Assembly (NCBI GenBank): GCA_947561395.2
Contig: OX387187.1
Coordinates: 31,973,829-32,037,828 of the forward strand
Reading direction: 5' to 3'
Origin: Buxus sempervirens
Taxonomy: Eukaryota; Streptophyta; Magnoliopsida; Buxales; Buxaceae
Length of the DNA stretch: 64,000 nucleotides
Each line of letters opens with the position of its first letter. Position 1 is the stretch's first letter. Below the pieces are notes generated by a model, which was given only the letters and a program-made list of their open reading frames with translations, had not been told where the DNA came from and did no database searches. Shown here piece by piece: positions 1 through 64,000 of the stretch. Made by a program: the position numbers and the translations under genes.

Positions 1-28
1 AAGAGCTGAATGTCCTACTTACAAGAAA

Positions 29-907
29 TTGAAAGGTAAGGAAAGTGGGAAAGCAATGAATGCTACCCTGTCTGATAGTGAGACTGAATCTGAACATGAG
101 AAGGACTTTGTATCTGAAGAGGGTTCAAACTACATGGCCTTCACTTCTATTGTGGGAAGTGATGAAGGAAACACTCTTCAAGACTCAAAACCACTTGAGA
201 ATAATATTGGTTCTCAAAGTGAGTCTGAAGATGAGGAAAGCCTTGAAGAGGCTTATGAAAAGCTTTTTAATGAAAGCCTGAAAATAAAGAAACAAAACAA
301 GGCCTTTCTCAAAAAGCTCAATGAAGTAGAACTTGTCAAGGAAGGACTTCAAATTAAATTGGATGAGTCTACTTCACATGTTGGTGAGTTGAAGTTGAAA
401 ATTGAAACCCTTGAGTCTCAAAACATGTCTCTGAAATTTGAGTTAGAAAAATCCAAATCTCAGTTGCAAAACTTCTCTTTTGGTTCTCAAAAGCTTGATC
501 ACATGCTTGGTATGAGTCAAACAGTGACTGATAAGAGAGGTTTAGGATTTCAGGATGCTCCTTCATCTTCAAAGACTAAAAAGGCAAAAAGGCCTACCCA
601 AAAGTTCAAAAGGTCTAAACCTAAGGCATCTCTTCCTAGGGAATCTCAATCTCAGAAATTCATTCCCACTTTCCACCATTGTGGTGTTCTAGGTCACATA
701 AGACCTAATTGTTGGAAATTAGGAGAAGAGCTTACTCAATCTTGGAATTCTCCTTCTAGACAATCCAATGTGGATTTGTCTAAACAAGTAAAGGTTTTAG
801 CTGAACAAACTAGGCTTCTTTCTGAACAACTAGTGTCCTTGCCCAAGAAATCCTCTTCTAACCAACAAGTTTGGGTAAAGAAGAGTGATTTGACTACTCT
901 TCCTTGA
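29..907 (+). mobile_element. Copia (SIRE-like) gag fragment, fossil
   Basis: A 292-residue open stretch with an acidic N-terminal part, a long coiled-coil-like middle (about residues 75-150), a basic Lys-rich stretch (about 180-205) and a zinc-knuckle-like segment around GHIRPNCWKL near residue 225. This order is typical of the C-terminal half of gag in SIRE/Maximus-type Copia elements. The window begins inside the element. No protease, integrase or reverse transcriptase follows; the next recognisable part is an LTR-like block. I read it as a relic, or as part of a gag-only non-autonomous element. Family assignment is from memory of motifs, not a search. Confidence 0.7.
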
Positions 908-1299
908 GTAGGTTTTGTGTTGCATGCATTGGCCCTGTTTATATTGCTTATCTTATCCTTTGCATGCATGTTTCCTTTTGTTTTTATTTTTCTGGTTTTT
1001 GATTTTAGTTTAATTGTTTTTTGATTTAAAATTTTTCAGAAAAAATACAAAAAGATTTTCTATTCTTTTTATTTTTGGTGATTTGTGTCATGAGCATGTG
1101 TTTGTGAAAATAATACATTTTTATATTGAGAGAATTAATTGCTTAAAAGAATTGTTTTGCAAAATCTATTTCAATGATCTCATATAAATGCACAAAGGTT
1201 GATTGATCTCTTAGTGTGTTTTGCACTTCACTTACACACACCAAATACAATTAAGCAAGCTTAATTTTTTCTTTTTCAGTGAGTGTGTGGATAGGCAAT

Positions 1300-2240
1300 C
1301 CTTGATTTACTCTTGTCTATCTTAAGTTAAAAAGATCCTAGCATGTGACCTTGTGTTAAAAAGAGATTTCTCCTTTTTGTTTAAAAGAAATAGTTATATG
1401 AAAAGAACTTTGGGATGAGCTGTAAACCCCAGACATCTTGAGTTCAAAAAGAAAGAGAAATACAAGGAGTAAAATTCGGATTGAGCGTTCGAACGTTCAA
1501 TTTTTAAAGGTTGGCGTTTGCCTCGCATTTGCTGAGCGTTCGAACGTTCAAGCAGCAAAATTTCCGAAAAGTTGCGAAAAATTACATAACTTACTCGTTT
1601 CAATTCGGATTAACTTCAAAATTTTTGGGGAACCTTTAAATAGGATTAGGGACCTTCTAAACCTAAGAGAGCCACGTTTTAGAAGCCCTAAATATCCTTT
1701 TCTATTCTGAAAACCCTTCTTCTAGGTTTTCATCTTTTGAGCCATAAAACCTTTCTTTTCTTCTTCCTTCCTCTACCTTGGAGTTTCGGGTTGGGGAGAT
1801 TGATTGTGGGAGTTCCTACGGATACCAGGCGAGTTCGTTTGAGTGATTGTGTGAGAAGATCTTCAAAGTTCTGACGTGTTGCTGTGGAGCAAATCTGAGG
1901 AGTTCCTCAGATACTTTCAAGTCTGTGAGATGCAGAGTCTAGCATAGGGATGTTGAGTCGTCTGAACTACAGGTTGTAAGTCTTCTTTTCATATTGGATG
2001 TTTTAGGCGGCTCCTGCATAGCCCAGAGGTTTTTTTTCTAGTGACAGTTGTCATAGAGTTTTCCCTTCGTCACCAAAATTGCTTGTGTTGTCTCTTTACT
2101 TTATTTGCAATTTTGTGATTGGTTATTAATTGATCAAGACTTGTGCATGTCTATTAATTAAGAACTTTTTTTTAATTAGTAGAATTTTATTCCGCTGTGC
2201 TACACCTATTCACCCCCCCCCCCCCCCCCTCTAGGTGTAT
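1300..2240 (+). mobile_element. LTR-like block of the SIRE-like element
   Basis: The block holds two copies of GAGCGTTCGAACGTTCAA (1483-1500 and 1534-1551), a TATA-like TTTAAATAGG at 1635-1644, a C/T-rich leader, and near its end a run of 17 C (2213-2229) followed by TCTAGGTG. A C-run of this kind close to the LTR end is typical of SIRE-type Copia elements. A related block lies inverted at about 3340-3830. Exact LTR borders were not found. Confidence 0.55.
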
Positions 2241-3174
2241 TTATAGTTAAAACCCTGTTTTTCAAATTCCTTGACTCTTTTTTAGTATTTAGTTCCTTCT
2301 AACTGTTGTTTTTTGGTATCTCTATCTTGTAATCCTATCAATTAGGGTTGCAAATGAATCAGGCTCTGATTAGATCTTGGGACACCAGTTATAATGATCA
2401 TGGATTACCTGAATCAGATTTATAAGAGACTAAATTCTTCTAATTTTAATATAAAGGATCAAAGTTGAAGTTGGATTTTTATTGCCAAATCTTCTTGATT
2501 ATTAGTTTATCACTATTAATACTGGCTTTTCATGAAATATAAAAATTTCGTATTTTCTTAGGTGAAATTTTCTAAACTTTCTCCAAGCTACCCAAATTTA
2601 AGCCAAATAAAAATTTTCCTTCAATTCTATGGTGATTCTCTATTTTAATGATGGTTTCTATAATACTATGGACTAGATGTTTTTAAATGTCTTATACTCT
2701 GTTCAAGGCAGTATTAGTTTTTATTGATGTGTTCTAATGAAAGGAACTTGTTTTTTTTTTTTTTCAGGTCTGCAGTGAAGAAAGATGTCTTCACTGACTA
2801 CTTTTCGTTGCTACCCATTGCTCTAGCTGTTGCTATTGGAAGATGTGAATTTTTTTTGTAGATTTTATGTAAAAATTCAGCAACGTCACTTTTTATTGAT
2901 GTGATATTTGGGTTTTTTAGATCAATATACTGCTGTGATTTTTTTATGTTATTTGTTTGAATTTCTGTTTTATTACATTTATTATGAATCAATATGATGC
3001 TTTTTTTTGGGTTCTTAATTTGTGGGAGCAAGAGGTAGGAGGTGGGGCAGTGGGCAAAGGGCAAGGCAATAGGGGTAGGGGACAACAGGCTAGGGGCAGG
3101 GAGCATGAGGGCAGCCTAAGCAGGGGCAGCAGTGGTAGTAAGGGGTAGTTGGAGAGAGGAACGTAATAACTTTT
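2241..3174. other. Intergenic, with one exon-like block and a G-rich stretch
   Basis: Mostly AT-rich sequence. From 2768, after a polypyrimidine tract ending in CAG, an open frame on the plus strand (to about 2861) includes FTDYFSLLPIALAVAIG; it looks like a captured exon but I do not recognise it. A purine/G-rich stretch at 3020-3160 lies just inside the CACTA-type 3' end that follows. No intact gene is seen. Confidence 0.35.
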
Positions 3175-3334
3175 TTTTAAACAAGATGACCCTTTTGTGG
3201 CAGTCAAAAACTGCTGCTAAAAACAAACATGACCGCCGCTGGGCCTCCGTCAGACCCTTAGCTTTTGTAGTGGTGGGTTTTTATGATTTAGCAGCGGTCT
3301 TTGACTACCGCTAAAAGTCCTTATTTTTATAGTG
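3175..3334. mobile_element. CACTA-type transposon 3' end
   Basis: The block ends in TTTTTATAGTG, the reverse complement of a CACTATAAAAA terminus, and carries subterminal palindromes of the type AGCAGCGGTC..GACTACCGCT. The same terminal and subterminal signals bound the complete element at 37511-42970. The matching 5' terminus was not found upstream, so this is a solo end or a truncated element. Confidence 0.6.
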
Positions 3335-3339
3335 TCTCA

Positions 3340-3835
3340 AAGAGAAAAACCCTCCAGGCCATCAGGAGCCACCTCAAAAAAATTGCACTATAAGAAGATG
3401 ACTGACAGACCCTGGTTCAGATGACCCAACACTGACTTTGACTCACAGCCCAAGTATCTGAAGAACTCTCTAGACTTGCACCCTTGCAATGATTTAGAAC
3501 ACTAAATATCCTCTTTGTGAAACGCCAAACAGACTCGCTTAGCAACCACAGGAACTCCCACATGCAATTTCTTTAACCTGGAACTCCAAGGTAAGAGAAG
3601 AAGTAAGAAAAGAAGGATTGATGGCTCAAAAGAAGAAAAGAAAAATGTTTTTCTTGCTCACACAAGATTAATTAGGGTTCCAAAAACGACTTAAAAAGTG
3701 ATTAGGAACGAACCCTAGAGGTTTATATAGATTAGGTAGAAGTCTAGATAGAGTTGGATTTGAAGTTCGGGTTTTTCTCCAACTCACTAAATAAAGTCAC
3801 GTTTGAACGCACCCTCAAACCCTCTCTAATGGCCA
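3340..3835 (-). mobile_element. Inverted LTR relic, same family as 1300-2240
   Basis: Read on the minus strand, this block matches the plus-strand block at about 1625-2000: the same order of TTTTGAGCCAT, a TTTCTTTTCTTCTTCC-like tract, CTTGGAGTTYC, GTGGGAGTTCCT and the later TTCAGATACTT. It is diverged and has no coding part. It is treated as an old LTR fossil. Confidence 0.5.
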
Positions 3836-3839
3836 CACA

Positions 3840-4140
3840 ACAAATCTAACACTACCTCAGCCAACGTAAAACACTAAACCTAAAATACAGAACCAAGCCA
3901 ACCTAAAAGACTAAACCTAACACTACCTCTAATGGCCACACAACAAATCTAACTAGCTATAATATGATCATTTCCTTCAATGAAGTACAACTACAACTCC
4001 CAACATGCATACCATCGAAACGCACCTTGCCTAGACTGAATGATTGCCCAAAATTATGACAGTTTGGTTCTGCGTCTACCACAGGTTTGAGCCCAAGGTT
4101 GTATTTTGGTTGGATGCAGGTGGAAGCTAATGTAGCCCAA
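3840..4140 (+). repeat. Dispersed repeat, copy 1
   Basis: The segment from TGGCCACACAACAA through TTGCCCAAAATTATGACAG to GTTTGAGCCCAAGGTTG recurs at 53925-54067 and 54790-54870. There it is split by a TIR element, so this copy acts as the empty-site reference. The family is not identified. Confidence 0.65.
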
Positions 4141-4429
4141 AAAACTTAGTCTAGCGCAAAATTTAGTTTAGGTTGAAAAATATTTAATAAATAAGATGAA
4201 CTTGAAAGCCAAAAGATTCACAATGCTTTAATAAAAGAAATTTAATGTAAGTAGATTTTTGCTAAAATAGTGGGTTGTTTTATAACAAAGAATTTTTCTC
4301 CTTTTTATTTTTCAGATTTTCTATTGAAATTTTTGTATTGAAATTTTTATATTAAAATTTTATATTAGTGATCTCTATTCATAAACGTTGTAGTTAAGTT
4401 CCACTAATATCTACTTTTTTTGGTAGTGA

Positions 4430-4616
4430 ATGTCCATGAGCACACATGATGAGATTTGGTATATGTGTCAAGCTTTCTCCATCATGAAATGTAAGAAAAA
4501 ACTTGCTCGAGCGAAATCTGAGGCCCTTTCAAGTTTCGAATATTTCATTGAAAATATTAGAACATTAACTTTTCATACTAAAGATAAATCTGAAGTAGTT
4601 CTTATCACAAATGATA
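4430..4616 (+). repeat. Repeat shared with 7425-7550
   Basis: The stretch with TTGCTCGAGCGAAATCTGAGG (one base longer than quoted motifs elsewhere) and the following AATATTTCATTGAAAAT is clearly related to 7435-7540. Both belong to the duplicated DNA downstream of the NLR gene. The Helitron 4617-5514 is inserted directly after this copy. Confidence 0.5.
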
Positions 4617-5514
4617 CTAGCAATGTGGCCCGTGCATTGCACGGGCAGTAGGTTTGAAAAAACCATAATCAGTTGCAAATTAAAAAATTTAAAAGCAAGA
4701 ATCTGTAGACAAATAAAGAATGAGATTTCATAATGTATGGCCACAGCCGTTCACATTCATGTGCCGATCCTCCGAGGTTTTGTGAGGGATGGCGATTTGG
4801 GTTTTCAAAGAATCAGGTTGAGCAACCGAAACCGAAGGGGTTGATGGGAGAGAGAAGATGAGAGTGGGAGGAAAGAGAGGGGGAAGGGGAGGGGGTCGAT
4901 TTGGTTCTAGGCTTTTCAATGGGAGAGAGAAGAGAGAGGGAGGGAAGGGGAGGGTGAACAAGACTGAGGGACCGTTAGAAGAAGGCAGAGAGGGACGATT
5001 CAGAAAGGTTGTTGAACCCCCTCGATAGTAGAGAGACTGTCTGATAGAGAGAAAAGGTGGAGAGGGACAGTTCAGGAGGGTTCTCGAACCCCATCGTCAA
5101 TAGCTTCTTCGGGAGAGCGGAGCTTTTTTTTATTATTATTAAATGAATAAATCTAAATTACTTTAAATCTGAAAGTTAGGAGTAAAGAATTGTTTTTGCT
5201 TATACCTGATTTGGAATTATTATAAAAATTAAATAACTAAATCTAAATTACTTTTGAAAACCAAAGAAGAAAAGTCAAAAGTTGCAGCAGGTTTTTTTTA
5301 TTATTATTAAATGACTAAATCTAAATTACTTTAAAACTGAAACCAGAAGGAGTAAAGAATTGTTTTTGTTTATTTGAAATTATTATAAAAATTAAGTGAC
5401 TAAATCTAAATTACTTTTAAAAACCGAAAAAAAAAACGGTCAAAAGTTGCGACAAGTTCGTAGTCTGAACCTGCCACGTAAGCAGCCACCCCTGCTTCGC
5501 TTAATATATATAGA
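4617..5514 (-). mobile_element. Non-autonomous Helitron, complete ends
   Basis: On the minus strand the element starts with TCTATATATATTAAGCG directly after an A (5515). It ends with a near-perfect hairpin GCCCGTGCAATGCACGGGC, a 7-nt spacer and CTAG, followed by T. These are the 5'-TC, 3' hairpin plus CTRR and A/T insertion site of Helitrons. No Rep/helicase is encoded in its 898 bp. It holds an AT-rich direct duplication of about 155 bp (about 5125-5270 and 5285-5430). A minus-strand open frame at 4728-4961 is Pro/Leu-rich low-complexity sequence and is not taken as a gene. Confidence 0.85.
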
Positions 5515-5949
5515 TGTGAATCTGTTGTAAACAGTGGTTCATATTTTGGGTCCAAGAGGGAGGAACTTGAAGGGCCTTGTTGGTGGAGCGTAGCGAAGCC
5601 CACAGGGAGATGTCCCTCCCATGTGTTGTGAAACGAGTTGGACGTGTGGAAAATAATGGGGTTGAGGAGTGCGGGGGGCTTGGTATGGTAAAGTGTATTT
5701 TTGGGATTTAAAAAATGTTGGGATATACATTGATGTAACCCTGATTGACATTTTTTCATAGTAGAAATTTTTTTGTACATAGTGAACGTAGACACATTCC
5801 CAAACCACTTAAAATTTCTGTGTTCCTGTTCTTCTTCTTTCTATTTGTTTTTTTTTTTTTTTTTTTTGTACTGTTCATATTGCAAGATTCTCAACATAAT
5901 CAACTAGAAATCAATTAATCACATCAATTTGTTGGTGCTACTAATAAGA
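5515..5949. other. Intergenic, no gene seen
   Basis: Flank of the Helitron. It includes a T-run near 5850 but no coding signature or recognised repeat. Confidence 0.5.
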
Positions 5950-6270
5950 CCTACAAACAACACCAAACAGATGGCGCTACCTAGTAACAAAACTTGCAGC
6001 CGTTCACAAGTATGTATATGTTAGCTTATAGAATTTGCATTAAATTATGAAACTCACACAACACTAGTAGCTTCAGCCATCTCTTTTGCAAGCTTTTCAG
6101 GGTTGCTTGAGATGCTGACTCTTGCCCCTCATTTGGACCAAAAACTTAAAACGGTTTTGCTTTATCTCCTTTCTTTACATCCTGTGACAATTCAAAGCAT
6201 AAGGAATGAAAATTTTTCATCTTATAAGAAAGGGAAAGAGAGAGAAACCTAATTAGATGATATCATTGAA
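5950..6270 (-). pseudogene. NLR 3'-tail relic T1
   Basis: First of three degenerate copies of the sequence lying downstream of a CNL stop codon. On the minus strand it shows a GTTTCTCTCTC donor-like start, a TTGTCACAG acceptor with exon start at 6181, then a conserved stretch containing TTTTTGGTCCAAATGAGG and GCATCTCAAGCAACCCTGAA. The intact CNL has an equivalent acceptor with exon start at 9753. No long frame is kept. Confidence 0.6.
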
Positions 6271-6339
6271 TAATTTAAAGTGAAGGGTCAAGTATCTTTT
6301 GAAGGAATGTATTTCCAAAAACCCACTGCAGGTGATCCA

Positions 6340-6560
6340 CCTTAAAGTGGATAGTTGGTGATGTATGCCAATGATATTACATAAGGCCTAAAGGGAAGCA
6401 AGATGTTGAATTACATCTGCAGCAGGGTGGAAGTCTAATTCTTTAGGGAAGAAGCCACTTTTGTAAATCCGCAAGAGCTTTGGGCACTCACAACTTGTGG
6501 GGAAATGACATCAATTTCTTGCAACCATGAGCATCTTTAAAATACAAAACAAAGGCTGGT
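6340..6560 (-). pseudogene. LRR fragment of a CNL, relic a
   Basis: About 6380-6520 aligns with 10270-10415 of the intact CNL: shared GGGAAGCAAG.TGTTG, TCTAATTCTTTAGGGAAG (against the CNL's TCCAACTCCTCAGAGAAG) and a CTTGTGGGGAAATGACATC-like LRR segment. It is an eroded piece of the LRR coding region in the same orientation as the gene. Confidence 0.6.
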
Positions 6561-6589
6561 ACAGTCAACGTGATTTGAAAGATAAATAA

Positions 6590-6845
6590 CATAATCATCT
6601 GGATTTTTTTTTCCTTGGAAGTGAATTATATATCATAGAGAACTCCAATGGAAGTGAATTATTGAATAAAACACGTGTATCATAGCTATCATGTATGGTA
6701 TTACATTGATCAGTATCTATTATATCTAGTTGTAGAAGATAGAGCAAGTAAGAAGATCTTCTATAATTGGCCTCACATTGATCAGTAAGAAGGTTAACTT
6801 TATCTAGTCGTAGAAGATAGAGCAAGTAAGAAGGTTAAGTTTGCG
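6590..6845. repeat. Local short tandem duplication
   Basis: The segment TAGAAGATAGAGCAAGTAAG occurs at about 6733-6752 and again at about 6812-6831, with ATTGATCAGTA also repeated before each. It is a local duplication inside the NLR relic region. Confidence 0.6.
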
Positions 6846-6909
6846 GGATGCTACCATATATATGTTTACCCCCAGACCCAAAATTACAGGCCCTTAAGCC
6901 TCTTGTTTT

Positions 6910-7190
6910 GCTACCTTAACAGCAAACAACACCAAACAGATATGGAAGTAGCTAGTAAACATACATTTCAAATATTCACTAGCCTATGTTAGCTTACAGA
7001 ACTTGCAGTAAATTATGAAACTCTCACAATATTAGTAGCTTTGGATATCCCTTGTGCACGATTTTCAGTGTTGCTTGAGATGGTGGTTTTTCTCCTCATT
7101 TGGACCAAAAACTGAACATTTGCTTTTGCTTTATCTTCTTCATATCCTGTGGCAATTCAAATCATAATGAATGAAAATTCCCCATCTTAG
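6910..7190 (-). pseudogene. NLR 3'-tail relic T2
   Basis: Second copy of the tail module, with an acceptor-like site and exon start at 7146 on the minus strand. One frame stays open into FLVQMRRKTTISSNTEN. This resembles the corresponding LMSKKTTVSTN frame downstream of the intact CNL, supporting common descent. Confidence 0.6.
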
Positions 7191-7424
7191 ATGGCCACAT
7201 GAATAGGACCATAAGACCACACAACTCCATCCACAGACTTAGATGGCCACACATTTTTTGCCCATACACAATCTAAGAAGTTTGTTATATCCCAATCGTA
7301 ACAACCATGATCACCTTTAAAATACAAAATAAATACTGGTACAATCAATGTGATTTGAAAGATATAACATGATAATCTGGATTTCGTTTGCATTGGAAGT
7401 GAATTATCACAAAGAGATCCTAGA

Positions 7425-7550
7425 TTTTAGAAATGACGCTTTTTCCATGATGGAACTCAAGAAAAAATTTGCTCAAGCGAAATCTGAGGCATTTCAAGTT
7501 TCCAATATTTCATGGAAAATAACAGAGTTAATTTTCATATGAACAACAAA
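7425..7550. repeat. Repeat shared with 4430-4616
   Basis: Contains GCGAAATCTGAGGCATTTCA and flanks related to 4470-4580. It is part of the duplicated DNA in this cluster. Confidence 0.45.
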
Positions 7551-7719
7551 TAGAAATGAAATTTTTGCCTATTCGATCCTTTTTAGAACAAGATTATATA
7601 ATTTCTGCTTGGTTTTAGTAGCAGTAGTTATCACACACGATATGTAAATCAACTATATAACAATTACTCCCATCAATACATGTTATTGGAGGTTTCTAAT
7701 CTCTTCTATCTTAAAGTTA

Positions 7720-7794
7720 ACAGAAAACAACACCAAACAGATAGATCGCTACCTAGTAATATAAATTACAACAATTCACAAGTATATATCTATA

Positions 7795-7830
<36 letters not shown>

Positions 7831-8085
7831 TGTTGGCTTACAGAATTTGCATTGAATTACTAAACTCCCACAACACTAGTAGCTTCAGCTATCTCTTGTG
7901 CAGGCTTTTCAGGGTTGCTTGAGATGCTGGCTCTTGCCCCTCATTTGGACCAAAAACTGAACTTCTGCTTTTGTTTTATCTTCTTCTTCACATCCTGTGA
8001 CAATTCAAATCATAAGGAATGAAAATTTCTCATCTTATAAGAAAGGGAAAGAGAGAGAAGCCTAATTTGATGATATCAATGGGGA
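7720..8085 (-). pseudogene. NLR 3'-tail relic T3
   Basis: Third copy of the tail module; it includes a (TA)n run near 7795-7827. The acceptor-like site gives an exon start at 7994 on the minus strand, followed by GATGTGAAGAAGAAGATAAA. It is closest to T1 in the GGGGCAAGAGCCAGCATCTC part. Confidence 0.6.
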
Positions 8086-8269
8086 CTTCAATGTGATTTA
8101 AAGAATTAAGTATCTTCATTTCAGGATCCTAAACATGCGAAATTGTTGAACTGCAGAAATGTTTCCCAGTCACTCAAGCATAGCCACCATCAAACCATCA
8201 AATTTGGATATGATTGGAGATTTGAGTGCAGACAGGTGTTGAGTTCAAGGAGAGTCCTGTGTTTAGAGC

Positions 8270-8760
8270 AGCCAAAGATATAAGGCCTAAATGGATGCAA
8301 GATGTTGAACAAAATCTGCACTAAGATGGAAATCTAATTCTTTTAGGAAAGGAGCCACTTCTCAACTCTTCAAGGGCATTGAGTACTCACAACCTGTGGG
8401 GAAAATTGATAATGTTTGAAAGCCAATGCATTTGGCAAATACATATAGGACAGGGGAGTCCTGTATGATCACTGGAACCAAGTACCTTTAAAGAGGTCAT
8501 TGCCTGTGAATACTTTGACTAATGCAGAATCTAACCAATAACTGCTCTCAAAATGGTGTTAATGCATAGTCGTTTAAAAAACAAAATACAAATTACATAG
8601 CAACTCTCACTGGACTTTTCCAGCACTTTGCTATGTTTGAGGCATCCATACAACAATTAGATGCCAGATATATGGGAGATAAGCGCTGAAAATTTATTCC
8701 ATAATGTTATTTTTGTTTGATTTCAAGAGCTACCCAAACTTCTGATCACATAGACAAACA
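8270..8760 (-). pseudogene. LRR and tail relic b of a CNL
   Basis: 8280-8400 repeats the LRR fragment seen at 6380-6520. 8400-8760 parallels 9190-9640: ACCTGTGGGG, TCACTGGAACCAA, TTTAAAGAGGT, GCATAGTC, and AATGTTATTTTTGTTTGATTTCAAGAGCTA (seen in both, quoted here only as a landmark near 8705). It is a more complete copy of the DNA from the LRR end through the 3' flank. Confidence 0.55.
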
Positions 8761-9134
8761 TGAATAGGACCACAAGACCACATACCTCTACAAACTTACA
8801 TGGCCACATATGATTTGCACATACACAATCTAAGAAAAGCATCTTATTTGATAATATGTAATGTTTTTTTCTCTAATGTATTATCACACTGAAAATAATA
8901 TAATTTTATTTGTATGAACTTAAATAAAAACAACTACATTTTTTTTTTATAAATCCTGTTCAATCCGATTGTATACTTTTTTATTTGTCCAACTTCTTTG
9001 AAACCAAGATTTCACAAAATAGTGACAAAATGAAAAATCATGAGAAGTAGTTCTTATTACACGTATGAATCAACTAGATATCAACTAATCCCATCAATTT
9101 TTTGGAGTTACCAATGAGACTTGCAATACTTATA

Positions 9135-9350
9135 AACACAAGCATCAATACTTCTCAACTCTTCAAGAGAATTAATGGAAGAACCTGTGGGGCAAAGACA
9201 TCAACTTCGTGCAATCTAAAATTGTTAATGTTTGACAAGATTGCAATGCTCGTGCATTTCACAAAGAGATAAGGAGACAGGGGAAGAGTGCTGTATGTTC
9301 AAGTTCTCAAGAGATACAGGGATTCCTTGTTTGTATATACTAGTACTGTT
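9135..9350 (-). pseudogene. LRR fragment relic c next to the CNL
   Basis: AACCTGTGGGGCAAAGACAT and GGGATTCCTTGTTTGTATA match 10390-10410 and 10520-10540 of the CNL coding sequence. It lies only about 550 bp downstream of the CNL stop, so the gene is followed at once by an eroded copy of part of itself. Confidence 0.55.
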
Positions 9351-9753
9351 CACTGGAACCAACAGTACTTTTAAAGAGGTGCAATCCAGAATCTAAGCAA
9401 TAATTGATCTCAAATGGTGACCATACATAGTCATCTTAAGACACTAAAAGTTCAAATACCTTAGCAACACTCATTGGATTTTTCAAGGTCTTTTCCCATA
9501 CATTTGGCAAAGACACAAAGTTCAATTACCTTTTGCAATTTAGATGGCAGATATATTGGAGATAAAGCTCTTAAAATTTCTGCCAATAATGTTATTTTTT
9601 GTTTGATTTCAAGAGCTAGAAAAACTGTTTTGAACACATGACAAACAAGAAACATTACCTCTAGAATCAAAAAGGATATAGAATTGGTTGATACGGTAGT
9701 CTTTTTGGACATCAATGGAATTGTTACCACTGCTTCATCTTTTTCTCCATCTC

Positions 9754-9886
9754 CTGTGTGAGGATTTAAATTATGAGGAGTAGAAACTTGCATTTGATAG
9801 AAGACAGACTTTCTTGGTATGATGTACAACCGCATGAGATAAAGATATATGAATTGAGAGTGAGGGAAAGGGGGAGCGAAAGAAAC
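9754..9886 (-). other. Possible 3'-UTR intron of the CNL
   Basis: Just after the CNL stop (9901-9903) the minus strand reads AAACCAG|GTTTCT, and 133 bp later a pyrimidine-rich tract ends in CACACAG|GAG. The relic copies keep the acceptor side. An intron after the stop codon is inferred only from these sites. Confidence 0.4.
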
Positions 9887-9900
9887 CTGGTTTGACGATG

Positions 9901-12900
9901 TCATTGAAGACTTTTGATGTCATCGTTGATGTATTTTTTTCTATGCTCATCGTATCTCCAAAATTGCAATTGTGGAATGTGGGCCACCTTGTACCACTCC
10001 TCTCCTCTCTCATTCTTACATCTCTCCTTTAGATGGGGACAATCAGTAATATAAAGCGTACGTAGTGCAGTGAGGCGTCTAATCTCTTCCAACGATGGCA
10101 GGTACATTAGATTATGACAACTCTCAATGTCTAGTGTTTGAAGTGCTGAAAGTTTTCCCAACCACTCCGGCAAAGCCATCATTCCATGAATGTTGTAAAT
10201 CCCTAGCGTTCGTAGCATAGAGAGGTGCTGAAGCTCCCTCGGCAAAGTCATCAGTTTAGACCAACCAAAGATGCTTAAGGTACGGAGGGAAGCAAGGTGT
10301 TGGATAAAATCTATGGCAGGAAAAGAATCCAACTCCTCAGAGAAGGGGCCAATTGTTAACTCTTTAAGAGTAGTAATGCCTTGCAACCCTTGGGGCAAAG
10401 AAATCAAATTACTGAAACCACCAATTGATAATATTCGAAGAGATTGCAAGTCCCACAGATCAGGCAAAGACATTAGAGCAGGGCAATCCCTTATGACCAA
10501 TTCATCCAAAGATATAGGGAGTCCTTGTTTGTGTACACCCTGGTTTTCACTTGGCAAAATAGCTTCAAGTTTGGGGCACTCTGTAATCTTTAGTTTCTGA
10601 AGATTTATGTTTTGCATCAATTCCTTTGGCAGGGAGGTAAGCTCTGGAGATTCGCTTATCTCAAGGGAGGTGAGAGAGTTCAACTCACTCATTGAACTTA
10701 ATACCATATTGTTGCTTCCTTGAAAAGTAAAATCTTGGAGAGAAGGAAATTGAGTTTGAATGGTCTTCAGTTTAGGGCAGCCAGATATACACAATTCTTT
10801 GAGGCAACGGAAAGCCCGGAACACTTCTATCCATTCTACCAATTTAGGCATCTCCCATAGTTCAAGTTTTTCTAGTGAAGGGAACATTTCATGTTCCGTT
10901 TCCATATCACTAGAACACCTCCCATCATAAAACTTGCTACCAAAATATTCAACAGCATGCATTCCTCGTAGGAGAAGAATCTTAAGATGGGGCAGCTTAC
11001 CAAGCATTGGAAGTTCCTGACATCGCATGCAATTCCACAAAGTAACCTCTACCAAATTATCAAGTAATGACACATCCATCATCCATTTTGGAAAGTTAAC
11101 ACCATTATTTTCATAAATACTTAAACCTTTCAAATATTGATGGGGTTCAAGGCCCTCCATGACATCTTCATCATTCCTCATACCATCATCATTATAATCA
11201 TCACCTTCAGTTATTGCCCACGAAAGCCTCAAACGGGTCATTTTTGGCTTCCCCCTTAGATTTGCCCGTTTTGCTTCATTTCCACTTTTGACATTCCAAA
11301 GGTTAAATATACTCAATTCATCTCTGAGCAGCAAGTGTTCCAACTCTTCGATACGGTATCCACTCTCATTGCCTACAAAAAAATAAGGAAGCAATTGAAG
11401 GGAGTTCAGTTGCCCAATTTGGGATGGCGTTTGAGTCAAACGTCCAGGATCATTCATTACAAGATATGTCAAGTTAACTAACTTCCTCATTTCTTTAGGA
11501 AGTCTTTCAAGGTAGTAGCACTCATTGAGTCTTAATGTTTGCAAGTAGTAGAGATTGGTAATAGACTCAGGTAATGCTTTGATGCCATTCGATGAGAGGT
11601 CAAGATACCTTAGATGTTTCAACATATCGATTGACGAAGACAACTCGAGTACCCCACCATACGACAAATCCAAAACTCTCAAATACTTGAAGTTGAAAAA
11701 GATACTATCAATAGCTCGAGCAGATACTTGTGGTCCATTAAATGCCCAAAAAAAGCTTCGTACCTTCTTTGCCTTGTGATAGGCTTCTGGAATTGGTTCC
11801 GTGGGGTCATATGGAATTGACAAATGAAGCAATCTAGAAACGTCTTTTATGTTTGTATTAGCCTCGTAATGTAAGAATTCTGGTCTTGCAAGAAACCGTG
11901 CAAGATCTACCACAAGATCATGCATATCACACGTACACATCACCGTTACTCCATTATCGCTCTCTTGTACATTCTGGAAAAAGCAATTTAATATCAAATA
12001 GCAGAAATACTCATCCCCAATATCATCCTTCAGTTGATTTTCCTTAGTTATTTGAAGCAATCCTTGGGCATTCCATAGTTGAATGAGCATATTCTTTTCA
12101 ATAGTTTCGCCTTTGTCAAAGAGGGAACAATATGCAAAGCATTGCTTTATTGGTGATGGCAAGTGATCATAACTCAATTTGAGTGCAGGTAAAATTCCAC
12201 TTCGATCTTCATTTAGGTTCCAAATTTCACTATTTAAAACACCCAACCAGTCGTGTATTTCTCTTTTTAAGAACATCAGGCCTCCAATACTCTTTGAGGC
12301 TAGTGGCACGCCTCCACACTTTTTTACAATCTCCCTTCCAATTTCAACCAAATCAGGAGTCTCCTTTGGCCCTCCAATCCGAAAAGCTCTTCTCTTAAAC
12401 AAAGACCAGCTATCTTCTTCTGACAATATCTCCAAACGGTATAGTGGAAGTGTACCCATGATTGCTCCAACTTTATCACTACGAGTGGTCACAACAATTT
12501 TGCTTCCACTTGCACCGAATCCCAACGGCATCTTCAAATCTTCCCACTGTTCACAATCCTCATTCCAGACATCGTCCAGTACAAGGAAAAAGCGCTTCCC
12601 ACTGAGTTTTTCTCGAATGCTCTGTGCTATCAAATCTCTGCTTTCTATCTGACTTTCACTTTTAGTAATAGATTCGGAGACTTTGCTTAAAATTTGCGTG
12701 ACATCAAAATTCTGAGAGACATAAACCCAGATTCTAATATCAAAATATCTCATCACCAAGTCATCATTGTAGACCAATTGAGCGAGTGTGGTCTTACCAA
12801 GGCCGCCAAGGCCAACAATGGGGAGGACTGATAGAGGCTCTTCATGGCCAGAACTAATTAACATATCAACGATCTTCAACTTATCAGCATTTCTTCCAAA

Positions 12901-13410
12901 AATTTCGGAGTCATTCACTAAAGATATGGTTTCTCTACTCACTCTGGTTTGCATGGGAAGAGATCGATCCACATATCCAACTCGGAGTTGGAAGCCAGAT
13001 GCATTCTCCTTGATTTGCTTTAGCAATTCATTGATGTTCTTAATCTTATGAGCCATCTGAAAATGAAATAAAATCGGATTTGAGGGTGAGAAGAAGAGGC
13101 ATACCATTTTCATGAGGTCGTTTCGGATTTCCAGTTTGTATCGCATGTCTTCATATGCGATCTCGTCCAGTATGTTATCGATGTCATACGCCAACTCCTT
13201 GAGACCTCTTAGCCAAAGTCTCACAGCCTCCTCCTCAATCTGCCTCTTCTCAGCATCTTGTAGTTGAGCTTGAATGAAGGTTAGCGTGCTTTGGAGCTTT
13301 TTCAGCTCTCCCTTGACACAGCACGCCCCACCAATCTCTTGGATAATGATGGGGTTCAACTTCTTCAGTATTTCTGTAATCCCACCAGCAATCAGTGATT
13401 CAACAGCCAT
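9901..13410 (-). CDS. CC-NBS-LRR (CNL) disease resistance protein
   Basis: An uninterrupted 1169-residue coiled-coil NLR of the RGA type, an intracellular immune receptor that senses pathogen effectors. Domains in order: Rx-type coiled coil about 1-130 with an EDVID-like motif AYDIDNILDE at 74-83; NB-ARC about 165-500 with P-loop GLGGLGKTT at 200-208, kinase-2 FFLVLDDVW at 274-282, RNBS-B GSKIVVTTRS at 302-311, GGVPLA at 366-371, RNBS-D CFAYC at 424-428 and MHD at 496-498; then LRRs about 565-1130 (for example LRYLDLSSNGIKALP). The C terminus PHLKERCKNERGEEW is usual for this group. All key ATP-binding motifs are present. The start gives the family's normal MAxE..I..L beginning. A CT run lies in the 5' leader. 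Eroded copies of its 3' end lie downstream (5.9-9.4 kb), suggesting a shrinking NLR cluster. It could still be poorly expressed; sequence alone cannot tell. Confidence 0.95.
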   Translation of the reverse strand: MAVESLIAGGITEILKKLNPIIIQEIGGACCVKGELKKLQSTLTFIQAQLQDAEKRQIEEEAVRLWLRGLKELAYDIDNILDEIAYEDMRYKLEIRNDLMKMVCLFFSPSNPILFHFQMAHKIKNINELLKQIKENASGFQLRVGYVDRSLPMQTRVSRETISLVNDSEIFGRNADKLKIVDMLISSGHEEPLSVLPIVGLGGLGKTTLAQLVYNDDLVMRYFDIRIWVYVSQNFDVTQILSKVSESITKSESQIESRDLIAQSIREKLSGKRFFLVLDDVWNEDCEQWEDLKMPLGFGASGSKIVVTTRSDKVGAIMGTLPLYRLEILSEEDSWSLFKRRAFRIGGPKETPDLVEIGREIVKKCGGVPLASKSIGGLMFLKREIHDWLGVLNSEIWNLNEDRSGILPALKLSYDHLPSPIKQCFAYCSLFDKGETIEKNMLIQLWNAQGLLQITKENQLKDDIGDEYFCYLILNCFFQNVQESDNGVTVMCTCDMHDLVVDLARFLARPEFLHYEANTNIKDVSRLLHLSIPYDPTEPIPEAYHKAKKVRSFFWAFNGPQVSARAIDSIFFNFKYLRVLDLSYGGVLELSSSIDMLKHLRYLDLSSNGIKALPESITNLYYLQTLRLNECYYLERLPKEMRKLVNLTYLVMNDPGRLTQTPSQIGQLNSLQLLPYFFVGNESGYRIEELEHLLLRDELSIFNLWNVKSGNEAKRANLRGKPKMTRLRLSWAITEGDDYNDDGMRNDEDVMEGLEPHQYLKGLSIYENNGVNFPKWMMDVSLLDNLVEVTLWNCMRCQELPMLGKLPHLKILLLRGMHAVEYFGSKFYDGRCSSDMETEHEMFPSLEKLELWEMPKLVEWIEVFRAFRCLKELCISGCPKLKTIQTQFPSLQDFTFQGSNNMVLSSMSELNSLTSLEISESPELTSLPKELMQNINLQKLKITECPKLEAILPSENQGVHKQGLPISLDELVIRDCPALMSLPDLWDLQSLRILSIGGFSNLISLPQGLQGITTLKELTIGPFSEELDSFPAIDFIQHLASLRTLSIFGWSKLMTLPRELQHLSMLRTLGIYNIHGMMALPEWLGKLSALQTLDIESCHNLMYLPSLEEIRRLTALRTLYITDCPHLKERCKNERGEEWYKVAHIPQLQFWRYDEHRKKYINDDIKSLQ

Positions 13411-13436
13411 TGTTTCTCAAGCAAATCAGGCAAAAC

Positions 13437-13455
13437 TCTCTCTCTCTCTCTCTCT
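13437..13455. repeat. (CT)n microsatellite in the CNL leader
   Basis: About 19 bp of CT (GA on the coding strand), directly upstream of the CNL start codon, in the presumed 5' UTR. Confidence 0.85.
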
Positions 13456-13489
13456 ATTTTTTGCTCAGAGGGGTTAGAGACCACGATGA

Positions 13490-14401
13490 ACCGGACAGAC
13501 TGAATTATGGAAGGACTTGCATCGAATCAACTCAACTAACATATATTTTAATTTCTTTCCCCTGACATCACCTTTGCCACGCTGCAATCACATGGTACTG
13601 TTACCATATGTGGCAACTTTTTATTGGATTCAACAGAAGTGAATTATTTTTGTCATCTTATTATATTTGATGGATCGATTCGGTGAGTGGGCAGCATCAG
13701 CTGCCATGTGAATTGCCAGAGAGAAAAATTAAAACATCAGCTGCCCATGTGAATTTTTTTTTTTGGTAGGAGCTGCCCATGTGAATACTGGGAAAAGGAA
13801 ATATGAAAAGAAATTAAAAGGCTATCTCACGGAAAACCATGCAGACTACCAAATAAAAATATATCTAAGTTGTTGGGTATTTGAACAGAAAATTTCGAGG
13901 TCCATCTGGGTGGTTGGATTGAAGGAAAACAGAAAAAATTATGAAAAAAAGAAAAAATGATGATCTTGGAAATGTAGTTCTCTCTTCACTAAAATTCTCC
14001 GATTATGGATCCCATTAAAGTGGGTGTTTGGTTGAAGAGGAAGGACAAGTTAGCTAGGAAGTTGTCCAATTTACAAAAAGCTATTTTATGGTAGCATTCA
14101 TCGGACCTAGCAATTACTGATGTGATTCAGATACAGACACTTATAGTTTATATTTTTCTATTCAATTATTGAAAACTTCAGGCCCCCTCTTGGCATCTTT
14201 GATTTTTTATGGCTTTTGCCAAAGAATCATATTCCCCAGTGCATAAACATTTATAACTGTGTCAGCCATCTGTTCTACAACCCAATTCTTTATTGGGTTT
14301 ATCACTAAACATTTGTCGGTGCCACTTTTTTAAAGTTGAAGATGTTCAGAGAAAACTTAAAAAAAGAAAAATTGATAACAATTTATGGAAGTGCTTGCAT
14401 T
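13490..14401. other. CNL upstream region, no gene seen
   Basis: Presumed promoter side of the CNL. On the minus strand a TATA-like AAAATATATG lies near 13545. The rest is AT-rich intergenic sequence without recognisable genes. The plus-strand open frame at 13763-13960 is Lys-rich, short and without family signs. Confidence 0.4.
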
Positions 14402-14896
14402 TAGGGTTGCTAATCGGACCGAGCTGGTCCGGCACGGCTCAGGTACTATTAGTGGGTCATATCGTGCTTGCCATATCAGGCCCTAGGCACGATGGTACGG
14501 CGGACCATGGCCCGCGAAGCACACATGTGGCACGACAAGCTTTAAGAATGCCATATCATGTCAGCCCGTGGGCTTGCATTTAAAAAAGGGGGGCTTTTTA
14601 CCTTTTGGGGGGTTTATTTTACAATTTTGAAGAAAATTGTATCCTAATATGTGTAAGAAATTTGTGTAAATAATAAATATTTTGTTTTTAGAATTTTTTT
14701 TGTTTTTATTTATTTATTCCTTTTTCCTATTTTGTTAATAAATTTATTATGCAACCCGCTAGCCTGCGTGCCACGACATGGCACAATATGGTCTTAGTCG
14801 TGCCTGGAGTATTAATATACGGGTCAGGCACGGCATAGCCTGCTAGGCATGGGCTAAACGTGCCTGTGCTTGGCCGGCACGATATTAGCAACCCTA
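14402..14896. mobile_element. hAT-like MITE, 495 bp
   Basis: Terminal inverted repeats TAGGGTTGCTAAT and ATTAGCAACCCTA bound the element. The 8-bp flanks are CTTGCATT (14394-14401) and GTTGCATT (14897-14904), a target duplication with one mismatch. Both subterminal parts are rich in GGCACG/CGTGCC inverted motifs around an AT-rich core. An 8-bp duplication with TAG..CTA ends indicates hAT. Confidence 0.75.
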
Positions 14897-14904
14897 GTTG
14901 CATT

Positions 14905-16325
14905 GATTCAACTCTTGTAAATATTTTAAATTTATGACAACTCACTTAACATACAAAGAATTTAAAACACCATATGAAAGGTGGGAAAAGGAAATATACA
15001 CAGAACATAAAATTCCATCTCATGGAAGGAAAACAACCTAAACCACCTAATAAAAATATATAAGTTGTTGGGGATTTGAACAGAAATTGTCAATGTCCTT
15101 GATTAGAGGGAAAACAGATAAAAGGGGGAAAAATGAAGATATGAGAAATTTAGTTCTCTTCACATTACAATTCTTCTGATTATGGATACCCATGGGGTGG
15201 AGAGGAAAAGACCAAGTCATCAGCTTTGATACCATAATTCAACAATTTTCTTCTTCATTTAATGTCCTAAGTTTTTGCTTCAAATTCAGTCTTCAAGAAG
15301 TTTGGCTTGAATTATGCCTTTTCCTTCTTGTTCATCTTCTTCATATTTTCCTCTGTTGAGAGGCCAATGAAGGATTTCTATCATGTAACATCAACATAAA
15401 ATAAGTCATCAACAGGAATGATGTCACATATTCAGGCCAATTTATGGACTGACAGCAACAATGCCTTTTGTTTAATGCTTGAGTTTTCTGATCAAATAAT
15501 AGACGTTGTATTGGTAGTTTAGGCTGTCCATGAATAATCTGAATATCCAGTAAAACAGCATTAGAATCAGTGGAGACTGTTAATGCAAGGTTGCCCAGAA
15601 ATAGAGAGAGATTTGTGCTTACCTAGAATACCTTAACAGATACCAAGCAAGAGCAATCAGTTGGATGGTTTTGTAGAAATTAAGATTGACATCCACTTTA
15701 GGATGGTTTTGTATAATCTATTTATAGACATCTCTCTTTTTTTTTTTTTTGGATAATCTATTTATAGACATCTCTTGCTGATATAAATTGAGCCTAAAAT
15801 CTAACTGAAACATGATACTAGCTGGGTAAGTTTGCTTGTAAATTTGGTTGAGGAAGATGATACAATTTGGTATTATTTGAAAGATAATACTAAAGAACTG
15901 AATTTTTTTCTTTACATCTTTTAATATCTTAGTAGCGGAAAGCACGCGTTACGCCCGTGTTGAAATGAAAATATATATATATATATATGTCATTATTTAT
16001 TATTCATTTTTTTAGATAATGTGACTTGCTAAAACAAAGCACCTTAGACAAAATTTTAATTCCGTTGAAAGTAATTCCATTATATTTTAAAAAATTAATT
16101 TACTATATTTTAGAAAACGAAATATAATTATAAATAGATTTACGGTGCAAAGAAAATAATTATCTATTCATAAAAAAATTAAAATACTTATCTATTTTTA
16201 AAGAAATTTAATTAATTTTTGCATAATAATTATCTCTTTACATAATCCCAATTGATATACAGGAATTTTATTTGCTACAGAAAACTAAATGGATGAAGAG
16301 ATAATCACTATGTATAAGAATCATA
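14905..16325. other. Intergenic, AT-rich, no gene seen
   Basis: 15465-15600 resembles 53840-53925 (GTTTAATGCTTGA..TGATCAAA.AATAGA.GTTG), a further trace of a dispersed repeat. A direct duplication of GATAATCTATTTATAGACATCTCT lies around 15712 and 15751. At about 15940 a GC-rich hairpin-like CACGCGTTACGCCCGTG precedes an (AT)n run. Confidence 0.4.
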
Positions 16326-17545
16326 TCATGTATATATATACTTAAGTAGAGTCTTGAAACCCCATATTCTTTTTCCTTCACGTGGACGTCCCCTTCCTTT
16401 TCTGATGGCCCTTTTGGGTCTCACATAAAATATATTTTAAAATAAAAATAAAGATATAGAAATATATATTTTAGGTCCCATTTCATCCTTATCTATGTAG
16501 ATAAAGTTTTATCTATGTGGTTAAAGTAAAATATGTCCCATAATTACCATTATTCACGTGAGAAAAAACGAAACGCACTCCGTTTTCCCCACGTCGTGTC
16601 TTTAGGAATTAACTGAAATAATTTGTTGTTTAATAGAAAATATTGTTTTGAATAAGATATATTTATATAGGAACAAGATATATGTTATTTAAAAAATGTC
16701 AGTTAGTATAAATAGGAACAAGAAATATATGTTATTAAAAGATATAGGAAATAACAAGATAAATACATAGATAATGATATAACTATTAAAGAAACAATAA
16801 AAAAAATATTTTAAAAAGATATAGGAAACATACAAAAAATTAAAGAAAAAAAAATGTTCTCGTGCTTACCATAAACATATAAATATATATTATAAAATAT
16901 AGGAAACATAAGTTAATAAACGTATATAATAAAAAAAGTAGAACATAGATTTTAATAGATAAATGTAAAGGAATTTTTTAAAATATAGGAATGAAATTCG
17001 AATAAGGTCTTTACTTTGAAAGTCCCCTTAATAATAGTATATATGTACTATATAAAACGGTAAATTACAAATATTAATTGTCCTATTAAGAAATTTTTGG
17101 ATGCTTTTTCTAAAATAGCCAATCTAGGATTATTCTCTAGAGTTCAATTAATAATAGTGTATATGTACTATTATAAAAAGGAAAATTACAAATATTTCCC
17201 TAATAGTGAATGTTGTATGATAATATTATATCATATTATATACTATTATAAAAAGGTAAATTGTAAATATTTCCACAAATTATGAATGTCGCTTATAATA
17301 TTATATTACAATAAATAATATTTTTACTCTCTTGAATTTCTTTCATGTTTAAATATAATACAATATATAATATAATATGTAATTATGGTTACTCTATTTT
17401 AATATGGTCCATCATCCAACATATATGTTGTTAAAATGTCTTTCTAATTATATATTTAAACACAGTAAATAATTTTAAATTACTTAATAAAATCTTAATA
17501 AAGGAAAATACATGTTCACGTGCTTAGCACGGGTAAATCAACTAG
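16326..17545 (+). mobile_element. Helitron, AT-rich, non-autonomous
   Basis: The 3' end is canonical: hairpin CGTGCTTAGCACG (17519-17531), a short spacer, CTAG (17542-17545) and then T. The proposed 5' end, A|TCATGTATATATATACTTAAG at 16326, resembles the start of the Helitron at 4617-5514, but it is chosen among several AT-rich candidates and is less secure. The interior is very AT-rich with local repeats of TACTATTATAAAAAGG (about 17168 and 17241) and no coding capacity. Confidence 0.6.
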
Positions 17546-18193
17546 TTTTATTTATAGTAGGAACGAATAGGATAAAATTTTGGGTATTTGGTAATGTTGC
17601 GAAATAACATGAATATAGATAACAGAGAAACAGTAAAAGGAAAACAAAAAAACAAGAACAAGACAAACTATTTACATGGTTCAACTAGAAAGCCTACGTC
17701 CACGAAAGAATATGACAAAAAGATTCACTAGAATGTTGATGGAAGATACAATTCTTAACAGCAGAAACCCTGTTTCTCACAAACTCAACTTGCAACCCTA
17801 GAACTCTAAACTCCACTGTAACTAGTACTCCAAAAACAAGTCGGGGGCTCCACCCTTGAACCCCGATGGACCATTCGAGGCCCCACCAACGTACCTCCTA
17901 GGTCAATGGATACTGGGTATTGGTTAAATAAAGGACATCTACATTATAGGTAATGTAAACATGTGGTGGTGTGGGAGTGTTTTTAGGAAGCATTTTGAAT
18001 TTGAATTCAAAGATGAATCTCATATTAAGCAACTAATTTTAGATAAGGAATGAATTTGGTAAATGAGGATACATCATATTGGTTTAACAAAATCTGAAAT
18101 AGTGCTTAAATAGGGAGGTAAATAGGAGGTATTTTGGGCACAGATTCTCAGGCCCGAATCTTGGCAATTCCTTTTATATATCAGTATAGATAT
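17546..18193. other. Intergenic with LTR-like debris
   Basis: TTTACATGGTTCAACTAGAA followed by GCCTACGTCCACGA near 17675-17705 is a phrase common in LTRs of Angela/Tork-type Copia elements, so a fossil LTR fragment is likely around 17.6-17.95 kb. No gene is seen. Confidence 0.35.
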
Positions 18194-19065
18194 AATGGAG
18201 GCACATGCATTATTGCACCTGTGTATATGTAGAGGTGGGAATGGGCCGGGTTCGGGTCGGGTTGATGTAGGGGGTTAACAAGCAAAGGCTCAACCCGAAC
18301 CCGCCCGTTTAATAAACGGGTTGGAATATCCCAACCCGCTCTAGCCCGCTTCAACCCCCCAACCCGTTTAAATAATTTAAATTACTACTAAAAATTAAAA
18401 ATTTTAATTCATTCTAATATCAAAGTCTATGCAAATTCTATTTTTTAATTCATTCTAATATCAAAGCACACCTAACAAGCATAATAACACAACAATCATT
18501 AAAATAGAATTAAAATAACATAAAGAAAAGAACTAAAGCATAATAATAAAGTCTTAAAAGACTTTACTTGTCATCAAGGTCTCAATTTATATTAGTAGAG
18601 GGTAAGAAATTTGAAATATATATATATGTAAAGTCTTTCTTCATTTTATCCTTTGTCATTATTTATATGAAAAGAAAAAAGGTTGAGTAGCCACAACTAT
18701 TATTAGTATAATGTTCCAAACTTCTATTAAACAAAAAAATAATCGGGTTGTAATCGGGTCATTTCGGGTTGATGGGTCAAACCCTAACCCAACCCGTTTA
18801 TAATCGGGTTGAGAATTCATGACCCGAACCCAACCCGCAGGTTGAAACATTCAACCCAAACCCGTCTAAGACCGGGCGGGTTCAGGCAGGTTGACGGGTC
18901 ACGGGTCATAATTGCCACCTCTATGTATATGTAATTAAGGTGGGACCTTTAGTAGATGTGTTTTAGCGGATAATACACATCTCCCTTTAGTAGGTAGTTT
19001 TTTTTAGGAGATAATGCACGAGCATAAAAAGGGAGCAATCTGGGTGGATGGTTTTTATTGAAAGA
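18194..19065 (+). repeat. Repeat that hosts a MITE; inverted partner at 23262-23456
   Basis: TGGAGGCACATGCATTATTG..TAATTAAGGTGGGAC..CATCTCCCTTTAGTAGGTAG..GATGGTTTTTATTG matches the reverse complement of 23262-23456 throughout. The 694-bp hAT MITE interrupts this copy only, so the partner shows the empty site. Confidence 0.75.
18230..18923 (+). mobile_element. hAT-like MITE, 694 bp, copy 1
   Basis: Ends TAGAGGTGGGAAT and ATTGCCACCTCTA are terminal inverted repeats. TGTATATG flanks it on both sides (18222-18229 and 18924-18931), a perfect 8-bp target duplication. The subterminal zones are rich in AACCCG/CGGGTT; the core is AT-rich. A second copy with the same length lies in opposite orientation at 48720-49413. 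No transposase. Confidence 0.9.
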
Positions 19066-20040
19066 CAATTAGGGTACATTTGGATGACAAGAATTTAAAT
19101 ATACATGTAAATTGAAATGCATATGAATTATAAATCTTATGATTTTCAATTCCTATGTATTAAAATTCTATTGTTTGGTTGGTATTAGGGAATTCAAAAT
19201 TTTTTCTTTATATCTTACGTAATGCTTACATGTATCAAAACATATATAATTTGAGCTAACATTGTATTAATTTTATTTATTTCTTATCATTGAGTTTCTT
19301 TCAAGATGATTTTCTATCTCTAGGATCTTCTCTCTTTAATTCTATTTCTATAATTTTTTTCTCTCTAAAATTCTACAAAAAGAGAATTCACTCTAGAAAA
19401 GATTCTCTATATATGTTTTCTCTCACTATAATTCTCTTTTTTATCTCTTTAAAAAGGATTTCTTGAGAATTCTCTTTCTACAGTATTTTCAATTCCTATG
19501 TATTAAAATTCTTTCTAAAAAGAGTTCCTTTAGGATTCTCTCACTCTAGAAAGGATTTTTTCTATTTATGTTTTCCCTAATTAAACTGGGAAGTGACTTA
19601 CGGATATATAAATAAATTAAAGTGGTTTAAGTGGGATATACTAATTATAGTCTAATCAATTAGTGGTAGGATAAAAAAGAATTATGATGTCTAGTGGAGA
19701 GAGGATTAAAAGCCACATCCCATCTATCTGGATTAGATGTGAAACTTGATTTGGTTTGGTCTAGCTTAACCTCAAACCAAGAGCAAATCGAGGTTTGTGA
19801 TTTGTGACTATTAACCCAAAATCGAGCCAAAGAAAAATGCAAAACCGATCAGTCGAACCTGAAAACCAAACGGAATAAAAATGTAAAATCCTAAACCCAG
19901 ACCAACCAAACCCAAACTGCACATTCAGTTTGGATTTTTTTTGTCTTTTTTTCTTTGATGAATAATGAGCATTCAATAATATCGAAAAGCAAGCAACAAA
20001 GTGAAACAGAAAACCCATGAGAAATGGACAAGAGACAGAA
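19066..20040. other. Intergenic, no gene seen
   Basis: A TTCTCT/AGAATT-rich stretch (19310-19560) with repeated GAATTCTCTTT-like words, beginning with GGTACATTTGGATGACAAG, which looks like a MITE edge. No coding signature. Confidence 0.35.
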
Positions 20041-20640
20041 AGGAAACAACCCCTTGTACCTACCCTTGTTACATCTGAGCTAAAAGTAACAACTCCCCAT
20101 TAATCCATATCCTTAGCCATTGTTCCCAAACCTCTCCTAAGTTCATTTGCAAGCACTCCCCAAAGCCTTGTAAAATCTCATCAACATACAGACATAAGAA
20201 ATTACATCCTCTATAGCATCCTGAATGCTTGGTTCACAATTCTCAAATAAGCATCCACTCCTAGCCTTCCAAATATTCAACGCAACAGTAAAAAACACTT
20301 CCCAAAACATTAACATGCCTTTTTTTTCTGCAATGTTGAAAATCCCCACTAAAAAGACAATTGATCTAACCTTTCTGGGCATCACGCATGAAACTTCAAT
20401 CAGCTGTAGAAAATGATTCCAAACCTTTACTTTAGCAAAGTTGCAAGGAAAAAAATAAATGATTAGTTGATTCTTCCATTCACACTGTAATATATTAGAG
20501 GTATTTATTCTATATATCAGAGCCATTCACATAAAGGCTCTAATCTTCAACGAAACTGGTGCTTTCCACAAGAAATTGGTAGGAAAAGAAGAGATTAACG
20601 ACCGAGGAGAAGGTAGCCATAAAGAGAATTGATGTGTATC
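20041..20640 (-). mobile_element. L1-type LINE 3'-end fragment
   Basis: The minus-strand frame at 20143-20526 contains PCNFAKVKVWNHFLQL, CVMPRKV and IWKARSGCLFEN, matching the zinc-binding (zf-RVT) and following C-terminal part of plant L1 ORF2 (H.FF.C..A..IW..., W..RN..IF). Reverse transcriptase is missing. It is a 5'-truncated, degraded copy. Confidence 0.7.
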
Positions 20641-21126
20641 TACAAGGGTCCAATGATCAGTTTAGTTAGGTTGGGTTAGGCCAATTTCACCACTTCTAAG
20701 TTCGCCCAAAAAAAAACTTACAAATTGAACCAAGATTGAGGTCAACCAAAAAAATGATCCCATCCAAATGGTAAAGAGCCAAACTGATCTGGGTATAGGC
20801 TATATAAATACAAACACAAATACAACAATTTTTTTACTTTGAAAAAAAAATGTTACAGAACTGAGTTCAAGAGTTTTTGGCCACAGACAAATGTCCAACC
20901 TTGTAGCTTACCACGTGGCTGATGAAGTCAGTTGCAACAACTATGAGAGAGACCAGCAGCAATTTCATGGTAAGCCACTATTGTCCACTTATTGCTTGTG
21001 TTATGCTAATGGCTTTCTTGCTTACAATCTTGAAGTTTTCCCATGGTTGGGCTTGGAATGAAGTTGTGTAGGCTACAATTATTCATGCTCAAACCTTGCA
21101 AGTTGAGAATTTGAAAGAACATCTCA
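20641..21126. other. Intergenic with one exon-like stretch
   Basis: From about 20885 an open plus-strand frame (MSNLVAYHVADEVSCNNYER) runs to a GGTAAG donor-like site near 20970. I do not recognise it and it may be chance. Nothing else is seen. Confidence 0.3.
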
Positions 21127-21771
21127 GGCTGTGTTTGGTGTTACTTCTCAAAAATTGCTTCAAAAAGCAAGAAAAGCAATTAAATTGCTTTTGTTTCTAT
21201 GAAGATATTTTCATGAAACAAAACTGTTTGATTCACATTTGCTTTGCTGCAAAAAAGCAAAAAAGCATGTTTGGTAATAATAAAAAAAAAAAATTTTGCT
21301 ACCTCGCTATTATTATCACTATTATGAGAGAGGTGGGTTATGGTGTTGTCAATAGTGGGAATTGAGGTTGGATGGTGATGGTGGGTGGAGGTGGTGTTGG
21401 CGATGAGTGAGTGATGGTGGGTGCGGATGTAGTGTTGGGTGGTGTTAGTGGCGGTGCCCAAACTGGGAAGTGAGGGTGAATCGTGGTGGTGGGTTGGTTG
21501 GTGGAGGTAGTGGTGGGTGGTGCAGTAGTAGTTGTGGGTGGCGGTAGTAGTGGTGCTTTGGGTTGGTTGTTAGTATTAGAAGAAATAAGCAAAAGAAGCA
21601 AAAATGAAGAGCGAAAACATTTTGCTTCTAAAAAAGCAATTAGATGGCTTTTTGCTTCATCATGAGAAGCAAAAACAAACACGAACCAAACATGCTTATT
21701 ATTTCAAAAAGCTTGATTTTGATTAGATAAGCAAAAAAACCAAAAGTAAAAAAGTAATGCCAAACTCAGCC
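21127..21771. mobile_element. PIF/Harbinger-like MITE with GGTGGT-rich core
   Basis: The ends GGCTGTGTTTGGTGTTACTT and AAGTAATGCCAAACTCAGCC are inverted repeats. The flanking triplets are TCA and TAA, compatible with an eroded TWA target duplication. The core (21360-21570) is a G/T-rich simple repeat (GGTGGTGGGT types), and flanking parts are rich in AAAGCAA/TTGCTTT. The open frames here are products of the triplet repeat. Confidence 0.7.
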
Positions 21772-23261
21772 TAAACATCTATGTCTCCACATAAGCTGAC
21801 AATCATTTTCTGCTACAAATAAAGCCTTACTTTCTCCTTTTCTATTTGATTGTTAACAAGAATTTTATTGAATAGAAAAGATTCAAATTTGTTGTCCATG
21901 TTCTGTTGGATAGAAAATTGTACTGGTGAGAAACTGGCTCTCATTCATTTTCACCCCTTTCTAATTTTAGATTTACATTCTTTTATCTGCATGATTTCTT
22001 GACAACAATGCACAATTTTTGTACTGTTATCGTTTAATTACTAGATTGAACTTTACATCTGATTTTTGGATTCAGAAGCCCATCTCCCATGAGCAGCCAA
22101 CTCTTTCCTGTAACTTTCCTTTAATACATATGCATAAATTACTTATAAAAAATAATAATAATAATAATACAATCAGCTTCGTAAACCAGTTCCTCTCAAA
22201 TTTCCTATTGGCAATTAAAGCAATTTTGGTTTTCATGGCAGATTCATTGAGATCCCAGTTGCATCACATTGAAAATTCCTCATTCCTTTGTACATCCTAA
22301 AACAGAGAAGTATAACCCAACCCCTTTCACCAACAGAGACCTATATTCATTACAAAATTCCAGCCATCTCCACGGGCTTAGAAAAACTTTACAAAACTTT
22401 AAACAATTTTGGAACCATAAACTTTGACTCATAAGCAAAAATCATTAACACAATTCAATGCTTTTTTTTGGGCTGCTTGGGTTCGTGGAGTTCTTGTCAA
22501 TGCTCATCCAAAATCATCAGCTTAGGCTCAACAATGAATTCCATTTCTCTGCCATGATGAAGTACAATTCAAAAGTGTCTTGCTGTAAATCTGAAAACTG
22601 TCACAAAACAGAATTACACGAACCTTAAGTCCTTTAAATATAGTGACACGAACCTTAAGTCCTTTGCCAGGGCCCGGCCTTTTTCACCTTCCACTTATAA
22701 CAATTTGTGACTAAAATTAAATATAGTAACTGATACTTATTATGCATTTGTTTTTGTTATAATTTGTCATTCTAAAATGAGTATACACATCCTTACAATT
22801 CTTTAGCCTTGGTTATATATATAGGCTATATAAATACTAATTCTTCCCTATTAAAACATAAAACAAAATTGCCAATAAATGTTTGAAGAATTATTTACGT
22901 TCTTTTTGAATCTTGTCACAATGCATGGGGTTCATGGCTGTGTCGCGTAGAATATTCGTATAATACCTACTAGAATAAGGCCTTTTGAAGCAGTATATGA
23001 AGTTCCACCACTAAGATAGGTTGTATCGTCTACCGTAAAAAAATCCTACTTTCTCTACAAGTTAAAATATTCAATAAATGGTAGGGTCCATAAACCATAA
23101 ATCTTGTTGTAGGATACTATAAGGTTTTTTCCTATGGATGATATAGCCCATAAATGTATACTATTAGTAAAGCAAACCCTGTGGAATATTTCCTAGGATT
23201 CTGGCATTCCTTTTATTTGTTTGGCCACAACAAACCATTGAAAAACCCTAAAAGATTCATT
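21772..23261. other. Intergenic, no gene seen
   Basis: AT-rich sequence. CACGAACCTTAAGTCCTTT is repeated at about 22618 and 22648. A short (AAT)n run lies near 22150-22168. No coding signature. Confidence 0.45.
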
Positions 23262-23456
23262 TATCCAACATCTATCCAATAAAAACCATCCGCCCAAATT
23301 TTTCCCTTTTTATCCGGTAGTTACTTGTGCATTATACCCCAAAAAAAACTACCTGCTAAAGGGAGATGTGCATTATCCCTTAAAAAAAACTACCTACTAA
23401 AAAGTCCCAGCTTAATTACATGTGCACACATGCACTAATGCACGTGCCTCCACTAA
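23262..23456 (-). repeat. Inverted partner of 18194-19065 (empty site)
   Basis: The reverse complement matches the left repeat without the 694-bp MITE. It contains an internal duplication of the AAAAAAAACTACCT..TAAA..GAGATGTGCATTAT type. Confidence 0.75.
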
Positions 23457-23898
23457 TAAACCATTAAAGTTAAGCTATGATGAAGCAATTAGTTGATAAA
23501 CATAGGAGTGAACAAAACTTTGGAGTAGGAGATTAGTTCTATATTTACTTGCAAATCGGCAACAATTCATTCCCAAAAAATTATGGCCCATTTCAAATTA
23601 CCAAAAAATAAAAATAAAAATTGCGTTCTTTCATTATAAACTCCAACTCCGTGAAGGATCTCGAATCCATCCTACTTCTCATGTTTCTTGCTTGAAAACG
23701 AAATTAGGGAACCATATTTTACCTTAAACTTCATTACCAATTGTAGATAAAGAGGGAGTCTTATAGGCTCACGAGAAGTAATTTTAGACCGAAGGATGGT
23801 GAAATTTGAAATGAACCATCATTGAAGTCAATGGCAAAGGACGGATGAGAAAGTGATATACATTGGAGCCCTTTTTGTTTTGACTTTTTGGATCTAAA
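23457..23898. other. Intergenic, no gene seen
   Basis: AT-rich, no recognised repeat ends or coding blocks. Confidence 0.45.
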
Positions 23899-24446
23899 CC
23901 TTATGATGCATTTGGAAGTTTGGATTCCGGGGAAAAAAAATGAAAATGTTGAAATTTTTATTTTTCTAGTTTGGTTGGCACGAAGGAAGGTAATTTGAAA
24001 AAATTTTCTCTTCAATTCTCTTTGGAGGTAAAAAAAATTTTCTTTCACAAAAATAGAGATTTTAAAAGAAAAGAAAAAAAAAATCCACCATCACCTATCC
24101 CATAACTACCACCACTTACCATCATCACTACTCTCATGACAACCACCAATGCCACCCCTACCACCACCGCACCACCATCATCACCATCCCTACCTTTACC
24201 AACCCACCACCACCTACCACCATTTATAACCATCACCAGTCCCACCACCACCATTGCCACCGCCAGCTACCACCCCACTAGCGTCCACCACCACCCACCC
24301 ACTACCATGCCCCACCCCCACCTACCATCTTACTAAAATATATTTTTATTTTCTTCATATTTCTCCTCTCATCTAAACATAGGAAAAGAAAAGAAAATTG
24401 TTATTTTTTTTCTTTTAAAATCCAACTTCCAAATCCAACTATAAGG
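23899..24446. mobile_element. TIR element (MITE) with CCACCA-rich core
   Basis: Left end CCTTATGATGCATTTGGAAG and right end CTTCCAAATCCAACTATAAGG are imperfect inverted repeats. The core (24080-24330) is CCA/ATCACC triplet repeat, nearly the complement of the GGT-rich core of the MITE at 21127-21771. Open frames inside are low-complexity. No clean target duplication was found. Confidence 0.55.
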
Positions 24447-24471
24447 ACAAGATTATTCCCAAATGAGGGAG

Positions 24472-25925
24472 TGTTGTATTATGTTTTTGTAGTTTTATAA
24501 ACGGCTCAAAAGTTTGTCTTATGTGGGAACAATAGTCCCACATCGGAAGTTTATCAACACTTCCTTGTGTTTATTAATAATGGTGTGCACTAAAAGGGTG
24601 CAACCCTAAAGTGTGATATTATATATTGTGGTTGTGCCAAGGTACTTTTAAATTACACGCGTGCCACCGCCGCCATCCATCTAATCGATTGTAGCAAGGC
24701 GAGGCGAGGCGAGCTTCCGGACAATTGTGGCATGGCAAGGTGAGTGTTTGTGTGTGATAATTGCCACCGCCGCCGTCCATCTAATCGATTGTGGCAAGGC
24801 GAAGCGAGGCAAGCTTCCGGATGGTCGTGGCGTGGCAAGGTGAGTGTTTGTGTGTAATAATTTCCCACTTCAATTTGTATATTTTAATTTAATTTTTTGC
24901 TCTACTTTGGGTCGACTCACGGTTTACTAATTGGTTTTGCTTTCAACGGTTTTTTCGGTTTATCATTAATCATTAATGTTGTTTAACGTTATTGATTTTA
25001 ATCCGTTGGTGTAAAAGTCATGCACATTCAGCAAAGGTTTTCTTCTTTGTTTTTAAAAGGGTTTCGGGAGTTAGTTAACATCAATGACAGAAACCCTTCT
25101 CTTCTCATCTTTTTCTTTCACTTCAATAATCCATCAGAGTGACAGGGGTTCGTTCTTGTCCAGCACTGTTGTGCGACTTGCTGGAAGGACTTGAGTCCGT
25201 TGAATGCTGGAAGCCAAGACAACGTTTACCCACACACTGAAGAATCGATCTAAAAGGGTTCCTTAAGGCTTTAAGTACAGAAGCTTTCGAGCTTTACCTC
25301 GGATACAAATCGCTAAGTTCTTCACTCTATTGTTCTATTGATTTTCATTCGTGTCTTCTGTTATTTCCATGGGGTTTTTTTAATCTGTGTGCTCTCTCAT
25401 AAATTTACTCTGTTTTTCTATATTATTTGTCTACAATTATTCATTCTATTGTCTTTCCCTGTTCCGTAAACTACTGTTTTCAATCTTCTATTCAATTCGG
25501 GTTTGCTGTTCTCCGTCCTCAATTTCATATTTGTTCATCATTGTTTTATTTATTTTATCAAGTAATCAAATCTAGTTGAAGTTGCCTCTTACTTATAATC
25601 GTACGTGTGGTTCCATTTATTCTTAAAATCTGTTTGTGGCACATATCAAAATCTGCATCCTAGTTTACTTCTTTTATAACTTTAATCTGAATCACAAAAC
25701 TTGAAATGTCTCTGACGTGTTGTGCTCAATTTATTGCTGCTTTTTATTGATTCAATTAATCTGCTTTACAACTCAAGGTCTGTACCTTTAGTATAACAAA
25801 CGCTAGGGCGTAAGTGCATGCAAGTCGATGAATCCATGCAAAAGAGTTACACCAATTGTTGGAAAATATGAAATAGTTTCCTCGTGTACAAGTTCTTTGT
25901 GGGTTAGAAAAGTTAAGGCTCCATT
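24472..25925. mobile_element. LTR-like region, uncertain
   Basis: It starts with TGTTGTATTATG and holds AGTCCCACATCGGAAG, a phrase frequent in plant LTRs, then a T/C-rich leader-like stretch. No primer binding site or partner LTR was seen, so it may be a solo or truncated LTR of a fossil element. Confidence 0.35.
24663..24862 (+). repeat. 100-bp tandem duplication
   Basis: Two adjacent 100-bp units (24663-24762 and 24763-24862), each starting GCCACCGCCGCC and ending in GTGAGTGTTTGTGTGT plus AT-rich bases. They are GC-rich against an AT-rich background. Confidence 0.9.
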
Positions 25926-25930
25926 TTATT

Positions 25931-26211
25931 AACAATTCAAAAGTTCAAATTTCAAAATCCTCTGGATCTTAGCTGATCAGTAACCTGCCATGTTGAGAAT
26001 CAGAACAACTTCATTTCAAGTCAACAGCAATTCTAATTTGCTAATCTTTCTCCTTATTTTTCTATAACTTGTTATAGCTGTTACCTTATAAAGCTCTGTT
26101 TTCTGTTTTGACAAACTTCCTTTGTATATGCAAATGCTTATAAATACAATCTAATACCCACGATTATGAGTGTGGTGAGATTTCACATCCATCTATCTCT
26201 CTTTTTCTACT
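25931..26211 (+). repeat. 5' LTR of the Copia element
   Basis: It matches 31277-31555 at about 95 percent by eye and ends directly before the primer binding site. A TATA-like CTTATAAATACAA lies near 26138. The outer border is approximate, because the two LTRs differ at their first bases. Confidence 0.85.
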
Positions 26212-29200
26212 TGGTATCAGAGACATAAGATTGCCCTTTCTTTAAGAACCATGTCTTCCGCATCTCTAAATGTTGGCAATTTTGTCACACTACTTTTGAA
26301 AGCAGAAAACTATCCTCTCTGGCGTGAGCAGGTCCTAGCCCTTGCAGAAAGTCAAGAATTGGTAGGATATCTCACTGGTGATGTTTCACCTCCAACTCCT
26401 GTATTTCCAGGACCTGATGGAGCAACCAATACTTCTACTCCAAATCCAGAATACCAGAAATGGAAAACTGCTTATTGTCTTCTCAGAGGGTGGATCATTG
26501 GAACACTCTCTGAAGAAGCCCTTGGCATTGTTATTGGCCTTGACACATCTGTTCAGGTGTGGTCTTCACTCAAAGATTCTTATGCTCAGAACTCTCAAAA
26601 ACGACAGTTCCAACTCAATCAACAACTCATCTACCTGAAAAAAGATGATGAAACTCCTCTTAATGATTACATTCAGAAGTTTAAAGGTATTTGTGACAAT
26701 TTGGCTGCCATTGGCTATCCAGTAAGTGATAAAACTAAGGTTTTTTCATTGATCACTGGTCTTGGTGCTCGATATGAACCTTTTAGTACTTCAACACTCA
26801 GACCTCCTATGCCTTTTTATGCTAAAGTCATTCCTTTACTGCGAAGTTATGAAACTCATGTGACCCTGCACTCTCCAACTCAAGGTGTTTACTCTGCCTT
26901 CTTTGGGTAGCAAATAACAACACAAAGCAAGGCAACAGAGGTCCTCGAAATTCAGGTAATTTTTCTTCTGAAGGAAAGGGGTTTGTTCCTACTAATCAAT
27001 CTCAAGTCAAACTGAACAGTCAAGGTTCTGCTCCTACTGCACCTAACAATTCCCGTGAAAACACTCGTGATATTGTTTGTCAAATCTGTGGCAAACGAGG
27101 TCATAATGTTCTTTGCTGTTGGCATAGATTTAATCTTGCTATTCAACCTAACAACATACCACAAGCCTTTGCAGCTCATCAATTTGCTCTAGATGCCAAT
27201 ATTGAGGAATGGACACCAGACAGAGGGGCTTCAGCTCACATGATTCTCATGAAGGCATTTTGCACAATCTTCGCCCTTATAATGGTACTGATCATGTTAT
27301 TGTCGGTAATGGGGATTTTCTGCATATAACTCATATTGGTGATTTTACCATTGGTTCTGGTTCTGCTAAAATTGTCCTATCTGATTTACTTCTGGTTCCA
27401 GATTTAGAAAGGAATTTACTATCTATTGGGCAACTTACATCTGATTATCTCGTAAACTGTGAGTTTTCTAATCAAGATTTTGTTATAAAGGACCGAATCA
27501 CCCAAGTGGTTCTGATGACGGGAATCAAACAGGGTAATTTGTACTCTATTCGGACAGTACCAGCTGCCTTCTTCTCAACCAGATTTCGAACTGTTACTGA
27601 AGAATTATGGCATGAAAGGCTCAGTCATCCCCAAGAAGCAATGGTATCTCATCTTCATAGTTCTGGTCTAATAAAAGTGGTGTCCAATAAGGCAGCAACA
27701 TCAATGTGCAAGAGCTGCCCTTTAGGGAAAATGTCTAAGTTGCCTTTTATGTTGTCTACTTCTAAAAGTAATGCTCCTTTTGATAAGTTGCATATTGATT
27801 TATGGGGACCATCTCCAACCATCTCTGTTCATCATTTTCGATATTATGCAGACATTATTGATAATTTTACCAAGTTTATATGGATGATTCCTTTAAAACA
27901 GAAATAAGATTTTCTTTGGTCAGTACTTATTGTTTGAAAAGTACATTCATCGTCAATATGGGAAATCTGTTAAAATCATACAATCTGATGCTGGTGGAGA
28001 GTTTCTTAATCAAAATTTCGTAAATCATATGCAACAGTCAGGTATTCTTCATCAGATTTCTTGCCCCTACACACTTGAACAAAATGGGATGGTAGAACGC
28101 CGACATCAAGTAATAAGAGAGCTTGGACTTACAATGATGATACATGCAAATAATCCTATGAAATTCTGGGTTGAAGCCTTCACAACTTCTGTCTTTTTGA
28201 TTAACAGAACTCCCTCAGCAACTCTCCAATGGCAGTTACCATTTTATCTGCTTCGTAACAAATACCCAGACTATGGCTCCCTAAGGGTTCTGGGTTCACG
28301 TTGCTATCCATACACATGGGACACAAAAACCAACAAGTTTGATACAAAATCCCTTCCATGTGTATTCTTGGGTTACAGTGATAGGCACAAGGGGGGTATT
28401 GCTGCTACTATCCTCCCACCCCGAAAACAATCATATCTCGGCATGTCTTATTTGATGAAGCAACACTACCTTCTAAAGAACCAGCTCCATCCCAACGTGC
28501 TACTCTTGAGCCAACTGTCACAACTTTCAAAGAATGGTTTACTTCAAATTCCGAATCAGCACCTAGACCATTAGTTTCAATGAAGTCCACTCAATCTTCA
28601 AATGAACCTCCACCGACTGATGCTTCCTTGGCAAAAACAATAACCATATCTGATTTACTCACTCCTACCTCAAGTTCTTGTCATCATGATTGTGATTCTA
28701 CTTTGGGTACCCCACTTGTTGACCGAACAGAAGTTAATGCTTCTGAACATGAGAATGTGAATTCATTATCTGCACCTCTGGCTTGAACGTCCTCTTCTCA
28801 ATCATCTTTGCCTCATCATCATATGATAACTCATGCTAAATCCGGAATTCGAAAATCCAATCCTCGCTATGCTCTGTTTCATGACTACAGTCCAATTCCA
28901 AAAGAACCCCGTAATGTAAGAGTTGCTCTCAAACATCCTGGTTGGACAAAAGCTATGGAAGAAGAGCTTACTGCCTTGTCTCAAAATATGACATGGACTC
29001 TTGTTCCTCGAGACCAGTCAATGAATGTAGTTGGTTCACGGTGGGTGTTCAAAACTAAACTCAATGCAGATGGATCCTTACAACGGCTTAAAATACGTTT
29101 GGTAGCAAAGGGATATCATCAACTTGAAGGAATAGATTTTTCTGAAACATTCTCACCACTTGTTAAACCAGGAACCATCCGATTGGTTATCTCCATTGCT

Positions 29201-29252
29201 GCTGTTTGAAAATGGAGTATCCCCCAATTGGATGTAAAGAATGCGTTTCTTC

Positions 29253-30148
29253 TGTTAAGGAATATATTAAATATATAAAGTTCACCCCTTACTATCAGCT
29301 TAAGCTTTTAGTAGGAACGGTGTTCAACATGGTATCAGAGCCTTAGGCAAACGCCAGGTCCTGGGTTCAAACCTCCATTCCACCCGTTGAGAAAAAAAAT
29401 ATTCCACGTGTAGGGCCTCCCCAAAAATGGGTTTGAGTCCGGCCCACACGTGAGGGGGAGTGTTAAGGAATATATCAAATACATAAAGTTCACCTCTACT
29501 ATCAGCTTAAGCTTTTAGTAAGAATGGTGTTCAACATGGTATCAGAGCCTAACCCATGTCCACGCTGTTCTGTCAGCGTGAGGGGGGCTGTTGGAATTTG
29601 TCCCACATTGGGAATTCACCATTCTTTCATCCACCATATAAGAGATGGATTTCCCTCACCTTAATGCCTAGGTTTTAAGCTTGAGGCCCCTCCTCTTATG
29701 TGTTGTTGGGCTTTCAACATGGTATCAAAGCCTTAGGCAAACGCCAGGTCCTGGGTTCAAACCTTCACTCCACCCGTTGAGAAAAAATATTCCACATGTA
29801 GGGCCTCCCTAAAATGGGTTTGAGTCCGGCCCACACGTGAGGGGGAGTGTTAAGGAATATATTAAATATATAAAGGTCACCCCTTACTATCAGCTTAAGC
29901 TTTTAGTAGGAACGGTGTTCTACATGGTATCAGAGCTTTAGGCAAACGCCAAGTCTTGGGTTCAAACCTCCATTCCACCCTTTGAGAAAAAAAAAATATT
30001 CCACGTGTTGAGCCTCCCTAAAATGGGTCCCCTAAAAATGGGTTTGAGTTTGGCCAACACGTGAGGGGGAGTGTTAAGGAATATATTAAATATATAAAGT
30101 TCACCCCTTACTATCAGCTTAAGCTTTTAGTAGGAATGGTGTTCAACA
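29253..30148 (+). mobile_element. Tandem TRIM array inserted in the Copia element
   Basis: The array has five short LTRs: A1 29253-29329, A2 29461-29536, B 29589-29719, A3 29848-29924, A4 30072-30148. Each is followed (except the last) by TGGTATCARAGC, a tRNA-Met primer site. A purine tract (GTGAGGGGGAG or GTGAGGGGGGC) precedes every LTR but the first. A LTRs start TGTTAAGG and end in ACA; the B LTR starts TGTTGGAATTTG and ends TTTCAACA. TCTTC at 29248-29252 and 30149-30153 is a 5-bp target duplication around the whole array, so it was inserted as one unit. TRIMs encode nothing and depend on other elements. A1 and A4 differ by one base by my reading, so it is young. Confidence 0.9.
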
Positions 30149-31276
30149 TCTTCATGGTGTTTTAACTGAACTAGTTTTCATGAAACAACTTCCGGGCTTC
30201 CAAAGTTCGACACATCCTAACCATGTTTGCATGTTTCATAAAGCAATTTATGGACTAAAACAAGCTCCCGGAGCTTGGTTTGATTGTTTTAGTTCATTCT
30301 TACTTGCATCTGGATTTTTCTGCAGCTCAGCTGATTCTAGTCTTTGTATTCTCTATTCAGCAGCATGTACACTAGTTCTACTGCGATATGTGGATGAAAT
30401 AATTCTCACAGGTTCATCTGATGCTCTTCTCAATGAGTTTGTTGCAACTTTAAGTTCAGAATTTGCAATGGAAGACCTCGGTTTGCTTCATTATTTTATG
30501 GGAATTCAAGTGTCACATGTTGCTGATGGTATTTTGCTTCATCAGTCTAAGTATGCTATTGATTTGTTAGAACGAGATTCCATGCATGAATCCAAGCCAA
30601 TATCTACTCCTTTGTCTCAGAAATTCAAATCAGATCAAGATTCCACTCTTTACAAAGACCCGCAGCATTATCGGTACTTAATTAGTTGGAGCATTGCAAT
30701 ATTTAACTCTAACAAGACCCGACATTTCTTTTAGTGTCAATTATGTTTCACAATTTATGCAAGCTCCCACTAACAGTCACTTCACAATGTTACGGAGAAT
30801 TTTGAGATATGTCAAAGGCACTTTCAACTTGGGTCTTCACATTCAGGCATCTAGTACACTTGAATTATATGCTTTCTCGGATGCGGACTGGGCAGGTTGC
30901 CCTTTAACTAGAAGATCAACTACAGGTTTTTGTACCTATCTTGGGAGTAATCTTATCTCTTGGTGTGAAAAGAAACAACTATATGTTTCTAGGTCCAGCT
31001 CCGAGGCCAAATACCGAGCAATGGTTTAAACTGCAGCTGAATTAACTTGGTTGTCATTTCTACTTCGTGATCTTCACGTCTCCTTGTCTAATGCTCCAGT
31101 TCTTTTTTGTGACAATTTGAGCTCACTTTTTATGATAGTCAATCCAGTGTTTCATGCCCACAAATTGCTGATATATTTACGAAGCCTCAAACTTGAGTTG
31201 ATTTGGAATGACTTAGACACAAATTGTGCCTTACACCCATGCACAGTTTGACAGGGGATATAACAATTCAAGTTTC

Positions 31277-31555
31277 AACAATTCAAAAGTTCAAATTTCA
31301 AAATCCTTTGGATCTTAGCTGATTAGTAACCTGCCATGTTGAGAATCAAAACAACTTCATTTCAAGTCAACAACAATTCTAATTTGCTAATCTTTCTCCT
31401 TATTTTTCTATAACTTGTTATAGCTGTTACCTTGTAAAGCTTTGTTTTCTGTTTTGACAGACTTCCTTTGTATATGTAAATGCTTATAAATACAATCTAA
31501 CACCCATGATTATGAGTGTGGTGAGATTTCACATCCGTTGATCTCTCTTTTCTAC
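31277..31555 (+). repeat. 3' LTR of the Copia element
   Basis: Partner of 25931-26211. It ends in TTTTCTAC and abuts the MITE-like block that starts at 31556. Confidence 0.85.
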
Positions 31556-31991
31556 TCATTTGGGATTGGGAACTCATTCCCCAGATGAGTTTGCAAAAGT
31601 TGAAGAAAGGTTATGATGTTCATTGAAGGATGATTGATCCTTGTAGAGTTTATAAATTTACAAGTTTGCCATTTTTTTTTAATTTAAAAGAGGTTTTCAT
31701 AAATGACAAGTCTATATTTGTCATATAAAAGAGTTTTTAAAACATCTTTCAAGTATATCCTTCAAAATTTACAGATATTACAAGTATGCCAATGCACTTT
31801 TGCAAATCTCATTCACAAAATCTAGAAAATGGGTCTTGGGGTTATTCTGTATTGTAGTTTAGTTTTTAAAACTTATTTGGGGAGAACTCATTCCCAAAAT
31901 TGAACCAAACAATTTAACCCCTCAAATTCATTCTAACCCCTAGAGCTCATTCTGGGCCTTGGAATGAGTTCCCAAAATGAATTCCAAATGA
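31556..31991. mobile_element. MITE-like TIR element, tip lost to the Copia insertion
   Basis: The left side TCATTTGGGATTGGGAACTC and the reverse complement of the right side (GGGTCATTTGGAATTC..TTGGGAACTCATTCC) are inverted repeats. The left side begins exactly at the Copia border without the outer GGG. The Copia left flank TTAAGGCTCCATT (25913-25925) resembles the missing tip. Confidence 0.5.
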
Positions 31992-32982
31992 CCCTTAAGT
32001 AGTGGTAGATGTGGGAATGTGTTTTAGTTATCAAGGGGTTTTGGAAATTAAGTTGTGAAGTACTTAAATGTTTCATTTTAGTCGAAGATTGTTGTGGTTG
32101 TTGTACAACCCTTGAATTCCTAAAGTAGGAGGATATACAAGAAGCAATGATATGTAAACTTTCGCGATAACTCGACATAAAAGGAAAGCATGTAACACAA
32201 TCCCTAGATCCTTTTCTCTTCATTTGGATAGTCTTTTTGGTCCGAATGTTGTAAGAAAACCAATTTTCTCTTAAAAACTTAACATATGGATGGTCAAGAA
32301 ATGTGACACCAGGCGGACCTACATATACTGCCCACCCTAAATCTCTTGTATTTACTTGTAAACATACAATTTGCCCACTCTAGAATATTTAATTTGCCAC
32401 TGTCCTTTTAATTTCAACTAGTCATCTTCCATTTTAGGTTGCGATGCCCAACTTAATAAAAAATCCTGGCTCCTCTGTCACTGTGTGACAACCCATAAAA
32501 AATGAAATCACTAAAACAACTTTCAACGCTATAAATACCTCCTTTCATTTTATGATCAAAGCTATCAAATTTTGTAGAAAAAGAAGCCAGTGATGGTTCT
32601 TCCTTATATGTACCACTTCTTCCTTCTTATTTATTTGTGCAATAAAGGGGTAAAAATATATATACGTAAAGCTTTTCTCATTCATTCCAATTAACACAAC
32701 AACTTTTAAAAAGGATAACTTTCACTTTCTAACTTGTTCTTGACGCCAAATGGAGCCCTATGAATTACATAACCCTTGGAAACTGAAGTTTCGCTGGGCC
32801 TCAGTGCCTTTACTTGTGAGACCAGTTTCGATCGTTTATTTATTGAGTTGAAAATATAAATTGAATCAAACGGTCGGCATCAAAAGCCTACAGATCCAAT
32901 GGCCTTAATCATTGAGCCAACGCCTGATTGACAACGAAGTTTCTCAAATTGTCAGTAAAGAGATTCCTAAATAGAAGTATGA
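31992..32982. other. Intergenic, no gene seen
   Basis: AT-rich. A 33-codon plus-strand frame starting with ATG at 32751 (MEPYELHNPWKLKF) is too short to support. Confidence 0.4.
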
Positions 32983-33311
32983 CAGATGGTTCCATGTCCG
33001 TTACTCTTACTTAAAAAATTGGTAAACGGAAAGTAAACAAAAGATGGAATATTAAGATATTATAATCAGAAAAAACCAAATATGAACCGTTAGATGCTCG
33101 ATCTTTGAATTTCTGGGGTCTGGACCTTTCTTTTCGCCCAAGAAAAGACAGAATTCCTGTAACCGCCAACTTACGGCCGTTAAGCTTCGCTTGTAAACGG
33201 CGTCAACTTCACGAGGTTCATCATTTTCTGGAGAGACAGGGTTTCTCACAGGGCGAAAAGCCCCATCTTCTCATGAAAATCATCGAAAATTCCAATTTTA
33301 TCTATTTTCAG
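32983..33311 (+). promoter_or_regulatory. Promoter/first-exon-like segment, inverted pair member 1
   Basis: It matches the reverse complement of 35875-36182: AAACGG.AA(G)TAAA, ATATGAACCGTT.GATG/CCTC, CCTTTCTTTTCGCCCAAGAAA, CGGCGTCAACT, TCATGAAAATCATC. Both copies stop matching right at a 5' splice-site-like sequence, here TTTTCAG|GTAAGATG (exon end 33311). A short frame ATGAAAATCATC runs into the splice site. I infer a duplicated gene start, family unknown. Confidence 0.5.
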
Positions 33312-34251
33312 GTAAGATGTTTGTTGTTTTTAATCTCTACGTTCGTGTGAAATTTTTTGTTCTGTAATTTTTCTCCGCATCGCATGGTTTTTGCAGTATC
33401 TTTTGAGTTTTGTATGTGATTTTATGCTTCAGATTTCACGGCTTTAACGTTATTTTGTTGAATCTGAGCTCGTGTGTGTACTTTTTTCTTTGATTGTCGT
33501 TTGAAGTTTGTAGTATTGATGGTTATGTTTCTGTCTGAATCGTGATTAGATTGGTTTGACCCTGGTTAGATTTATATTTTGATTATCATGTTCTTAGTCG
33601 TGTTATTTGGATTCTGGATTTCGATTTGTTCTCTTTGTCGATTCTTTTGTTTAGTATGTGAAAATTGAAAGTCGAGATGTTCATTTTAAAAATCTTTTTG
33701 CATGGATTGGAGGTTAGTCATGTTTTTCAACTTGCAGTGGGTTGATTTTTCCACCGAATAGCCATGGATGTTGAATGATTTAATTTGGAGTTGTTTCCAG
33801 CGAATTTATAAGGTTTTTTAATTTTTTGATGAATGATTATGTTATGCTGTATGTGTTTTGGTATTTTCTTAAGTTATCTCTTACTTTGTCTACTTATATT
33901 TTGGATTGTATTTTGCATAAACATTTCCACTTTTGTACTACATTCCCTAGAATTTGTAAGGTGAAACCTTGAAGTATTTGAGGAAGAAACTCATTTCGGT
34001 TGTGGAAGAGGAGAAACTTGTACAGGATGGCCACCAAATGCGGAATCTGGTATGGTCTGACTTTCAGTTACTGCCACCTGATGGCCTATGGAGTTAATTT
34101 TTGCTAAAACTTTGCAAACTTTTGTGGGATGAAAGACTCCAAATCCTAGCTTGTTGGTGTTTGCAACATGAATCATGTTTGTCCATTGTATTTTGTTAGA
34201 AATCACATATCTGGCCAATTTATGTGTATTAAATCATTTCTGACTGACTTA
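33312..34251 (+). other. Intron-like sequence and an unidentified exon-like block
   Basis: T-rich, intron-like sequence follows the splice site. From 33961, after TTTGTAAG, a frame opens: KYLRKKLISVVEEEKLVQDG and QMRNLVWSDFQLLPPDGLW, ending at a TAA (34095-34097). Composition and charge pattern look protein-like. I do not recognise the family, and the reading phase does not fit the short ATG exon simply. Confidence 0.35.
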
Positions 34252-35354
34252 GGCTGTGTTTGGTAACGATTTTGCTTTTTTGCTTCTAAAAGCAAGAAAG
34301 CAAAAAAGCAATTTTATGCTTTTCGAAAGATCTTTTCTTGAAGCAAATGCGTTTGGTAAACTTTTGCTTTGCTTTTAAGAAGCAAAAAAGCATGTTTGGT
34401 AATTGCAGTAACATAGAAATTGCTTTTTGCTTTCATAAAAGTATTGTACACAATTTATGTATTGTACTTAGAAAGATACTCAAAAATATAAGTCCAATAT
34501 TATAAAAGATTCATAAAATAGTCATTTAATTACATTCAAATAATCTGGTTGGGGTTAATCGGGTCATAATCGGGTTGGACTAAATTAAGGCGGGTTGGAA
34601 AACCCCCAACCCAAACCCAACCCGCCAATAAACGGGTTCAACCCGCCAACCTGTTTATTATTATTTTTATTTTTTATTTTTCAAAAAATATTATTAGTAG
34701 GGTTGGGGGGTTAATTGGATCCGGTTGTACCTGGTTTGGGTCGGGTTTTGGGGTTAATCGGGTCGAAACATGATACTTTTGTCATCTTTTTTTTTTAATC
34801 GGGTTACCTATCGGGCGGGTCATAATCGGGTTGACCCGATTACTGTTATTTTTCAAAAAAATTATTAAAATAGGGTTAGGGGGTTAATTGGATCTGGTTG
34901 TACCGGGTTCGGGTCGGGTTTTGGGGTTAATCGAGTCGAAACATGATACTTTTGCAATCTTTTTTTTTTAAATCGGGTTACCTGTCGGGTTGGCGGGTCA
35001 TAACAGGTCAACCCAACCCGTTTATAATCGGGTTGACCCGTCGGGTCGGGTGGCATTTTGCCGGCTCTAGCAATAACAATACGTTGTTACTTCTTAAGTG
35101 AGTATGGAGGCATCATCTTTAATATAGGAATAAAGCAATAGGGTATCAAGGGGTTTTGAAAGCAATAAAGCAATTTTGTAAAAAAATTGAGAAGCAACGT
35201 TTTGTTGCTTCCGGTGAAAAGCAATAAAATTGCTTCTTTGCTTTTAGTAAATTGCTTCTTGTGTGTGTTACCAAACGGTACTTTTGCTTTTAAAAGCAAT
35301 TTTTTGCTTTCAAAAGCAAAAAAGTACTTCCGAAAAGCATTACCAAACGCAGCC
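34252..35354. mobile_element. PIF/Harbinger-like (Tourist-type) MITE, 1.1 kb, with nested insert
   Basis: Ends GGCTGTGTTTGGTAACGA and ATTACCAAACGCAGCC are inverted repeats. TTA flanks both sides (34249-34251 and 35355-35357), the usual 3-bp target duplication. Flanking parts are rich in AAAGCAA/TTGCTTT like the MITE at 21127. The middle (about 34545-35065) is a GGGTT/AACCC-rich segment with a 173-bp tandem duplication (about 34678-34850 and 34851-35023), probably another element nested inside. Confidence 0.85.
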
Positions 35355-35874
35355 TTAATTCATGTTCTTTTTTGGGTCATTGTTTCTTCCTTATGTTAGT
35401 CACACACCACATATTTAATATGCATCGACTGGTGACTATTGTTATTTTGTTGAACTGTATGTCAGACACCAAACGTTTACGAATAGAAAGCCCTTCAATT
35501 CATTTCTCATTTGGTCTCACTATGAACATGCGTCCATAAAAGGGAAGGTCCCTGTTTTGATGCAGTGCTCTAATTGATCAATAGTTTTGTACGAACAATG
35601 TCTGTTAGTGATGTTATATCAGTTCGTTTTACTAAGGGTGATGCGGCCATTTATAGGCACATATTTTTTTGGCAAAATAATGAGAACACCTTTAAGAGGG
35701 GTATATTGTTTAAAGGAATGTTTTTAATCCTGGACCGTATATTCAATCGGTAAGGAGGTTGGTTTGGCTTAAAATGGTTCAACCAGGTTCGAACCGTTTC
35801 ACCTTGCCTAATGACGTCCATAAACCAAAGACCAATTCGTGAATTTGGCGATTGAAAGGCGACGAGATTCTCAC
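35355..35874. other. Intergenic, no gene seen
   Basis: Sequence between the MITE and the inverted gene-start copy. No coding signature. Confidence 0.4.
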
Positions 35875-36182
35875 CTGCGAATACATAAAAATCGAATTTT
35901 GATGATTTTCATGAGACGGGGATCTCAACTCGGCAGAACCCTCGCTCTCGCGAAAATGAGGGACAGTGAGAGTTGACGCCGTTAATAAGAGATTGCTAAC
36001 GGTCATAAGTCGGCGGTCGTTGATCCTATCCTTTCTTGGGCGAAAAGAAAGGCGCAGCCCTCGAACGCTTTCAAGATTGAGGATCCAACGGTTCATATTG
36101 CATTACGCTCATAAAATCTCCTTATATTCCTGTCGGCATTTATTTTGCGTTTACCACTTTAGCAACAGCGACGGACCGTCTG
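35875..36182 (-). promoter_or_regulatory. Promoter/first-exon-like segment, inverted pair member 2
   Basis: Minus-strand counterpart of 32983-33311, with the same CTTTCTTTTCGCCCAAGAAA and CGGCGTCAACTC landmarks, the ATGAAAATCATC start and a 5' splice-site-like CGCAG|GTGAG at its end. The two members face each other, 2.6 kb apart. Confidence 0.5.
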
Positions 36183-36250
36183 AATATAATGGACTACTAG
36201 CATACCCTTTAACTTGATTTTATTTTAGTGTATTGTTAAGATCCAATTCA

Positions 36251-36430
36251 TCTATTCTATTAATAAAGAGAAGAGGGAGGAATATTCTCTCAAGATTCTG
36301 GTCCCCTTTTCTTTTTCCAAACATTGTCCTCCTCAAATAAAACAATCCCTCACTATTATAATTACCTTGGACTGTTTCTCTAAGTGGGCCCACTTTTTTT
36401 ACGGCGTGCAGCACCCTAGTATTTTACTAG
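36251..36430 (+). mobile_element. Short Helitron-like element
   Basis: It starts A|TCTATTCTATTAATAAAGAG, a phrase common at plant Helitron 5' ends. It ends with a small GTGCAGCAC hairpin, a spacer and CTAG (36427-36430). The base after CTAG is A, not the usual T, so the 3' end is less certain. Confidence 0.5.
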
Positions 36431-37507
36431 ATCAATCTGATTCGATATGATTTAGTTTTGGCCCATAAACCACTAGGCTTTGTTAATTGCGGGCTTTCAT
36501 TTTGTCCCATGTTGTAATTGTTCACAATGATCATTCTAAATCATATATACGAAGGAGCATTGACTTGGGTAACAGCAACAGGCAATGAGATAAGAAAGAT
36601 CCAAATACCCAAGAAAAGGATCATTAGTGTATACTACTTGCAGAAAATATGGTTTTGGTTGACCAAATTAGAGGTAGTAAATGAAAAGTGAAAGTTATGG
36701 AGGAATACCTTGGAATAGGGTTTTAAATGGAATGTCACTTCATCACATATAATAATAAAGGTGAAGCAACGGTAAGACTTGAGAATTGACATTCCAAAAA
36801 AATTTTTTTTTTGGGTAGTGATTTGACATTCCAAAAAGCAATCAACTTAGTTATATTGGATCAATTATTCAAAAAACAGAGAGACTAATGTGGATTTTGC
36901 ACATAGAATTAGTGTTAAATTGCCTAAGTGGAGACTTGAGAGGCACTACTGGAATATTATGTAATTGATGTGTTCCAATTAAAGGTAAATTTTAAAAGAT
37001 AGCTATTGGGTTTGGTATGTTATATAAATCATAGTATTTTGCAACAAAGTAGCAACATACACATCACATCAAGACCAATGGAATTAGGTTTAACCCAAAT
37101 TTTAATTTACTAGTAGGATCATGGGCTTTGCCACTAAAGACCAATGTATTTACCCAGTTTTAATTGATTAGTAGGATCTTGGGGTTAACTGCTAAGACTA
37201 ATGAAACATTGGGTTAGTAGGATCTTGTAATTGTTCACAAGGATCATGGATTTGGCCATTAAGACCAGTGGGCCTTGGTTTAGCCTATGTTGGAATTGAC
37301 CATTAGGATCATAGACTTTACCATTAAGGCTAATTAACTTGGCTTAGCTGATGTTGTAATTGACTACTATGATCATGGACATGATAATTGAGAACAAACT
37401 TGGGTTAGTTTGTAATTGACCGTGAGGATCACGGCTGAACTTGATCTAAACTTTTGGTTGGGTTTTGCTACTCATTTGTAAGAGTTATGGAGGCCTTAAA
37501 TTGTTCA
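36431..37507. other. Intergenic with degenerate GGATCATGG repeats
   Basis: From 37070 to 37440 short degenerate units of the kind TAATTGACYAYTAGGATCATGGAYTT..CCATTAAGRCYAATG recur about six times with variable spacing. They are non-coding and the origin is unknown. Confidence 0.4.
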
Positions 37508-38159
37508 CGACACTACAAAAAAGTAGGGCTACAGCGGCGGAGGTTAATGCACTTTTAGCAGCGGTCTTTTTATAGACCGCCGCTAAAAGTCAAATATTCA
37601 ATATTTCAAATATGCCCTAACCAGTCCGATTTTTCCCCCACCCAGTCTCCCTGCAAAAGCCTCTTGCGAGTCTCTTCTCCAATCTACTCGATTTTTCCCC
37701 TAACCAGTCTCCTGTGAAGTCATCTTCTCCAGTCCGCTCGATTTTTCCTATCTGCCCTTCAATGCTCCAACACTTCGAAAAGCCCTTATCATCAAAGAGA
37801 AAATTTCTCTTTTTAAAAACCTATCTGCCCTAATCCTCATCTGGCTCGACTGTGTCCTAATCCTAATCGGCTTCCTTCACCTCATCCAAACTCCGAGATG
37901 ATGCGATCTCGTATGGATTCAGTTGACTGAGGATTTATTGTTTTTAGGCTGTGGGTCAAAACTTGCGAGCGCATGATACGGTGTGGTCGGGATATATTAC
38001 AAAGGGCACGGACCATCTGACGGCATTAGATGTTACATTCAAAAGTTTGATGATAGCAGCGCGACGTTGATCGCCATGCTCAGACATTAGATGGAATTGC
38101 AGCTTGATCTTGCATCTCCTTTCTAGTTGATATCATCCTCAAATCGGTTGGTGCCCTAG

Positions 38160-38240
38160 TCTGAAATTTTCGTTATTTAAGAGATTTTTTATTTCGTTAT
38201 TTAAGAGCTTTTCGTTATTTAAGAGCTTTTTGATTTCAGT
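38160..38240 (+). repeat. Short tandem repeat in the CACTA element
   Basis: TTCGTTATTTAAGAG occurs three times in about 70 bp (near 38168, 38193 and 38211). Confidence 0.75.
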
Positions 38241-38649
38241 TTCGATTCATATGGAGCTTGCTATTATTCTCATTTCCCCTTTTGGATCTGTTTTTCCTTG
38301 CATTTGCTTTGAATCGATGATCTTACAGTCTTCGATCATGTATTTTTCCCCAAATTATACAACCAAATATTTTATGCATCCCAGTAGGTTGCAAGGGTAT
38401 TTTAATTTGTCCTTCTGGTGATCGAAGCAGGGGAGGATCTTGGTTTCATGCTTTTCCGTTAAACAGGAGATGTTGCCTCGTTAAAGAGTGATTTTTGACA
38501 CTAGGTTGACCTCTTACTTGTACTGCTTTGTTATGGTTTCACATGTAAAATTTCTCAGATTACTCTAGTGCTTTTCAGGTTGAGAGAAATCAACATGGTT
38601 AAGTGATATGTAACTGCCTTATTTTTCCAAAAATTATTTGTTTTTTCAG

Positions 38650-40196
38650 AAGAAAGTAATGGTGTTAAATTTATTGATAAAAGATGCAGTATTATGCAAC
38701 AATCCATTTGTGACATTGGAGTGCCGGTAAGCTCTTGAACTTGTAGTATTTGTTGGAATTCTGAAGTACATAAAATCTGTACACATGCACACACACAGTT
38801 TGCTAGTTAGAGCACACAAAGAAGTCAAGATGGAAGTCCCCCATCCTTTACCCTAGCATGGGGTTCATCCTTATCATTTTAGTACACACAAGATATGTTT
38901 TGAGTCCACTCTTCTTATTCTTCTTTTTAGTTACCATTTGGTTGTATTGCTTAATGGATATGTATAAATACTCAAACATTGAAAGGACAATGACAAGTAT
39001 GCTTAAAAATGTTGGGGAAATATTCTAGCCAGCAATTTCAATTTATCTGTCTTCCAACTGATTGAAGTGCTTATTTACTTGTTTATTTATTTAGGCTGTC
39101 ACATGATTGAAGTTGAGAGACTAGAGAATTTCTGTAAATTACTTTGGCCAAATTTGATATCATTTTTGGTAATACAGAATTCTTGAACAGCCAGAGGGGT
39201 GGATGGGTTTCAATTCACCTGATCCTTAGGGAAATAAGTATGATCCTCCAAATAACATTGAGAGAACTTTGTTTCTCTGTAATTTTGCATAAAACTTCCT
39301 TTTCCACATCCAAGCCTAAGAGGATACTTTTTCTAACCATATGACCACATGGTTGATAGGTCAGTATGTTTCTGTCTTTACACATTTTCTTGTGCACATG
39401 TGATGCAGGTTGTTCACACTGTCAGTATGTCGCTGCTTCAAGTCTCCCTTTGCTTGACAGTTATTTATTATACTCCTTGATATGCAGGGGACATTCTTTG
39501 TTACTGAGAATGAGAACATCAACATCCTTAAAATTCTTCTGCAATCAACTGGGATTCACAACACAAGTACTGTTCTACCATTCTTCAGAAAGCGAGAGAA
39601 TGATACTTTCGCCAGTTGCCAAAGCTGAATATAGGGAGGTATATTGGTAATCTATTTGCAGTTTCACTGGATATATGCTGCAAATAACATTGTAGATAGA
39701 AGCTGCAGAGTCCTGATTACTTGGTTTGGTTGAGATCTCGGATGAAGATTACATAATAGGCTTCTGGTTCTTGCTTTCCCTCATACAAGTTGATAAATAT
39801 GCAAAAAAAACTATATTTGGATTTCTGACTTTTTTTTTTTGGTGTGAGATTTATTGAAAAATAGAAGACGATATACAATGATGGATAGAATCTGTAATGA
39901 TATACTTTTTCAGAAAACGTGTTGATTGAACCTTTTAAATTTGATCTCTATTGTTTTTTGTTTTGTGATGACCCATACTTTTTCAGAAAGCATCACAAAG
40001 GGATTTGCTGCATTTCTTTATCTTCCTTTATATGTAACCTAATTTTAGTTCTTAAACTATATTAGGACTGCGTTTAATTGGAACTACTTGACCTGATGAT
40101 CATTATATTGAACAGATTAGACCCGAGTGAAGTGGGAGCTGATATTGATCAATCTTCTTTGAAGCTAGAGGCAGCGGTGGTTGCTCCTTTAAAAAG
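38650..40196 (+). pseudogene. Unidentified exon-like blocks captured by the CACTA
   Basis: Three blocks have splice-like borders. 38650-38726 (CAG before, GTAAGC after) reads SNGVKFIDKRCSIMQQSICD and then IGVP. 39488 to about 39628 (after GATATGCAG) reads GTFFVTENENINILKIL and runs to a TGA. 40116-40196 (AACAG before, GTATTT after) reads LDPSEVGADIDQSSLKLEAA and then VVAPLK. The first two join in phase. The blocks look protein-like and may come from one gene, but I cannot name it. The stop in the second block argues that the fragment is dead or that the block continues in another frame. Confidence 0.4.
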
Positions 40197-40447
40197 GTAT
40201 TTGCCAGTTAAACTCTCATGCAACCATAAATCATTGGTGATATCCTTTACTAAGTAATTATTTTGATTTGAATCCTACAATTAGATTTTGAATTATACAA
40301 TTTAATTATATTTGTGAGATTAGGAATGATATTTGTGATGCTTTAAAGCAATTCAAATTGTTTTTGTTCAGTTCCATTGAATCTGGTTTAATTCGTGAAC
40401 TGCTAATGTGTATTGAAATTCAAATTAGTGATATAAACACGTCAGTA

Positions 40448-40468
40448 CTCTCTCTCTCTCTCTCTCTC

Positions 40469-40543
<75 letters not shown>
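40448..40543 (+). repeat. (CT)n microsatellite
   Basis: About 96 bp of almost pure CT, inside the CACTA element. The Leu/Ser repeat frame across it is an artefact. Confidence 0.97.
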
Positions 40544-40546
<3 letters not shown>

Positions 40547-41472
40547 TATGCCCTGTCTCAACTCCTTGTGTTTGGATACATAATGGAAATTTTATTAGGA
40601 AAGAATTGTTTCACTGTTTGGGCATCTGCTATAGATCTGCAAACTCTGGTACGATCACATACTAATAAATCAGCAACTGATATGGACAAATAATATCAGC
40701 AACAACTTGTATTCTCAGCTCAAAGCTGTCCCACTTTGGTTTTTTTTTTCCTTTTTTGTTTCACTCTTTTTGCAAGATATCAGAAACTTTCATGTAAAAG
40801 GGAAGAAATTAGTCAAACAAGACACCATACAAAATGCAGCCAATAAAGCAACTCTACTTTTCTTGGTTCTCCCCATTACAGTATAGTAAGACTACATTGG
40901 CTTCCATCTTGCATGTGAGACAGAGAGAGAGGTGGCATGTGTGGGATATCCTGCCTTTTCATAATTGTTCACAATGAAATTCCTTTCACATGGAAATTTT
41001 ATTTAAACATATTTTTTTTTTGATAAGATACTGATATGGCATTTAGCAACCTAAAAATTGACTAAAAAAACAGATGGATTATATGAGCCAATGCAAGAGA
41101 ACAACTTGGAAAAAGGTGAAATCAAATGTAGGCAAGTAGGTAAGGTGGGGCCTGCAAGTAGAATAGTGGACAAGAAAATTCCAAAGTGAACAAAAGAACA
41201 AATCAGTCTCAAGGTAGAAGGAGATGGAGGAAGCAATAATAAAGTATAAAGTATGAAGCTGCAAGCTTGCAGCAACTATATAATAGTATTCCTTGCAGGT
41301 CAGCAACTATGTGTAAATTAAGGTATTTGAATTGAAAATTTTTAAACACAAACAAGCCTATAATTTAATATTTTTGTATAGTTAATCTCATTTATAACAT
41401 TGTTTCAATTGTGCTTTGTTCCAGATTGCAATTGGATTGAGAAAACAATAAATGCCCCTTCAGAGAGTATAC

Positions 41473-41601
41473 CTTTAATGTTAGCTCTTTGAAAGAATGC
41501 TCAACATTTTCTCGAGTTTTAGCACTACATTCAAGGTATTGACATCTGAGATCTTGTGCAAGAGCAATTCCCTCTTCTCTAGTTACAGCACTTTCATTTT
41601 C
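41473..41601 (-). pseudogene. Rab18/RABC small GTPase exon fragment in the CACTA
   Basis: A single 43-codon exon on the minus strand between an acceptor (TTTTTCAG) and a donor (AAG|GTATAC). It contains EEGIALAQ and YLECSAKTRENVEHSFKEL, the guanine-binding G5 region (SAK) and the following helix of RABC/Rab18 proteins, which control membrane traffic. The P-loop, switches and C-terminal prenylation signal are absent. It lies antisense to the cyclase exon 0.5 kb away, so the two came from different genes. The frame is intact and can at most be an exon trap. Confidence 0.85.
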
Positions 41602-42144
41602 CTGAAAAATATTTTATCATTAAATTGAGTATCTCACCTTTTCTAAGTAAACTGAATACTATTTTAAAACAGAGTATGACCTGTGTTTGGTGCTGTGTCA
41701 TTTGTGTCATGAGATCTATGATCTATCTCTGTTGATTTTGTTTTTTCTGATTCTTCTATGTTAGATGGCCTGGTCATGTTATATGAATGTCCAGGGAAGG
41801 TATGAGGAATTAACCAAAAAAAGGGAAGGTATGAGGGAATGTATGTTGAAGGAATAAAATAAGATATGGTGGTAACTGTGTTTATTTCCCATTAATGGAA
41901 ATTTTGCCATTTGATGCTTGTGTAGGAATTCATAAGAACACAACAATGAGAAGTTGTAGTGTTCATACCAAATCAGTACCTGCTGATCCTTTTGACAAAT
42001 ATATCATTGGTTTGTAAGTCTTTTATCAGGAAACAAACATCAGTGCTTCTCTTTTCATATGGTGCTCGTTGTTTTAAATAGCAAGTCGATTTTCTACAAG
42101 TTCTTCAGGAATTTTATTTGACTTGTGTTCTTTTATAATAACAG

Positions 42145-42229
42145 GTTCTTGGAGCTTTTGAATGGTCCAGAAATAACCCATTGCCGCCGGAGATATGGAT
42201 AATTCCTTATATTCTCCCATTCCATCCAG
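42145..42229 (+). pseudogene. Oxidosqualene cyclase exon fragment in the CACTA
   Basis: An 85-nt exon (28 codons plus one base) between ATAACAG and GTATAA, reading [18 protein letters not shown] and [10 protein letters not shown]. It matches the highly conserved VLGVFEWSGNNPLPPE.WLLPYFLP.HPG exon of cycloartenol and beta-amyrin synthases, enzymes that cyclise 2,3-oxidosqualene to sterol or triterpene skeletons. The exon borders fall where I recall them in plant cyclase genes. The catalytic DCTAE exon and all others are missing. The original genomic intron flanks were probably captured too (about 41985-42300). Confidence 0.88.
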
Positions 42230-42973
42230 GTATAAACCTCATGATACTTTCATTCTGTATCTATACAAAGTAGAAATTTTGATGGTAAAATAACAGACAT
42301 GTTTTGACTTTCGCAATCATACTATTGAAATCATACTTGTGTAGATGAATTTGAAGGTTTGGAGATGACTATTTTTGCAGTGGAGCTTGAAGGTTTGGAG
42401 ATAGATTTTGAAGCATCAAATCATGGTTGTCAGCAAAATTTTTTTTTTTTTTCTGATAAGGTTTGTAGATGAATTTTGAACCATCAAATGTCATGAAACA
42501 GGTTCTTTTTTTTTTTTTTTTTTTTGTGTCTTGGTACTAATATTGTAATGGAAAGTGTAAGTCTCAAATTAATGTTCTTTTTCAAATTGCAAATTAATTT
42601 TTTTTATTTTTATTTGGCTTAATCATGTAATTTAGGTGCTTGCAGATAAGAGAGAAAGAAAAAGATGGGGGTTCGGTGTGTGTGTGGGGGGTGGGGTTGG
42701 GTACGGGTTGGGGGTTGGGTTGGGCGGTTTGTTTGGGGGGCGTTGTTGGGGTGGGGCGCGGTTGTAATTAAAAGAAAAATGTGAGGTGGGTAATAGAAAT
42801 TTTGTTTGGGTGGGGTGCGGTTGTAATTAAAAGAAAAACATGGGTTGATTTGGGCCAAAAAAATAAAACAAAAAATCAGCGACGGACGAATCATCGGCGG
42901 ACAGGCGTCGTTCGGTAGGACATTTAGCGGCGGTCTTGGTCCGCCGCTAAAGGTCAATTTTTTTGTAGTGCGA

Positions 42974-44921
42974 GCTTGCAATGGAGTGTGCTTTCTGCTT
43001 TGTTGTTATTTAATCGTTATCCATATCGTGGCTTGTACAAACCTCAGTGAGGTCTGGACTATCAATCTTGGTAATATCAAATTTTAGGCAGTAAGGTCTT
43101 TAGCTTCTTGGGACAGACATAGGAGCATGTCTTGGCTATGTATTTGCAAATGCAATTATGATATTGAAACTAGAAAATAACCTACATGGAACATCCAAGT
43201 CCTATGACTGGCATAGAAGCTGGTTAAGCTTATTGACTACAGATATCAAGTTATCATCATATAACAATGGGATGCTGAAACATTGTTAATTTTTCGTAGC
43301 AGCCTAAGATGAAGATACGGACCTGTTTATGCAAGTGGCTGTATCACAAAACATCCGTTTCTTATCGGATTCTGAATTGTTACGAGCAAACTCTATGAAA
43401 TATTTGTAAAAGAATATAAATGTGCATATACATATATTTAGTTTCCCCTGGTGGGAGAAAAGATTAAGGAGATCTGGTGAGGATAAAATTCAAGACAATG
43501 AGATAAAAGAGAATGGCCGATGGCATATGCGTAATGCTGCTTCTTCCTTTTCTTTCTCAATCTTTTCCAAAATCTCTCTTTTAATTTTTTGTGCTTAAAT
43601 TAGGGTATTAGCTCTCTCCACTTGCTCAATGGGGAAACATCCTTTTGTAAAATATGATCTTCTCTCTTTACTTAAAACAGAAAAAAAAGAAAACAAAGAA
43701 AAGGAGTAAACATATGGGACAGAGTTGGAAAGAGAGAAAACAAGAAAGGAAACCAGAGGAGAAAGGGAGGAGGAAGGGAAGTAGGAGAAAGGGAGGAGAT
43801 ATTCTCTGTGAGATTCTATTCTTTGCTCACACCTCTTCTATTTGCTTTCAGACTCTTGTTTTGGTCATTCCATTGTCATTGGCATGCTTTACTTATAACC
43901 AATTTTAGGGAGTTACACAACTACGACTCTATTTGTGCAATGGATGTGGGGACTGGAAGTTTTAGTTACTTCCCGACCAACTCTATCAAGATATCTGTCC
44001 CCCTCAATTAGTTTGTGCCAAGCATCAAATAATGGCTTATTAGCACTACACTTCGTGGACTATGCTCATGCAAAATCTCTACTTGAATGCTTTCCTTTAA
44101 TTTATAAGTTTAAATGAATGCAAGTGTCTTAATCATAACACAGAACATGGTTACAATAAGTTTTCAAGTCATAAAACCATATGGCTGCATATATTGTATT
44201 TTTCTTTCTTTTTATTTTATAATATTAAGAAAAACATATTTTCCATCTGGTGATCAAGAGCTGTTCATGCTAAAACATTACAGTTATGTTAGTTCATAAT
44301 TGCTCCCCAATGGAGATGATTTGCCTCATATAATACCTCTCTTCTGGATTTTGAATCTTGTCATAGTATTCTTTAATTATTGCATTTTGTGCTCCTTAAG
44401 CCTATCTATTTTCTGATCCAAAGCTTTATTTTGATGGTGAGAACTTGCATGGCACTATACCCTTTGCCAATGATGAACCAATTGGTGTTTCTACGGTTCT
44501 ACCCCTATTTTCCATGGTACTAATGATTATACTCTTATTGACCCAAAAATTGGGAACCATTTTCATCACCTGAAGCATCAATGTATTCTGCTATTTGTTC
44601 ATTGTGCTCCTCTAGATTACCACCTTTAATTTTTTTTTTTGGGCTGTTTAAAAGAATTAGGCTGATCAGAATTAGTAAGTAGCAAGGATGTTGCCGTTGG
44701 ACTGGTGGATACCACCTTACCTGGACTAATGTCTCAGCTTACGTTGTATCTCCTATTTTTTCTATTTATTAGTCTTGATATTAGCCCATTCTGTCTGTGC
44801 TACTTCAATTTGAGCAAATGATTATTCACTTGTTTCAAACTTGAAAGAAATCTTATGCACCCCCAATTGATGGGATTTGTGATTTGTTGTTTGTGTTAGT
44901 TGACCCTTCTCCATCATGCAG
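42974..44921. other. Intergenic, no firm gene
   Basis: AT-rich sequence without recognised repeat ends. A GGGAGGA/AAGGAAA purine tract lies at 43715-43800. Scattered short open stretches have no family resemblance. Confidence 0.4.
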
Positions 44922-45049
44922 ATATCTCCTGGAGCAGTCGATTGCAAAAAGACGGCATGAGTAGACGTTCTGAAGACATTCAAATGCAAAATGATGTGAT
45001 TACTGATCCTGTTTGCAGCATTTTCAACTGCAAATTGGTGCATGGATAA
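44922..45049 (+). other. Possible last exon of an unidentified gene
   Basis: After TCCATCATGCAG a frame opens: ISWSSRLQKDGMSRRSEDI, then QMQNDVITDPVCSIFNCK, LVHG and TAA. The composition is protein-like and the acceptor is good, but there is no recognisable family and no convincing upstream exon. Confidence 0.3.
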
Positions 45050-45944
45050 CATAATACAAAGAAGAAAACTGTGCTCATGAGCGACGGGAATTGATTATGG
45101 AAGTTGAATCTAACTCGTATATTTTGTAGCTTCATTTCTTGAGTCAGTTCATACCCGTGCCGATTACTATTTACTAGTAGAGTCGATCAACCGGCTCTTG
45201 CTTTTTTGTACCAGGTCCTTGTAAATGCTCTGAAATCCCAAAATCCATTGTGTGCTTTTGATGTTTAAAATTCGGTTTGGGGGGTAGCTTTTGAAACATA
45301 TAAATTTTGGAACTAGAGTTTGGGCCAATGGCATTCCAATGTCCATGCTCACTAGCCAAGAAGTTTCAGGTTCGCCAGGTGAGATAAGACTAGGGCAACG
45401 ATAATCCACCGTGTTTTTAGTCCTGATGTCCTTGTCAATTATGGTTTGGGCCTAGTTACTAGTATGCCATTTTGTCCACCCATGTTTAATGCGAAATCCC
45501 AAATTTCCAATGTGCACATGGTTGAGGCATATCATTTGTCTATTCAAATAGACGGCAAAAAATGACAGTCTTTCTGATTAATCGGCCAACACTCTTTCAA
45601 GATGTTGATTAAAAATAAAGTTTGATCATGTTGATTAGATATATCAAAAGACCAACTCAGGGCGAATTATTACAAATTTGAACAGTTGTAATCTATTCAT
45701 TTATCACAACTGTAATTATTAATTTCATAAGCATTACTATACGCATTTAGTTTAATTATTTATTTATTACTTTGAGTTGCCCTTATCATCTATAGAGTCA
45801 ATCAATGGATCAAATACCAATTAATGTTATATTACAATCAGTTCCTCCATCTCAATCTATTGAAAACAATATCCTTAATTAGTATGGTTGTGCAATTTGA
45901 CTTGGTGTTTTCATAGGGGCGGCGGTGAGTTATAATTTGACCGT
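45050..45944. other. Intergenic, no gene seen
   Basis: AT-rich, with no repeat or coding signature recognised. Confidence 0.4.
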
Positions 45945-46205
45945 GAAATGAGATTGTTTGTTGCAGACGATGCAACTGACGTGGGATGCTACATGCATCT
46001 CATGGTAGCTATTTCATTGTCATTTCACACTGAAAAATGTGAAATGTATAGCTGTCGCAAGATGCATGCAGCACATGGCATCTCACGGCAGCTATTTCAT
46101 TGTCATTTCACATTGAAAAATGTGAAATGTATAGCTGTCGTGAGATGCTACACGTGGCAGCATGCCATGGCAACTGCATCGTTTGCGGCAGACTATCTCA
46201 CAAAG
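45945..46205. mobile_element. Foldback element with two internal hairpins
   Basis: GAGATTGTTTGTTGCAGACG on the left pairs with the right end (..CGTTTGCGGCAGACTATCTC). Inside, an 83-bp unit starting at GCTATTTCATTGTCATTTCA is present twice (46008 and 46091). Each copy holds the palindrome ATTTCACA.TGAAAAATGTGAAAT. The whole stretch could form a long stem with two side hairpins. No coding capacity. Confidence 0.65.
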
Positions 46206-47014
46206 TTTGCTTGTCTAAAAGCTATGACTTAATAAAACAACGATGATTAATTTGCTCAATGCATCTCAATCCTAATTCTTGTCCTTTGGTTTTTTTTTTA
46301 CCTAATTTCAGTTTTTGTTTTAAAGCTGGCATCACCATCAATCATGCACTAATTTCAAATGTCATTATTATAATAGTTTCAAATGTCATTATTATGGCCC
46401 TTATCCTCTTGTTTTAATCTGAACGGTCGACAGATTTGTTGAATTTTTTTAATTTGAATCGATCAATTACAATCCCGTTTCTGTTTGATTTGGGGTAGGA
46501 TTTTCGCTGCAGACGATCATTTTTAGCATAGCAATAGTTGGTTTTTTGTCTCATAAAACTTGAATTTGGGACTTTCTTTTTTATTAACGATAAAATTACA
46601 CTTACCTCCTTTGTAGTTTTGTTTTCCATTGCATTTTTTTCTCTCTTGTTAAATGCATAATAAATATGCTGATGTCATTAAGTTTTGACTATTTTACCCT
46701 TCTTTCTAAAATGCATAGACAATTTTATCCTTATTCTTATAAAGCCCAAACATGCAACAAATATTACAAAATAGAGAGAAAATTTTTCAAGAAATGGCTA
46801 AAATGTCTTTTAAAACAAGCCAATCACATTCTTGTTGTATGTGTGATTGCATAATCCTCATTGTAGAGGATATACAGCCCAATCATGCAATCTTGCATAC
46901 CCAAAATCTCATCTTAGTAGACTTGTTTTTTTTTTTTTTCTCTTTTTTATTTTATTTTAAGAAATATATAATGCACCTAGTAAATAATTAATAAGTGAAT
47001 TTATTAGTAGTTTT

Positions 47015-47059
<45 letters not shown>

Positions 47060-47150
47060 TTATTTATTTATTTATATGTATATATTTATACACACCTACA
47101 TGCATGTGTCTGTCTATAGAGACTTGAAATCTGTTGAAGCCCTACGCTGA
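46206..47150. other. Intergenic with (TA)n run
   Basis: Contains an uninterrupted (TA)n of about 37 bp at 47020-47056 and T-rich runs. No gene seen. Confidence 0.5.
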
Positions 47151-47241
47151 AAGATCTGCTAGTCCAACGACAATGCATGTATCCACATAGGTATGTGAAG
47201 CTGACGTGTACACATGCATTGCTGTTGGACCAGCAAATCTT
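47151..47241. ncRNA. miRNA-like hairpin or MITE stem
   Basis: The arms GATCTGCTAGTCCAACGACA and TGCTGTTGGACCAGCAAATC (with ATGCATGT/ACATGCAT next to the loop) pair over roughly 30-35 bp with few mismatches around a loop of about 20-25 nt. It lies 300-400 bp upstream of DAD1. Size and pairing fit a plant miRNA precursor, but a small inverted-repeat transposon looks the same. No mature sequence is recognised. Confidence 0.35.
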
Positions 47242-47305
47242 CCAACTAGAGGTCTAGGTGATATAGTCTCGTGGGGGAGTCTCTTGAAAAGGTGGCACGG
47301 TATGA

Positions 47306-47382
47306 TTGGCACGTGGGTAACAAAGCATGTCAAGGTTGGCACGTGGGTAACAAAGCATGTCAAGGTTGGCACGTGAGCGACA
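47306..47382 (+). repeat. 30-bp tandem repeat
   Basis: Two full and one partial unit of TTGGCACGTGGGTAACAAAG plus CATGTCAAGG, starting at 47306, 47336 and 47366. It carries CACGTG, a G-box core, in two units, close upstream of DAD1. Confidence 0.85.
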
Positions 47383-47565
47383 CGGCACGATTTCATTCCT
47401 CTAAACGTTGATTGTGAGTTTGTGACTCATTGATACTTGCCACGTGGTTAACGAGTGGTTCATTGATACTTGGAATGTGATGTAATGTAAGGCTGGATCC
47501 GAGACGCTCCAAAGTCCTACCGTTGAAGCGGGCCAAAAAGGTTAAAGCAGTAGTTGGAGAGTTGG

Positions 47566-47665
47566 AGTCTCAGATCGACTGCCAAGGACGCTGAAGACCT
47601 CTTTCATTCCCTTCGTTCGGCTTACGCAGCCAACCCCACAAATCTTAAGGTGTGTGTGTGCGCCC

Positions 47666-47702
<37 letters not shown>

Positions 47703-50700
47703 ATTCACTCTCTCCCCTTTTCTCTGATCTTCATTCTCATAAAAGTGATAAATGTAAATCTAATCCGAGTCTTCTGACCGTAGGTCATCGATCTCTATGT
47801 GTTTTTTGCGGTCGCCACAGCTTTAATTCAGGTAATCTCTTCGCTCGGTTTGAATTTATTCCGCAGATCTGCCACACCTGATACATGAAATCCTTTTATT
47901 ATTGCGTTCGCCTCGTAAGATTTTTTTCCTCCTAACTCGTTTGATCTCCATTATCAGTGATTATGCAGTTTTCTTTCCTTCTGTTTGATTATATATACTT
48001 TTTATAGTGTTGAAGCATTAATATGCTTGTACGAGGAGTTGAGAGCATAGCTTGTTATCGTTCACGAAAATTTTTTCAGTTTCAGTTAACTCATTAGGTT
48101 CTTAAAATATGGCCTTTGGAACGGAATTCAGGATACGGATGTATTTTCATTTCTGATTTTACATTTACTGAATGAGTGAATGTATTCTTCTTTTTCGACT
48201 TTTCTCTTTTGTAAATTCTTGATCACATTTATGAATTGCTTTTCATGAAAATCCATGATTCTAGAATCCAATCAACTCACTGAAACCGGATGAAACTTTT
48301 TGGATGTTAAGCATGATGAAGGATATGTTTTTTTTTGGGATCGTTTGTTATCATACTCTTTTTGGGGCATGAAAATGGTTATGTGTTTCTGAATGACGAT
48401 TGAGAAATTGTGAGTCAAGTTGAAGGGCGCTTTGAAGTAGTGCTCTCTTGTTATGCTCTAAATACCATTGCTAGTATTTAATCTTATAATCTACCTTTTC
48501 TATTTGATGTTACAGTATTGGTAATGGGATGTGAGTGTTAGTACACATACATGGTTAGCTTGCTAATAAAGGGTGTTTGATTATGGCTTTGCCAAATCTT
48601 TTTCAGAAAATAATATGTTTAGCTAGCTATACACTAGTGGTATTTAGTAACAAAACAATCTAGGGATATCAAAAGATATGGTTACCAAGATTTTTCTGGT
48701 TGCATTTAAATGTTGAAACTAGAGGTGGCAATTGTGACCCGTGACCCGCCAACCCGCCCTAACCCGCCCGGTCTTAGGCGGGTTAGGGTTGACTGTTTCA
48801 ATAAACGGGTTGGGTTAGGGTCATGAATTCTCAACCTGATTATAAACGGTTTGGGTTAGGGTTTGACCCCTCAACCCGAAATGACCTGATTACAACCCGT
48901 TTATTTTTTTGTGTAATAAATGTTTGGAAAATTATAATAACAATACTTGTGGCTATTCAATCTTTCTTCTTTTAATATAAATAATGACAAAGAATAAAGT
49001 GAAGAAAGACTTTTTAGTATAAATATTTCAAATTTCTTAGCCTCTACTAATATAAATTGACACATTGATGACAGATAAAGTCTTTTAAAATTATATTATT
49101 ATGTTTTAGTTCCTTTTTTCATGTTATTTTAGTTATATCTTAATGATTGTTGTGTTATTAGGCTTTTTAGGTGTCCTTTGATATTACAATGAATTCAAAA
49201 ATAGAATTTGTATAGACTTTGATATTAGAATGAATTAAAATTTTTAATTTTTTATAGTATTTTAAATTATTTAAACGGGTTGGCGGGTTAGAGTGGGTTG
49301 GGTTAGGGTTGGGATATTCCAACCCGTTTATTAAACGGGCGGGTTCGGGTTGAGCCTTGGCTTGTTAACCCCATACATCAACCCGACCCGAACCCGACCC
49401 ATTGCCACCTCTAGTTGAAACTAATATAGCTCTTCTAAATATTGTCCAAAGACTCCAAAATGTAAAACAAATCTTGCATGTAACTGTTTGGGATCTGCTA
49501 TGTTGTAACTTTGGTCGTTGATATACAATTCTAGAGCATTCCATTTGGATGCCACCTAATCACTTATGCGATTATAAGACATATTAAAAAGTAAAAACAA
49601 TTTTATTGGAAAGATACTACATTGGTAGATACATGGTTGATTTTTCTTCAATCAGGTGGTGGAATCTGAAAATTTTTGGTTACTGTATATACTGGAATAA
49701 TATTTTTTGTCATCCTTGAGTTACCATTTGACCAGTGGTGCCTTTTCCTGCCTATTGCCATTAGAAGCACAGTTTGCTTCACTTTTGTGCGTTATAGGAA
49801 ACCATTTTTTTGAGTTATTTCTCATATACATCAGCAGATTATTCCTACATCTGCCCCCTACCCATTTAGAGCCTTTCAGTTCCACAGATTCACATGTGAA
49901 AATGTTGTTGTCATAATTTGCAGAAACCATCACAACATTTATCCTTTTCTTTTATTCCTGTCAACAGCTACTACCAAGTGGCCCATTGTAAAGATATTAT
50001 TAACTGAGCTTGTCCACATGAATAGGAAAAAATAGATGGAATATCGGACTTTAGAACTAGTTTGGAAGGTCAAAGAGCTTCACTATCTATTTGGAGAAAC
50101 CGACAGGAGTTGACTGAGAACATCCATTGCTACTCAAAGTCCACTTCTGAGAATTGCATCTATTCATGTTGAAACAAATGTAGAAGAGAAGTCATGAAGT
50201 CCCATATCCCAATCAAAAAGTGGTCATCTGGATGGAATCCTGTTCTAAATTTTTTACATAAAGGTTGAAGTGGGAAGTGTATTAAAAGGTGAGAAGAACA
50301 TACATCAAAACGATAAAGAGACGCTTCTCCTGACCAATAAAGTTCTGAAAGGCCAAAGAGCAGCAAACTAGGATCCTTTACTTTGATTTGACTGAATCTA
50401 TAGCTATGCACTCACTAACTCATGCTTCCCTAGTGTGGGCCACAAGGCATATACCTAGGGTTCTAATCTTAGCAGGCTTATTCGTTCTGGCATCTTATAT
50501 GACTTCTTAGTATCTTCTCTCCCTTGTACCAGAATCAATGGAATTTAAAAGGTACCCCTAAATGAGTCCCACACCAAGGTAGTTGCTTTCTGTAAGGTGA
50601 CATCATAAGGACCTCTACAAGTTGTTGCCGTCTAGTATATCAACAAATTTCCATACTTTGAAATTATAACTTTTTCCACAAGCTATACTTCTCCACTAGT

Positions 50701-53649
50701 CATTCTGATCATTGTACTATTATTAGAACTGTCCAATGGTCTCAGGCGTTAAGTTCCCATTTTCCTTGGTTTACAAATTGACTTCTAGTTTACCAAGAGA
50801 AACTTATGCTCCTCCTTGAACTGATACCAAAAAATGCTTTATTTTTCCTTTCTAATCTTAACAATTGAAACTGGAGTCTTCATGATGGATAAACAATAAA
50901 TGGTGAGGTTGGCCGATGTCTTCTAGTGGGAGTGAATTTGCTCTCCTTTTGACAGATAGTTACTCTTTGTTTGTCTCCTCTCCATGTTCTCCACTACTAG
51001 GTCCCAAACTGAAATGCTCTTTTAATTGTCCTATATGGGAAAGGCCCATTCATAGGAAGTTGCCCCACCTTACGTTCTAAACTCCTACAAAATTTGTCCT
51101 AACTCACCATTTTCCCCACCCCAAACAGCTATCTTTCATGAAAATTAATCGTGAGGTTGCCCTGATCCAAGTGATGACACATTAAGTCACTATCAAAAGT
51201 TAGTGTGATTTGTGAAGCTTCATAGGATATGGTTGTATCCTTTTCAACTTGAAATTAAGAAATATGGGAAGATCGTACTCCCAACTAAAGCTGTGCTATT
51301 AATCACTATTTTTGCCATCTCGATCGATATGCTTATCCCTTCGTCATGATAATAAATGAGAAGAGGAAGAGCCTTGATCATCTAGAACCCCGAAAGATAC
51401 TACAAGACAATACAGTCACCAACAACTAATGGAAACTAATGTAAAGCAGTCATTAATCAAACTCCTATAATTAACATCATATTTCATTCATCTCAACAAA
51501 TATAAAAAAATCCAAGTGGTCATGGTCATACAAATTTTCCATATCCCTAAAAAAAAAAAAATCCAGTGTTAATCTTGTTTAGGAGAATTGTCCATACAAA
51601 TGCCTTAATTTTGGGAGGGACGAGGGTTTCCAAAGTGATGAAAAACGAAAAGGGGCAAGGGGTGATGACGCATCTTCCTGTGACACATGAAGAAATACAA
51701 TAAAAGGAGCTGGATGGATCAGTGCACAAAATACATGTGTAAGGAGTATTAGTATCAATAAATACATCACGTAACGCTTCAAAAATGGATGTCAATTCCA
51801 AAATTTCTACTTGATGTGGGTTCCTCCTAAGAGGAATATTCTACGCCAAACCTGAGTCAGTCCAAGATGGAACATCACAAACACATGCCTCAGGGTGACT
51901 TACCAGACAGAAATCCCTTGGAAAAATGATGGATAGCAAATATTTGCCCCGCCGCAGGTAACTCCAAAAATGAATAGAACCTCCTGATCAAATGCAAAAG
52001 CGAATGTGAGTCTACAAATCGGATGCCTAGGGACAGCGCCCCATCATTCGAACTCTTCTGTTAACATCCCACACAAGATTTGACAAACTATACTTGCTAA
52101 CTGTAACTCGCTGCCAAGATTCTTACTTTATAAACCACTTGCCATATCACTAAGCCATCCTTCTTGAAGCCTCATCCCTCCCAAAAAAATTCTCTCCAAA
52201 TTTTTTCAATGATACGAACCACCCTCTTAGGCATCCTAATCATGGACATGTAATAAACTGGGAGTTTTGCAAGAGCCGATTTATGATGTGATCCTCTCTC
52301 CGAGGACAAGTAGTTCTCTTTTAAGACGCTAGCATCTTTACAATTCTTTCAACGGGTTCCCAAAAGGATAATGCGCTAGGTGAGAGACCTAGCGGAAGAC
52401 CTAAGTAGGAGAATGGCCAAGAACCCACTGAACACTTGAACCTATTTGCGAACCTCTTAGTATCCTCCATGCCTGAATTCAATCTTGTCAAGGTGTTTTT
52501 CTCGAAATTTACCTTAAGCCTTGACGCCATCTCAAATGTTAAGAGTATTCTCTTCAACCACCTAAATTGATTGTGAACAGCTACCATAAATATTTTTGCT
52601 ATTGTCTGAAAACTAAAGGTGAGTTACCCCTATGGTCTTCAATGCAATCTAGAACTCCCTAATCAAATCTGTCTGATGAGCTTACCTAATGAACTAAACA
52701 CATCGCCTATCAGGGTAAAAAGGAAAGGGAACAGGGGGTCTCCTTGACAAAGTCACCTAAATGATGGGAAAAAATGTACAACTGAACCATTCAAAAGGAA
52801 AGAAACTCTTTGATCCCCAGCATTAATTTAGAATCAAATCCTTTCCACTCTGGTACTGGTTCCAAGAAGTCCCACTCTAGTCTATCATATACCTTCTCCA
52901 AATCCAACTTATATACAGTTCCTAGGACACCGGATTGCATTCTACTCTCCACACAGTCATTAGCCACCAATACACAATCCAAATTCTGAAGACCTTGTAC
53001 AAAAGCACTCTGAAAGCTTCAGGAGTGGCTGTTAAATTTTTACTGCCTTTGCAGAATTAATTTATTAAAATATAAATCTGAGTAACTGTATTGTTCTTAT
53101 TTGTTTCCTTGTCCATGTGTGGTTTTAAAATATAAATCTGAGTGACTATGTGTTGTTCTTACTTGTTTCCTTGTCCATGTGTGGTTTTATATTCGAAGTC
53201 TGCTTTTTGTTATCTGATAATTGCCCACCCTTGTCATTTCTGGTCTAAGCAAACTTATTTAGTAAGTTTCCTGAAGCAGGTAGTTCACATGGCAGTAGTC
53301 GGTTCATTCCCATTCAACTCTTTCCTCTCAGGAGTAATTTCTTGCGTAGGGACAGCAGTCCTTGCTGGTAAGTGCATTATTATTCCTTGCAAGGGTCTTC
53401 GTTTTTTTCCCCCCAATTGAGAAGAGTTACACTTCTTTTGCCAGTTTGTCTTCGCATTCAAGTTAACAAAGAGAACAAGGAATTTAAGGTAACCTTCTTC
53501 CACAAGTGGGTTGTTGCATGTTGATGTCTATACCCTGTAAGTGACATTGCTTCCACCATCCACAGGACTTACCAGCCGAGCGTGCTTTTGCTGATTTTGT
53601 GCTATGCAACCTGGTTCTTCATTTGGTGATTATGAACTTCATGGGATAA
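47566..53649 (+). CDS. DAD1: DAD1, oligosaccharyltransferase subunit (start codon missing)
   Basis: Five exons: 47566(?)-47649, 47784-47831, 53280-53367, 53445-53488, 53566-53649 (TAA). All introns have GT..AG and phases fit. They give a 115-position alignment, the usual plant DAD1 length: STAKDAEDLFHSLRSAYAAN, IDLYVFFAVATALIQ, GSFPFNSFLSGVISCVGTAV, CLRIQVNKENKEFKD, ERAFADFVLCNLVLHLVI, ending NFMG. DAD1 is a small ER membrane protein with about three membrane segments, a subunit of the complex that N-glycosylates nascent proteins. Oddity: the codon aligned with Met1 (47566-47568) is AGT, and in-frame TAG at 47551-47553 excludes an upstream ATG in that exon. A TCTCAG acceptor-like site just before ATCGACT would allow an unseen upstream exon. 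Otherwise no frameshift or stop. It is either a recently lost copy, a sequence error or a gene with an unusual start. Confidence 0.9.
47668..47702 (+). repeat. (CT)n microsatellite in DAD1 intron 1
   Basis: About 35 bp of CT with one interruption, inside the 134-bp first intron. Confidence 0.9.
48720..49413 (-). mobile_element. hAT-like MITE, 694 bp, copy 2, in DAD1 intron 2
   Basis: Ends TAGAGGTGGCAAT and ATTGCCACCTCTA. GTTGAAAC at 48712-48719 and 49414-49421 is a perfect 8-bp target duplication. It has the same length as copy 1 (18230-18923) in opposite orientation, with the same AACCCG-rich ends and AT-rich core. No transposase. Confidence 0.92.
50780..51010 (-). mobile_element. L1-type LINE fragment 1 in DAD1 intron 2
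   Basis: The minus strand reads a degraded SNYLSKGEQIHSH..NLTIYCLSIMKTPVSI..EEHKFLLVN, corresponding to the YLSKGGR.TLIKS.LSNLP.Y..SLF..P..V region after the reverse transcriptase in plant L1 elements. It lies out of order relative to fragment 2, so it is a separate insertion or a rearranged copy. Confidence 0.55.
51550..53030 (-). mobile_element. L1-type LINE fragment 2 in DAD1 intron 2
   Basis: The minus strand keeps pieces in the right order: ANDCVESRMQSGVLG and KLDLEKVYDRLEWDFLE (reverse transcriptase, 52791-52982), LKVNFEKN and FSYLGLPLG (52321-52587), then VPPKIKAFVWTILLNKIN (zf-RVT, about 51560-51620). The catalytic part is incomplete and frames are broken by stops between the pieces. 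It is antisense to DAD1. Confidence 0.75.
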
Positions 53650-53924
53650 GATAAATGGAGTATTAAGGTACTAGAGTCATGTCTTCTTGACAATTTTGAT
53701 GATGAGATGTAATATCAGGAATTTTTTTTTGATGGGAATGTTTTTCACCATATGCAGTGTGAGCATGTATAAAGGGAAAATAAAATATGATCGTTGTTGA
53801 AGTAATATTACCAAAAAAATAAGTCAATTTAAAGCTTTTTGTTTAATGCTTGATTTTGCCGATCAAAGAATAGATGTTGCATTGATAAAAGAATAATCAG
53901 AGGAGACTATTGTAATTATATCTA

Positions 53925-54067
53925 GTGGCCACACAACAAGTATAACTAACTGCCTATGATATGATCATTTCCTTCAATAAAATACCACCACAACTCTCAA
54001 AACCACCTTGAAAGCGCAACTTGCCTAGCCTGAATAATTGCCCAAAATTATAACAGTTTGGTTTTGC
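53925..54067 (+). repeat. Dispersed repeat copy 2, left half
   Basis: Matches 3920-4075 (TGGCCACACAACAA.T, TATGATCATTTCCTTCAAT, TTGCCCAAAATTATRACAG). It continues at 54790 after the TIR element. Confidence 0.7.
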
Positions 54068-54789
54068 AATCTTTTTGCTCTCTTACCGATTACTCCCTCC
54101 ATCTCTTACACTTTAGCATCTGCGGACACGTGCCTTCCTCCTTCTTAAGTCAGATTTCAACGTTAACAGCGCTAACGTTGAACGATTTCGTAAAACACTA
54201 CTTGATTTTGTAAAAAGCGTCAATTTCTCGGTCGTCGAAAGCAAAGAAAAAGACGACGACCGCATGGGAGAAGAAACGGAAAGTTTCCATTACACGCTGG
54301 AACACGCAAAAGAAAATGGAAAGTTCCTATTACTTGCAACAAATGATAAAGAAAATGGAAAGGTTCTGCGTTTCGGTGTTGGTGGGCGTGCCCACCCATT
54401 GGCAAAAACGAAATTTGGCGTGCCGCCAAAACGATGGGAAAAATAAAAATACAAAAAATTGATTTTTCTGGATTTTGGGGAAATTTTGGCGGCACGCCGC
54501 TTCATTTCGGTGCCACACTGCCTCGTTTCGTCAATAAAAAATAATTTTTTTTTTGTTTCGCTCGTTTCGTTCCGTTTCGCTGGGCACGTTGTTCCGTGCT
54601 GGTGACAAATCGTCGAAATTTCGGTGAGTCCTCAACGATGCGCCCCCAATGATTTCCCCAGGCGAAACGCATCGCCTGGGGTCCAAAAACCGAAATTTTG
54701 GCGGCACGCCAAAATTGTTAACCTTGCTTACAAGAGATGTAATGTGTAAGAGAGATGGAATGAGGAATCGGTACGAGAGGAAAAAGATT
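54068..54789. mobile_element. MULE-like TIR element, 722 bp
   Basis: The left end AATCTTTTTGCTCTCTTACC and the reverse complement of the right end AATCTTTTTCCTCTCGTACC start imperfect inverted repeats of about 55 bp. GTTTGGTTTTGC is directly repeated at 54056-54067 and 54790-54801. Comparison with 3840-4140 shows the uninterrupted site. The interior is GC-richer than its surroundings and has repeated TTTTGGCGGCACGCC / GGCGTGCCGCCAAAA words (54413-54428, 54485-54499, 54697-54712). A 60-codon frame (54264-54446, with HAKENGKFLLLATNDKENGK) is not recognised. Confidence 0.75.
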
Positions 54790-54870
54790 GTTTGGTTTTG
54801 CACTTACAACAGGTTTGAGCCCAAGGTTGTGTTTTGGTTGGATTCAGGTGGAAGCTTGTATAGCCCAAAA
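54790..54870 (+). repeat. Dispersed repeat copy 2, right half
   Basis: Starts with the target duplication and continues CAGGTTTGAGCCCAAGGTTG, as at 4083-4140. Confidence 0.7.
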
Positions 54871-54979
54871 GCCTTGTTTCAACGACCCGCATCTTCTGTG
54901 TCTAATGGTGTTGCGTTTCGTATAACGCAACACAAGGACGCGACACGCGTCCCCAACGTTTAAAAAACGAAAAACGCTC

Positions 54980-55045
54980 GCTGGGAACGTTAGTCGACGG
55001 AAAACTAACGACGCCGTCCGTCGTTAGTTTTCGTACGAAAATGAA
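54980..55045. repeat. GC-rich inverted repeat
   Basis: GACGGAAAACTAACGACG and CGTCGTTAGTTTTCGTACG form a stem of about 17 bp around CCGTC. The neighbourhood is rich in CG words (CGCGACACGCGTCC), unlike the surrounding AT-rich DNA. Confidence 0.75.
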
Positions 55046-55091
55046 TTTGGGCGAAATCAGGATTCCGCCCAAATTTCAAAATCCCTGTTTT

Positions 55092-55240
55092 TTTCAAAAC
55101 CCCTGTCGGTCTTCATCCTCAAGCTAAACCCCTGTTGGTCTTCATCCTCAAGCGGTCTTCGTCCTCAAGCTAAACCCCTGTTAACCCCTGTTGGTCTTCG
55201 TCCTTAAGCTAAACCCCTGTTGGTCTTCGTCCTCAAGGTA
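55092..55240 (+). repeat. 29-bp tandem repeat
   Basis: About five full or partial units of AAACCCCTGTTGGTCTTCRT plus CCTCAAGCT. Units vary by inner deletions. They lie just upstream of the leader-like sequence at 55250-55425. Confidence 0.85.
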
Positions 55241-55249
55241 AACTCCTTC

Positions 55250-55425
55250 AACCGAATCATCTTCCCCTCTTCCGCTCTCGTTCTTCTTCCCGTCTCGTTA
55301 TCGTCTCCTCGATCTCTGTGTCTCTTCGCAAGGCCCTCTATTTGCGATAGGGCTCGGACATTCTCTCTCGGCTGTCGCTTCAGGGCTTCTACTGTTGTGC
55401 GAGATTTCGTTTATGCTGATTGGTA
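55250..55425 (+). promoter_or_regulatory. 5'-UTR/first-exon-like sequence upstream of PDCD5
   Basis: A C/T-rich stretch (CTCTTCCGCTCTCGTTCTTC) typical of plant leaders ends TTTATGCTGATTG|GTAAAC, a donor-like site. PDCD5 genes begin ATGGCTGA.., so ATGCTGAT might be an eroded start; this is a guess. The exons that should follow were not found. Confidence 0.3.
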
Positions 55426-56555
55426 AACGATTCTTTCTCTTTTTGGTTCTCTCTCGATTTCTTTGTTTGTTATTTCGTTATTATACATAGAAGGTTGTTC
55501 TGAATTTAAAGATCTTGATTTTCTTCCAACTTTGTTGGGTTGTTCTGCAAAAGTTTCCAGATTTGAGTTATTTGTTGAATTTCTAGGACACGGATCGGTA
55601 TTATGGTTAAAAGTTCAAATACAAAATGAGATTGTTTATTCTTAGAAGATTTATGCCTTCGTGTCGATTTCTTTTCCATATATATGTATGATGTGAAATA
55701 GCAATCCAACTTCTTGGAAGGCTTTGGCACAGCAGGTGGATTTTTAGTGAAGCTCCGGAAGTCATATCGTGTTTTTAGGATAGGTTCTGTGTGACTGTTG
55801 GTTGGGGACTCATTCATGGTGATTATTTGAAATGGAATATTATCAATGTTTACAGTTTAACAGGTTTGGTTAATATTGTAATTCCTTAGGAGTAATTGAA
55901 TTGATATATGGAAGCTAAGTCATGTATTTTGGTTAGATCATGTATTATTGATGATGAAAGGCATACTCGAACTAGAGCAGAGGTTAACTAGTTATCTGCA
56001 ATGTTTGTTGCTATCTTTGGGCCTGCTTGTATACTGAGTATGTCAACTAATTACATATGAGATCTTCTATGTTCAAATCCTTGGTCGTTCGAATCCTTAA
56101 TAGTTATATTTTTTTTCTTTTTTGGAAGTGCTTGAGAATTTGTAAGTTAAATTGTGGGTCTTAGACTCTATGCGGCATAGCTTCCTACAAATATAAGGGC
56201 ATTGTGAGAAATGGCTTTGTCCTGTACCTTTTGTGCTTATGAAGCATTTTCTGGCCCTCAGGAAGCTATGCCAAACAGGGCCCTCACTCTCTTCAAAAAA
56301 ATTTTTTTTCACTGTCTTCAATAATGAAATTGACTGTGGACTCTATTTTTCATGGTATAACAACCAGGAGAAAGCAAGTCCTGAATCCTCTCTGTGAGGT
56401 ACTTTTGTGCGGATGGATTATTCTAGTTTCTGTATCAGTGATCATGAGAGTGATGAATCTAGACAAGTTATGGAATTCATATTTCTCTGTTTGAATTAAT
56501 GGGACTAAAATAATTTATTGGGAATATCTATTTATGTATAATGTCTTTGCAACAG
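55426..56555. other. Intron-like or intergenic, expected PDCD5 exons absent
   Basis: I searched by eye for the Arg/Glu-rich N-terminal and middle exons of PDCD5 (EAKREADERRQMML type) and saw none. 56150-56290 holds a small inverted repeat (GGCATAGCTTCCT / AGGAAGCTATGCC, next to GGGCCCT), probably a MITE. Confidence 0.5.
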
Positions 56556-56991
56556 TTGCTCGGATTGCTTTAGTAAAACCTAAGAAAGCAAGGGGGGTTG
56601 AGGATCTTCTACTGAGATCTACTCAAATGGGCCAGATAGTTGAGAAGGTAAGGAAACATGTGCAGATATTGTGGTGTCCATCAATGCACTTCTATCTAAT
56701 GCCAACCAATCTTTGTTAAAATTGTTTCATTAAGGAACTCATTAATTGTTTTTATATCATTTTTTTTTATTTTCAGGTTTCTAAAGAGAGGCTTATATCA
56801 TTGCTGGAGCAGATTAATAACCAAGCAACTAAACAGACCAAAGTAACTGTAAGTCATGTTATCATTTGTGCCCGTGTACTGTAATTGTGTGCTATATGCA
56901 AAAGTCGATATCTCACTGTTTTTCTCCTAATGATGATATTCTTCAGATTCAGAGGCATCGTGTTCTCGAGGATGATGAGTTACACCTTTGA
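56556..56991 (+). pseudogene. PDCD5: PDCD5, last three exons only
   Basis: Exons 56556-56647, 56777-56848 and 56947-56991 (TGA) have intact CAG acceptors and GTAAG donors and join in phase. They read ARIALVKPKKARGVEDLLLR, STQMGQIVEK, VSKERLISLLEQINNQ, ATKQTKVT, IQRHRVLEDDELHL. This is the conserved C-terminal two thirds of PDCD5, a small helical DNA-binding protein linked to programmed cell death. Changes at normally fixed places (LLLRST for the usual VILRAA, VSKERL for VSEERL) suggest relaxed constraint. The N-terminal exons and a proper ATG are missing upstream. It is most likely a 5'-truncated duplicate; a distant first exon is a weaker option. Confidence 0.85.
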
Positions 56992-57465
56992 AGGACAAAT
57001 AGATTGTTTCAGATGTATATTTCCAGTGTGCTGGTCCATGATTTTAGTCCTAAAGATTTTGACCTGTGTTAACATGATATTGCAGCTAAAAATTATTGTA
57101 TTTTTTCTTTCTTTTTTTGTGCATTAAACAGTTTATGTTATGTTAACGAGTATGAGAATTTGTTCCTTCCATGGAAAATTTCTACCCTACTGTTCAATTC
57201 ATTTTCTTTCTTTAATTTTCTCAAACGCTATCGTTCGCTCAACAAAACGAAACCCCAAGATTTAGGGATTTGCGTCTAAAACACCAAAAGCACATCAAAA
57301 ACATAAAAAATGTCTCGAAGAAGAAAATAATAGACGATTAAAAGCTTTTCGAAGGGATTTGAAACCAAACAATCCTTAAAAGAAGCACGAATCATGGATT
57401 CAAGACATAAAACCCTACAAAACACACGAAATCGAAAATGTTTGAAAAAACCTTTACCAGAAAAG
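56992..57465. other. PDCD5 3' flank, no gene seen
   Basis: T-rich sequence following the PDCD5 stop, then A-rich sequence. AATAAA-like signals are ambiguous. Confidence 0.4.
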
Positions 57466-58123
57466 ATGGTGAACACTCAACTCATGCATTGGAAGGTATT
57501 AAGGATACTTATATATGTTAGAAGGAAGTCTAGAAGGAATTGGAATTATGTTAGGAAGCAGTGTAGAAGGAATTAGAATTACGTTAGACAAGTTCGCAAT
57601 TGTTATAAGCGAACTAACGGATTTAACGTTCGAACAGCATCGAACGCGGAGAATTACGTAAGGCCAGTTCGCAATTGTTATAAGGGAACTAACAGATTTA
57701 ACGTTCGAACAGCGTCGAACGCGGAGAATTACGTAAGGCTAGTCTGAAATCGTTATAAGGGAATTATCGGATTTAACGTTCGAACAGCGTCGAACGCGGA
57801 GAATTACGTAAGGCCAGTCTGAAATCGTTATAAGGGAACTATCGGATTTAACGTTCGAACAGCATCGAACGGGGAGAATTACGTAAGGTCAGTTCGCAAT
57901 TGTTATAAGGGAACTATCGGTATTAAAGTTGAACGGTGCCTCTAACGCTGTCAAACGATAACCATAAAATCTTCATTTCCACTCGATTGGGGTGCCGTTT
58001 GGACCATAGCTTCTCTAACTTATATTTAACCAACTTACTTCATTCCGATTCCTTCTAGACTTCCTTCTAACATATATGAGTATCCTTAAAACCTTCCAAT
58101 GCATGAGTTGAGTTGTTTACCAT
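57466..58123. mobile_element. TIR element carrying a minisatellite
   Basis: 57466-57546 and the reverse complement of 58041-58123 match closely over about 80 bp (ACTCATGCATTGGAAGGT, TATATGTTAGAAGGAAGTCT, AGAAGGAATTGGAAT). The interior is mostly the 75-bp tandem repeat. No target duplication was established and no coding capacity is seen. Confidence 0.7.
57591..57930 (+). repeat. 75-bp minisatellite, about 4.5 units
   Basis: Units start at 57591, 57666, 57741, 57816 and 57891, each exactly 75 bp apart. Each has TTATAAGSGAA, GATTTAACGTTCGAACAGC, GTCGAACGCGGAGAATTACG. The first bases occur in two versions (AGTTCGCAATTG and AGTCTGAAATCG). Inner CGTTCGAAC..GTCGAACG is partly self-complementary. 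Confidence 0.95.
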
Positions 58124-58560
58124 GCACATAACTTTATATTTTTCAAATCATCCAATAACTGTCATTTTATCTATAATCAGCACATCATCAGTAAAAATAC
58201 AAGACATGAAGGCATGTTTTCTATGGTATTAACTGTTATTTTATTTCTCACTTAATGTATAGAATTATGGTCTGAAATATAACTGGAAACCAGAATGAAG
58301 AAACTTGATTCCAATTCGAGTTTAATGGGTATTTCGCATCAAGTAAAATTGGATTCCCATTCAGTGTGAAAGTAACCTTTTAACCTTATAACTAGAAGAA
58401 AATAAATTCCAAGTAAATCTCATGAAGCCATGTATTGTATTAACTTCTTCTTAAGCTGAATTCAAATTTCACAGAAAATGTCACAATAGGAAAATAAATA
58501 CAACAAATTAGAATTTAAATTCCTGCCAGTAAGAAACAAATGGGAACCATGTCATTCTTT
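58124..58560. other. Intergenic, no gene seen
   Basis: AT-rich sequence between the TIR element and the PUB fragment. Confidence 0.4.
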
Positions 58561-58589
58561 TCGCAGATCTATTCCGGCCTTCTTCGCAA

Positions 58590-59036
58590 AGGTGTCTAGC
58601 CCATTCTTCTCTATGGTTTTCAATGCATGCTACTCAGAGCATCAACACTTGGAGCAATAGCAGTTGGAGCAGCTAGAACACCACGAGGTTCCTCTTCACT
58701 TCGTTCTCCTGCTCCACCTCCACTGGTACCCGGATCGACTGCACATGGAGCAGTAGCAGTTGGAGATTCATTTTTTAAACTGATATCCATCTAAAAACAA
58801 AGAAAGAGCCATATGGTCTCCATAAAAAGGTTCAGTACCATGGAAAAGGGAAAAGAAATTGGAACTTTGACTTTCAATAAGTGATAATATAATTTTGACA
58901 ACAGTGGGATTAGTTGACCACGCCATTTTAAGGCGCAGGTACCTGTTCATTAACTTCCTCTGATATATGGAGTTTAGCATAAGGAATTTTACTCAATGTT
59001 TTTTCAATTTTTTCTGTCACCTCTCGGAAGTTATCT
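58590..59036 (-). pseudogene. Plant U-box (PUB) protein fragment
   Basis: On the minus strand 58943-59036 reads ADNFREVTEKIEKTLSKIPY and AKLHISEEVNEQ, followed by a donor-like CAG|GTACCT. This is the conserved N-terminal (UND) segment of PUB-ARM E3 ligases (F..VT.KLEQALSQIPYEKL.ISDEV.EQ). The upstream frame closes at once, and neither U-box nor armadillo repeats are present. Downstream on the minus strand, 58600-58787 has an open frame after a TTTTTAG acceptor (TAPCAVDPGTSGGGAGERSE) that I cannot place in the family. I read this as a gene fragment, possibly exon-shuffled. Confidence 0.6.
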
Positions 59037-59039
59037 GCT

Positions 59040-60200
59040 TTTTCAACTCAGTGCTTCCCTTGTTGTTAAGCTCATGATATACATACAAGACTCACAATCA
59101 TTTCTTGCTTGTATGAAAAACAAGGAGACATCATTCCTGTGCAGATCCAGAATCATATCACGGTTGCGTATAAAACCTTTAAATCATCATATCTTTTCAG
59201 CAAATCAAAATCCTATTGTTTAGATTCCAGAAAATGATACCCAGACAAACTTATAGCTTTTGCCTAGAAATTGAAAATCAAATAATAACCATAAAAAAGC
59301 CTTTATTCCCAATACTGGAAACCAAAGTCACCTCCTATGCAGCAGTCAAGAATAAATTTAAGAGTACAGAGAACGAAGGCAATTTTTGGAAGGATCTTCG
59401 ATCAAATTAGCAAAGTGCTAGAAGAAGAAAGTACCCAAAATGTGACTCCAATGTAAACAGGTAGAAATCTTGTATTGTACTGATTACTTATCAACCCAGT
59501 TCACAGAAACAACTCAGCGGACATGTCTATAACAGAGGAATTTCATATTGACCTGGAAATCCTTCTGGGTCCGTTCTCTGTGATTCATTTACCAATCTGC
59601 ATTGTTCCAAAACCCAAGGATAGATTCCTTAAACAGGTTCTAAGAACTGAATACTTGGATTAGTCCAACTAGTAATGAAATCGATTTATGATGTTAGACT
59701 TTGGATCGCATCCACAACCATCATGACATTAGGCAATTAAGTAACGTGTTTAAATCGCAAAGATTTCAAATTTTTTACTTTGAATAACTTGCAAAGATCA
59801 ACCTAATGAAATAACAAATCAAATAACATAGTCGGAGTTTAACCTTTTCAAAAATTCCAAAATTCCAAACAAACATAAGACAACTAAGAACAAAACCTGA
59901 AATCAAATTTCCTCAAAACACGAATCCAGTAATCAACAACAGATATTATAGATCATACTCAAGAATCAAATTACCAAAAAAAATTCAGTAAAGAACTACA
60001 ACTCCCAAAGCTAAAACTACTACATAGCGAAGGAATACATAACCCAACTCACAGAAAGCAAAAGAAACTAGGAAATTTTATACAAAACTAAAAACCCTAT
60101 GATCAATAAACCCACCAGCAGCTACTCTCAGAGAAGGAAAGTCAAAATAATCCGAACCTCGAACCTTGATGGGGAACCGTGTTGACCAAAAATTTGAATC
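59040..60200. other. Intergenic, no firm gene
   Basis: AT-rich sequence. The plus-strand open frame 59216-59410 has no family resemblance. CCGAACCTCGAACCTTGATG near 60160 is unremarkable. Confidence 0.35.
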
Positions 60201-60589
60201 TTAATCAATTCCTGATCAAACATGATCTCACCCAATTATGTGGGTTTTTATTTCATGGGGTACGGACCCATCCAGGGCGTCTAGGTTACAGAACAACCCC
60301 CTTAATTACAACTCTAAAATATTAGAGAAAACCCTTTGATGCTAACTTAATTCACAAGACTTGATTACTTGTGTGATTGGGATTGATTTGGTTTGTTTTA
60401 ATTGCGACTGAACCCGGTTTGATTTATCGGGTTGCCTACGTACCCAATTATTTGGGATCAAGTCATAACGTAGTTCAAAAGAATAATTTGAGTTTGAATT
60501 TAAGGTATTATATTTAATTTGGTTTATTTTAATTAATTGGACCATTAAGATCCGGTTCAATTGGGTTTAATTTGAATAGTTTAATATTT

Positions 60590-60965
60590 AAGGCATTGGA
60601 CCGTAAAAGATCATACCTTGGATTAAACCATTTGAGTTTAATTTGAGTTAAACCGCAAAGAGGAAACGGTTTGATTTGAAAAGATTTGATTTGATTTAAT
60701 TTAATTTGAGTGGTTCAATTTCAAGGCATTGGACCATAGAAGATCATACCTTAATTGGACCAAAAAGTTTAATTGATTTAATTTAGGTTGAACCGAAAAG
60801 GGAAAACGATTCAATTTAAGGGAATTTAATTTGGTGTGGTTTAACCCCAAGGCATTAGACCGTAGATCCTAACTTAGGTTGAACCACAAGGTTTGATTTG
60901 ATGGATTAGTTCAATTAAACCACTTTTATGACTTGAACCGTAAAAGGGGAAACGGTTTTAATTTG
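60590..60965 (+). repeat. Degenerate tandem repeat, about 125-135 bp units
   Basis: GGCATTGGACCGTA..GATCATACCTT..TTGAACCG..AAACGGTT recurs with variation at about 60593, 60727 and 60851. Confidence 0.6.
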
Positions 60966-61100
60966 TTGGTTGAATTTAATCACTTTAATGTGTATGGGGG
61001 CTGGTTTGAACCATCTTGATTGCAATATATTATTTTAAATTGGCTTGATGCCACTAATTGCATAATTTGGTTCAATTTTAGGATGATTTTTGGTTTATTT

Positions 61101-61393
61101 AGTTTAAGGACAATTTCGGTCCGATTTGAATTATTTATAGTTCAGTTTTAGTTTAAGGACGATTTCGGTCTAATTTGGGTTTTAATTTGGTTCATTTTAG
61201 TTTAAGGACAATTCCGGTCCAATTTGGATTTAAACTTGATTTATTTTAGTTTAGGGACAATTTCGGTCCAATTTGAATAATTGTTAGTTCAGTTTTAGTT
61301 TAAGGACGATTTCGGTCCAATTTGAGTTTGATTTGGTTCAATTTAGTTTAAGGACGATTCCGGTCCAATTTGGATTTAAACTTAGTTCAATTT
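61101..61393 (+). repeat. 49-bp tandem array with A-B-C order
   Basis: Six units begin AGTTTAAGGACRATTYCGGT at 61101, 61150, 61199, 61248, 61297 and 61345. Their second halves occur in three types, in the order A-B-C-A-B-C (TTTGAAT..TTCAG, TTTG.GTTT..GGTTCA, TTTGGATTTAAACTT), giving a 147-bp higher-order period. Confidence 0.9.
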
Positions 61394-61739
61394 AATGGTT
61401 CAATTGATTTGAGACCTTTTGGTCTAATATTGAACACTTTTGGAACACATTATAGGTTGGTTTGAAGCACTTTTGGGTGCATTTAAACACTTTTACATGA
61501 AAAAGAGAAGTAATTTGAATTTTTACAACATGGATTTTGATGTAATTTTGGGATTTTTAGCTTCCAGGAAGGTCCAATGATTTTTAGGGATTTTCTGGAA
61601 TTTTTCTGGGGCCAAATCGGGCTTGAATTTGGCAAAATATGCATTTCTGGGTTAAACCGGGTTGATTTTCTGGTTCAATTGCTGCCGGTTCAGGCGATTT
61701 GGGCCTGTTTTAAATCCATGGGTCACGGCTGGGTCAATT

Positions 61740-61995
61740 CCAGCGTAACAGGCCGGGCGAATTGACCTGACCCGCGCGCGGGCCGCAATTGGGCCTGTGT
61801 CCATGCGCGCGGGTCTTGAAACTGGCGGAACGGATCGGGCCGAGAAATGGACCCGCGCGGGTCGCGTCTGGGTCAGAGACATGGGCGCATGGGTCTTGGG
61901 CACGGCCAGGCCCGAGGCGCCTGGGTTTAGAGCGCCTGGGCTCAATGCAAGGCCCAGTTAGCTATCTGATGTGCGCAGGAGCCCAGGACGCGGCC
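61740..61995. repeat. GC-rich GACCCGCG zone 1
   Basis: High-GC stretch with GACCCGCGCGGGTC (a perfect palindrome) at 61850-61863 and variants such as GACCCGCGCGCGGGCC near 61770. Long open frames on both strands here are products of GC content. Confidence 0.8.
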
Positions 61996-63780
61996 CAGGA
62001 CGCTGAAACAGTCCTTTTTGCCCTTGTTTAACCTTCGAATTTGCGATTTCTGCCACTGCCGAACCCAAGATGCTTGCAGGTCCGTTTTTGGCCGGATTTT
62101 GGGTATTTTTAGCCCAATTTCATGACTATAAACTCAGATTTTAACCCAGAAAATTATTTTAAAGATTTTAGATCATTTTAGGGAGTTTTCACGCAGGAGT
62201 TTGGATGACCCAAATATGAGTCTCCAACTCTCCCCTTTTTTGGGGGTTTATCTTATGAAGTCCAGGTGGTCCTGAAAAGAACCCCTGGCCCTTCGAATTT
62301 GTTTCACGGAAGATTGAAGATTTCCTTATCTTTAATCGTAATCCAATTAGGATACAGAGTCCAGGTGACCCTAATAAGAGTCCCTGACGCTCTGAAATTA
62401 ATCGGAGAACAGATTAAAGATCAGGATAAGATTAGGGGGAAGAAAGAGAAGAGATATACCTCATCTAAATCTTACCTTTTCTTCTTTTGATAATCTTCCG
62501 TTACTCTTCAAATCAAGCTCTTTGTTATCCTTCAAAACCCTGCGTATCCTTTTTTCTTTTGGCTCTCTTTATTTTCCAACCCCCTTTCTCCTCCTTTATC
62601 TTAACCTTTTATAAGGTTTCAACAAAAGGTTGTTACGAGAGGAGTGGGAGAGAATATGGGAAGTGGGATGTTGGGAAAACCTCCCACTTCCCATTTGCTT
62701 GACACATGGCCACCAAACAACAACTTTAGTAACCACCCATCATCCTTCTCTCCTATTTTTTCTCTTATTCCTTTGAGTTTGTGACACATAGAAAGAAGTG
62801 GGGTCCACTTCAAGCAAATATCCCCCTCTTTTTCTTTAAAACAAGAGAGAGGGACGTACCCTCCTCTCTTATCCCCTTTTCTCTTTTTTAAAGGAGGAGG
62901 AGGGAGGGAGCCACATGGCATGTGGTCCCCACCTCAAACTTTGACTCCTTCAAACAATTCTTGAGAAGTCGTGCATGGGCATGACTATGTTTATTTTTAT
63001 TTTTGAATTATCTTTTATAAGAGAGAAAGGGACGTCCCTTCATCTCTATATATATATTTTTTATTATTATTTTTTATCAACATTTATCCCTTTATGTCTA
63101 TTGAAATTTTTTATTTCAACAGTTGCCCCCTTTGAACTTGTATGTGATGTTTATCACATGTAAGTTTAAAAATTCAAATTTAAATTTATTTTGAAAATTT
63201 GAAATTTAAAAGGATGAAACCTAATTCAAATAGGATTTCCCTTATCTATATAAAAGGATTCTTTTATCACCTTTTCTTTTACTTCATTACGTGATTCTTC
63301 CATCCTGAAACAACAGAACCCTGAAGGTTTTCATTGCTCTTGTCTCCCCCTTCTGTCTTCCTGAAAATTTAAGAAGGTGATCTTCCCCTTTTTCTTTTAT
63401 TTTTAGTCTCCCTTGAAGCAGATTATCTTTCCTTTTTTCATCCTGTGTTAGGGATCTTGAGGTCCACGAAGCACCGTGATGAAAGAGTTGGAAGGATAAT
63501 CTTTATTTATCCTAAGCTGTTATTAGGCTTCTGGAAGATAAGAGGATGAAGAAGACATTTAAGAACCCTTAAAATTTTGAAGAATAATTGCAGTAATATG
63601 GATTAACTGATGAATTCCTCAATAAATTGAGTAATTTAAGGTTTCTCAGCTTTTTTTTGAAACTTTATTTGACAATTTTCGGGTAAATTAGTGTACCAAA
63701 GCACCAAAAATTCGTCAAACATGTTCTTTCGGGCTATTTTTGGGGTTTAATGGGCTATTGGGCCATTTTGGGCGGAGACA

Positions 63781-63970
63781 AACTAGGGCGCGGGTCTATT
63801 TTGACCCACACGGATCTGTTTTAGCCCTAACGGGCCTGCAATGACCCGTGTGGGCCTGTTTCGGCCCGCGCGGGTCTTATTTGATCCCAGTGGGTCAATA
63901 ACGACCCGCGGTAACTGTTTTGACCCGCGCGGGTCTGTTTTGACCCGCGCAGGTTTGTTCTGGTCCATAG
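63781..63970. repeat. GC-rich GACCCGCG zone 2, about 30-bp periodic
   Basis: About seven degenerate units of TGTTTTGACCCGCGCGGGTC type. The perfect palindrome GACCCGCGCGGGTC is at 63922-63935. Confidence 0.8.
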
Positions 63971-64000
63971 CCCCCTTAAGCCCTTTTTTTTTTTTTTTGA

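Follow-up and report, generated by a model that had tools for sequence, protein, structure and literature searches.

A Pack-CACTA transposon of Buxus sempervirens with a patchwork cargo that includes oxidosqualene cyclase and Rab-like exons

Background

The mechanism by which cut-and-paste transposons capture pieces of genes is still argued. The window (the whole 64,000-nucleotide stretch of Buxus sempervirens DNA analysed here) raises this question at one locus: how did an element of 5.46 kb come to hold exons of unrelated host genes? A sequence-only reading of the window had described a CACTA transposon with exons from at least two host genes in opposite orientations. That description is supported by the analysis below, in which one oxidosqualene cyclase (OSC) exon on the plus strand and one Rab-like exon on the minus strand could each be traced to a likely donor. 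The features are listed in Table 1.

Results and Discussion

The element, its ends and its movement

The element begins with CACTACAAAAAA... at 37511 and ends with ...TTTTTTTGTAGTG at 42970. Its terminal inverted repeats start with CACTA (CACTACAAAAAA at each end), as in the CACTA superfamily, and a second CACTA feature, a 3-bp target-site duplication (TSD), is present as CGA/CGA in the window, as AGA/AGA around a sibling on contig C4 and as one triplet at an empty site. These results confirm the CACTA ends and CGA duplication of the sequence-only reading, and its palindromic subterminal repeats were also recovered: an exact-motif search, variants included, found GCGGCGG and CCGCCGC at 37534/37577 and 42927/42941 only, confined to the regions near the two ends. 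Pack-MULEs are non-autonomous DNA transposons of another superfamily that likewise hold captured gene pieces and have TSDs of 8-11 bp. This longer TSD is not seen here, and a Pack-MULE was rejected on the CACTA ends and 3-bp TSD, as against Mutator-type ends and a long TSD.

Joined without the insert, the flanks match C9:31804102-31804516 (L079) over query bases 1-407 of 407 at 96% identity. This empty site is paralogous, lies 207 kb from the element and has one TGA triplet at the insertion point (181 bases examined). The sibling is full length (C4:7820044-7825585; L037:545-6086), is 97.2% identical over 37511-42875 and has its own AGA/AGA duplication. Because of this paralogous empty site and the separately duplicated target of the sibling, it is clear that the element moved by transposition as one unit, cargo included; the differing TSDs speak against segmental duplication as the origin of the C4 and window copies. 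The termini occur at other loci: a search with the first 250 bp gave at least 45 matches, one of them the window's own, and one copy, the sibling, is complete.

No Pfam family, and hence no transposase, was matched above cut-off by any of the 12 stop-to-stop frames of at least 74 aa (longest 133 aa), two of which had sub-threshold matches to unrelated families; of the shorter frames, the scan covered the exon-like ones. This bears out the earlier statement that the element has no transposase. No Rfam family of structured RNA reached threshold within 37300-43200. Mobilisation would presumably have occurred in trans through tnp2 (Transposase_21) transposases of the same genome, in which there are at least 150 tnp2 matches (150/520 candidates scored). 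At L039, a related 5' end is followed by a tnp2 transposase fragment, and a second CACTA end sits between the two.

Table 1. Features of the element and its insertion site, in window coordinates
Feature	Position	Strand	Remarks
Complete non-autonomous CACTA element, 5,460 bp	37511..42970	+	Both ends; full-length sibling
TSD CGA, left copy	37508..37510	.	Single TGA at paralogous empty site L079
TSD CGA, right copy	42971..42973	.	
Module A: 5' terminal inverted repeat, subterminal palindromes, 5' leader	37511..38441	+	Also in other CACTA copies; L039 and L043 matches end at 38441
Patch B, 1.23 kb, 3' side of DUF2921 gene	38442..39671	+	97%/95% identity
Dispersed 43-bp repeat	39671..39713	+	14 matches: 13 at 92-100%, one at 81%
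Patch D	39713..39976	+	Best non-element place C9:4.607 Mb, 95.5%
15-bp local duplicate of 39902-39916, at D/E junction	39975..39989	+	
Patch E/F	39997..40245	+	Common to C9:18.72 and C11:8.62, both matches beginning at 39997
Patch G, including CT microsatellite	40246..40683	+	Source C9:27.500 Mb; three pieces: 93%, 100%, 95.6%
Patch H, two pieces	40682..40967	+	Source C1:54.694 Mb; 91%, 93%
Patch I	41029..41305	+	Source C21:3.083 Mb; 96%
Patch J	41307..41401	+	Source C3:52.290 Mb; 94%; part resembles several places at 77-86%
Rab patch (intron-exon-intron)	41441..41659	-	Source C3:52.627 Mb, 97%
Rab-like exon, 129 nt, open, AG/GT borders	41473..41601	-	Pfam Ras E 1.8e-8
Patch K	41739..41859	+	Source C1:46.151 Mb; 85%
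Patch L	41872..41938	+	Source C15:18.973 Mb; 93%
Patch M	41936..42016	+	Source C19:6.109 Mb; 90%
OSC patch, three collinear steps	42021..42352	+	Source C11:2.184 Mb
OSC exon, 85 nt, open, AG/GT borders	42145..42229	+	
3' subterminal region and 3' terminal inverted repeat	42353..42970	+	

An already known kind of element

The element is a Pack-CACTA, a CACTA transposon without transposase that bears host DNA. Host gene fragments lie between its ends, introns are kept, and there is a copy with the same cargo (C4). Pack-CACTA elements of Arabidopsis, rice and maize are described as having CACTA ends, no transposase and host DNA, sometimes from several loci (PMC8903248), all of which they have in common with the window element. 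Very alike is soybean Tgm-Express1, described as a CACTA of 5.7 kb with exon and intron pieces of five unrelated genes, which sits in a flavanone 3-hydroxylase intron and has its exons spliced into chimeric transcripts (PMC1947982). Both are CACTA elements of near-equal size (5.46 vs 5.7 kb) with pieces of several unrelated genes, whereas in the window element more and shorter patches are resolved, the order of capture is read from relatives, and the element is known from DNA alone. Chenopodium CACTA-like elements also include short host-gene fragments, e.g. 80 bp of AP2, in their 5' region (PMC8978399), but these are described upstream of a retained transposase domain, with one gene's fragments named per element. 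Likewise, maize Ds-l4 elements have an interior of filler DNA, genic in a few cases, for which break-repair errors were suggested as the cause of capture (PMC3260210); unlike the window element, they are described as belonging to the hAT superfamily, with an 8-bp TSD and a modal length of about 1 kb.

Two recognisable exons among a dozen patches

The earlier claim of an 85-nt plus-strand OSC exon with intact splice sites and frame was upheld by a PDB match and a parent exon on C11. Alone in Pfam the exon falls below cut-off (E 0.08); against PDB it matches a terpene cyclase/mutase chain (E 3.4e-5), and it is 97.6% identical to an exon of an OSC gene in the same genome. The likely donor of the patch is this OSC gene on C11 (95.5%), a locus close to an OSC cluster on C11 with further in-frame OSC exons, one of them with a Pfam match. 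On this parent the patch follows steps 1069-1089, 1198-1228 and 1520-1806 of the L059 reverse complement; two ordinary microhomology deletions could also have produced these steps. C22:15.06 and C8:31.18 were rejected as donors, since both bear CACTA 3' ends and are element-borne relatives. A literature search for CACTA together with oxidosqualene cyclase, covering titles and abstract openings, led nowhere.

The minus-strand Rab-like exon of 129 nt is likewise real, with its Ras match and intact splice sites and frame, and alignment with the best genomic parents points to a Rab gene on C3 as the likely donor (97%). Both patches retain flanking intron, which indicates capture at the DNA level; a retrocopy origin was rejected on the same ground. 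The pairing of OSC and Rab exons, which had been considered special, is real. It is less special than proposed, because the patches number about a dozen, these exons accounting for two, and at least nine elements hold both the Rab and the OSC patch.

The cargo as a whole is composed of these short DNA patches from eleven source loci on seven contigs, where any locus named as donor may itself be a duplicate of the real one. Beyond the two exons it is mostly without recognisable coding content, and 12-79 bp stretches and the E/F donor have no assigned source. The "several unidentified exon-like blocks" of the earlier reading do exist, but as patches that come from nine or more further loci, and three exon-like frames had no Pfam match. 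C21 has the source of patch B at two places 40 kb from each other (6.857 and 6.897 Mb), and a DUF2921 ORF adjoins this source in L023. Patch B as a third gene with exons (38655-38732, 39488-39625) was rejected, as nothing was found in Pfam. We treat it as non-coding because of this empty Pfam result and its position about 95 bp beyond the presumed end of the donor DUF2921 gene, an end inferred from the chain of its last exons. A copy of patch D also lies inside a CACTA element from a different subfamily (L043). Since further local 15-mer repeats exist in the window element, no special meaning attaches to the 15-bp duplicate at the D/E junction. For patch E/F, whose frame has no Pfam match, segment 40059-40228 is found at 8 further places; the patch G donor on C9 was rejected as its source, since the match ends at 40246.

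Relatives and the order of capture

The whole OSC exon is present in 24 of 29 OSC matches. One of these is the native gene, which leaves at least 23 copies, the window's among them. The Rab patch is found in at least nine elements (of 12 matches), with the OSC patch present in all nine, and the whole cargo in at least two copies. These numbers are lower bounds because only the best candidates of the genome search were scored. Among the copies examined, relatives hold nested subsets of the cargo, in a comparison that leaves out the 5' parts of the C11, C3, C1 and C10 relatives. Twelve places have OSC only. In the three examined, OSC DNA reaches 101-253 bp further in the 5' direction; two of them have a CACTA 3' end, and none was present at C12:19.07 within the stretch examined. 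At five of the 12, a search with the first 250 bp placed a match to the 5' end, oriented the same way, 3-7 kb upstream. Because the OSC-only copies examined keep OSC intron that is absent from Rab-bearing ones, the OSC patch is the older and the Rab patch the later acquisition on the copies examined.

One G/R site in the OSC exon has R in the window, C4, C19, C10:27.64 and C22 and G in the donor and nine others. It is thus common to different groups, a pattern not expected from a simple nested tree, and this counts against our best explanation.

Template-switching repair or element fusion

We consider it very probable that the element is a Pack-CACTA moved with a patchwork cargo assembled at the DNA level, its small patches by repair and its larger ones perhaps by element fusion. 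Small patches, from 67 bp up to some hundreds of bp, would have been inserted when breaks inside the element underwent error-prone repair and the template was switched at short microhomologies. For the 5' module and the larger patches, the join may be due to neighbouring elements having fused. The overlaps at six junctions are 2, 3, 0 (1 extra nt), 3, 2 and 3 bp, a sum of 13 vs 4.5 expected (P 0.005) for those junctions with both sources in hand, which are not a blind sample. Only six were usable because of the 12-79 bp stretches and the unsourced E/F donor. With the two steps internal to the OSC patch left out, the sum is 8 vs 3.0 expected (P 0.03). A stronger version, which we put forward tentatively and rate as short of probable, is that the lineage records repeated template-switching capture, with short patches added serially 5' of the older OSC patch in an order readable from its nested relatives, and that this route differs from the published fusion model.

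In that model, proposed for Pack-CACTA elements with comparative support described in maize and rice (PMC8903248), two neighbouring CACTA insertions are mobilised as one with the intervening DNA, and repeated rounds would give a patchwork. The window element does join a 5' module also present in L038 and L039 to a 3' half also present in C11:8.62 and C11:37.59, and the ends are conserved with rarer DNA internal. Fusion accounts equally well for how an L038/L039-like 5' end came to adjoin the 3' half found in C11:8.62. Against this, patches of 67-95 bp from unlinked loci, overlaps of 0-3 bp and an interior without exact CACTA end motifs (exact motifs only were searched) would need many rounds and loss of inner ends, and in the OSC patch parts of the parent are skipped. 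The small patches look more like template-switching repair, which we favour for them; fusion as the source of the entire patchwork is rather unlikely and stands as the rival for the large 5' join.

Passengers or functional cargo

Exons spliced into transcripts, for which the account of Tgm-Express1 (PMC1947982) gives a precedent, or antisense Rab and OSC small RNAs that silence the parents would imply selected or regulatory cargo. Among 15 OSC sequences examined, one of them the donor, all have intact AG/GT borders and 13 an open frame. Nevertheless, two of these copies have a stop codon, five (window included) have R for the donor's G, and of nine element-borne Rab exons the GT donor is gone from three and two are truncated mid-exon; moreover, young copies would retain such sites even without selection. 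We regard this explanation as very improbable. An OSC-Rab sense chimeric RNA is also unlikely because the exons are on opposite strands. The exons are best regarded as passengers and, failing evidence to the contrary, any transcript or small RNA that they give rise to would be incidental. That they are parts of intact local genes or an annotation artefact has almost no probability, being contradicted by the empty paralogous site, the sibling copy and best donors that lie away from the element, on C11 and C3.

Conclusions

A single triterpene-synthase exon has spread to more than 20 places in this genome, with splice borders intact in all copies examined. The same genome offers likely donors, an empty site, a sibling and intermediates, and therefore the order of capture and some junctions are readable, so that element fusion and template-switching repair can be tested against each other. 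Among elements of this known kind, the one in the window is unusually easy to read.

Mobility of the element

Genome searches covered the 676.5-Mb genome in which the window is C9:31973829-32037828 (its contigs are written C1, C3 and so on); judging by the genes present, it is probably that of a plant. The sequence-only reading had proposed a CACTA transposon at 37511-42970, and its borders hold: CACTACAAAAAA stands at each end, with CGA flanking on both sides. When the flanks are joined without the insert, they match C9:31804102-31804516 end to end (407 of 407 query bases, 96% identity), and this empty site has a single triplet, TGA, where the window shows CGA twice. A full-length sibling at C4:7820044-7825585 is 97.2% identical to 37511-42875 (5,394 columns) and has its own target-site duplication, AGA/AGA; its last 100 bp align more weakly (82%, 122 columns), with additional bases on the sibling side. 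Together, the empty site and the separately flanked sibling show that the cargo transposed along with the element. Global alignment of the two copies gives a K2P distance of 0.017 (5,430 sites; 142 gap columns). Plant substitution rates are about 7e-9 per site and year, which would place their split roughly 1 million years ago. Other loci share the terminus: a genome search with the first 250 bp gives at least 45 matches, one of them the window itself (best 40 of 175 candidates scored; some matches overlap each other).

Features of the window, cargo patches with probable sources from piecewise searches, and related loci
Feature	Position	Strand	Source or content
CC-NB-LRR disease-resistance protein	9904-13416	minus	1,171-aa long open frame; Rx_N, NB-ARC, LRR
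Ty1/copia retrotransposon, remains	26179-31029	plus	gag and RVT_2 frames
Module A (5' end)	37511-38441		
Patch B			C21, adjoining a DUF2921 frame
43-bp sequence	39671-39713		14 genome matches, 13 at 92-100%
Patch D	39713-39976		C9
Patch E/F	39997-40245		common to other loci too
Exon-like stretch (LDPSEVGADIDQSSLKLEAAVVAPLKR)	40059-40228		8 additional near-complete matches (95-99%); sequence resembling the element's 3' end in at least L029; no Pfam match
Patch G			C9
Patch H			C1
Patch I			C21
Patch J			C3
Patch K			C1
Patch L			C15
Patch M			C19
Rab exon	41473-41601	minus	C3:52626955-52627173
OSC patch	42021-42352		
OSC exon	42145-42229	plus	C11:2183999-2184281 (L059)
Duplicate of insertion region	C9:31804102-31804516		second copy, without the element, of flanks 37311-37510 and 42974-43179; same contig, ~207 kb apart, 96%
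L043 element (7.7 kb)	C8:8580600-8590599, reverse complement 106-7828		different CACTA subfamily, ends with GTGATATAGCGACACT, TSD TTA/TTA; part of module A (37648-38441) plus patch D

Probable donors of the cargo

Both captured exons noted from sequence alone hold up. The oxidosqualene cyclase (OSC) exon has 85 nt, 28 whole codons and AG/GT borders, and a PDB search pairs it with a terpene cyclase/mutase chain (E 3.4e-5); alone it lies under the Pfam cut-off (E 0.08), as does its counterpart at L059, the best OSC place outside the element family (E 0.059). Preceding exons are present at L059, one matching SQHop_cyclase_N (E 7.6e-15), and two further frames there have no Pfam match. The C-terminal OSC family has at least nine genome matches among the best 20 candidates scored, seven of them in an OSC gene cluster at C11:1.08-2.16 Mb and two on C8. 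The Rab exon, which may be of Rab18 (RABC) type, matches Pfam Ras (E 1.8e-8) and Ras-family chains in PDB, with R-Ras2 at the top. Its probable donor place is 97% identical across 219 bp, intron included, and holds a second frame matching Ras (E 6.6e-8).

In total the cargo matches eleven loci, spread over seven contigs and 85-97% identical to it, with patch-to-source K2P distances from 0.023 (J) up to 0.106 (M), 0.028 for Rab and 0.033 for OSC (for patch G, 40543-40683 only). Because each place is the single or best one outside the element family, we infer that these are probably the native donors. Piecewise searches returned no source for five stretches: 40968-41028, 41402-41440, 41660-41738, 41860-41871 and 39977-39996, the last of which is in part a local duplicate.

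Probable assembly and order of capture

Six junctions, those readable with both sources known, overlap by 2, 3, 0 (1 extra nt), 3, 2 and 3 bp. In this small sample the sum of 13 compares with 4.5 expected under random joins (P 0.005), or 8 with 3.0 (P 0.03) when two steps within the OSC patch are left out. That patch consists of three collinear steps along its parent (21, 31 and ~288 bp), omitting 108 bp and then ~290 bp, the second gap taking in the preceding exon. Exact transposon-end motifs are absent from the element interior. The D/E junction holds a 15-bp duplicate of nearby sequence, which carries little weight because the element has comparable local repeats at other positions. Junction overlaps, stepwise OSC copying and an interior without end motifs are traits of template-switching repair, and we lean towards such repair as the origin of the small patches. 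Fusion of elements, the Pack-TYPE model (PMC8903248), seems less likely as the main route. The larger arrangement, a 5' module from one element set joined to the 3' half of another, fits that model too. The occurrence of part of module A and of patch D in L043 indicates cargo common to different CACTA subfamilies.

The OSC stretch has at least 29 genome matches, five with only part of the exon and 24 with all of it: nine (window counted) reach across the 5' side like the window, 12 share the start point 42021 ("OSC-only"), two (C22, C8) have other borders with a CACTA 3' end nearby, and one is the native gene. The Rab stretch has at least 12 matches, namely the same nine 5'-extended elements, the donor and two diverged paralogues (79% and 71%). 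Seven of the nine carry the whole Rab exon; at C1:63.07 and C1:10.77 the match starts mid-exon at 41507. C11:8.62 covers 39997-42927, gapped, C11:37.59 covers 40920-42970, and among matches found only the window and C4 have the complete cargo.

The OSC-only copies examined (3 of 12) hold 122, 275 and 274 bp of OSC DNA from parent positions up to 1089; of this stretch, searched with a laxer E-value for the window, seven of the nine Rab-bearing elements have 21 bp, and for C4 and C11:8.62 the search listed no match. This additional parental DNA rules out that these OSC-only copies are deletion products of Rab-bearing elements, and, judged by these three copies, the Rab patch and its neighbours were gained after the OSC patch. 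K2P distances to the sources do not by themselves track the proposed order, and a G/R difference in the OSC exon cuts across the relative groups, which counts against a clean tree.

Captured exons and relation to known elements

Across 15 OSC exon sequences (13 relatives, donor and window), splice borders are intact in all, and the frame is open in 13 and holds a stop in two. Among nine element-borne Rab exons, the GT donor is gone in three, and two more are cut short. Such states would be expected of young, unconstrained copies. Tgm-Express1 (PMC1947982) provides a precedent that exons of this sort can be spliced. The opposite orientation of the two exons makes a sense OSC-Rab chimera unlikely.

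The element shows the structural and cargo features tested for a Pack-CACTA; its link to a transposase is putative. Elements with DNA from several loci are already known, maize Pack-CACTAs having the highest number (PMC8903248). The element itself was not found in the literature listings searched, nor in the passages covered of PMC8903248, PMC1947982 and PMC13317346. What is new is only the specific cargo and the readable order of its capture.
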